IMG/VR virus record: IMGVR_UViG_3300030451_006744
Coordinates: 1-35,640 of that record
DNA length: 35,640 bases
From: a virus
Reading direction: 5' to 3' (one strand)
The notes under the pieces were generated by a model. It was not told where the DNA came from. It saw only the letters and a list, made by a program, of their open reading frames with translations, and did not search any database. Shown one piece after another: positions 1 to 35,640 of this stretch (positions are counted from its first letter, which is position 1; every line of letters begins with the position of its first letter). The translations under genes and the position numbers were made by a program.

Positions 1-786
1 TTCAATAATAAATCTCCTAGGAACAGAGACAGGGCGCATCACGGATGGTACCCCAGAGATGCGAGCATCTTTGTTAACAACTTCTTTGTAAATAACGTCT
101 TGTGATAGATATTCAACTTGATGATATTCGTGACCTTCGTCATCGGTGACACGTAAAATTTCCGACACGTTACTTAACGAACCTACTTGAATTTTTCTAA
201 ATCTTTGAAAGCTGCCAACATTAACTGTTTTTCTCATAATTTCGCCAGAAATGACTTTACCATATGCTTTGATCGCATAGTGTGTAGGTAAACCTGTTGT
301 GGAGTCTTTTCTAGCAGCTACGATTTCATTTGAACTTAAAGAAAAATCCACATCTTGCATTAATAAAAAGCTGCCGCCCGACTGTGATGTGAATTGGGCG
401 CCGGCTTTTAGCACTGGGACATAATCTAAATCTACTCCCATTCCGAGACCTGCGGCGGGGCAAATGACATACATGGAAATCACGCCTAAGCTAGAAGGGG
501 CGCCCTTCCATCTGTATCCCAAACTCTTAGCGTGCCTTACAACATTCTCATATTCGACAGCCGTATCAATAAAGCTTTCATTGGCCTGATAGTCTAAATA
601 AAAATTAAGCTGATCTGCAACGTATGCTACTGAGTCCAACATCATTGAACCAAAGCTAGCCTGATTAAAGTCCTTGTACGTGTCAGGGTAGTAAATCTTT
701 GCCTGCTCTACTAAATCATTTTTAACAGATGTAAAGTCTCTGTTTGTGTATCGTATATTTCTGTTAAATCTTTTATCTTTTGACAT
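1..786 (-). CDS. Baseplate wedge protein, T4 gp6-like (partial)
   Basis: This gene starts at 786 and runs off the window, so only the first 262 residues are visible. The N-terminal stretch (residues about 12-70) has the form typical of gp6/baseplate J-like wedge proteins of marine T4-like phages: NRDFTSVKNDLVEQA, then YPDTYKDFNQASFGSMMLDS, a predicted helix, and YQANESFIDTA. In T4, gp6 dimers join the baseplate wedges around the hub. The upstream neighbour is gp25, its structural partner in T4. The ATG has GGAG eight bases upstream. Family assignment is firm. The C-terminal part cannot be judged. Confidence 0.85.
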   Translation of the reverse strand, partial: MSKDKRFNRNIRYTNRDFTSVKNDLVEQAKIYYPDTYKDFNQASFGSMMLDSVAYVADQLNFYLDYQANESFIDTAVEYENVVRHAKSLGYRWKGAPSSLGVISMYVICPAAGLGMGVDLDYVPVLKAGAQFTSQSGGSFLLMQDVDFSLSSNEIVAARKDSTTGLPTHYAIKAYGKVISGEIMRKTVNVGSFQRFRKIQVGSLSNVSEILRVTDDEGHEYHQVEYLSQDVIYKEVVNKDARISGVPSVMRPVSVPRRFIIE

Positions 787-826
787 CGTAGAACTCCATC
801 CATTAACTAGCCTAAATTTTTAAATT

Positions 827-1219
827 TTAGGCTGTTATATACAAATCCCTTACTTCATTATAACCATACTGATAGCTTATAGTGATTCCCAGCAGGTTTT
901 CATCCATATCAGTTACTGACGTACCCGGTGCTGTACTTAGTGCACTAGAAAAGTCTATATTTACAATTGTTATAAAATTTAAATACTTCTTAACTTGGTT
1001 GCGGATACGTACTTCAATATCTCCTAGGGTACCTAACACTAGTGGTTGAAATAAAAATCTTTTTAATCCAACTCCGAATAAAGGGTCCATGACTCTTTCG
1101 CCCGGGGTAGTCAATAGCAATATTCTTAAATCCTGATGTACTGCGTCGGCTACAGTATCGATTGTAGCAAATCCAGTAGTTTCATCTCTTCTGAATGGAA
1201 GTGAAGCGTCATAAGCCAT
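827..1219 (-). CDS. Baseplate wedge protein, gp25-like
   Basis: A 130-aa protein, close to the 132 aa of T4 gp25. The family core is visible: an N-terminal strand-rich part (residues 1-20), then DAVHQDLRILLLTTPGERVMD (about 26-46) with the conserved TxPGERxMxPxFGxGL signature, and a C-terminal region ending in a predicted strand (GITISYQYGY). Members of this lysozyme-like fold (gp25/IraD/TssE) form the wedge core that touches the inner tube and sheath, and they are structural rather than enzymatic. The gene lies directly before gp6, as in many T4-like phages. The start at 1219 is preceded by an AGGAA-type ribosome site. Confidence 0.9.
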   Translation of the reverse strand: MAYDASLPFRRDETTGFATIDTVADAVHQDLRILLLTTPGERVMDPLFGVGLKRFLFQPLVLGTLGDIEVRIRNQVKKYLNFITIVNIDFSSALSTAPGTSVTDMDENLLGITISYQYGYNEVRDLYITA

Positions 1220-1240
1220 TGGTGAGTGTTCCTCTTGAGT

Positions 1241-1248
1241 TAATTATA
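1241..1248 (-). promoter_or_regulatory. Possible T4-type late promoter before gp25
   Basis: In the 53-base gap between the giant gene and gp25, the minus strand reads TATAATTA, one mismatch from the T4 late promoter consensus TATAAATA. It would start a transcript with a leader of roughly 15 bases. A gp55-like sigma factor in the same window makes late promoters expected, but one octamer in AT-rich DNA is weak evidence. Confidence 0.3.
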
Positions 1249-1272
1249 AAGTATATAGTTTTTGCTTCAGTA

Positions 1273-4200
1273 TCATTCGCCATTTTTATCAAAAGGACGG
1301 TCTCGTTCTCGTCTGCGTAAGCGTCGGAAGTATCTCTTAGAGCCCTTATCCCCTCTCTTTCTTTCTCTTTTTTGTTCCTTCTCGGATGCGGTGAAGTCAC
1401 TTTGACCATCGCCCTCGTCATCTCCACCTGATAAGAAGTCTCTAGATTTATAATAGGTCCTAAACATTCTTACTAGTCGCCTCTTAGATCTTCGAAACAA
1501 GAAATCGTCGTCCCATCGATCATAAGAAACTCCGCCGCGGCCTACAAACTTTCTGATATTGTAAATTTGCCACTCTCCTGATTCAGGATCTGGCTTGGGG
1601 TATCCGTTGCTAAGGACATCTTTTAATTTATCTTGTGTTGTGGACATAGTTTTTTCACCAATTGACGCTAGGAATGCACGACCAACATAGATACTCATTA
1701 AAGATGTAATTCTATTTAGCGGGAAGACATATCTAAAAATAAGCTCAAAGTCTGGAGTTGCTACTAGGTCGTTTACAAGACACTTGAGATCCATTTCTTG
1801 ATCAATGCTATCTTTGTGCTGCTCTAGAGTGTGGTCTAGCGCGTCATATTCCGCATAAGCAATTGGGATTACGAATCTAGCGCCTTTTGGACTATATCCA
1901 TTATAGGTGCCCGACGCGAGTCTAGCCTCAACATTGTTATAAACATCTTGTGCCCTTGCAGAAGCATTAGTAGCCGTCACTTCATCGCCGCTATCATCAG
2001 TCAATATAGTAGAATTAACAGACATTCCATTGTTTTCTATAGTAAGATTTGGAGGCGCTAGAAAAAAGGCCTTCTCTTTAGATGCTTTTGCTTCAATATC
2101 TGCCCAAGATTCACTTTCTGCCATGGCTTCGAAAGCTTGCTCTAATTCATTTGCCATATCTTCCGGCGGTACATAGCTCAATCTGAGACCATACCTTACC
2201 CCTGTTGAACCATCAATTCCGGTAGGCTCACCTGTTGGGTTACCCTCTTCATCGTAATTGTAAGTAAGTTCTAGGTCGCCGAAAAATTCAGAAAGCTTTT
2301 TATCTTTATGTTCTGTCAACAGAGCACTTTCTAAAAATTGCTTCCAAATATTTATATTCACAACGCCGCGGGTAGAATCACTACGTGTGAGGATTGGCTC
2401 TGGTATCTCGTCTGTGATCCCTAGTTCGCTTTTATCCTCTACTCTGATATATTTTTCTAGAATAAAATCACCCGTTACAATCCTAGAACTAAGATTAATG
2501 GACGCTGCTTGAGTTTCACCCTGATCAGTAACTTGCACATCAACTGGTAGTGGTGCCCAATCCTCTGATTGATATGTGTTGAATGGATTATCTTCTAGGT
2601 TTTCAGCAACATTAAGAACATCCCCGTTGCCCGTATAAGACATCAGGTCAGGCGCAAAACCATTATTACCAGCAACAAAGTTACTAGAGCCCACAAAATA
2701 TTGATGAATATCTTTGATTTCAGGTGCAAGATCAACCTTTTTTAATGCTTCTTCAAACTTTTCTGCCATGTATTCCAGTTGTTCTTCAACAAGAGCACGA
2801 ACAATTACATTTGCGTGTTGCTCTGAGTCTTTCACAGCTTGTAATAAGTGCCATCGACGGTAGTGTTCCAGCTTAGTAAACAACTTGACTTCTCTTCCAA
2901 AAATAATTTCAGGTGTAGTCTCGTCAACCTCAACGCCAAAGTCGGCCCATGGGTTTAAGCCAGCAGCGAATTTTGCTCTTGCTAGGTCTTCTTCGTCGGG
3001 ATAGTGAAAATCTTTTTGGACAATGTTAAGCGCATTCATGGCTTGCATAATATCCTCAGTTGGTTCAAGGCCATCAAGCTGAATTCTGCGCCCGTAAGAT
3101 TGCACACACTGTTCTAGGAAGGTGTACCATAGTGCATCGCCTTTTAAGAAACCACGTTTTCTGCCGAGATTTTCAGTAAAATCAATTTTCATCTTTGCAA
3201 TAATATATTCAACATATGTATAGTCCATGACATCTGGGATCACTGCTTTGAAGTTAGAGAACACAGGCATCGCCTTTAACATTTCTTCGAGCACATAAAT
3301 TCTAATTATAGATAAAATAGGGCCTTCCATTCCTGATGCCGCGGCGCGGTCAAGAATCCTAGAATACGGAAGCTCAACAACACAGTCTGGACATTCTGAC
3401 AATCTAGGATCGTCAGGCATCTTTTTTGTTAGCTCGTCTACTCGATCTTTAATATCTTGAAATCCACATACGGAAGTTCTTTTTGGCTCTTTTCCATCAA
3501 TCTCAGGAACCAGAGCCTCGCGGATGGCTAGCCAGCCTTCAGATTTTGGTGGCTCGATGTAGTATGGTGGCCACATCCAGCTTCCGCCAAATTCTGCAGG
3601 ACTTAAGAAAAACATGCGGTCATGTGCTGACTTGCCCATAATTTGATTTTCTTTGATGTATCTTTTAATTTTCCACCAAATTGGTTTACCATTATTGCGA
3701 CGGTACCTATTATCTTCAGTATGAAGTTGATCAACCAAGGTAGTTCCAGCCCATTCAAGAAACAATCTATTGTCTTCAGGGTAGTCCGGCGACATGTATG
3801 CTTTATCAAATGTATTTAAATCACCGTCGTCTTCTGGGTCAAAACCAAATGACCATGCCGGTGTGTTATCGGCGATGTTTTGACCCATAAATGCCATCAA
3901 AGAGTTTACAATTTTATCATATGTTTGATTTGCATTCTCTGGAGAGAACAATGTGCTAGTCTGGAACAAGGCCTGTTGCTCGTCATTAAGCCCTAACGAC
4001 GCAAACTTTTCAGCCATGTATTGGCTCCACAGATTATTTTGAGGACTAGCCGAAGTGTTCGCTCCGAGATCATATTGTTGCCTAAGTTCTTCTGCCTCAG
4101 TAGATAACGAGCCATAGATCTCTAGATCAATTACCTCATCTTCTAAAGCGATCTCTTCATCCATATTAAAATCTGGTGGCTCATCTACTTTGATCTTTCG

Positions 4201-7200
4201 TGCGCGGCGAGGCAAATCTGCTAGTTGATTTGTGACATCAAGAATTTTTAATTTATAAACGTTATCTGTATTTGGTACAGGATTTCCATCTTCATCTTCA
4301 TTTATGATATAAGAGCCGTATTCTATATTAAACCCTTCAGAAAATTGATAATCTGTTGATGTAATGTAATCTAGTTCTACACCCTTATTATTATCTCGGA
4401 ATTCCAAAATTAAATCGGGTTCTTTTTCGCCCTCAATAACAATTGGATTTTCTTCAGTTCCATACGGAACCCCTCTGTCATCTGTTGGGTATTCATCGCC
4501 GCCAGTATAAGTCATATATTGAGTTGGATCATACTCTGTCGTTGATTGGTACCCGGCACCTAAATGCCTTGATTCTCTGAGGTAGTCGACAAGCCATTGG
4601 GCGACATATTTTGGATAAGCGCCTTTTTCTCTTTCAAGCAAGTTTTCTATGAATACAGGCAAATCAGAATCATCACCATCTAAGATTTTATCTAAAATTT
4701 CGCTATCATAATCAGAATAGTGAAGAGACCTACTTGATTTTCTTTCATGCCTAGAATATGGTATACCACAAGTATCAGACAAAATCATGTCTAATACTCC
4801 CTTTCTTCCAGTTAAATCTCTTCGAAATCCTCTTCTGACGTTTTCATATAACGCGTCTGTAGAAGCTGCTAGCAAATCACTCAGTTCTTCTGGTTCACGA
4901 GGAATAATTGCATTTGGTGGTACGCACCCGTTTTCATCTGGTTCTCCCAAAATAGGTGGAAGGTTGTTAGCAATAAAGTTTTCTACACCGCCTTGTAATA
5001 AATCTCCAGCTTCAGCAAGATCGTTAAGTGCACGGCCTCTTAAGGCATCAAATTGTTGATTTGCCTGATCGAGTGTTGTACCATCTTTTGATGTCAAAAT
5101 CATATTGCGCAGGTCTCTAAACCTCTGAATGTCATTTGGGGTTGTACATAGGTTTGGATTTGCGGGCCTTTCTCCCTTTGGAACACTCAACTCATCTCGC
5201 AATTGTGCACGGAACTCCATAGGCATCATGTTACCAATGCTTTTCATCATATCTCGGATTTGACCGGGAGAGTTAAACGCTGGGATATAGTCAGGATTTT
5301 CCGTCTGGACAACCTCGCTTATCATTTGAATTGCGCCGGGGTTTGGATTTCCAAGAAGAAGATCGGCCAACTCATCACCGGTAAGTACAGATGATATATC
5401 TGCAACTAGCTGATTTACGCCATCAGAATTTGCCATCCGCGCTGCGTCGGCCTCCGTGACACCACCAACTGCGCGCATAACTTCGTTGGTTGTTGCCTCC
5501 ACATCTGCATCCGTAGCATCCTTGCCACAGAAAGCTTCCCTGATCATGTCTCCAAAGCCGCGTGGGGGTGTCTCACACATTGCAGAGCCGGCTACGTTTT
5601 CTGTCATTCCCGTTTCACGATTAACAGTAGTTTCTCCCTTTTGCATCTCATCCGATACATCTGACAAGAATCCGCCGGCGTTAGACATAGCATTACAAGC
5701 TGCGTCTGCCAGTGCGTTACTAGCAGCCTCGCCTAACTTCTGTAAGGCCTTGCATAGCGAGTCAAACAGCATCAACACAATCTTAGTTAGGACGTATAGC
5801 AGTAGCCTAAACAAAATATATAATAGAATCTCTTTTGCATATTCCAGCAGATATTTAAAAAAGTCTTTCCAGTTTGGTAGTTGAATACCCGAGAATCGGG
5901 GCAGCACAATACCATATTGGTTATTACAGAAATCAATTTCTAATGTGTTTAAGAAATCAAACAAGGGCGGATCAAATAATGGTGGAACAATACAGTCAAT
6001 AGCTGCAATGATTTTTGCAACAAATGCTGCACCGGGTAGTTCCTCAATAAAGTCTTTGAGGTCTTCTAATATCCCATTAACAACGTAATAGTCTAAAATA
6101 GCCTGCGCATATGCAGATATCAGAGTTGATACCGAACTTCCTAGAGCAGCGCCGAGTGAACCTCTTGTGCCGTAAGGTCCATTGGAACCAATCGTTCCAT
6201 CATCAGCTAGGCCGGCGTTATATGCGGTAGCTAGAGCTTCTGCATAGGCTTTAGCTTCTGAGGTGTCTCTGCAGCTTACTTTAAATTCGTCATAAGATGG
6301 CTTTGGATCATCGTCGGCCAATTGCGCCATTTGGAGTTCGTAGTTCGCTTTACAATACTCTTGTATTGCTTGTTCGTATCTAGTTTGATACTCAACTGTC
6401 TGATCCGCTTCTACTGTGCCAGCTTGGGTGACGCCGAGGTTGTTGACAGACATCGTGCTTGACCCGTTTGCAAAATCAACTAATTTTTGAGCAATTTGAA
6501 CGCTATCCATATAAGGATCTATATTGTAGGCCTCAGCAAAAGCGCGTAATTTATCATTTACTCCAGCGGCGTTAGTCATAACAGCTTGCTCAAAAGCTTG
6601 AGCCTCTGTTAGAGCATATTTTTTCTCTGAGTTTCCGTTCTCATCGGGATCTGTATAATATACGGATCCTTCTCTAATTTGTTTTGCGGCATTTTCTAGT
6701 TTGCGAGCAACTGCTAGATCTGAAGCTTTAATATTATCTGGGTCTTGTCTAGCGGCGCTCTTTTCAGCATTGAGCGGTGTACCGGGACCACCCCATGAGA
6801 CTACCGTTCCTGCAGATGGCTTGTTTGCAAATGATGTTTCCGCTGCTGGGTCGGGTTTTCCTTGAATTTTTGCTGCATCCCATGGCATCATATGACTGCC
6901 TAGGTCTGCTTCGACTTTGGCCATGACTTCAGCCTGTACTTCGGGAGGCAGGCCAACAAACAGTTTTTCGAATGGAACAACATCCATGTTAGCAAGTGCT
7001 GCAGCTAGCAGTGGCTGAAGCATTTCTTCTAAATCTAAGCCCATTGCAAGACATTCGATGAAGGCCATTAACAAGTTGAATAGACCGCACAGTTTAATCT
7101 CATCAAATGCGAAAGAGTAGAGATTCTTAAGATCCTTAATCTCGTCTAAACTTTCTTGGAATGATTGAATCATTTCCACGAATCCAAACATAAGAGCCAT

Positions 7201-8844
7201 CATTTCTGCGAAAGCGGCTACCATGGCTTGGCTTCTCATCGATTGTAGATCTGCTAATAATTTAGCGCGCTCTTCGGGAGACATACAAAGATAATTTTGA
7301 AATTGATACGATACCGCGTCCCAAATGCTGAACAGCTCATCCATGAACCCTTCGCTAAAATCGTCCCAAGCCTCCCCGACGACTGACTTCAAACCGTCTT
7401 CATGAATTGCACAAGCAATAGCCGCCTGCTCTTTTGAATCTAGTGTCTTGTCATTGATCGTATCTTCATAGGTATAATCTGGATCATTCCACTTTTCTAG
7501 CCTGTTTTCAAGAGCACTACCTCTGTAATTATCCTGTCCTGATCTTTCCTTATAGTCGGCATACGCATCTTCTGCAGCCTTCCACGAACCGGGGGTCTGT
7601 GAAGAAATCTTGTCCGCCTCACTCATGGTCACAGCTGTTTTTGCTAGCGTTTCCATGTCTTTATCAGTGGCTTGCCCTGTTGCTGCTGACGCGAACGCTG
7701 CCATAGCAGAGGTTAGATCAACTCCACTAGCAATAGATGGCGTGGGCCATACATAAGTTCTAGCAAATTCCGTCCAAGGCATCATTCCTTCGCGGCGGCG
7801 AAGATCCATTGTCATTTCTTCAATCTTGGGAAGAAATGCCATTGTGGTGGGCCGATCAAATGGATATGTGTTTTTTAATGTGTATAGTTTGTTGCCCTTA
7901 AATACAGTCGGCTTTTCTTCACATGTACCGTGTCGTAGTACAGTAACTTTTTTAACTACGTATCCGTCATCAAAATCAATGACAACCTTGTTTGCTAGCT
8001 TAGGACCACCGGGAATTTTTCCTAATGTATTATTGCCGCGGCCTTCACGTAAACTAAAACCCTTATCTCTCAAAAAGTTTACAATGGCCGGATATACTTT
8101 TTTAAAGTGTCTAGATTCTTGCAGTAGATTGACCATTTGACCACCGGGGAATCTAACTTGGCCACCTTGTGTTTTTAGATAAATAACTTGAAACCTAGCG
8201 TATGCTGATAGGCCGTGCTCGATTTGTTTAAATTTTTCCTCTAATCCTTCTATTTCAAGAGTTGCTGTGTAAACAATAGACTGCTCATCTGCAGCTGCAT
8301 CCTCTTCGCTTTGTGTACTATCTTCTGGCACCTCTTGTGCTGATGGCATTTTATCAAAATCATTAGCTGGGATTTCGATGAGCACCTTCATTTTAAGCTT
8401 TGGTCTAGGTGGTACGAAGTGATCCGTAGCGCCGGCAACACTAAGCATAGCAGCAACCGTATTAGCATCCAAGGCCTTATTATAATGAGCTAGCAACTTA
8501 ATGACGCCCTCTTCAGTATATTCATCCAGACGATCCTGCAGTTCACCTGTGCCGCCGGTTCCTTCATACTTTGTTCGTAAAACAATTGAGTATGTGCATT
8601 TTCTCTCGTTTAGAAACGGCTCTGAATCTGTTCTTTTGGTCCAGTCAATTACTGGGGCTTTTGGATTTGGTACGCAAGTTGGACAATCTTCGATTAATTC
8701 TTCAACATCTACAGCGGTGACATCACAATTACTATCATCAGCAGGAAGTGATTGATAATCAATGTAGTCATACTCATTGCCCTGTGTCTCTGTCGTACTA
8801 GTTTCAGATTTACTAGTTGATGTTTCTTTGTCGTGAGTTGCCAT
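1273..8844 (-). CDS. Giant virion (probably baseplate-associated) protein, 2523 aa
   Basis: I do not recognise a named family. The protein is very long, acidic and rich in charged residues. Two hydrophobic clusters stand out, at about residues 545-605 (MMALMFGFVEM, then LFNLLMAFIECLAMGL) and about 900-1030 (including EILLYILFRLLLYVLTKIVL). They look like buried helical bundles or membrane-active segments. The middle third is low-complexity and rich in Asp, Glu, Asn and Pro. The last 70 residues are strongly basic (RRSKRRLVRMFR, KRERKRGDKGSKRYFRRLRRR). The gene sits between the spike gene and gp25, so a tail or baseplate role is the best inference. It could fill the place of T4 gp7/gp10-type wedge proteins or act in membrane penetration. 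The start at 8844 has AGGAA upstream. Confidence 0.6.
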   Translation of the reverse strand: MATHDKETSTSKSETSTTETQGNEYDYIDYQSLPADDSNCDVTAVDVEELIEDCPTCVPNPKAPVIDWTKRTDSEPFLNERKCTYSIVLRTKYEGTGGTGELQDRLDEYTEEGVIKLLAHYNKALDANTVAAMLSVAGATDHFVPPRPKLKMKVLIEIPANDFDKMPSAQEVPEDSTQSEEDAAADEQSIVYTATLEIEGLEEKFKQIEHGLSAYARFQVIYLKTQGGQVRFPGGQMVNLLQESRHFKKVYPAIVNFLRDKGFSLREGRGNNTLGKIPGGPKLANKVVIDFDDGYVVKKVTVLRHGTCEEKPTVFKGNKLYTLKNTYPFDRPTTMAFLPKIEEMTMDLRRREGMMPWTEFARTYVWPTPSIASGVDLTSAMAAFASAATGQATDKDMETLAKTAVTMSEADKISSQTPGSWKAAEDAYADYKERSGQDNYRGSALENRLEKWNDPDYTYEDTINDKTLDSKEQAAIACAIHEDGLKSVVGEAWDDFSEGFMDELFSIWDAVSYQFQNYLCMSPEERAKLLADLQSMRSQAMVAAFAEMMALMFGFVEMIQSFQESLDEIKDLKNLYSFAFDEIKLCGLFNLLMAFIECLAMGLDLEEMLQPLLAAALANMDVVPFEKLFVGLPPEVQAEVMAKVEADLGSHMMPWDAAKIQGKPDPAAETSFANKPSAGTVVSWGGPGTPLNAEKSAARQDPDNIKASDLAVARKLENAAKQIREGSVYYTDPDENGNSEKKYALTEAQAFEQAVMTNAAGVNDKLRAFAEAYNIDPYMDSVQIAQKLVDFANGSSTMSVNNLGVTQAGTVEADQTVEYQTRYEQAIQEYCKANYELQMAQLADDDPKPSYDEFKVSCRDTSEAKAYAEALATAYNAGLADDGTIGSNGPYGTRGSLGAALGSSVSTLISAYAQAILDYYVVNGILEDLKDFIEELPGAAFVAKIIAAIDCIVPPLFDPPLFDFLNTLEIDFCNNQYGIVLPRFSGIQLPNWKDFFKYLLEYAKEILLYILFRLLLYVLTKIVLMLFDSLCKALQKLGEAASNALADAACNAMSNAGGFLSDVSDEMQKGETTVNRETGMTENVAGSAMCETPPRGFGDMIREAFCGKDATDADVEATTNEVMRAVGGVTEADAARMANSDGVNQLVADISSVLTGDELADLLLGNPNPGAIQMISEVVQTENPDYIPAFNSPGQIRDMMKSIGNMMPMEFRAQLRDELSVPKGERPANPNLCTTPNDIQRFRDLRNMILTSKDGTTLDQANQQFDALRGRALNDLAEAGDLLQGGVENFIANNLPPILGEPDENGCVPPNAIIPREPEELSDLLAASTDALYENVRRGFRRDLTGRKGVLDMILSDTCGIPYSRHERKSSRSLHYSDYDSEILDKILDGDDSDLPVFIENLLEREKGAYPKYVAQWLVDYLRESRHLGAGYQSTTEYDPTQYMTYTGGDEYPTDDRGVPYGTEENPIVIEGEKEPDLILEFRDNNKGVELDYITSTDYQFSEGFNIEYGSYIINEDEDGNPVPNTDNVYKLKILDVTNQLADLPRRARKIKVDEPPDFNMDEEIALEDEVIDLEIYGSLSTEAEELRQQYDLGANTSASPQNNLWSQYMAEKFASLGLNDEQQALFQTSTLFSPENANQTYDKIVNSLMAFMGQNIADNTPAWSFGFDPEDDGDLNTFDKAYMSPDYPEDNRLFLEWAGTTLVDQLHTEDNRYRRNNGKPIWWKIKRYIKENQIMGKSAHDRMFFLSPAEFGGSWMWPPYYIEPPKSEGWLAIREALVPEIDGKEPKRTSVCGFQDIKDRVDELTKKMPDDPRLSECPDCVVELPYSRILDRAAASGMEGPILSIIRIYVLEEMLKAMPVFSNFKAVIPDVMDYTYVEYIIAKMKIDFTENLGRKRGFLKGDALWYTFLEQCVQSYGRRIQLDGLEPTEDIMQAMNALNIVQKDFHYPDEEDLARAKFAAGLNPWADFGVEVDETTPEIIFGREVKLFTKLEHYRRWHLLQAVKDSEQHANVIVRALVEEQLEYMAEKFEEALKKVDLAPEIKDIHQYFVGSSNFVAGNNGFAPDLMSYTGNGDVLNVAENLEDNPFNTYQSEDWAPLPVDVQVTDQGETQAASINLSSRIVTGDFILEKYIRVEDKSELGITDEIPEPILTRSDSTRGVVNINIWKQFLESALLTEHKDKKLSEFFGDLELTYNYDEEGNPTGEPTGIDGSTGVRYGLRLSYVPPEDMANELEQAFEAMAESESWADIEAKASKEKAFFLAPPNLTIENNGMSVNSTILTDDSGDEVTATNASARAQDVYNNVEARLASGTYNGYSPKGARFVIPIAYAEYDALDHTLEQHKDSIDQEMDLKCLVNDLVATPDFELIFRYVFPLNRITSLMSIYVGRAFLASIGEKTMSTTQDKLKDVLSNGYPKPDPESGEWQIYNIRKFVGRGGVSYDRWDDDFLFRRSKRRLVRMFRTYYKSRDFLSGGDDEGDGQSDFTASEKEQKRERKRGDKGSKRYFRRLRRRERDRPFDKNGE

Positions 8845-8854
8845 TTTTTAATTC

Positions 8855-9910
8855 CTAAGTAATATTAACATTTCTGCTGTTAATATATTGCATACCGAAA
8901 GGCTGTAGATAATTCATTTCATAAAACATTGTATTCACTTTTTGAGAAAATAGCGGAATGTGAACATCTGTCACCATCTTAATTGTATTATTGATTCCTG
9001 CTGCAGCTAGTTCTGGTGATGGTGTCGTATATGCAAGTGCGACTGGGTGTGTGTGTATTGCCAAAATACCATTTAAAATTGATTGCTGAGCTGCAAAGTT
9101 TACTAAAGCTCCTTGTAACTGATTAACTAGCTCAACCAGTTCGCTTACAGCTTCAACCATGTTATCGCCCAGTACTGCCGGTTGGATATTGTTTACTGTA
9201 AAGAACCCTTTGTCTATAGAAAAATGTCTTGATGAACCATCTTGATTACCCGCAATCAATTCAATTTTTGGTGAAGGCCGAATATCTTTAGAGCCCATTG
9301 ATAATTTTTCGCCGCCGGCGCCAGCTTTGACATTTTGCGCTTTTCCTGTAACTATCTTTACGCCGGCGCGCCCGATTACTCTTACCGCGTCGGCTTTTAT
9401 ACCAATACCTGAATGAGCTTTTTTGTTTCCTTGTCTTCCTCTTGACAATCCAAAGTTTTTATCAATATCTGTTTTTGAAGAAATATAAATTCTTGCAGCA
9501 TCATTAAAAAAGTTGTTTCCTACGATATCATCATCGCTAGGTCCTGCTGCTTTCAATCCGTTGTTTTTGCTGGATGCTCGGCCAACACAGAGATCGATGT
9601 GTCCACAGTGAGTGTGGCCGGCACCACCATAACCAGAGGCCCTGTTGCCCGGGCGGTCGCGACCTAAAACAATCCACTGGTTATTCGCCCCATTAATAAC
9701 AGTTTCGCAGGGAGCCTGATCATAAGTAGGTACCGGCTCTATCATCGACTCACAGCCAACACCACCCATAACACGGCGGCGGGCTTCTTTTGCCTCATCA
9801 GAACCAGTCCCTATCGAATCATCAGAAATATCGTCGATTCGTTTCTTCTTGCTTCCTTCAATATTTTTAGTTTCTCGACCTTTGTCTCTTCCTTTGCTGA
9901 ATAGACTCAT
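8855..9910 (-). CDS. Tail spike/needle protein with HxH motif
   Basis: A 351-aa protein that probably forms the membrane-piercing needle below the hub. Residues about 60-250 are Gly/Asp/Asn-rich with short alternating strands (for example GIGIKADAVRVIGRAGVKIV). This matches the triple-stranded beta-helix seen in the C-terminus of T4 gp5 and in P2 gpV. H286-T-H288 followed by Pro resembles the HxH iron-binding motif of spike tips such as P2 gpV and phi92 gp138, although here about 60 residues follow it. The N-terminus is basic and disordered. Cys residues are unusually frequent for a virion spike (C53, C68, C101, C107). The gene follows the OB-fold hub gene at a 12-base gap with an AGAGGA ribosome site. 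Confidence 0.6.
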   Translation of the reverse strand: MSLFSKGRDKGRETKNIEGSKKKRIDDISDDSIGTGSDEAKEARRRVMGGVGCESMIEPVPTYDQAPCETVINGANNQWIVLGRDRPGNRASGYGGAGHTHCGHIDLCVGRASSKNNGLKAAGPSDDDIVGNNFFNDAARIYISSKTDIDKNFGLSRGRQGNKKAHSGIGIKADAVRVIGRAGVKIVTGKAQNVKAGAGGEKLSMGSKDIRPSPKIELIAGNQDGSSRHFSIDKGFFTVNNIQPAVLGDNMVEAVSELVELVNQLQGALVNFAAQQSILNGILAIHTHPVALAYTTPSPELAAAGINNTIKMVTDVHIPLFSQKVNTMFYEMNYLQPFGMQYINSRNVNIT

Positions 9911-9922
9911 TTACTTCCTCTT

Positions 9923-11407
9923 TTATTCTATCGGATCACCGGCTTGCGGTTCGTCGGATGGTGCCCCTGATTCTGTTTGGGTACCCCATAACTCTGGAGA
10001 ATCTTCTGCTCTAATCAGAACATAATCAATGTACTCGCGACCATTTTGAATTTGCTGCGACCACAAAGATAACCAGAAGGTATAATCTGCCCATGAACCC
10101 CAAACTTGACAACCTTCAGACCATGCCCAAGCTGAGCCGTCTGCTCTTAAACCACCAACGTTGGCAGCGACTCCATCTCCCATGTGAGGCCCGGTACCGT
10201 GAATTTGACACTGTGCACAACCTTTAATTGAATTTGGATCATAGTCAAATACATCGTCGTTATTGGTGTCTCGATAAGCTTGAACTGGGTCAGGTCCATC
10301 ACCAGCAAAACCAGTGCCGCTATCCGAGTTCCTACCTCGCACCTTACCATCTGAAGGGGCGCCTTTATAGTATGTTTTTTGGCCAGCCGATGCGGTACGG
10401 CCCGGATATGCGCCGTGACTAGTAGGAAAGTCTGCATGGTACTGTGGGGCAGATGGTGTCATAATAGCAATACCACCTGTTCGACCATCCATCATTGCTG
10501 GCCGGCCGGGACGGGTGGTACCGGGCCAGACATAGACATGCTGTGTACCAGCATCATCAGTATACATACAAATAATCTTATCATCAAAAGAGTTGTTAGA
10601 TCTAGTGTTTGTATTTCTGATTCCCATAAGATTTAACATGAATGGATCGTCATACCAAGTATACCCTAGTTCTTCATAATAAGCTCTAGCTACGTCGTGG
10701 AGGCCCGATGCGGCCTCACCTTCAATATGTTCAGAAGAGTCGCTCACGGGCCATGAGGAGGGATCTCCTCCATATCCTCCGACATTGGCATGATTACCAC
10801 CTACGGTACTTCGGTTACCTGCTGCATTCATAGATTCTGCTAGGCCGTCACAAACTTCCGAGATATTGTTTGTACCCTTTCCTTTGCTGAATCTTCCAAC
10901 ATAGATTGGCGCAGACATTTTACCAGCAGATGGGCCTTTTTCAAATTCAACCCATACAATATCCCCCATTTTTGGCTCTGGCAAATTTCCGTCGCCGCCC
11001 TCTTTGTCTGAAGCACTATAGGCCATTGGGTGCATACCTACTAGTTTCTTTACCTTGTCGTTAAAGTTGGCGCCGCCGCCACCATCGGGAGGAAGAGCAC
11101 ATGGGTCTTGAATACCGCTGTGTAGCTCCGGTATTCTGATTCTAAATTCATACCTTTCTTTACCACCAAAACCAAGAAATCCACCAGATTTTGTAGTCTT
11201 GACTTCACTGATTACCATTGCTTTGTATCTGTTAACACCCTTAAAGGTATTAAGGGATGCGCCCTTTTGCATCGTTTCGTGAAACTTTGTAAAAAAGTTG
11301 TTGTTGTCCATTGATGGACCAACAGTTTCTTTATAATCACCCGGGGATTGTATAGCACTAGGATTTAGTGTGCCGGGAAGATATCTATCATCACCTTTTT
11401 CAGCCAT
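9923..11407 (-). CDS. gp5-like tail hub: OB-fold plus putative L,D-transpeptidase-like domain
   Basis: A 494-aa protein. Residues about 57-180 fit the gp5 OB-fold: YKAMVISEV, YEFRIRIPEL, then GMHPMAYSAS, PKMGDIVWVEFEKG and APIYVGRF, with an insertion at the Cys-Ala-Leu-Pro loop. In T4, gp5 is the central hub and carries a lysozyme domain. Here no lysozyme motif is seen. The C-terminal region (about 240-475) instead contains QIHGTGPHMGDG (H403) and WSEGCQVW (C433), which resembles the His ... Ser-x-Gly-Cys arrangement of YkuD L,D-transpeptidase-fold enzymes. It may open peptidoglycan during injection. The ATG overlaps the stop of the upstream gene by one base (TAATG). The OB-fold is fairly sure. 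The catalytic domain is a motif-level guess. Confidence 0.65.
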   Translation of the reverse strand: MAEKGDDRYLPGTLNPSAIQSPGDYKETVGPSMDNNNFFTKFHETMQKGASLNTFKGVNRYKAMVISEVKTTKSGGFLGFGGKERYEFRIRIPELHSGIQDPCALPPDGGGGANFNDKVKKLVGMHPMAYSASDKEGGDGNLPEPKMGDIVWVEFEKGPSAGKMSAPIYVGRFSKGKGTNNISEVCDGLAESMNAAGNRSTVGGNHANVGGYGGDPSSWPVSDSSEHIEGEAASGLHDVARAYYEELGYTWYDDPFMLNLMGIRNTNTRSNNSFDDKIICMYTDDAGTQHVYVWPGTTRPGRPAMMDGRTGGIAIMTPSAPQYHADFPTSHGAYPGRTASAGQKTYYKGAPSDGKVRGRNSDSGTGFAGDGPDPVQAYRDTNNDDVFDYDPNSIKGCAQCQIHGTGPHMGDGVAANVGGLRADGSAWAWSEGCQVWGSWADYTFWLSLWSQQIQNGREYIDYVLIRAEDSPELWGTQTESGAPSDEPQAGDPIE

Positions 11408-11697
11408 TACATTGTATCTCCCGTATTGATCATGTCCATAAGTTCTTGTTTATCTTGATCAGATAGTGAATCCGACTTGACTTGCTCTTGTTTGTGAACT
11501 AGGCTTGCAATCTTTACCAGTTGCTCGTTTGAACGCTGTAGAGTCTCTACATACTTCGCGGCGACTTGACCCACTGATTCGTGTGCGTCTGCTTTTGAAG
11601 TCATATAGTTAATCGCATCATTCAACAATTCTTTCGTAACCTCTCTATCGGCACGAATATTGTCAACGACTTCTGATATGTATTGATCTAATTTCAC
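11407..11697 (-). CDS. Small helical protein, unknown
   Basis: A 96-aa protein with no recognised family. It is predicted almost wholly helical and charged (for example YISEVVDNIRADREVTKELL and RSNEQLVKIASLVHKQEQ), so it may be a coiled-coil adaptor. The start chosen is GTG at 11697. It overlaps the sigma gene's stop as GTGA and has GGAG four bases upstream. An in-frame GTG six codons earlier (11715) lacks a comparable site. It is coupled to the sigma gene before it and to the tail hub gene after it, so it may be a tail-assembly or sigma-associated factor, but nothing in the sequence decides this. Confidence 0.7.
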   Translation of the reverse strand: MKLDQYISEVVDNIRADREVTKELLNDAINYMTSKADAHESVGQVAAKYVETLQRSNEQLVKIASLVHKQEQVKSDSLSDQDKQELMDMINTGDTM

Positions 11698-12395
11698 AAT
11701 TCTCCACCATTCCACTTTTCTTTGAAGGTCTTATATCTCTTACGCATTTTATTCAGATTATTGACAACCTGTTTTGTATTCAATCCAGTGATTTCCCTCA
11801 AGTAAAGATAAATAGCTTTTTTGTTAAAAATTTCTATGTCGTCTGGGTTCGATAGTAGAATTTTAACTGCTTCGTATACTTTTCTTTCATTTTCTTTCAT
11901 GGTTGCCACATCCCATGACTCCATCTCTTTCCACAACAATTCCCAGAATTCTCTTTCAATTCTTTCCGGCAAATATTTGTTTGTTGTTGACATGTGGTCT
12001 AAATGAGCTTGGCTCGACAAAGACTCTAAATCTGTCTCTCTTACTAGTCTTTTTTGCTGTCTTTTAACTTTATGAATAAACCAATTTTTAGTAATTACCG
12101 AAAAATATGAAAATGCTTTTGAACCTTTACTTGGATCATACTTATCTAAAATTGTTGTCAACCAAATTTTACACTCTTCTTGCAGTTCTTCAATGTTTGG
12201 CAAGTTTGTAAATCTATATGTAAATACAATTTTGTCAACCATTTCAGAAAAAGCAGGACCAATTAGTGTTTCGTATAAAAATGTCCTCTCTCGATGATCA
12301 TCTGTTTGAGCGTATTTGATGATTGCGTCTTCATGTTCTTTTCTAAAATATTGTTTTTTTGGATCTTTCTTGCTGCTACGTCTGCGGGGCGGCAT
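11694..12395 (-). CDS. Late-transcription sigma factor, gp55-like
   Basis: A 233-aa sigma70-family protein. Residues about 70-115 match region 2: an acidic ELQEECKIWL helix, then LDKYDPSKGSKAFSYFSVIT and KNWFIHKVKRQQKRL, the core-binding and -10-recognition helices. A C-terminal helix-turn-helix-like stretch (about 195-225, LREITGLNTKQVVNNLNKMR) may be a reduced region 4. T4 gp55 is shorter (185 aa) and directs RNA polymerase to TATAAATA late promoters together with gp33 and the sliding clamp, neither of which is in this window. The gene overlaps its upstream neighbour by 20 bases, and its own AGGAGG lies inside that neighbour's coding sequence. Adjacency to tail genes fits a late-gene regulator. 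Confidence 0.85.
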   Translation of the reverse strand: MPPRRRSSKKDPKKQYFRKEHEDAIIKYAQTDDHRERTFLYETLIGPAFSEMVDKIVFTYRFTNLPNIEELQEECKIWLTTILDKYDPSKGSKAFSYFSVITKNWFIHKVKRQQKRLVRETDLESLSSQAHLDHMSTTNKYLPERIEREFWELLWKEMESWDVATMKENERKVYEAVKILLSNPDDIEIFNKKAIYLYLREITGLNTKQVVNNLNKMRKRYKTFKEKWNGGEL

Positions 12396-12735
12396 CTATT
12401 TCTTCCTCCTCTTCTACCATTACTTCAGTCACCCCGTCTTCAGTTTCAAATAAATCATAAAAATCCTCATATAGTTCCAAAGATGCTTCTAGCTCAGTAG
12501 TGTGCTGCATCAGGGCTCCTAGGGTTTCATCACCATAAAACATCTCTAGCTCATATACATTTCTTAGGTGCTTCGCATACACGCTGACAGAGTTTCTTAA
12601 ATCGTTTAAATTATCAGAAATAAACGCTAATTGAATTATTGAATTGCGCGCATACCAAATTAATACAGCATTAATGATCAAAGAAATTAAAAATAGCAAG
12701 CATACTAGTACAACGTATTGTATAGGTATTGTCAT
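12376..12735 (-). CDS. Small membrane protein with acidic tail
   Basis: A 119-aa protein of unknown function. One strong transmembrane helix covers residues about 7-29 (VVLVCLLFLISLIINAVLIW). It is followed by a helical, probably coiled-coil region (about 35-95) and an acidic C-terminus with a run of Glu near residue 107. The layout suggests a single-pass inner-membrane protein with a cytoplasmic or periplasmic coiled coil. A spanin component or holin-like role is possible, but no lipoprotein partner is adjacent, so I do not assign one. It overlaps the zinc-ribbon gene as ATGA and the sigma gene by 20 bases. Confidence 0.75.
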   Translation of the reverse strand: MTIPIQYVVLVCLLFLISLIINAVLIWYARNSIIQLAFISDNLNDLRNSVSVYAKHLRNVYELEMFYGDETLGALMQHTTELEASLELYEDFYDLFETEDGVTEVMVEEEEEIDAAPQT

Positions 12736-12992
12736 TTTTCTACTAGCTCCTCATTTCTCATATTGCGCTTTTGCTTGTCAAGTTGTTCTCTAGCTTCCTG
12801 AATATGTTGTTCCACTTTTTCTTTTGGTTCTTCTTTTGTGTTCTTGCTTTTATTATAAGATGGCTTAGATAACATTTTGTAAAATCCATCTTGCGCCAAA
12901 CACTGTGGACATTCTTGCAAAACCGTACTCATAGAGTGGAACACCTTTGATACAGTTTCGCAAGATTCACAATAATAAGAGTATCGCGGCAT
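12732..12992 (-). CDS. FmdB-type zinc-ribbon protein
   Basis: An 86-aa protein. Residues 1-45 form a zinc ribbon of the FmdB regulatory-protein type: PRYSYYC8-ES-C11, then QEC28-PQ-C31 followed by a conserved aromatic-rich end (DGFYKMLSKPSY). The remainder is a highly charged Lys/Glu helix. Such ribbons are common in T4-like marine phages as small putative transcription regulators, but their function is not established. The start overlaps the upstream gene by one base (TAATG), and the stop overlaps the membrane protein's start (ATGA). Placement right before the late sigma factor hints at a link with transcription. Confidence 0.8.
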   Translation of the reverse strand: MPRYSYYCESCETVSKVFHSMSTVLQECPQCLAQDGFYKMLSKPSYNKSKNTKEEPKEKVEQHIQEAREQLDKQKRNMRNEELVEK

Positions 12993-13186
12993 TATTCAGC
13001 GTCAGCTGCTGCTCGAACAATTGGTGGATTTAAGACCACTAGGCCCTGTTCCGACTGCTTAAGCTTCATTTCCTTAAGTGTTGGGACAATATCTGATTGT
13101 TCCAACAGGCTGCGCTGTAAAGCCATCATAACGGCTCCAATGGCTTGATCTGAAAGGTGCAGGTTGTTTGTTTCGTTGTTGCTCAT
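12992..13186 (-). CDS. Hypothetical 64-aa protein
   Basis: No recognised family. The start is taken at 13186, where ATG overlaps the stop of the upstream HAD gene (ATGA) and follows GGAG. A longer reading from 13210 has no ribosome site of its own. The protein has a helical middle (QAIGAVMMALQRSLLEQSDIV) and a short strand-like end (GLVVLNPPIV). It sits within an unbroken coupled gene series, which supports it being real. Confidence 0.65.
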   Translation of the reverse strand: MSNNETNNLHLSDQAIGAVMMALQRSLLEQSDIVPTLKEMKLKQSEQGLVVLNPPIVRAAADAE

Positions 13187-13494
13187 TTGGCTTCTCCTTT
13201 GTTCTCCCATACTGATGGGTTCATTGCTTTATCGTCTATAAACAAATCATAGACTGGTTTACCTAATCTCAGCTCATGGTGTTTTACTCCCCATGACTTA
13301 AGTTGTTTTTTGGTAACATCATACCAATCAATGCCGGTTCCTGAACCTCTAGCAGTCCAGTACACGACAGTGTGTCCTTCTTCATAATACTTGTTTGCCT
13401 TTTTAATATTTTCTTCAATAGGCTTAGACAAGCTATAATCTCTACTATCAGGGGTTTTTGCGATTGTCTCATCAATATCAATATATACAATCAT
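13183..13494 (-). CDS. Small HAD-family phosphatase
   Basis: A 103-aa protein with the full set of HAD motifs in minimal form. Motif I is YID6-I-D8-ET, motif II is Thr47 in YWTARG, the motif III lysine is K79 in GKP, and the acidic pair D87-D88 lies in LFIDDKA. There is no room for a cap domain, as in KdsC-like or capsule-biosynthesis phosphatases that act on sugar phosphates. It could remove the phosphate in a nonulosonic acid or heptose pathway. It is joined by ATGA overlaps to the PhyH gene upstream and the 64-aa gene downstream, and marks the end of the glycan island. The substrate is unknown. Confidence 0.8.
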   Translation of the reverse strand: MIVYIDIDETIAKTPDSRDYSLSKPIEENIKKANKYYEEGHTVVYWTARGSGTGIDWYDVTKKQLKSWGVKHHELRLGKPVYDLFIDDKAMNPSVWENKGEAK

Positions 13495-14438
13495 ACTCTC
13501 TCCATAAAGTCATATAAATATTTGTCCTCGGGGGCAAGGTCATCAAAAGTATCTTTCAAAACAGGATGAATTGCCTCTGGCGGTGCATCAAATCCTCTGT
13601 CTCCGCACTCGGGATGAATAAGATAATTAAGGGTCAGCATCAGCCTTTCTCCCGATTCTAGCTTAAGGCCTTTGTGAAACCCATTTGTAGTTGCAACAAT
13701 CAGATCTCCGTAATTTGCTGTTAAATTTATAATTCTATCTTTCCCATAAATGCTTTCAATTTTGTCATCCGGCCAACGGTGAATTGACCACCATGGAGGA
13801 TCAGATGGCATCATGCGATTTGAATTTTTTACATAAGTAAAAGGTCCGTTTTCTTTTGTAACGTCGTTAAAATATGTAAAAAACTTAATAAGCCTGATAG
13901 GGCTATTAAAGTCCTTATGAAACATGTTAGTTCCGACATTTTTAGATTTGTCGGCGGTGCTCATCCTGAGATTTGTAGTTCCTAGGCCCGCCGGGGCTCC
14001 TAGGAATGCCGCTGCGATGGCTTGAATCTTTGGGTGTGTTGCCATCTTGTTTGTTATTGGTATATTTTTTAATGGATGAATGATTTTTGTATGAACTCCG
14101 TTTTGAGGATAATTCACCTTTTTAGGATCTGCACTTCTCATCATCTCAATTGTCTGATTTTTTACTTCGTCTAGCAGTTCAGTGTCCCAAAAATTTTCAA
14201 TTTTGTAGTAACCCTGTTCTTCAATTGTCTTGACAATATCCAAAACTTCAGGAGTAATTCTATCCATCTGTGCTGAATGCTCTTCTCTGCGTTGCCTCTG
14301 CAGCTGTATCCAATGATTCAAAAACCTAGTGCCACCTCGATAAAAATAATCAGGATTGTTTGGCTCAATCCATGATTGAGCTGTTTGCAGGCTTTGGTTT
14401 ATCCCATATTTTGTTTGAGACAGATCTTTGGTGTACAT
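13491..14438 (-). CDS. PhyH-like Fe(II)/2-oxoglutarate dioxygenase
   Basis: A 315-aa protein of the phytanoyl-CoA dioxygenase family. The iron-binding triad is visible: H174-x-D176 in MFHKDFN and the distal H255 in GFHKG, followed about ten residues later by an Arg (GERLMLTLNYL) that would bind 2-oxoglutarate. ENGPFTYV between them is also typical of the family. Such enzymes hydroxylate small molecules or lipids, and several occur in marine phages and in surface-polysaccharide clusters. Given its neighbours (sulfotransferase, cupin), hydroxylation of a sugar, acyl chain or amino acid is likely. The first 60 residues are an unassigned helical extension. It overlaps the sulfotransferase stop by one base. 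Confidence 0.8.
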   Translation of the reverse strand: MYTKDLSQTKYGINQSLQTAQSWIEPNNPDYFYRGGTRFLNHWIQLQRQRREEHSAQMDRITPEVLDIVKTIEEQGYYKIENFWDTELLDEVKNQTIEMMRSADPKKVNYPQNGVHTKIIHPLKNIPITNKMATHPKIQAIAAAFLGAPAGLGTTNLRMSTADKSKNVGTNMFHKDFNSPIRLIKFFTYFNDVTKENGPFTYVKNSNRMMPSDPPWWSIHRWPDDKIESIYGKDRIINLTANYGDLIVATTNGFHKGLKLESGERLMLTLNYLIHPECGDRGFDAPPEAIHPVLKDTFDDLAPEDKYLYDFMERV

Positions 14439-15121
14439 TATTTTAAACCCTTTGGTATATTATACCCGAATCTTTCATAATCTTCAGCATAATAATCAAA
14501 AAAATTGTTGCGTAAAGTTGTAGAATCCTTTAAAATGTTAATTAATTTTTTTCTAGTTTCTGGTGTTTGAGGGCCAAACGTTTTTGCTGGGTTTTCGTGT
14601 CTTCGAAATTCTGTCATTGTCCAAGGAATACGTAGACCGTAATGATCGCGTAAGTAATGCATGTGATTACCGACGGCTTCAACACGTCCCACATAAACAG
14701 TCTTATTGTTTATCCATGTTACCTGCTTGTTAAACATTCGATCAAGCTTTTCAGGGTCTGTTTCGAAATCCCATAATTCTTTTGGTTGTCTAATATTTTC
14801 TTTGCTTAGCATCTCGACAACTTCATTCATTGAAATGTTTTGTATAAGCTCGTCTTTTCTGAGGCGCCAAAGGTATACGCTAATAAATCTATCGAGGGGA
14901 TCTCTACAAAAAATAAAATTGTTCCAATCTTTATACTCGTCTAATCCATTGATTTGTGTTGCAGTAGCATGACAGCTAGCCCCTTGCGGATGCTGTAACA
15001 ACACCCTCATCACTGTGGTTCCTGCATTTTTTGGAATGTGCACAAAGAACATCTTATTTCTTTTAAACGGCCCTATTAAAGTTCTTACTCTGTTTAGCTG
15101 CCTAGGATCTGTTGTAGTCAT
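14438..15121 (-). CDS. PAPS-dependent sulfotransferase
   Basis: A 227-aa protein of the Sulfotransfer_2 type. The 5'-phosphosulfate loop is clear near residues 28-36 (HIPKNAGTT), and the 3'-phosphate-binding motif follows at about 72-83 (CRDPLDRFISVY, Arg and Ser both present). These enzymes move sulfate from PAPS to hydroxyl groups of sugars or lipids. The start chosen is ATG at 15121 with GAGGA six bases upstream. A GTG one codon earlier is less likely. It overlaps the cupin gene by 20 bases. No PAPS-making genes are visible, so the host would have to supply PAPS. Confidence 0.85.
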   Translation of the reverse strand: MTTTDPRQLNRVRTLIGPFKRNKMFFVHIPKNAGTTVMRVLLQHPQGASCHATATQINGLDEYKDWNNFIFCRDPLDRFISVYLWRLRKDELIQNISMNEVVEMLSKENIRQPKELWDFETDPEKLDRMFNKQVTWINNKTVYVGRVEAVGNHMHYLRDHYGLRIPWTMTEFRRHENPAKTFGPQTPETRKKLINILKDSTTLRNNFFDYYAEDYERFGYNIPKGLK

Positions 15122-15443
15122 CACTAATCCTCACAATATCATCTTCTCCAAAATATTCACCATGTTGTACTTCAATAAAGATTACAGCCTCTTCTGTGTC
15201 GTTCTCGATCCTATGTTTCATACTAGTAGGAATCGTAATGGTGTCCCCAGCTTTGTATCTTGTGGTTATATCATCAAGAGTGATAAGAGCTTTACCCTGC
15301 ACAATTGTCCACACTTCTGAGCGCTTGTGGTGATATTGGTAACTCAAACGTTGACCGGGGTTTACTGTTATTCTTTTTACTTTGCAGTATTCAGATTCTA
15401 ACAAGTTTTCAAACATTCCCCATGGTCTTTCTTCTGTATACAT
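15102..15443 (-). CDS. Mannose-6-phosphate isomerase, type II cupin
   Basis: A 113-aa single-domain cupin equal to the C-terminal domain of bifunctional ManC/AlgA proteins. Family marks run the whole length: RPWG (6-9), PGQRLSYQYHHKRSEVW (29-45) with Q36, H38 and E43 as metal ligands, GDTITIP, H77, and the closing EVQHGEYFGEDDIVR then DDYNR. It would convert fructose-6-phosphate and mannose-6-phosphate, feeding mannose-derived sugars to the neighbouring transferases. The guanylyltransferase half of ManC is absent, although a separate nucleotidyltransferase lies at 19998. Start and stop overlap the neighbouring genes, with a TAATG junction to the GDPD gene. Confidence 0.88.
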   Translation of the reverse strand: MYTEERPWGMFENLLESEYCKVKRITVNPGQRLSYQYHHKRSEVWTIVQGKALITLDDITTRYKAGDTITIPTSMKHRIENDTEEAVIFIEVQHGEYFGEDDIVRISDDYNRS

Positions 15444-15877
15444 TATAAATCCTTGTATTTTTCGATGTAGTCACTGCATATTGCACTGCAGTTTTCAATA
15501 ATTCCGCTGTACCCTAGTTCGGGCATTACACATACCGAGCGTTCTACCAGTTTTTTGTTTGGATATGTCCAGATATATCCCCTAGACGTTATGGTTATAT
15601 CATCAATGTTGTGGTAAAAACAATGAATATCATTGTCAATTAACAGCCTAGCTGCTTCCACATTTTTACAATGACACCAAATAGCTTCATTTTGTAAAAA
15701 TTGCAATGATATTGGATAAGATGGCTCATCATGTCCCAAAAAAATCTGTCCGTCATGGTACCATACATCTGCCTCTACACTATATCCACTTCCAATGGCT
15801 AATGAAAGGTACTCTGGTCTGTTTTCTAATTTAGGTACAGGACCAGCAATATTTCCTCTGTGGGCGATTAGGATCAT
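15443..15877 (-). CDS. Short glycerophosphodiester phosphodiesterase-like protein
   Basis: A 144-aa protein, much shorter than ordinary GDPD enzymes (about 240 aa or more). It still keeps the catalytic set: H6-R7 in IAHRGN, E35 and D37 in VEADVWYHDG, and H49 in LGHDEP. The TIM-barrel must be reduced, or the protein must dimerise. Short forms of this kind occur within polysaccharide clusters. It may hydrolyse glycerophosphodiester or another phosphodiester in an envelope glycan or lipid. It lies between a glycosyltransferase-like gene and the cupin, with no gap on either side. Confidence 0.75.
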   Translation of the reverse strand: MILIAHRGNIAGPVPKLENRPEYLSLAIGSGYSVEADVWYHDGQIFLGHDEPSYPISLQFLQNEAIWCHCKNVEAARLLIDNDIHCFYHNIDDITITSRGYIWTYPNKKLVERSVCVMPELGYSGIIENCSAICSDYIEKYKDL

Positions 15878-16675
15878 TTAAAACCTATGACCTTCTGTGT
15901 TTTTCTGAGAAGTTGCTCTATTGATGTCATGAAACATGTGGAGAACATATTGGTTTCTGTCTATTTCCATCTTAATCCCACGATTTCTATTTTCAAATAT
16001 ATCTTTCGAGTCCCAGTAGCTGTTGAACTGAATCTTCTTTCTCGCAGATTCATTATAATAATGCATTACTCCATCAAAAATATTTTCGCCCTTTTTGTTT
16101 CTACCTCGATATCCAATTGCTATATGTTCAAGAGATAACTCAGGGCTCCATTTGTGCGAAGAATAATAATCAGAATGACAAGCATATTTTTGTGCAGAAA
16201 GAGATTCAAAGGTAGGAAACTCTGCCATTGTTCTTATATCTTTCGCAGTAACATATTCTCTAAGATCAAACTTAGAAAAATTAATATACTCTGCTTCTGT
16301 GCTACTATTGCATGCTAGCATCTTTTGATTAACTTGGGAGAATAAACTATTTGGTAAATAAAAGTCCGATTTGTGAACCATATACCAATCGTAACCGCTA
16401 ATTTCTTTTACGTGAATTCTGAAGTCTTCACTGACTGACTCTGTTCTTTTGGTAACTTCAAATATTTCAAAGTTTTCAAATCTTAAATTTAGGTTATATT
16501 CTTCATATTTGTTTTCGATATAATCGTTGTCAATAGCGTCCGAGACATTGTATACAATAAAGGTTTTGAACCGGGGTGGTGCACCTACCTGATTTGCAAT
16601 ACTTTCTAGCGCCATATCAATATGCCGTTTTCCAAAAGTATTATGCACATGAAAAATATAACAAAGAGTGTTCAT
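15878..16675 (-). CDS. Putative glycosyltransferase-like protein
   Basis: A 265-aa protein without a sure family. The N-terminal half looks like a nucleotide-sugar-binding GT-A fold: LCYIFHVHNTFG as first strand, TFIVYNVSDAIDND, and YDWYMVHKSDFYLP (about residues 95-108) in the position of a DxD-type acidic motif. The C-terminal half is rich in aromatic residues and ends near YVLHMFHDINR. It overlaps its upstream glycosyltransferase as ATGA and directly abuts the GDPD gene. The context makes sugar transfer likely. It could also be a non-catalytic relative. Confidence 0.5.
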   Translation of the reverse strand: MNTLCYIFHVHNTFGKRHIDMALESIANQVGAPPRFKTFIVYNVSDAIDNDYIENKYEEYNLNLRFENFEIFEVTKRTESVSEDFRIHVKEISGYDWYMVHKSDFYLPNSLFSQVNQKMLACNSSTEAEYINFSKFDLREYVTAKDIRTMAEFPTFESLSAQKYACHSDYYSSHKWSPELSLEHIAIGYRGRNKKGENIFDGVMHYYNESARKKIQFNSYWDSKDIFENRNRGIKMEIDRNQYVLHMFHDINRATSQKNTEGHRF

Positions 16676-17538
16676 TTCTTCTTTACTCCAGCTAGCTTTT
16701 GTCCCTCGTCCGAATTAGTGTCTGGTATGTTTACATAATTCTTTTCTTTTAGCCTGTATACATCTTTTTCAAAATACGGATAGAATACATAATTTGGCAC
16801 CCTAGAATGTTTTATATTTTTTGAGTTTTGCAAGAACGTTTTCCAGTATTGTTTTGGCTCCACAGCAATATTATCGGGAAGCCATTTTGATTTTAATAAA
16901 TTCCAGTTTATAGTATGATAAGAAGAAGATCGTACATGCTCCGCTTCTCTTTCTGAGTTTCTATCTGGTCTGTACGGGAAATACCTTTGAACGTCAGGCA
17001 TGCTATTAAGCAAGTTAGTCTTAGCATTTATACTAGACATGTTCTTATTATACAGATATGCTCTAGTGTAGTAATCAAATTCTTGAAACCCAATACTGCA
17101 AAACCTTTCGTCCCAAAGACCAATTCGCCGCACAGCTTCCGGTGTGTAACTACACATCGCATCGCCAGCCTGCCCAGTAAAAAATGTATACTTTGTGTGA
17201 ATTTCAACCAATTTTGTTAGCCATTCTTTAGACCATGTGTTGTCGTCTTGGCAGTGAATCAAGATATCACAGTCTGGATTTGTTAGACTTTTAAATCCAT
17301 TTATAATTGCTTGATTCCAATTTCTTGCTAGGTGACCTGTGCTCCAGTCGGGACGTAAAGAATTGTGAATTATATTTACTTTTTTTTCGTATTTGGAATC
17401 CAAATGGAAATCAGAATGATTATTGATTACGTTAATGCTGACATCATAATCTCGCCAATCTGATTCAAATATGGATTTAAGGTTTCTATTAAGATCAGGA
17501 GGGTTCTTGTAGGTAACAATGTATATTTTTATTTTCAC
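16672..17538 (-). CDS. GT2-like glycosyltransferase (paralog A)
   Basis: A 288-aa GT-A-type transferase. The first strand KIKIYIVTYKNP, then INVINNHSD, and ILIHCQDDNTW (about residues 93-103) with a QDD motif in the DxD position support a family-2-like fold. It is a close paralog of the protein at 19165-20001. Shared stretches include GHLxRNWNQAIINGFK, PDCDILIHxQDD, YTFFxGQxGDAxCSY and GLWDERFC. The shared end (YYPYFEKDVY-like) shows the whole length is homologous. The donor and acceptor are unknown. It overlaps the ParB-like gene as ATGA. Confidence 0.78.
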   Translation of the reverse strand: MKIKIYIVTYKNPPDLNRNLKSIFESDWRDYDVSINVINNHSDFHLDSKYEKKVNIIHNSLRPDWSTGHLARNWNQAIINGFKSLTNPDCDILIHCQDDNTWSKEWLTKLVEIHTKYTFFTGQAGDAMCSYTPEAVRRIGLWDERFCSIGFQEFDYYTRAYLYNKNMSSINAKTNLLNSMPDVQRYFPYRPDRNSEREAEHVRSSSYHTINWNLLKSKWLPDNIAVEPKQYWKTFLQNSKNIKHSRVPNYVFYPYFEKDVYRLKEKNYVNIPDTNSDEGQKLAGVKKK

Positions 17539-18356
17539 TTCTTGTTCCTATATTGATGATTATCATTTATTCTTACCCTTACTACTATATCATCTAGCTG
17601 CTGATAATTGTATATTAAAATACTAGCTCGGTGAAGACCGTCAATTATTACTGGCTTTTCGTCGATATACGAGACTTGTATCAGATCTTTTTTTTCACTT
17701 GAATTGTATTTCTTATAATCAAATTTTTCTATTAATTTTCTATATCGATCAGCATCACTATGCACAGTATCTATTTTTTTTACATATTTCAAGTATTCAT
17801 CTTCTTGGCCTTGTAAAAAATTGTAGTGAGGACATTCAGTAATTTTTAAAAAATCGTAATTTTCAGTATTTTCATATGCTTTAAGGCCCAGCTTAAAAGG
17901 GTTAACGTGCCACTTTACAGCCCTAGCTTCTCTTAAATTAACCATTGTAAAATCTGTTATGTATTGTGGTAACTCAAAAGACTTAAAAACTTTGTTTGAT
18001 TCTAAAACGTGATCTGTAGCGTGAATATATCTAAAATTTATTCCTAATTTTTTTCTTGAGTTTGTTTTAAAGTCAAAAACTTCAGTGTTAACAAACCTAG
18101 TATTCTTTGTACCCCCTGTGGTTCTTATTCCATATTCAGCGTCAACTTCAACAACAATTATCTCTATTGGGTGTTTGGACCAGATTCTCTCATCCTCAGC
18201 AACGATAAATATTTCATATATATCTCTGACCTTTTTGGCTCTTACTTCGGGAGCCAAATCATACTTTTTTGACTCCACTACCTTAAAAGATTTGTATATC
18301 AGTTCTCTAAGTTCTTTATGTTCTCTCCAAAGACAAAATGCGTGATATTCTTTCAT
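17535..18356 (-). CDS. ParB/sulfiredoxin-like fold protein in glycan cluster
   Basis: A 273-aa protein, family uncertain. Near the C-terminus (about residues 235-250) VIIDGLHRASIL matches the DGxHR signature of the ParB/sulfiredoxin superfamily, whose members bind nucleotides and include DNA-partition proteins, sulfiredoxin and a serine kinase. The N-terminal half (about 1-130) is a separate domain with IEIIVVEVDAEYGIRTTGG and NFRYIHATD. It resembles nothing I can name firmly and could be a nucleotidyl- or phospho-transfer domain. No helix-turn-helix or ParA partner is visible, so chromosome partition is unlikely. The gene lies between the primase-like gene and a glycosyltransferase, with ATGA overlaps at both ends. 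Confidence 0.5.
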   Translation of the reverse strand: MKEYHAFCLWREHKELRELIYKSFKVVESKKYDLAPEVRAKKVRDIYEIFIVAEDERIWSKHPIEIIVVEVDAEYGIRTTGGTKNTRFVNTEVFDFKTNSRKKLGINFRYIHATDHVLESNKVFKSFELPQYITDFTMVNLREARAVKWHVNPFKLGLKAYENTENYDFLKITECPHYNFLQGQEDEYLKYVKKIDTVHSDADRYRKLIEKFDYKKYNSSEKKDLIQVSYIDEKPVIIDGLHRASILIYNYQQLDDIVVRVRINDNHQYRNKK

Positions 18357-19168
18357 AACAATACATATGCCTCACTATCATTATGGTAATCGTGTGCGTA
18401 CATTAATGTGTGCTCAAAAAAATGTCTATCACTATCAAACGCGTCTGATGTTTTTGTCTCAGGAATGCCGGTATAGCAGCTAAAAATTCTTCCTTTGCTT
18501 TGGTTCATCGGATATTTTCCTGTTTTGTAAACTCTAGTTATAAACCCCGGAAACATTTTATCTATTCTACTATCTTGCTGCTTTACTTCTTTCAGTAGCT
18601 TTAAAAAAGAATATTGATTCTTAACTAGTAAATTTTTTTTTGCCAAAATTATATGAAAGCTATATTTTTTACGCTGCTTATCAAACGGAGAGCTTAAGAC
18701 TATGAAATCTTGCATTTCAGACAAGACGCTTTTCTTTTTTAAAATTGAGATTATCTTATCTATTTTTTGCTTTGCAATTTCATCTGGTGTGTTCCCCGCG
18801 AGATCTTTTTCAAAAATATCTAGGTCTATACAAAATCTTAGAGGATCTATAATGTCTTTGTTTACTTTCATTTTTGGATGGCTGTATTTATTGCCATACT
18901 CCAAAGGTTTAGCTAGCTGTTCCACATGGTGCTCTAATACTGTTATCTCTTTACCGATAATGTGATAGCTGTTAACTAGTGTGTATATTTCATTGACAGA
19001 TGCTGCAACCGCAAGTGGGTAGTATCCATCCCTCACCCCTACGGGGATATTCGGGTTTAGATGAATGTTTTTTGCATGCGGTGTATCACATACTATTTGC
19101 CAGATTGGTATGTCTGGATTTGTTTTTCGGTGTTCTTCGACCTCACCCATACTATTGAAATATTTCAT
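18353..19168 (-). CDS. Candidate archaeo-eukaryotic primase (AEP)-like protein
   Basis: A 271-aa protein. Three motifs appear in the order and rough spacing of AEP/PrimPol-type primases, particularly the NCLDV-herpesvirus-like branch. Motif I is D115-L-D117 in RFCIDLDIFEKD. Motif II is S169-F-H171 in KKYSFHIIL. Motif III could be D202, followed by VYKTGKYPMNQSKGR, which recalls the VYxxN-x-R-x-x-x-SSK ending of viral primases. No helicase domain or zinc-binding motif is attached. Its place between glycosyltransferases is odd for a replication protein, and it overlaps both neighbours as ATGA. The call rests on motifs only. A glycan-related nucleotidyltransferase remains an alternative. Confidence 0.45.
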   Translation of the reverse strand: MKYFNSMGEVEEHRKTNPDIPIWQIVCDTPHAKNIHLNPNIPVGVRDGYYPLAVAASVNEIYTLVNSYHIIGKEITVLEHHVEQLAKPLEYGNKYSHPKMKVNKDIIDPLRFCIDLDIFEKDLAGNTPDEIAKQKIDKIISILKKKSVLSEMQDFIVLSSPFDKQRKKYSFHIILAKKNLLVKNQYSFLKLLKEVKQQDSRIDKMFPGFITRVYKTGKYPMNQSKGRIFSCYTGIPETKTSDAFDSDRHFFEHTLMYAHDYHNDSEAYVLL

Positions 19169-20001
19169 TTTTTTGATAGGTCTGCCACATAATTTTTCTT
19201 ATCTAGTTCATATATGTCTTTCTCAAAATAAGGATAGTATATGAAGTTTTTCACAGATGGTTTTCCAATTTTAGCATTATCCTGAAACACTGGTCGTGGG
19301 TGTTGTATTCCCCATTTTTCACGAAATAATAATTTAGATTGTTTTATCCATCTACCCGATTTAGTATGCGCAGCCTCTCGTTCTAGGTTTCTGTCCGGTC
19401 TCCTAGGAAACTTTTTTTCTATGTCTTCTATGGGATTTAGTAACAGATCAATCTTTCTTTCACCTGTTACCGGCATATAAACATAAGAATTTATACTCGA
19501 CTTTTCTCTATTGTAAAGCAATGCTCTTAAGAAGTAATCGAATTCTTGATACATTATATTACAGAACCTTTCATCCCAAAGTCCAATGTTTTTTACGCCT
19601 TCGGCAGTATAGCTACAAAATGCGTCCCCAACCTGACCACTGAAGAAAGTGTACTCCTTGTGTACCTCAATCGTGTGTTTTAGCCAATCCTTACTCCACA
19701 CAACATCATCCTGAGTGTGAATTAGAATATCGCAGTCTGGTTCATTCAGGTCTTTAAAGCCGTTTATAATTGCTTGATTCCAATTTCTAGACAAGTGACC
19801 TGTGCTGAAGTCCGGCCTAAGTGTATTATGTAAAATATTAATTCGCTCTAAATATTCTTCTTTTATGTGAAGATTCGAATGATTGTTGATAACGTTAATT
19901 TCTACTTCGTGGCCACTCAGATCACTATCAAGCAGCATTCTTAAATTGTTATTGATATCTTCAGCGTTATTATATGTTACTATATAAATTTTTATCTTCA
20001 T
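19165..20001 (-). CDS. GT2-like glycosyltransferase (paralog B)
   Basis: A 278-aa transferase, clearly a duplicate of the protein at 16672-17538. The start KIKIYIVTYNNAEDINNNL, NVINNHS and ILIHTQDDVVW (about residue 97) outline the nucleotide-binding half of a GT-A fold. FDYFLRALLYN and the end NFIYYPYFEKDIYEL repeat the paralog's pattern. Differences cluster in the region around residues 165-235, where acceptor choice is often set. It follows the nucleotidyltransferase gene with an ATGA overlap, so it may use that enzyme's product. Confidence 0.78.
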   Translation of the reverse strand: MKIKIYIVTYNNAEDINNNLRMLLDSDLSGHEVEINVINNHSNLHIKEEYLERINILHNTLRPDFSTGHLSRNWNQAIINGFKDLNEPDCDILIHTQDDVVWSKDWLKHTIEVHKEYTFFSGQVGDAFCSYTAEGVKNIGLWDERFCNIMYQEFDYFLRALLYNREKSSINSYVYMPVTGERKIDLLLNPIEDIEKKFPRRPDRNLEREAAHTKSGRWIKQSKLLFREKWGIQHPRPVFQDNAKIGKPSVKNFIYYPYFEKDIYELDKKNYVADLSKK

Positions 20002-20714
20002 CTATGATTCTCTAAAAATCGCTTGAGGTCTTCAGGTGTTCCTAGTCCCCACATCTCACTAACATAAAAAGGAATCAATGACTTGCCATCACCTATCAGT
20101 TCATTATACACTGGTGCGATGTAAAACTCATTATTGACTCTGATATCTTTATCAATCATCTGTTTGGCATACTTTACAAAGTCAGAACCACGCCTATACC
20201 AATAAATTCCACAAGTTGCAATATTTGAAATTGGCTTTTTTTCGGCGACTTCAGTGATAAATCCACGAGAGTTTGTTTTTACAAATGACCACTTTGGGTG
20301 TACATCATTAAATGTAAATACGATAGAATCAACATTAGTTAAACTCTTGATGGTATTAAAGTTTTCTGGTTCATATGAGATAAACTGATCGGAGTTGGCA
20401 ATCAGCAACCCTTCGTCGTTATCAATATATTTTTCAGCCAAAAGCGCAGTGCAGGCAGCACCCTCTGTTAGTCCATCAACTTCAACATAGTTAAATCGAC
20501 CGTTTGTAATTCTGTCTAGCGTATCTAACAAGCCAGTGTATTGTTCAATATGTTTTTTTCTTACTAGAAAAACATACTCGGAATCAAAATCCAAGTTTTC
20601 CACTACTGTCTGTATCATGGGTTTGCCGCGTACATCAATAAGCGGCTTAGGAAAGGTATACCCTTCTTTAGCAAAACGACTTCCTTCGCCTGCCATTGGA
20701 ATTAAAATCTTCAT
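19998..20714 (-). CDS. Sugar-phosphate nucleotidyltransferase
   Basis: A 238-aa nucleotidyltransferase of the glucose-1-phosphate thymidylyltransferase/HddC-like group. The nucleotide-binding loop is PMAGEGSRF (6-14), followed by the PKPLIDVRGKPMI block with Lys23 as sugar-phosphate-contacting residue. ANSDQFISY (about 107-115) supplies the metal-binding Asp. The C-terminus ends in the conserved WGLGTPEDLKRFL. It would make an NDP-sugar from a sugar-1-phosphate for the flanking transferases. The adjacent HAD phosphatase upstream (ATGA overlap) suggests a short dedicated sugar pathway. Which nucleotide and sugar are used cannot be read from the sequence. Confidence 0.85.
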   Translation of the reverse strand: MKILIPMAGEGSRFAKEGYTFPKPLIDVRGKPMIQTVVENLDFDSEYVFLVRKKHIEQYTGLLDTLDRITNGRFNYVEVDGLTEGAACTALLAEKYIDNDEGLLIANSDQFISYEPENFNTIKSLTNVDSIVFTFNDVHPKWSFVKTNSRGFITEVAEKKPISNIATCGIYWYRRGSDFVKYAKQMIDKDIRVNNEFYIAPVYNELIGDGKSLIPFYVSEMWGLGTPEDLKRFLENHR

Positions 20715-21328
20715 TCAAAATACTCCCTTAATGTGTCAATCGTTACCTCATCGGGATCCTTTACTTCTAATACATTGCATCCAGATGCATATGCAGCCTG
20801 CTTACCCTTTGGAGAATCTTCTATAATTAGCACTTGATGCTTTTTTAAATTGAATTTTTCAACTAAAAAGTTATACCCTTCCGGGTGTGGTTTTGAGTTT
20901 TCAACGTCTTGATTTGTTAGTAAATAATCCATCTGCTCTAGCACACCAGTCTTGTCAAGCATCAGTGTAGCTGTCTCTCTTATACTGTTTGTATAACACG
21001 CGACATAACACCCTTGCTCACGCAGATACTTAATTAAATCAATCTTTTCTTGCCTTCTTGGTGCAGATAAATTAATTGTTTCAACTGTTAGTTGTTGTTT
21101 TCGATCATAAATTTCTTCATGCTGATCAGGTTTTACTATGCCCATTTCCGTTAATTTTGACAGCTTTACTTTTGTTGGAATTCCATTAAAAGTAGTGTAA
21201 TGGTCTTCCATTGAAATTGTGTAATCGCATACTTCTGCTAGTGCTTTATTTAGTGCAACTCGATGCCATTCGCACGCATCAACAATTACCCCATCTAAAT
21301 CAAAAATTACTAATCTTATACTGTTCAT
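20711..21328 (-). CDS. HAD-superfamily phosphatase/phosphoglucomutase-like
   Basis: A 205-aa HAD hydrolase with a helical cap, of the beta-phosphoglucomutase/phosphoglycolate phosphatase type. Motif I is D10-L-D12 in VIFDLDGVIVD. Motif II is CYTNSI. Motif III lysine and aspartates are in ENSKPHPEGY and VLIIEDSPKGKQAAYASG. The start was placed at 21328, two bases after the upstream gene's stop and following AGG. A longer reading from 21385 would run deep into that gene. It may remove or move a phosphate on the sugar used by the nucleotidyltransferase that follows. Confidence 0.82.
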   Translation of the reverse strand: MNSIRLVIFDLDGVIVDACEWHRVALNKALAEVCDYTISMEDHYTTFNGIPTKVKLSKLTEMGIVKPDQHEEIYDRKQQLTVETINLSAPRRQEKIDLIKYLREQGCYVACYTNSIRETATLMLDKTGVLEQMDYLLTNQDVENSKPHPEGYNFLVEKFNLKKHQVLIIEDSPKGKQAAYASGCNVLEVKDPDEVTIDTLREYFE

Positions 21329-21329
21329 C

Positions 21330-22139
21330 TTATTGCCTAGTTGCCCAAAATTTTTGCAATGTGTTATCAAAATCATGCTCTTCATGAGTCTTGCATCTGT
21401 GCTGTTCAGTATCGATATTTAGATCAGGCACACCATATCTGCTATCTTTAACATATATTTTTCTACCGTCTGATTTAAGCTCTGGTCGCATAATTGAATA
21501 TTTAAGCATGTTTTCTTTATACCCAAGCTGCTGGAATGTGTAGGCCCACAAAATTTCCATACATATTGAATGATACTTGATTTTAGGCCTTATATTATAA
21601 AATGTAGTATTACTAATTTCATCTAGTACCTCTTTCGATATCATAAACATTGGCCCTAAAATAGAAAGAAATTTTTTATTTTTTGGAAATTCTAATTCAT
21701 TTTCTCTAAACTTCTTTCGGGGCCATTCGTTTGATCTTGATTTATCATCATAACGGTCTTTTTTTGGCCAACTCCATTTTTCGTATGTTGTTATTGGGGC
21801 TACTTTGTAATCTTCCTGTAGAATTTCATCAATCCTAGCTCGTTGCTTAATGATTGTGGAATCATGTAGTAAAAAGTAATTTTCATATTGATCCTTTGTT
21901 GACTCGTATACATACCACAAGGCACCAGTAGGAAAGTTTTTGTTTTTCACATCTAAAGGAATAATGTCATATTTCTTTTTTAAAACATTAAGATAGCTAG
22001 TGTCAGATGAGCCGCTGTCAACCACATAGATATCAACTTTTGAAAACTGTTTTCTAACAGATTTGACGCAGTTAAATATGTGAAACCCACTTTGTTTCGT
22101 ATATAAACAAGGTATTATATAACATAACTTTTTTTTCAT
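21330..22139 (-). CDS. Putative GT-A glycosyltransferase
   Basis: A 269-aa protein. The opening CYIIPCLYTK, the strand-loop DIYVVDSGSSDTSY (residues about 35-49) typical of family-2 transferases, and YFLLHDSTII (about 88-97) at the DxD position suggest a GT-A fold. ILGPMFMISKEVLDEI later in the protein also recalls these enzymes. The C-terminal 70 residues are unassigned. It lies three bases after the methyltransferase gene. Donor and acceptor are not identified. Confidence 0.65.
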   Translation of the reverse strand: MKKKLCYIIPCLYTKQSGFHIFNCVKSVRKQFSKVDIYVVDSGSSDTSYLNVLKKKYDIIPLDVKNKNFPTGALWYVYESTKDQYENYFLLHDSTIIKQRARIDEILQEDYKVAPITTYEKWSWPKKDRYDDKSRSNEWPRKKFRENELEFPKNKKFLSILGPMFMISKEVLDEISNTTFYNIRPKIKYHSICMEILWAYTFQQLGYKENMLKYSIMRPELKSDGRKIYVKDSRYGVPDLNIDTEQHRCKTHEEHDFDNTLQKFWATRQ

Positions 22140-22142
22140 CGC

Positions 22143-22931
22143 TCAACCTATATTGCCCACCCTTCCATCAAGCTGGATATCTCCCTGTTTTCCTTTTCTG
22201 ATCCACTTGATATCTTTTGGAAAAAATTTCTTAATATTAATCATACCCTTTCCACTCATATACAAGATTCCATCATGAACTGTTGCATCGGAAAACTCAA
22301 TTACCCTAGGTAGTGCATCTAATACTTTTGGACTCCAATTGATGTCTTTCTTTTTTACTAGCACAGACACGTCATATGGTTTAATTGACTCACGACCTTT
22401 GCTGTCAATGTAAGCCGACGGTTTATGATCCCTCACAATAGCCTCTGAGCAGTCGAAGCCCACTGTGACAAGGTTGTATAATAACAGCCCACCGTTCCAG
22501 ATGCATAAGTGGCCCGGGACAATCATATGCTTAGCTGGAGGTACAGTCAAAGCTAGGATACCATCATCTCTGATAATTCTTTTCAGTTCCTTTAAAAACA
22601 CGCCAACATTTATTTGATGCTCCAAAGTATGGCTGCACCATACACAATCGAAATGGCCATCTGGAATCTGAGAACTAATTTCTAAAAAATTTCCTAGATA
22701 ATCAGGGTTCCTGTGTTCTGACATATCGCATGCAAATGTATCTTTGCCAAAGTGCTTAAAGGTCCTAATGTGATGACCGCCTCCAGAACCAACATCTAAC
22801 ACTGTCTGAAAGTCATTATAATATTTTGTTAATAAAACCTCCATTATTCCTCTACCGCGGGGCTTGGGCGGTAGGTCAATGGTGTCCATAAATTTTCTAA
22901 CTTCTTCTTTACTAGGAGGCAAATTTGTCAC
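22143..22931 (-). CDS. SAM-dependent methyltransferase, class I
   Basis: A 262-aa protein with the class I (type 11-like) core at about residues 40-150. Motif I is VLDVGSGGGHH, the acidic end of strand 2 is FACDMSEH, CVWCSHTLEHQ forms strand 4, and ELKRIIRDDGILALTVPP follows. The C-terminal 80 residues are a separate strand-rich part. It likely adds a methyl group to a sugar or glycan end. In O-antigen clusters such enzymes can cap chains. It overlaps NeuA as ATGA, which links it to nonulosonic acid synthesis. Confidence 0.82.
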   Translation of the reverse strand: MTNLPPSKEEVRKFMDTIDLPPKPRGRGIMEVLLTKYYNDFQTVLDVGSGGGHHIRTFKHFGKDTFACDMSEHRNPDYLGNFLEISSQIPDGHFDCVWCSHTLEHQINVGVFLKELKRIIRDDGILALTVPPAKHMIVPGHLCIWNGGLLLYNLVTVGFDCSEAIVRDHKPSAYIDSKGRESIKPYDVSVLVKKKDINWSPKVLDALPRVIEFSDATVHDGILYMSGKGMINIKKFFPKDIKWIRKGKQGDIQLDGRVGNIG

Positions 22932-23605
22932 TTTGTCTCCATCAAGCTTTCAGCCATTGTAAATTGCCACTCATAATCAATATCAAAAACTTCCTGTTCT
23001 TCCATATGAAACAACTTAATATCACCGGGAGTATTAAAATCTCCCATCCATATCCCTTCTCCAATTTTGTCTAGGCGGCCGGCATAAAGGCAATGTGCCG
23101 CTTCATACACCGGTGCGACTGTCTTGGTATTCATTACTGCTTCCGTTAATGGAGTTATCAGATCCTTGTTAAAATTCCAAAAGTAATTCTTTTTTCTAAT
23201 TACGCCAAACATTCCATCTGATTCTGTGTAAGAGTATGCTCTGACAAACGCGTCGATTGTTTTTGAAGTTAGGAACGGAGCACAAGCATTTACTAGCACA
23301 CAATATTTATGAGGTAATTTATCCCACCATTCGTACATATCTGTCATAGGTGTGCCTTCTGACTTGGCTGATTTTTCTGTTCGACGATAAATATTAACAT
23401 TATGTTTCTCGCCAATTTTAAGCAGTTCAGGTTCATGCACGGACAAATAAAAGTTTTCTTGTGGAAAACTTGTACATTTTTTAATCTTTTCTAGCGCGAG
23501 GTCTGTTAAAGTAGTTCCCGCAATAGATCTGATCATCTTTTGCGGGACTCTTTGTGAGCCTAATCTTGCTTGGATTACGACGGCTATATCTTCTACATTT
23601 TTCAT
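22928..23605 (-). CDS. neuA: CMP-nonulosonate (sialic acid-type) cytidylyltransferase
   Basis: A 225-aa protein of the NeuA/KdsB/SpsF-like cytidylyltransferase group. The N-terminal nucleotide loop VVIQARLGSQRVPQKMI (about 9-25), then LVNACAPFLT with the expected small-residue turn, and MFGVIRKKNYFWN fit the family. The C-terminal DIDYEWQF is the usual metal-site and closing motif. It would join CTP to a nonulosonic acid and give the CMP-sugar donor. NeuB lies two genes upstream, so the sialic/legionaminic/pseudaminic type is more likely than KDO. SpsF-like alternatives cannot be excluded. ATGA overlaps exist at both ends. Confidence 0.8.
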   Translation of the reverse strand: MKNVEDIAVVIQARLGSQRVPQKMIRSIAGTTLTDLALEKIKKCTSFPQENFYLSVHEPELLKIGEKHNVNIYRRTEKSAKSEGTPMTDMYEWWDKLPHKYCVLVNACAPFLTSKTIDAFVRAYSYTESDGMFGVIRKKNYFWNFNKDLITPLTEAVMNTKTVAPVYEAAHCLYAGRLDKIGEGIWMGDFNTPGDIKLFHMEEQEVFDIDYEWQFTMAESLMETK

Positions 23606-24891
23606 CTGATTATCTGTCTTAAAAATTCATATTGTAATGTGGGCTGTCCTGCTGAAAGGTCATGTAATTTAAAACTCCGAGACAATTTTAAATCATTTAA
23701 CAAATAGTCGAAAAGCATCACATATTGTCTCTCTTGCGTGCCCGGATCAGAGTTTTTAATCCAATTTGGAAGGTCTTTTCCTAACTCAAATGAATGATTA
23801 TTGGAAACATCTTCAGTATTGTAGCCGTCAAAACCACAAAAATAAATATTTCTAATCCCCAGAATAATTGCAGTAATCATCAAGCGAGGTCCAATACCGA
23901 GCTTGCTTCTATATCTAGTATGAAAGTAGCTTGAATAATTCGCTGCTTCTTTGACATAAGACAATCGTTCAGTTCCCCAGTCTGTAATCTCCTGCAGTAC
24001 GATAGTATCTCTATCGTTTACATACTCCCATAGTGGATCATTGTAAAACACATCAACCTCATCTAAAAAAGAGGCAACCTGAATGTTGTTAAATTGATCA
24101 AACAAAGGATTCTTATAATAATTATTCATTGTCCATACAGGTATATCTTGAAACTGTGAAAAATCAATATTATTAGTCGATGGCCCTCCACCGATAATCA
24201 AAACACTATCTTGATTAGCCAACCCAGTAACCGCAGGACATAGACCAATTCTTAAATCAGGAAATACTAAGTCTCCATAACAACGGCCTTCATTAATATC
24301 GTCAGAAGTAACACCATCAGCACTAGGTACCTGACCTTTCGCATTATAGGCAACTACCATATTTTCTATCATTCTGCCCATTTCTGATGCAATTGAGTTC
24401 CAAGTTTGATTTGCAAAACTTTGTCGAGGTGAACAAAAGCTATGTTCAATAGGATCTAGGCCCGAGCAATATGTTTGAGCGTTGCTAAATATTTTTTGAT
24501 GCAACTGGTCAAACCAGATATTTTCATGAACCGCTGATGGGTGCCTTCTTATGTACTGTCTTACCATCGTCTGTAAGTGACCATGGCCGGCTTCGCCAGA
24601 GGAAAAAAGATTTGTTAAAACTTGCCGTGTGTGCTTGTGCCAGATCTTTCCATATAGACGATTTCCATTACCCCACGCTTGAGCTTCTTGTAAAGCATTG
24701 TTAATGTCAATGTTTCTGTATTTTAAATCATGATCATCCTCTATACCATTGGCCATTGAAACACCCAACTTATCTACAGGGATGTCCCTCGCCGAGTGAT
24801 TCCATTTTTTTTGCCCGACGGCTTCGCGGAGATGGCCCTTCGGTGATGGTGATTTTTCTTTTACTGATCTATCTTTTACGGTCCAATCCAT
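23602..24891 (-). CDS. GT42/DUF115-like protein, possible nonulosonate transferase
   Basis: A 429-aa protein. Residues about 225-400 look like the Rossmann-type fold shared by GT42 sialyltransferases and DUF115 (Maf-type) proteins: SVLIIGGGPSTNNIDFSQF (GGGPS at about 233), WTMNNYYKN, and GIGPRLMITAIILGIRNIYF followed by CGFDGYN, in the same order as in Campylobacter Cst proteins. A His-Ser (NNHSFE) follows the GFDGYN, as does a conserved end (SFKLHDLS). The first 225 residues are an unrecognised helical domain. With NeuA directly downstream and NeuB directly upstream, transfer of the CMP-sugar is the natural role. The start lies one base after the NeuB stop. Confidence 0.6.
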   Translation of the reverse strand: MDWTVKDRSVKEKSPSPKGHLREAVGQKKWNHSARDIPVDKLGVSMANGIEDDHDLKYRNIDINNALQEAQAWGNGNRLYGKIWHKHTRQVLTNLFSSGEAGHGHLQTMVRQYIRRHPSAVHENIWFDQLHQKIFSNAQTYCSGLDPIEHSFCSPRQSFANQTWNSIASEMGRMIENMVVAYNAKGQVPSADGVTSDDINEGRCYGDLVFPDLRIGLCPAVTGLANQDSVLIIGGGPSTNNIDFSQFQDIPVWTMNNYYKNPLFDQFNNIQVASFLDEVDVFYNDPLWEYVNDRDTIVLQEITDWGTERLSYVKEAANYSSYFHTRYRSKLGIGPRLMITAIILGIRNIYFCGFDGYNTEDVSNNHSFELGKDLPNWIKNSDPGTQERQYVMLFDYLLNDLKLSRSFKLHDLSAGQPTLQYEFLRQIIR

Positions 24892-24892
24892 T

Positions 24893-25723
24893 TTAACCTC
24901 TCAACTTCTTTCTAACTTTAATTTCACCTTCTGTGACCCGCTTTACACCATCGCCGAAGGCAGTCTCAAGCTCTCTAACACCTTTTACAAGCTTAATGAG
25001 ACCTTGTGGCTCTACAGATGCTAAGTGGTCAGACCCCCACATGGTACGGTCTAATGTGATGTGACGCTCAAGGATCGTAGCACCTAAATACACACTAGCG
25101 ACTGTTGTTCCAAGACGAAACTCATGGCCACTGTAGCCAACTTCACACTCATATCGATCTTGTAAAGTCTTAATGCACTGTAAGTTTAAGTCTTCGATAG
25201 GGGCTGGGTAAGTTGAGTTGCAGTGCAATAGTGCAAACTCTGCTCCTTCTTCGCGCATCCATTCAACTGCTTGATCAGTCTCTTCAAGTGTAGACATTCC
25301 TGCTGAAAAAATTACTTTCTTTCCTGTGCGTGCGCAGCCTCTCATTAACTCTTCATTTGTAATCATTGCAGATGGCATCTTAATAAAAGGTAAATCATAT
25401 TGGCTCAAGAACTCTAGACTATCCATATCCCATGGTGATGCGGACCAAGCAATACCTTTATCACGACAATATTGATCGATTTCGTCGTATTCTTCTTTTC
25501 CAAATTCAACACGATACTTGTATTCAAGATAGGTCATGGTGCCCCATGGGGTTTCACGCATAACTTGTTTTTGGTGTTCTGGAACGCAAACATCTGGATT
25601 TCGTTTTTGAAATTTAACAGCATCACATCCTGCTACCGCTGCAATATCAATTAGTTTTTTGGCCACAGCTAGTGAGCCATTATGGTTAATCCCGATTTCT
25701 GCGATAATATATGTTTTTTTCAT
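24893..25723 (-). CDS. neuB: N-acetylneuraminate/legionaminate-type synthase, lacking SAF domain
   Basis: A 276-aa NeuB-family synthase that condenses phosphoenolpyruvate with an N-acetyl amino sugar to give a nine-carbon acid. The TIM-barrel motifs are complete: IAEIGINHNGS (7-17), AVKFQKR, SASPWDMDSLEFL, IKMPSA, FSAGMST, LHCNSTYPAP, VGYSGHE and LERHITLDRTMWGSDHLAS. Usual NeuB proteins have about 340-350 aa and end in an antifreeze-like SAF domain that reaches into the partner's active site. Here the protein ends at EIKVRKKLRG, just where the linker to SAF begins. Sialic, legionaminic and pseudaminic synthases cannot be told apart by eye. The ATG overlaps the upstream gene as ATGA. Confidence 0.9.
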   Translation of the reverse strand: MKKTYIIAEIGINHNGSLAVAKKLIDIAAVAGCDAVKFQKRNPDVCVPEHQKQVMRETPWGTMTYLEYKYRVEFGKEEYDEIDQYCRDKGIAWSASPWDMDSLEFLSQYDLPFIKMPSAMITNEELMRGCARTGKKVIFSAGMSTLEETDQAVEWMREEGAEFALLHCNSTYPAPIEDLNLQCIKTLQDRYECEVGYSGHEFRLGTTVASVYLGATILERHITLDRTMWGSDHLASVEPQGLIKLVKGVRELETAFGDGVKRVTEGEIKVRKKLRG

Positions 25724-26490
25724 TTTATATCCTTTAACTCTATTCTTGGAATTTCTTCACTAAGTGCACTAACCTTACTTACTAGGTGCAAATTAACATT
25801 TTTATCTCTCAACCAATTATACAACGGTCCTGAGCCTTTTTGTACCATTTCATATTCAAAATTTCGATTACTTGTTAAATGGGTCTTGGATTTATAAAAA
25901 TGCTCACCTACCTTGTCGCCACTATCCCACCCAATTGCATATATATTTTTTATACCTACATGAACTGCCATATAAATAACGGTTTCTAGGGTGATACTTG
26001 GACCACAAGGCCTATCAACTCTTTTATCAAAAAGACCTTCATCAAAATTATTATTTTCACAGAGGCGCCCAAGGTTACTTTTTGGATATACTAGTGGATC
26101 CAAAACTCTACAAAATATATCCCACTGTTGTTGGGGAGCAAACCTTGTTTTTGCATAGGATTCTGTGTAGCCACTGGAGGCTATTACTATGGGCCCAGAC
26201 TTGACCCCGTAACGATACCCCGCGTATCCATTTATCATTGGTAAGTTACAGTCGTTTATGAAGTGAAAATCAGTCTCTTTCTCATACTCCAAATATGCCT
26301 GTTTAACTGAAAACGTCAAAGAGTTTGACATTTTTTTCTTCAATTCTTGCTTGTCGACGTGACCTAACGACGGACCAGATGCGAGTATAAACAAACGTTC
26401 ATTTGCGTATGTATCTTTTAAAAAGGCGATTCTTTCATCATACGTCTTTAATCGCCTCAACTCTCGTTTTAATTGTCTAGTCTTCTTCAT
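25720..26490 (-). CDS. GT42/DUF115-like protein, shorter form
   Basis: A 256-aa protein that shares the fold marks of the protein at 23602. LFILASGPSLGHVD (about 33-46) is the glycine-rich nucleotide loop, FHFINDCN follows, and CGPSITLETVIYMAVHVGIKNIYAIGWDSGD is the characteristic helix-strand-Asp segment. A His (GEHFYKSKTH) comes soon after. It lacks the long N-terminal domain of the other protein. It may be a second sialyl-type or flagellin-type transferase. The start is placed at ATG 26490, overlapping the GT4 gene by 14 bases. A GTG two codons earlier is possible. It is directly coupled to NeuB. Confidence 0.6.
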   Translation of the reverse strand: MKKTRQLKRELRRLKTYDERIAFLKDTYANERLFILASGPSLGHVDKQELKKKMSNSLTFSVKQAYLEYEKETDFHFINDCNLPMINGYAGYRYGVKSGPIVIASSGYTESYAKTRFAPQQQWDIFCRVLDPLVYPKSNLGRLCENNNFDEGLFDKRVDRPCGPSITLETVIYMAVHVGIKNIYAIGWDSGDKVGEHFYKSKTHLTSNRNFEYEMVQKGSGPLYNWLRDKNVNLHLVSKVSALSEEIPRIELKDIK

Positions 26491-27736
26491 CTTCACTTAA
26501 TACAAATTCAACTAGCTCTTTACCAATTTTTAAACTATCACCAGTTACTTCAAGCATATATTCTTTTGCATTTGGGCCTCGTTGGGCATATGCTTCAGGC
26601 TCGTGTTTCCATTCATTATAGGCGGATCGCAATTGCTTTCTTGCTGAAATATAGTCTGTCTCAAACCAGTTACTGTCACACGAATATACAAATGGAAAGA
26701 TTTTGCAGTGGGCAGGCGTTAGATAACTGTTTACAATATAGTTGTTTTTAGGATCTACAAAGCCTACATGTCCGCCCTTATCATGTACAATTACAGGAGT
26801 TTCGTGGACTAGAGATTCAGCAATTGGCAAACCAAATCCTTCTGCGCGGCTAAAAAGCGCAAACAGATCGCTCTCCCTGTATAGATAATTCATTTGACTT
26901 TTTGGAAACAAGCCATAAAGAAGATGAATTTTGCAGCTAGGAGTTTTGGATAGACTGTCGTTCAAGATTGATCTTTTTAAAAGAGTAATTTCATTAGCCA
27001 TCATTTGTTGTTGCTGCTGTTGATACTCAGGTCTAGAATCTTGAATATTTCCATACGTTTTAACAACTAAAGAGCAATCTTCGTTATCTTTAAATTCCAT
27101 TAGATATGCTTTGACGACATTCATCAGGGCTTTTCTGTCGGTCCACTGCCCTACTGTTAAGACGTTAAAGTGGTCAGGGGACAAAAGCTCTTGAGGTAGT
27201 GGTTCAATTTCCGCAGAGCCGACAAAATCGTCATTAATTAAATGAGGCACCATTTTTACAGGCATCGAATTGTCAAATTTCTCTAAACTAGCTTCAAAAG
27301 AATCTTTGTTCCACTGGCACGGGACCACGATTCTGTCTACTTCAAATGCTTTAAGGATATCATTCCATACCGGTGGCATTGCATCTGTCTCCCACACCGT
27401 AACACAGGTTGTGGTCGCTGATTTCGATGCAAAAAACTTAGTTGCGTCTATTTTCCAAGCATAAACAGGAGGATGATGGAATATGTAATGAAAGTCCTCG
27501 GCCTCAGTCCAAGCATCTATCTCTTCGTTGCTGTCAAAAGAAAGCATATTGAGAAATTCAGCTTCTTCTTGTGTTAAAGCACTCTGCTCATCCGCATTAA
27601 TAGAAAGTACTTTTAAATCAATATCTAATTTTTTTTCTTGAATGTAGTCATACATAGAACGCAAATAGCCGCGACCAGCAACGGCGTATCCGCTAGGATC
27701 ACCTAGCTGGCCTTGATATAATATCTTTTTTGTCAT
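26477..27736 (-). CDS. GT4-family glycosyltransferase (1)
   Basis: A 419-aa GT-B enzyme. The C-terminal half has the retaining GT4 signature AEGFGLPIAESLVHETPVIV (about residues 305-325) with the E-x7-E pair, preceded by NVLTVGQWTDRKAL, where the donor-binding Arg-Lys lies. A Gln run (six Q near residue 240) interrupts a helix. The closest relative in the window is the next upstream gene, which shares the QWxDRK block and EFxDNEDxxLxxKT. It overlaps that gene as ATGA. A role in building a host-like surface glycan is inferred from context. Confidence 0.85.
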   Translation of the reverse strand: MTKKILYQGQLGDPSGYAVAGRGYLRSMYDYIQEKKLDIDLKVLSINADEQSALTQEEAEFLNMLSFDSNEEIDAWTEAEDFHYIFHHPPVYAWKIDATKFFASKSATTTCVTVWETDAMPPVWNDILKAFEVDRIVVPCQWNKDSFEASLEKFDNSMPVKMVPHLINDDFVGSAEIEPLPQELLSPDHFNVLTVGQWTDRKALMNVVKAYLMEFKDNEDCSLVVKTYGNIQDSRPEYQQQQQQMMANEITLLKRSILNDSLSKTPSCKIHLLYGLFPKSQMNYLYRESDLFALFSRAEGFGLPIAESLVHETPVIVHDKGGHVGFVDPKNNYIVNSYLTPAHCKIFPFVYSCDSNWFETDYISARKQLRSAYNEWKHEPEAYAQRGPNAKEYMLEVTGDSLKIGKELVEFVLSEDEED

Positions 27737-29052
27737 AAAGTAATAACCGAAGTAGATTGTGGAGAAGACGCCTCAAGTGTCTCTAGGACTGACTCTACAA
27801 ATTTATTTTGTTGAATCTCTTCTGAAAATTCTTTTTCGACGTGAGCTTTTAATTTTTTAGCATCGCTTAGAGCCAAATCATATGACTTGTAAATTTTTCT
27901 CATGGCGCGCATAAAACTTTTTTCATGTGGGAAACACCAGCTAGACTCAGGAATCAGCACTCCATCCCATACTGCTTCTTTTTGAATTGGTTTGACACTA
28001 AAGTCTACCTTTTGTCCCAGAAAACGCATGCGGCCATGCGATTTACGAGCTTTCTTGCCGGCGCCTCTCTTAGTTGTGACATACGCATTCATATAATCCT
28101 TTATACCCCCCCAGTTGGGTGCAACAATTGGTAGTCCAGCTTGGGCAGCTTCAAAAATAGGAAGCCCGAAGCCCTCACCATGGGCAAGATTGATAAAGGC
28201 ATTAACGTTAGGGTGCCTGTAGAGTCCAGCCATCTCTTCATCGGACATATTTCCATGAAGTAAATACAATTTGCATTTTCTAGGCTTTCCATTCCAAGGT
28301 GCTTTATCATAGTTTTTAAGATATTGCTTTAACCTAGCCTCAGTATAAATCCTATCCACGTAAGAGTTCTTAGCTAGACTAGTTTTAATAATCAGACCAA
28401 CATCTTCATTATCATTAAATTCTCGCATAAAACCTTGAAGGGTTTCGGGCAAATTCTTACGGTCAGACCACTGAGCAACCACTAAGAAATTAAATTTTGT
28501 TTCAGGCTTGAAGTCTAGCTCGACTGGTTCTAACTGTTTGGTTGGGAATCCTACAACATCAATTGGCGTAGTACACCTAGCTGAGATTGTATTTCCGGCC
28601 GAATCTCTGCCTTCGTACTCAGTATTTTCAAATGCTGCTTTAGTGTGCTCAGATACTGCAATAATCCTGTCTACATTTTGACATGACTCAACCCATTTGT
28701 GTGAAATAAGGGTTGTTTCTGTGCCTGCTGTATATCCAATATTTTTTGGTGTAATTCTTTGCCATTCTTGTGGAATGGTTACTTGAATAGACGCATCAAA
28801 TGCTAAGACACCTTGCTGCTGACACTGTTGAGCATGGGTTGTAGTGTTTCTGATTACACTGTCCATCTCTCTGCGCTCATCATTGTCGTCGCTAATCCAT
28901 CCAGTCTGCCCCCAATTGGTTGGAGCCAAATATACATCAAATAGATCAGGCCTAGATTTTAGTGCTCTATATGCGAATCTAGCTTGCTCGCCATATCCTG
29001 ATCTGGTGAGTAGTGGGCCTCTAATTAAAACTTTCTTTTTTTGCGTACTCAT
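27733..29052 (-). CDS. GT4-family glycosyltransferase (2)
   Basis: A 439-aa GT-B enzyme. The start KKVLIRGPLLTRSGYGEQARF is the family's acceptor-side glycine loop. FLVVAQWSDRKNLPETL marks the start of the donor-binding half, and GEGFGLPIFEAAQAGLPIVA carries the E-x7-E catalytic pair. A short Lys/Arg-rich insertion (KRGAGKKARKSHGRMRF, about residue 335) is unusual and may contact an anionic acceptor. One base group separates it from the third transferase, whose stop lies at 29053. Confidence 0.85.
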   Translation of the reverse strand: MSTQKKKVLIRGPLLTRSGYGEQARFAYRALKSRPDLFDVYLAPTNWGQTGWISDDNDERREMDSVIRNTTTHAQQCQQQGVLAFDASIQVTIPQEWQRITPKNIGYTAGTETTLISHKWVESCQNVDRIIAVSEHTKAAFENTEYEGRDSAGNTISARCTTPIDVVGFPTKQLEPVELDFKPETKFNFLVVAQWSDRKNLPETLQGFMREFNDNEDVGLIIKTSLAKNSYVDRIYTEARLKQYLKNYDKAPWNGKPRKCKLYLLHGNMSDEEMAGLYRHPNVNAFINLAHGEGFGLPIFEAAQAGLPIVAPNWGGIKDYMNAYVTTKRGAGKKARKSHGRMRFLGQKVDFSVKPIQKEAVWDGVLIPESSWCFPHEKSFMRAMRKIYKSYDLALSDAKKLKAHVEKEFSEEIQQNKFVESVLETLEASSPQSTSVITL

Positions 29053-30330
29053 TTATGCTACCTCCGCAAAATACCAATTTTTGTAATTCTTTCTCTCGTT
29101 CCATGATCCATAATTTTCCACTACATTGTCCATTAATTCAACCCAGCTTTTACAAAAAGATTCAAAGCCATAATTTACCAAAACATGATTTCGACCTGCA
29201 AGGCCCATTTGCAATCTTTCTTCCGCGGTTTTATTAAACATTTCTTCTAGTGCTCCGACGACTAGTTCTTGTGAAAGACGATCTTCGTAGATATAAGGTA
29301 CCTGTTGTGAACCAATGATTGATTTTGAAGTCGGTTCCAAGCCAATTCCAAACCAGCTTTCGCCATCAGTTACTTGCTCTTGCAAACCGCCAGTCATTGT
29401 CACGATAATTGGCGTGCCACAAGATAATGATTCTAGTGTTGCTAGTCCAAACCCTTCGGCATCAGAGATGTTCACAGTTACATCTGCCATGTTATACATC
29501 AACGCCAGAGATTCCGCAGGAAGCTTGTTTGTAGAAAGATAAATTTCTCCATTAGTTAAATTTAAGTTTTCTAGAATAGCAATTAAATCTTGTCCATTCG
29601 GATCTCTTGGCTCAGTGTGCATAATCAATCTTGCCTTATCTCTACCAACCCTATCTAGAAAATCGTTAAACCAATAAATCAAAGAACCGCTCTGTTTGCG
29701 ACGAGCGTTCCTGTTGTTCCAAAAGAAAGTTACCTTATCCTCTAGCTTATCTCCATCATTTAAAAGTGCCTTTGAAAATTCCTTAACATCGTTTGAATCA
29801 AGTGGCTTAAAAATTTGAGATTGTACCGCGTGTGGTAAATAATGAGATTCTACATCTGGTGCTACCGTTTGAACAATGTCATGTGTTAACTTTGAGATAC
29901 AAGCAATTACATCTGTAGAGTTATACCATTTTGCATTAAAGTCTGGGTAAGGGTAGTTGTCCCAGACGTGATAGTAAACCATTGGACATACCGATCTAAT
30001 TTCATCTTCCATTTCCCACAGCCATGGCCAAAATCTAGGATCTGTCATAAACCATAAAATATCAGGACGCTCTGTTCTTAACACAGAACGAATCATTTCT
30101 TGATTTCCATATCCATCTACTGGGTGGATTATCCAATCTTCTCCGTATGGCTCAACCATCTTGGGAGTATAATCAGAGTGCTTAATAGCTCCGCCAAAAG
30201 ATATGATCCTATATTTGCCTGTTTGCAGCAATGCTTCCATTACATATTTTGTCTGCGTGCCAACTCCAGAGGGACTTAGTGGATGGTCCGACAGTGTTAC
30301 AATAGTTTTTTTATCAGTTTTTAATTTCAA
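29053..30330 (-). CDS. GT4-family glycosyltransferase (3), TTG start
   Basis: A 425-aa GT-B enzyme. It begins TIVTLSDHPLSPSGVGTQTKY, with the SGVGTQ loop near residue 20. VTFFWNNRNARRKQSG opens the donor half, and DAEGFGLATLESLSCGTPII holds the E-x7-E pair. It is more distant from transferases 1 and 2 than they are from each other. The start codon is TTG at 30330, backed by GGAG six bases upstream. It is the first gene of the glycan island, and follows the Cas4-like nuclease gene after a 14-base gap without an evident terminator. Confidence 0.85.
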   Translation of the reverse strand: MKLKTDKKTIVTLSDHPLSPSGVGTQTKYVMEALLQTGKYRIISFGGAIKHSDYTPKMVEPYGEDWIIHPVDGYGNQEMIRSVLRTERPDILWFMTDPRFWPWLWEMEDEIRSVCPMVYYHVWDNYPYPDFNAKWYNSTDVIACISKLTHDIVQTVAPDVESHYLPHAVQSQIFKPLDSNDVKEFSKALLNDGDKLEDKVTFFWNNRNARRKQSGSLIYWFNDFLDRVGRDKARLIMHTEPRDPNGQDLIAILENLNLTNGEIYLSTNKLPAESLALMYNMADVTVNISDAEGFGLATLESLSCGTPIIVTMTGGLQEQVTDGESWFGIGLEPTSKSIIGSQQVPYIYEDRLSQELVVGALEEMFNKTAEERLQMGLAGRNHVLVNYGFESFCKSWVELMDNVVENYGSWNERKNYKNWYFAEVA

Positions 30331-30344
30331 TTTTTACTCCAATG

Positions 30345-31112
30345 TCAAGGACAATGGTGTGTTTTGTGAAAATCACACCTTGTGCATGACAATTTATTTT
30401 TCATATATCTTTTACTAGCAATATTATACAATGCATTTTTCAAAAGTTTTAGTGCATTGTCTACTCTTTTGGGGCCAGATGTAACTCGAAAAAATTCTAC
30501 ATTGTTGTTTTTTGCTGTTCTTTTTAGTAGTGCAAAGTGTGTCTCGATCTGTTTTGGATCAATATTGTGCTTTAGCGCGTAAAAATGCTTGTAGAGGACA
30601 AGCTGATATACAACCATAGGATCAGAACGCTTACGAGCGTCCCATCCCCAAGAACAGGATTTCCAATCCACGATATGTATTTTACCATCTGGCGTTCTAA
30701 AAACTGCATCAATAAACCCTTTAAATTTTTTATCCTGTTCAGGAATCTGAACCATTAGTTGTTCTTCGGTTTCTAAAACCTCATATCCCTCGCTAAAATA
30801 TTTCTCTAGTGCAGGCTGAATTAGGGGAATAATTTTAGCTGCTTGTCCACGAAGAGTATTTACCAACTCGGACCTTAGTTCTACACTATCATCTTCTAGG
30901 ATTTTAATTTGTTTTTCAAATTCTGACAGGAATAACTGTTCATCGGACTGTTTTTGTAACAGCTTGTTTTCGCAAATAGTATGAATTGCAGTGCCGAAAG
31001 CTGTATATTCGTTTCCAACGAAACCCTTGAGTCCTTCAACATGCTTAAGCTTGTGATAGAAGGGGCAAGTGTTCCAATCTTTAAGTTCACTAAAAGAAAT
31101 GTGAGGCTTCAT
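30345..31112 (-). CDS. Cas4/RecB-like PD-(D/E)XK nuclease with likely Fe-S cluster
   Basis: A 255-aa nuclease. SFSELKDWNTCPFYHKL opens the family pattern with C16. GFID135AVF, then VD149WKS with K151, is the PD-(D/E)XK catalytic set, and YQLVLYKHFY is the usual QxxxY motif. C243, C246 and C254 in CTRCDFHKTHHCP would complete a four-Cys iron-sulfur site with C16, as in Cas4 and AddB. Phage members process DNA ends in recombination or replication. There are no other CRISPR genes here, so adaptation is not implied. Upstream genes may be partners. The ribosome site is weak. Confidence 0.85.
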   Translation of the reverse strand: MKPHISFSELKDWNTCPFYHKLKHVEGLKGFVGNEYTAFGTAIHTICENKLLQKQSDEQLFLSEFEKQIKILEDDSVELRSELVNTLRGQAAKIIPLIQPALEKYFSEGYEVLETEEQLMVQIPEQDKKFKGFIDAVFRTPDGKIHIVDWKSCSWGWDARKRSDPMVVYQLVLYKHFYALKHNIDPKQIETHFALLKRTAKNNNVEFFRVTSGPKRVDNALKLLKNALYNIASKRYMKNKLSCTRCDFHKTHHCP

Positions 31113-31120
31113 TTAATTCT

Positions 31121-31468
31121 CTACTGTGCAGTGCTTTTTTTAGTAGTTCGTCGGGTACGTCGACGACGAGTGGCTGTTTTCGGCTTACTAGTAGTGGTAG
31201 AGGACGGCTTATTGAGTTCAAACACCCACTCTCCGTGCAGTCTATCGGGATATCGACGATTTTCCAAGACCGTATTACTGCCAACCATCGCACCTAAGTT
31301 TTCACCAAACACTTTTTGAGCAAACGCAAATGCATCATCGGCATCATAACGAATCATTGGAATGTTTTTCCTAGGATTGCACGCTGGCACCTTTGCCGTT
31401 ACTGTTACTGTTCCGTTTTTATTATCTTCAACGCTTGCTTGAACAAAATCATATTTGTTATTACTCAT
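31121..31468 (-). CDS. Hypothetical protein with basic C-terminal tail
   Basis: A 115-aa protein of unknown family. Residues 1-90 are a compact, strand-rich domain (NGTVTVTAKVPACN, then DADDAFAFAQKVFGENLGAMVGSN). The last 25 residues are Thr/Lys/Arg-rich (TATRRRRTRRTTKKS), which suggests binding to nucleic acid. It is coupled to the metallopeptidase-like gene by an 8-base overlap, with GGAG upstream, and is followed at eight bases by the nuclease gene. A DNA-handling accessory role is a guess from tail and neighbours. Confidence 0.65.
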   Translation of the reverse strand: MSNNKYDFVQASVEDNKNGTVTVTAKVPACNPRKNIPMIRYDADDAFAFAQKVFGENLGAMVGSNTVLENRRYPDRLHGEWVFELNKPSSTTTSKPKTATRRRRTRRTTKKSTAQ

Positions 31469-32174
31469 CGTAATCTCCTTTTGTAAGTTTATTAATCTTA
31501 GTATACAATATTGGGCAAACTTTTTTTAGGTATGCCCTATCATTAATAAAATAATCTTCTAAGCCTGTAGCAAAGTACTCTCTTAACGATGTTGCTGCAT
31601 ATGGCGTAATAAAAATTCCCATTAATAGATGTAATAGCTTATCATATCCTACAGTTTTATGCAAGAAATCATCAAGTTTTTTATCATATTCTACGTTCAT
31701 AAACATATTTCGATGCTTTTTTTCAACGTATTCATGTCCATATAATACTTCAAATGCTTGCATTCTTTTTCGTAGAAATTCCTTTTCTAGCATTTCGTCT
31801 GAGTAAATATACCAACCATACGGATGTTCCAGCGAGTGTGCAATCTCATGAATAATGTCATCCACCATATCGCTTTCGTCTGTCTGTTCATTGGAAACGT
31901 AAATCGCTCCTGAGTCATACATTGCCGTAAACGAACCGTTGTTAAGCTCTTGATAGTCACCAACAAAGATCGTATCTACTTCGTTCACTAGGTGTGCAGG
32001 AATTGTATTTTCGATCATTTCTAGCACTTTTACTATATCAACATGTTCAGGTAAAAAATCTTGAATATATACGTAAACATGTCCATACAGTGTATATTCT
32101 CTTCTATTTTTTTCTGACAGCACCGCTGAACTTTTCACATACTCTCGTAAATCTTGCTTTTCTAAATCAGACAT
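31461..32174 (-). CDS. Putative zinc metallopeptidase (HExxH)
   Basis: A 237-aa protein. HEIAH (residues about 109-113) in DDIIHEIAHSLEH matches the zincin HExxH motif, with a Glu-rich helix after it. EYFATGLEDYF (about 205-215) could provide the third zinc ligand (Glu), as in lethal-factor-like peptidases. The N-terminal domain (GHVYVYIQDFLPEHVDIVKV) is unassigned. No signal peptide is visible, so it would act in the cytoplasm. Its target is unknown. It overlaps the preceding acidic-protein gene by eight bases and so shares the 32508 promoter. Confidence 0.65.
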   Translation of the reverse strand: MSDLEKQDLREYVKSSAVLSEKNRREYTLYGHVYVYIQDFLPEHVDIVKVLEMIENTIPAHLVNEVDTIFVGDYQELNNGSFTAMYDSGAIYVSNEQTDESDMVDDIIHEIAHSLEHPYGWYIYSDEMLEKEFLRKRMQAFEVLYGHEYVEKKHRNMFMNVEYDKKLDDFLHKTVGYDKLLHLLMGIFITPYAATSLREYFATGLEDYFINDRAYLKKVCPILYTKINKLTKGDYDE

Positions 32175-32490
32175 CGGCTTCTGCTGTTTCGCCAGATTCA
32201 GCAGCTTGTTCAGCTAGCATTCGCTGGCCTTGATCAATGTCATGAATAGCTTGTCGATATCCACGAATCCAATTTTCTTCGGCCACAGCCATCAAAAACT
32301 CAGGAAACTCATCAGCCATAGTTTCTACAATCATCTCAACTGTAATCTCTTCACTATCTTTTGATTGGCCAACATATTCCAACAATACGTCTTTAAGCGG
32401 GCCTGATTCCCACTCTTCTTCATTTTCTAGATGAGCATGATATTCTTCTAAAGAAATTGATTGAATCTTTGCTTCAGGTTGATCATTCAT
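32167..32490 (-). CDS. Acidic hypothetical protein
   Basis: A 107-aa strongly acidic protein with no known family. EEYHAHLENEEEWE and ITVEMIVETMADEFPEFLMAVAEENW suggest a helical fold. The C-terminus is Ala/Glu-rich. The start was placed at ATG 32490 because GGAG lies seven bases before it. A reading from 32535 would place the start inside the promoter region. It is the first gene after a clear sigma70-type promoter, so it is probably expressed early. Small acidic phage proteins are often host inhibitors or nucleic acid mimics, but nothing specific is seen here. Confidence 0.65.
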   Translation of the reverse strand: MNDQPEAKIQSISLEEYHAHLENEEEWESGPLKDVLLEYVGQSKDSEEITVEMIVETMADEFPEFLMAVAEENWIRGYRQAIHDIDQGQRMLAEQAAESGETAEADV

Positions 32491-32507
32491 ATTTTTACTC
32501 CTATTAA

Positions 32508-32535
32508 AGTATAACATATTATAACCCAGTGTCAA
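32508..32535 (-). promoter_or_regulatory. Sigma70-type promoter
   Basis: On the minus strand TTGACA (32535-32530) is followed by 16 bases and TATACT (32513-32508), near the sigma70 consensus. It lies in the 71-base gap before the acidic protein gene. A second -10-like TATAAT at 32523-32518 overlaps the spacer. The transcript would begin about ten bases before ATG 32490, leaving a very short leader starting around GGAG. It probably drives the 32490-30345 set, perhaps on into the glycan island. Confidence 0.65.
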
Positions 32536-32561
32536 TTAAAAATTTACTTTTTATTTAAATG

Positions 32562-33059
32562 TTATTGATAATTTGGTTTATAATCTTTCAATATTTCATA
32601 AAGTTTGCCGGGTGACAAATTTGGTGTTCTGTAAATCTGCAGCTTTTCCCAACTTACTACTCTAGCTTTTACAAGTGCATGAGCAATCCATTCGGAACAA
32701 TACCATCGATCTCTATGCTTTATTAGATAAGGAAATATTTGTGATAAAATCATTCCTGTCCAATCGTATTTAGCTCCACTTGTGTCGTCTATAAAATTAT
32801 TGAGTTGCTTAATTTGATAATCTCTGACTGGTTCTCTCCAGCTTAGCTGAAAACTAATAAAGTCCCAATCGTTTAAATTTTTTATTTCGTATTTTGAGCG
32901 TGCAGAAACTGTAGCGGTGAGAAATGGTGAAATACTCACCCATGTAATATCATCTGGCATTACCAGTTCTGCGTGACTGTATGGGCTTTTTGTCCACCAT
33001 CGAATTAATCTATTTTTCCAACTTCCTTTGCCTCTATAAAAAGCTACTTTGATTTCCAA
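32562..33059 (-). CDS. Permuted papain-fold (YiiX/NlpC-P60-like) protein
   Basis: A 165-aa protein that looks like the YaeF/YiiX group of circularly permuted NlpC/P60 proteins, in which His comes before Cys. YSHAELV (H29, E31) and RWYCSEWIAHAL (C121) are the likely catalytic positions, with YDWTGMILSQ between them as in the family. These proteins act on lipids or peptides in the envelope, or as amidases. No signal peptide is seen. TTG at 33059, with AGGAA eight bases before it, is the probable start. A gap of 15 bases separates it from PhoH. Confidence 0.65.
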   Translation of the reverse strand: MEIKVAFYRGKGSWKNRLIRWWTKSPYSHAELVMPDDITWVSISPFLTATVSARSKYEIKNLNDWDFISFQLSWREPVRDYQIKQLNNFIDDTSGAKYDWTGMILSQIFPYLIKHRDRWYCSEWIAHALVKARVVSWEKLQIYRTPNLSPGKLYEILKDYKPNYQ

Positions 33060-33074
33060 TGTTCTATTCCTGCC

Positions 33075-34427
33075 TTATAGAATCTTAGCAGCTAGCGTGG
33101 CAACTCTAGAGCGCTCTCCCTTTTGCAGTGTAATATGGCCCGAAACTTCATAATACTTAAACTTTTCAATAGCATAGGCTAAGCCATTTGACGTTTCGTC
33201 AGTGTAAGCATTATCAATCTGTTCAATATCTCCTGTTAAGACGATCTTGGTGCCCTCGCCGGCGCGAGTAATAATTGTTTTAATTTCATGCGCAGTCAAG
33301 TTCTGCGCCTCATCAATAATTATATACGCATTAGAAATTGATCGCCCTCTAATATAAGTTAGTGCTTCAATCTCAATCAAGCCCTTTTCAGTGTATTGCT
33401 CTAGCATGGTCTTATCATTTCCCATGAGAAATTGAAGATTGTCTTGAATTGGCATTAGCCATGGATGCATCTTTTCTTCCATTGTGCCGGGAAGAAAACC
33501 AATATCTCTACCCATTGGCATAATTGGTCTAGATACAATCATTCTAGAATATAAACTATTTTTGCCTGCTTTAAGGCTGGTTCCTAGTGTCTGTTCCATT
33601 CCAGCAGCAATAGCGCACAGAGTTTTTCCAGAGCCGGCTTTTCCAATTAAAGAAACAACCTCTACCGTCGGGTCCATTAAAAGATCAATTGCAAATGCCT
33701 GTTCTTTGTTTCTAGATTGAATTCCCCAAGATGGCAGTTTATCATGCACAACCTTTCTTAATGCTGTGTTGTGATTCATAAATCTTGCTAGTGCGGTCTT
33801 TTTATCGTTAGCATTCGAAACTAACAATAAATACTGATTAGGTTGGAATTTGTTTTCTGGAGCTTGTGCATCCTCTTCTACAAAAACATCTTCTCCTGAG
33901 TAGAACCTATCAATTGTTTGATCATCGACTAGGTAAGTATCAAATCCAGAATATAGTTTTTCTAAATCGTCAACAGCTTTTGCTGCATTGTAGTCTTCTG
34001 CTGTTAATCCAATTGAATCGCAGATAACACGCATGTTAATATCACGCGAGACCATAATACTCTTACGACTAGAATCTTGTTCAGCTACTGTTAGGGCTGT
34101 TGCGATGATGATGTGGTCAGGTACACTAGGATCTAGGTCAGGAGGCAAGAGTGAGGCATCTGTGGCGCCACGATCATATACTTTGACTAGCCCTTTTCCA
34201 GTATCAATTCGGACGCCTTTACTTAATGAACCTTTTTCTCTCAGTGCATCTAAGATTCGAATAAATTGACGTGCTTGTGAGCCAACACCGTCTTGTCTTT
34301 TTTTATGTTTGTCGACTTCTTCTAATACCTTTAAAGGTATAATAATGTCATTTCTTCCAAAGTCGTAAATTGCTCTTGCGTTTGTTAAATAAACGCTTGT
34401 ATCGAGAATATAATTTTTCTTTTTCAT
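33075..34427 (-). CDS. PIN-PhoH fusion ATPase
   Basis: A 450-aa PhoH2-type protein. The N-terminal PIN RNase domain (about 1-140) starts YILDTSVYL with D9, and continues with LEEVDKHKK and a DHIIIATAL helix holding an Asp. The C-terminal PhoH ATPase has Walker A GKAGSGKT (about 261-268), MPMGRDIGFLPG, Walker B YIIIDEAQNL and LTGDIEQID. The combination unwinds and cuts RNA in characterised bacterial PhoH2 proteins. PhoH is a common accessory gene of marine phages. The AUG has only a distant GGAG, 14 bases upstream, so translation may be weak or regulated. Confidence 0.9.
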   Translation of the reverse strand: MKKKNYILDTSVYLTNARAIYDFGRNDIIIPLKVLEEVDKHKKRQDGVGSQARQFIRILDALREKGSLSKGVRIDTGKGLVKVYDRGATDASLLPPDLDPSVPDHIIIATALTVAEQDSSRKSIMVSRDINMRVICDSIGLTAEDYNAAKAVDDLEKLYSGFDTYLVDDQTIDRFYSGEDVFVEEDAQAPENKFQPNQYLLLVSNANDKKTALARFMNHNTALRKVVHDKLPSWGIQSRNKEQAFAIDLLMDPTVEVVSLIGKAGSGKTLCAIAAGMEQTLGTSLKAGKNSLYSRMIVSRPIMPMGRDIGFLPGTMEEKMHPWLMPIQDNLQFLMGNDKTMLEQYTEKGLIEIEALTYIRGRSISNAYIIIDEAQNLTAHEIKTIITRAGEGTKIVLTGDIEQIDNAYTDETSNGLAYAIEKFKYYEVSGHITLQKGERSRVATLAAKIL

Positions 34428-34446
34428 CAGTTACAGAATCACTCCA

Positions 34447-34482
34447 AAACTGTACATCTATACATAGTAAATTCTACAGTTT
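34447..34482 (-). promoter_or_regulatory. 8-bp inverted repeat before phoH-like gene
   Basis: Within the 83-base gap, AAACTGTA at 34447-34454 and TACAGTTT at 34475-34482 are perfect inverted copies separated by 20 bases. The 28-base centre-to-centre spacing is close to three helical turns, which fits a dimeric operator better than a terminator. There is no U-run. In RNA it could also form a stem with a large loop over part of the leader. Confidence 0.4.
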
Positions 34483-34507
34483 ATGTATATTTTCAGGTTA
34501 ACATATA

Positions 34508-34515
34508 AATTTATA
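34508..34515 (-). promoter_or_regulatory. Possible late promoter, TATAAATT
   Basis: TATAAATT on the minus strand differs from the T4 late consensus in the last base. It overlaps the stop codon of the lipoprotein gene and would give PhoH a leader of about 75 bases that contains the inverted repeat. Chance is possible in such AT-rich DNA. Confidence 0.3.
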
Positions 34516-35101
34516 AATTTGCTTCAATTTCTTCAAGGATATAAGCTTCATTATATCCGTGTAGTCCATAAACAACATTTCCAGCACGATCAATAAGAAC
34601 AAATGTTGGCCAACTAGAAACAGGAAAGCCATGCGTTACAGTTGGACTGTACAACATGGCTCTATCACCGCGCAAGACTGGCGCTGTTTCAATTGAATGC
34701 ATTAAATTCCATGAATCAACATCTTCTTTTTCAACAGTGCTATTTTGCGAGTCAGCAATCAATACTGTTACGTATTGAAAACCGCGATCTTCATATAGTT
34801 CTTGCACATGCTGTACTGTCTGTGCCGCCATATTACAAGGTCCGCACCACATTGCTGAAAAGTCTAGTAAAATCAAATCTCCTTCTTCAGAAGATAATCT
34901 CCACAATTCTTCATTTTGATCTGGTAGTTGAAAATCACAGGCTTTTTCTCCTAGCATCCATCCACAATCGCTAGTTTGAATAAAACCCACTGTTGTGTTA
35001 ACTTCTTCAATTTTTTCATTTTCAATCTCTTCTAAAGTTTCTAATTCTGCAGGTCCGCATGCTGCGAGCCAAATAAGTAATACACTAAATAATGTTTTCA
35101 T
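34511..35101 (-). CDS. Thioredoxin-like (TlpA/ResA-type) lipoprotein
   Basis: A 196-aa protein. The first 15 residues are a lipoprotein signal, TLFSVLLIWLAAC, with LAAC as lipobox, so the mature protein would be fixed to the membrane by Cys14. After an acidic linker, a thioredoxin domain covers about 60-196: LILLDFSAMWCGPCNMAAQTV holds the WCGPC redox site, and SWPTFVLIDRAGNVVYGLHGY the cis-Pro strand. It would handle disulfides or reduce cytochrome c in the periplasm. The start is ATG 35101 with AGAGG seven bases upstream. A GTG at 35107 is in frame. A phage copy with an export signal is uncommon and suggests changing host envelope redox state. Confidence 0.85.
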   Translation of the reverse strand: MKTLFSVLLIWLAACGPAELETLEEIENEKIEEVNTTVGFIQTSDCGWMLGEKACDFQLPDQNEELWRLSSEEGDLILLDFSAMWCGPCNMAAQTVQHVQELYEDRGFQYVTVLIADSQNSTVEKEDVDSWNLMHSIETAPVLRGDRAMLYSPTVTHGFPVSSWPTFVLIDRAGNVVYGLHGYNEAYILEEIEANL

Positions 35102-35114
35102 TTTCACACCTCTT

Positions 35115-35132
35115 ATGAGACAAAAGTCTCAT
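35115..35132 (-). promoter_or_regulatory. Hairpin in the 5' leader of the lipoprotein gene
   Basis: ATGAGAC-TTTT-GTCTCAT on the minus strand is a perfect 7-bp stem with a four-base loop. It ends three bases before the AGAGG ribosome site, so folding could mask or present translation start. No U-run follows it in the sense direction, so it is not an ordinary terminator. Confidence 0.55.
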
Positions 35133-35137
35133 TTATA
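35130..35137 (-). promoter_or_regulatory. Possible late promoter, TATAAATG
   Basis: TATAAATG on the minus strand matches seven of eight bases of the T4 late consensus and directly abuts the 7-bp hairpin. A transcript started from it would begin inside the stem. It lies between the tRNA gene and the lipoprotein gene. This is inference from a motif only. Confidence 0.35.
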
Positions 35138-35163
35138 TTTAGATGTAAAATCATTTTTTAATG

Positions 35164-35239
35164 TGGAGCCGCTTAACAGACTTGAACTGTTGACCTACGG
35201 TTTACAAAACCGTTGCTCTACCAACTGAGCTAAAGCGGC
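35164..35239 (-). tRNA. tRNA-Thr (anticodon UGU), CCA encoded
   Basis: On the minus strand a full 76-base cloverleaf is visible. The acceptor stem is GCCGCTT with AAGCGGC, and the D arm has GCTCAGTTGGTAGAGC. The anticodon stem ACGGT/ACCGT holds loop TTTGTAA, giving anticodon TGT for ACA codons. A T-arm of AACAG/CTGTT holds TTCAAGT, and the 3' end is TCCA. The discriminator is T. The gene begins six bases after the stop of the hypothetical gene at 35246, so it is probably cut from a longer transcript. Phage tRNAs commonly supply codons that the phage uses more than its host. Confidence 0.95.
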
Positions 35240-35245
35240 ATATCA

Positions 35246-35536
35246 TTATCCATCATTATATTGAAACAATAATCGATATTTACTTATTATTTCAACATTA
35301 AAGCCAGTTGGTAAATACATTTCTTTACCTAGGCTGTTTATAAGCTTTAATGGTTCTTTTAACTCTCCCTTTTTAGAATGTGGTTCAGGAAATATATCAT
35401 ACAAATCTGCTCTGCCATCAAAAATTTGGCTACATATTTCCATGACATCCGCAGGTTTCGCATTATATGAAAAATAGTAGTGATATTTTTCAAACTCTGT
35501 TTCAAATATATATTGATATACTGGCATGTATTCCAT
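35246..35536 (-). CDS. Hypothetical 96-aa protein
   Basis: No family is recognised. The protein is aromatic-rich at its start (PVYQYIFETEFEKYHYYFSY), with a helix DVMEICSQIFD and a strand-rich end (FNVEIISKYRLLFQY). ATG 35536 is used here. ATG 35527 is an alternative. Neither has a strong ribosome site, although GAGAG lies about 16 bases before the first. It stands between the end of an upstream gene and tRNA-Thr. Confidence 0.6.
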   Translation of the reverse strand: MEYMPVYQYIFETEFEKYHYYFSYNAKPADVMEICSQIFDGRADLYDIFPEPHSKKGELKEPLKLINSLGKEMYLPTGFNVEIISKYRLLFQYNDG

Positions 35537-35554
35537 ACTAGTATATAGTTCTCT

Positions 35555-35640
35555 CTATACTCCGTTAGGCCAATTTTGTTTCTTATCTAATAAATGGCCT
35601 GATGAATCGTTTACTAGATCACTGCTACTTTGAATTTTTC
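35555..35640 (-). CDS. C-terminal end of an unidentified gene (partial)
   Basis: In one minus-strand frame an open stretch enters from the window edge and ends with TAG at 35557-35555. It encodes 27 residues ending in HLLDKKQNWPNGV. The other two frames close within about 27 bases. The placement just before the next start fits the dense gene packing, but the piece is too short to assign or to prove coding. Confidence 0.4.
   Translation of the reverse strand, partial: KIQSSSDLVNDSSGHLLDKKQNWPNGV

Follow-up and report, generated by a model that had tools for sequence, protein, structure and literature searches.

Four coupled genes of a viral DNA raise the question of whether a phage can make and attach a sialic-acid-like sugar itself and, if so, which one. 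The window, a stretch of 35,640 nt, belongs to a marine T4-type phage, and the four genes sit in a glycan island flanked by baseplate/late-sigma genes and by PhoH. A first-pass annotation had described a NeuB-type synthase, a NeuA-type cytidylyltransferase and two GT42/DUF115-like proteins, here D1 and D2. We found all four reading frames on the minus strand, as are the other features given below, and coupled as described: D1 (25720–26496, 258 aa), NeuB (24893–25723, 276 aa), D2 (23602–24891, 429 aa) and NeuA (22928–23605, 225 aa). Read directly, the D1/NeuB and D2/NeuA junctions are ATGA overlaps and the NeuB/D2 junction is a one-base gap (TAA-A-ATG). An additional GTGA overlap links NeuA to a SAM methyltransferase gene (22143–22931; PF08241, 8.8e-12), whose product may O-methylate a sugar. 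D1 starts with a GTG at 26496; the end at 26490 given earlier corresponds to an in-frame ATG.

A conserved synthase, activating enzyme and GT42-like protein

Related viral loci were analysed as the best 80 of 220 confirmed ones. Where both flanks were complete (n = 54), NeuA was kept in 53, D2 in 52 and both in 51; recurrence of the trio in the 80 loci examined argues that the arrangement is not due to chance. The NeuB relatives were 270–300 aa long in 78 of the 80 loci. Their identity to the window copy was 69–88%, and that of the D2 relatives, present in 74 of the 80, was 17–41%. One contig of 161 kb (G001) carries a NeuB identical to that of the window. Among 50,697 phage records, tblastn gave three matches for NeuB and none for NeuA, D1 or D2. 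Among the matches listed, the phage relatives of the window's PhoH did not exceed 40% identity. The psbA/D family was without a match in all 16 contigs searched for it; a link to photosynthesis was therefore dropped, and a cyanobacterial host is not indicated.

NeuA, a NeuA/KdsB-type CMP-sugar synthetase, matched CTP_transf_3 with 42.5 bits (8.4e-11; cut-off 22.6) and, in the PDB, PpNeuA and CMP-Neu5Ac synthetase. Arg14, Ser17, Arg19, Lys23, Asp208 and Asp210 are conserved, each of them missing from at most one of 74 viral NeuA sequences. Profile and motif residues together place it among the CMP-nonulosonate synthetases. The cut-offs of models that would fix the sugar were not reached (PseF, 31.0 versus 205.7; Kdo cytidylyltransferase, 36.6 versus 193).

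The D2 family profile matched Cst-I (5.8e-9) and Cst-II (1.5e-8) in the PDB, and only GT42 sialyltransferases scored below E = 0.02. In the AF2 model a GT42-like fold spans approximately residues 219–429; the N-terminal part is poorly modelled, as are in particular residues 1–61 and 191–216. Foldseek retrieved Cst-II (2.0e-4), and superposition gave Z-scores of 11.8 for Cst-I (3.4 Å over 192 residues) and 11.3 for Cst-II; HPPK matched as well as GT42 (Z 12.2). Family profile and sialyltransferase fold together make D2 GT42-like, with a score of 16.6 bits for the Pfam CST-I family (PF06002) that lies below the gathering score of 25. D2 shares with Cst-I and Cst-II the conserved GGPS, Asn256 and Asp355-Gly356, but it is only 15–19% identical to them and has an extra N-terminal region. 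It also has Gln389, in a weakly aligned loop, at the position of Cst-II His188, which we take to be the catalytic histidine; this position is Gln in 30 and His in 9 of 54 sequences. The expected folds were thus recovered for both GT42/DUF115-like proteins, D2 being GT42-like by profile and fold and D1 resembling DUF115/MptE/Maf by fold and weakly by sequence.

A synthase, a CMP-activating enzyme and a GT42-type transferase that are conserved together are best read as a set for making and attaching a nonulosonate. This part of the original proposal stands; its sialic, pseudaminic or legionaminic kind of sugar is not supported.

The SAF-less synthase and a predicted route to CMP-Kdn

NeuB matched PF03102 strongly (E = 2.2e-78, 263.5 bits; gathering cut-off 22.1) and carries Glu9, Lys37, Gln39, Lys40-Arg41, His200, His221 and Asp232, residues whose roles we assume to be those in NmNeuB. 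Its GYSGHE and KFQK motifs presumably resemble those of animal sialate-9-phosphate synthase. The earlier statement of intact motifs applies to NeuB in its barrel alone: the protein stops where the SAF domain would start. It shares the PF03102 barrel and catalytic residues with classical bacterial NeuB and PseI and differs from them in the missing SAF domain, in Lys40-Arg41, Tyr65, Gly199 and Glu201, and in its place in the tree.

That tree was obtained by quick maximum likelihood with SH-aLRT support, leaving out three long-branch phage sequences (two of L034, one of L062). Fourteen genomes exceeded the cut-off of the Kdn-9-phosphatase model NF058599; the synthases of six (L227 and L231–L235) were included, as were three sequences below that cut-off (L228–L230). 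The SAF-less NeuBs formed a clade of 103 sequences, the window copy included, with support 99. Together with the Kdn-type synthases they formed a group of 128 sequences, apart from NmNeuB and PseI; the branch uniting the two Kdn-side groups had a support of only 86, under quick settings and with long branches, and the SAF-less L227–L230 fell outside the main SAF-less clade. NeuB lies within the synthase family, as anticipated, yet belongs to neither the NeuB nor the PseI group.

A Lys-Arg pair after the substrate-site Gln was found in 121 of 121 Kdn-side sequences and in 0 of 27 classical ones, these being chosen by architecture and tree position and including 21 second NeuBs of phages. The comparison covered 148 of 167 sequences, 10 of a cupin-fused group, L021, L064, one SAF-bearing cellular sequence of L112, L131 and the five SAF-less L178, L179, L204, L205 and L206 having been set aside. 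The synthases adjoining a phosphatase that passes NF058599, which stand in for the characterised enzymes of Bacteroides thetaiotaomicron and Prymnesium parvum, share this signature and side of the tree with the phage NeuB. Grouping and signature together point to a Kdn-9-phosphate synthase. A simple rule that a SAF-less synthase makes no N-acylated sugar was discarded; the Kdn-type L231–L235 keep a SAF-length tail, so that Kdn does not require a synthase to have lost SAF.

The same clade contains the NeuA-HAD/NeuB sets of actinomycetes, Chlorobi, Chloroflexi and others. Their SAF-less NeuBs are 52–61% identical to the phage enzyme (69% in L082) and have the KFQKR and GYSGHE motifs in common with it. 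Among the best 80 of at least 580 such cellular loci, a KdsC/Kdn-9-phosphatase-like HAD was found in 70: as a NeuB fusion in 19, as a gene no more than 150 nt away in 45 and as a more distant one in 6. The model was built from 35 of these loci, the other 35 being independent. Five of the 10 loci without a match were from Lachnospiraceae. The fused HAD of L096 matched NF058599 below the cut-off (7.4e-25), and the NeuA-HAD fusion beside the SAF-less NeuB of L218 and L227 passed it (192.7 versus 180 bits). All 13 Promicromonospora genomes had one NeuB match, of the SAF-less KFQKR type and adjoining NeuA-HAD. The wall of Promicromonospora citrea, which may not be among the 13, contains Kdn according to excerpts of PMC6801904.

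We propose that the phage encodes a short pathway to Kdn, a nonulosonate without an N-acyl group, and that CMP-Kdn is the likely product; we give this reading a probability of roughly 60%. The mannose-6-phosphate would come from fructose-6-phosphate by a cupin-type mannose-6-phosphate isomerase (15102–15443, 113 aa), which matched PF01050 above the cut-off (1.2e-30) and the C-terminal part of TIGR01479 below the full-length cut-off (2.5e-32). NeuB would condense mannose-6-phosphate and PEP to Kdn-9-phosphate, with Lys40-Arg41 probably binding the phosphate. After dephosphorylation NeuA would form CMP-Kdn, and D2, a candidate CMP-Kdn transferase, would move Kdn onto an acceptor that had been assembled or primed by GT4 enzymes of the island: GTa (26477–27736; PF00534, 2.2e-9), GTb (27733–29052; 1.8e-7) and GTc (29053–30330; 1.1e-12). 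As the synthase belongs to a phosphatase-linked, Kdn-side clade and the island has the isomerase, common sugar phosphates may suffice. This speaks against the earlier suggestion of a host-supplied N-acyl hexose precursor. An isomerase match above the cut-off was limited to 14 of 41 phage contigs.

The phosphatase would be host KdsC or a phage HAD. In the cellular sets a HAD is fused or near, whereas the phage loci lack it and have D2 adjoining NeuB: whole-contig searches, which covered 41 of the 80 viral loci, gave no KdsC-like phosphatase or Kdn-9-phosphatase, nor was there a match, at E = 1, in the open reading frames of the phage loci. The window holds a beta-phosphoglucomutase-type HAD hydrolase (20711–21385; PF13419, 5.1e-27), a possible phosphatase, and a small EcbF/BcbF-type HAD (13183–13494, 103 aa; TIGR01689, 8.4e-8, below the cut-off), possibly a non-specific one. 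The latter was rejected as a dedicated Kdn-9-phosphatase because it is a general T4-type phage gene, present in 37 of the 41 NeuB contigs and with relatives in 376 phage records, at most three of which have a NeuB match.

Alternative targets, sugars and transferases

Host LPS, flagellin and the phage tail had been suggested as possible acceptors. The sugar might be placed on virion proteins or DNA of the phage rather than on the host envelope. The position of the island between baseplate/late-sigma genes and PhoH is consistent with this, as is the flagellin acceptor of Maf-type enzymes, which act on that protein; we nevertheless consider it rather unlikely. The choice concerns the target only and is compatible with a CMP-Kdn pathway.

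An N-acylated nonulosonate of the Neu5Ac, legionaminate or pseudaminate type, made from a host-supplied six-carbon precursor, is less probable. NeuB scores 275.1 bits with TIGR03569 (NeuB) and 199.6 with TIGR03586 (PseI), but misses both equivalog cut-offs (399.65 and 340.25). The weak PseF match of NeuA would fit such a sugar, as would PseB-like genes in 29 of the 80 phage loci. The latter, however, track a second NeuB of SAF length (315–380 aa): they occurred in 23 of 25 loci with such a gene versus 6 of 55 without (Fisher, 1.7e-12, counting loci as independent despite their relatedness). None passed the PseB equivalog cut-off in the 41 contigs; TIGR03589 had no match in G001, nor had the PseB model in locus L001, and single-protein queries for NeuC, LegC and PseG found no phage locus at 1e-10. 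Among the cellular relatives, LegB, LegC and NeuC genes diverge from the SAF-less NeuB of Azospirillum L204, and NeuC lies near that of L097. Such genes are rare in the best 80 of at least 580 cellular loci: with single-protein queries, which may miss divergent ones, NeuC was found in one locus and LegB, PseB and PseG in none at 1e-30, a PseC-like aminotransferase in five and a LegC-like one in two, and a LegB-like gene in seven at 1e-10. The Lys-Arg signature and the HAD linkage also argue against N-acylation.

Similarly doubtful is D1 as a second, Maf-like nonulosonate transferase, which had suggested two acceptors. D1 overlaps NeuB in the window, and its model (AF2, pLDDT 88.8) superposes best on Maf 5mu5 (Z 12.6, 4.1 Å over 197 residues). 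HPPK and Cst-I follow closely, however, with Z-scores of 11.0 and 10.8, so that the substrate cannot be read from the fold; HPPK precedes Maf in Foldseek (4.6e-5 versus 5.8e-5), and the PF01973 score of 23.4 bits is below the cut-off of 34.6. D1 was found in 53 of the 80 viral loci, versus 74 for D2, and in 23 related loci it is fused to the adjoining GT4, the counterpart of GTa. As its fold resembles Maf and HPPK alike and it is tied to GT4 genes, the idea of two nonulosonate transferases is not supported.

A Kdo-like role, with NeuB making another 2-keto-3-deoxy sugar phosphate, possibly of other chain length, is very improbable: L082, the closest cellular relative among the matches listed, has the order NeuB-NeuA-HAD-Kdo transferase (PF04413, 2.4e-25) and no KdsA match in its draft genome, and the best NCBIfam match of NeuA is a Kdo cytidylyltransferase subfamily, but SAF-less NeuB also occurs in Promicromonospora, a genus with reported Kdn, and in Lachnospiraceae and actinomycetes, which to our knowledge have no Kdo lipid A, and of 26 genomes that carry a SAF-less NeuB, 21 had an ordinary KdsA above the cut-off, for which reason NeuB was also rejected as a general KdsA substitute.

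Relation to known systems

The predicted CMP-Kdn pathway resembles the Kdn-9-phosphate pathway of B. thetaiotaomicron and P. parvum in combining a NeuB-family synthase with a CMP transferase. It also resembles it in the mannose-6-phosphate route, this being the substrate of the Prymnesium Kdn-9-phosphate synthetase in the excerpted text of PMC6200933. The phage version differs in the SAF-less synthase, the lack of a dedicated phosphatase in the 41 contigs and the added GT42-like gene. A nearly complete route from fructose-6-phosphate to CMP-Kdn that needs no nonulosonate pathway of the host, combined with fast-varying GT42-derived transferases, would provide one invariant sugar for many acceptors; to this extended scheme we give slightly less than even odds.

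If the CMP-Kdn pathway is real, ocean viruses of a widespread group produce a sialic-acid-type sugar of their own out of central metabolites. The phage could then give a surface a new coat with no need for host sialic-acid precursors, and in this way modify surface charge, keep out rival phages or affect recognition by grazers. It would also suggest a Kdn-9-phosphate type for the large SAF-less NeuB clade of actinomycetes, Chlorobi and Lachnospiraceae. The reading predicts the substrate of NeuB, a phosphate clamp formed by Lys-Arg and, in infected cells, the presence of Kdn.

None of the papers surfaced by literature searches describes a Kdn pathway in a phage, which does not prove absence. 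The neuB gene (K01654) has been counted in viromes (in a table of PMC3877843), and, as reported in PMC6469090, the lysis module of phage DLP4 and of a few others contains a NeuB_NnaB-like ORF. Extracts of PMC9000132 place the NeuB of Serratia marcescens KL1/KL2 in a Kdn-making NeuB family, as predicted for the phage. It is not of the SAF-less type: the COG1082-fused Serratia protein resembles the second NeuB of L021 (NeuB, SAF, AP_endonuc_2), and in the phages this architecture was seen as a second NeuB.

A conserved trio in the glycan island

The recognisable genes of the window, whose parent virus record spans 40,145 bases, lie on the minus strand. Profile matches to baseplate-wedge, late-sigma-factor and PhoH proteins suggest a T4-type phage; its glycan island is flanked by the late sigma gene on one side and by PhoH on the other. 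It contains D1 (25720-26496), NeuB (24893-25723), D2 (23602-24891), NeuA (22928-23605), three GT4 genes (26477-30330, minus strand), a methyltransferase, a nucleotidyltransferase, weak GT2-type genes, a mannose-6-phosphate isomerase (15102-15443), a sulfotransferase and a PhyH oxygenase. Reading the ORFs and junctions of the first four genes in the window reproduced the couplings described by the first-pass annotation.

Scanning viral contigs yielded 220 confirmed NeuB relatives; the best 80 of these were taken for locus analysis. One of them, from a 161-kb contig (G001), was 100% identical to the window NeuB. NeuA accompanied NeuB in 69 of the best 80 of 220 loci and a D2-type protein did so in 74, with both present in 66; for the 54 loci with full flanks, the numbers were 53, 52 and 51. 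The gene directly after NeuB was D2 in 42/80 loci and NeuA in 8/80. D1 was found in 53 of the 80, with a GT4-protein fusion in 23. Viral NeuB sequences hardly vary (28 representatives share 69-88% identity with the window copy; mean pairwise identity 74% in 52 sequences), whereas D2-type proteins are far more varied (17-41% identity to the window D2, n = 53, including some second copies per locus).

Elsewhere in the island, the nucleotidyltransferase (19998-20714) matched phrog_3980 (1.8e-68), a PHROG family without assigned function, and the PhyH-type oxygenase and sulfotransferase (PF03567, 1.2e-13) at 13491-15124 are possible sugar-tailoring enzymes. A 2523-aa ORF adjoining the baseplate genes (1273-8844) had no PHROG match at 0.001. 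A thioredoxin/redoxin-like protein (34511-35107; PF08534, 1.2e-9) starts with a lipobox-like stretch, as judged by eye. No psbA/D match was obtained in 16 related phage contigs.

Folds of D2 and D1

Searched against the PDB, a profile of the D2 family retrieved nine sequences of GT42 sialyltransferases, the strongest at 5.8e-9; below them, from 0.02 upwards, came unrelated reductases and similar proteins. Foldseek ranked Cst-II first for the D2 model (2.0e-4), with modest TM-scores. VIA gave Z-scores of 11.8 for Cst-I (3.4 Å, 192 residues) and 11.3 for Cst-II, and of 12.2 for archaeal HPPK and 9.9 for Maf. Since these values are close, structural similarity by itself is not specific for GT42; the sequence profile is. 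G236, G332, G353 and D355 were invariant in 54 sequences and N256 was present in 46/54. The catalytic His of Cst-II aligned with Gln389 of D2, in a weakly aligned loop that carries His in 9/54 sequences.

The D1 model (pLDDT 88.8) was placed by Foldseek with HPPK (4.6e-5) and then Maf (5.8e-5), and by VIA with Maf first (Z 12.6), followed by HPPK (11.0) and Cst-I (10.8). On its predicted structure, D1 is a Maf/HPPK-fold protein. Of the two transferases originally proposed, D2 is left as the single probable transferase of the module; we infer its donor and acceptor.

The SAF-less NeuB and Kdn

The same annotation had the phage make and attach a sialic-acid-like sugar from a six-carbon host precursor. 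A phage-borne module for nonulosonate synthesis, activation and transfer holds up; its product is most likely Kdn made from Man-6-P and not an N-acylated sugar built on a precursor that the host supplies.

The window NeuB is a complete barrel without a SAF domain and fell below the equivalog cut-offs of the NeuB and PseI models. A genome scan gave at least 580 cellular relatives, of which the best 80 (52-69% identity) were taken for locus analysis. A KdsC-like HAD was present in 70 of these 80 loci: 19 have it as a NeuB fusion, 45 have it no more than 150 nt away and 6 at a greater distance; the other 10 had none. In actinomycetes, NeuA, HAD and NeuB can form one polypeptide; the HAD part of one locus (L096) matched KdsC at 1.1e-30 and also hit, at 7.4e-25 and below the cut-off, NF058599, the curated model for Kdn-9-phosphatase. 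Genes for N-acylated precursors were rare: single-protein queries at 1e-30 found NeuC in 1, LegC in 2 and PseC in 5 of the 80 cellular loci, and PseB, PseG and LegB in none; at 1e-10, LegB appeared in 7 and LegC in 5. Leg genes adjoin the SAF-less NeuB of Azospirillum (L204), which counts against Kdn.

In Bacteroidia, 14/295 genomes exceeded the NF058599 cut-off. NeuBs from six of these and from three genomes just below it were entered in a tree, and all nine fell on the phage-enzyme side, apart from NmNeuB and PseI. The group joining the phage enzyme and phosphatase-linked NeuBs (128 rows) had moderate support (86). A SAF-length tail is present in five of the NeuBs from the six genomes above the cut-off; the remaining one (L218/L227) is SAF-less, as are those from the three genomes below it, and all four adjoin NeuA-HAD fusions. 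Lys-Arg directly follows the substrate-site Gln in 121/121 compared sequences on the phage-enzyme side vs 0/27 classical ones.

Each of the 13 Promicromonospora genomes analysed carries a single NeuB-family match, which is SAF-less, ≈55% identical to the phage NeuB, contains KFQKR and GYSGHE motifs and adjoins a NeuA-HAD protein. The wall of P. citrea contains Kdn teichulosonic acid, according to an excerpt of PMC6801904; this evidence concerns one species and the NeuB evidence the genus. If Promicromonospora makes Kdn with its only NeuB, SAF-less NeuBs of this type are Kdn synthases, and the phosphatase found beside them points to Kdn-9-P as their product.

In 100 genomes of the Neomarinimicrobiota phylum, the three NeuB matches of at least 53% sit in frames of ≈290 aa, while most of the weaker matches occupy frames of close to 350 aa. 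The closest cellular NeuB among the best 80 of at least 580 (69%; L082:7986-11210) belongs to this phylum, and in its contig NeuB is followed by NeuA, a KdsC-like HAD and a Kdo transferase (PF04413). Its draft genome (G042) gave no KdsA match, and Kdn may replace Kdo on lipid A there.

Man-6-P, phosphatase and second NeuBs in phages

PseB-like genes occurred in 29 of the best 80 of 220 phage loci: in 23/25 with a second SAF-length NeuB vs 6/55 without (Fisher 1.7e-12, uncorrected for relatedness). Neither was present in 49/80. Strong PseB-model matches were found in 13/41 whole phage contigs, 0/41 passing the equivalog cut-off, and G001 had no match. PseB-like genes thus track the second NeuB, and the short NeuB is independent of that amino-sugar gene.

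The window isomerase matched the mannose-6-phosphate isomerase profile at 1.2e-30. This enzyme exceeded the cut-off in 14/41 related contigs, so that Man-6-P must often be supplied by the host. No KdsC-like phosphatase was found in 41 phage contigs. The small HAD (13183-13494, minus strand) was rejected as a dedicated Kdn-9-phosphatase, being a general T4-type gene. Prymnesium offers a published parallel: the excerpted text of PMC6200933 gives the route Man-6-P to Kdn-9-P to CMP-Kdn, reports no clear phosphatase homologue and invokes redundancy.

Four phages (L012, L016, L056 and L057) carry a second SAF-less NeuB (49-51% identical) that groups with the Azospirillum plasmid copy L204. In three others (L003:11346-12818, L021:11781-13679 and L062:10228-12069), a second NeuB is fused to a cupin or xylose-isomerase-like barrel; the latter form resembles the Kdn-making NeuB of Serratia as described in an excerpt of PMC9000132. 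A further phage cluster (L010:12268-15915) encodes RmlD, a SAF-bearing NeuB, a GNAT acetyltransferase, a PIG-L deacetylase and a formyltransferase, perhaps a second, N-acyl-modified nonulosonate set.
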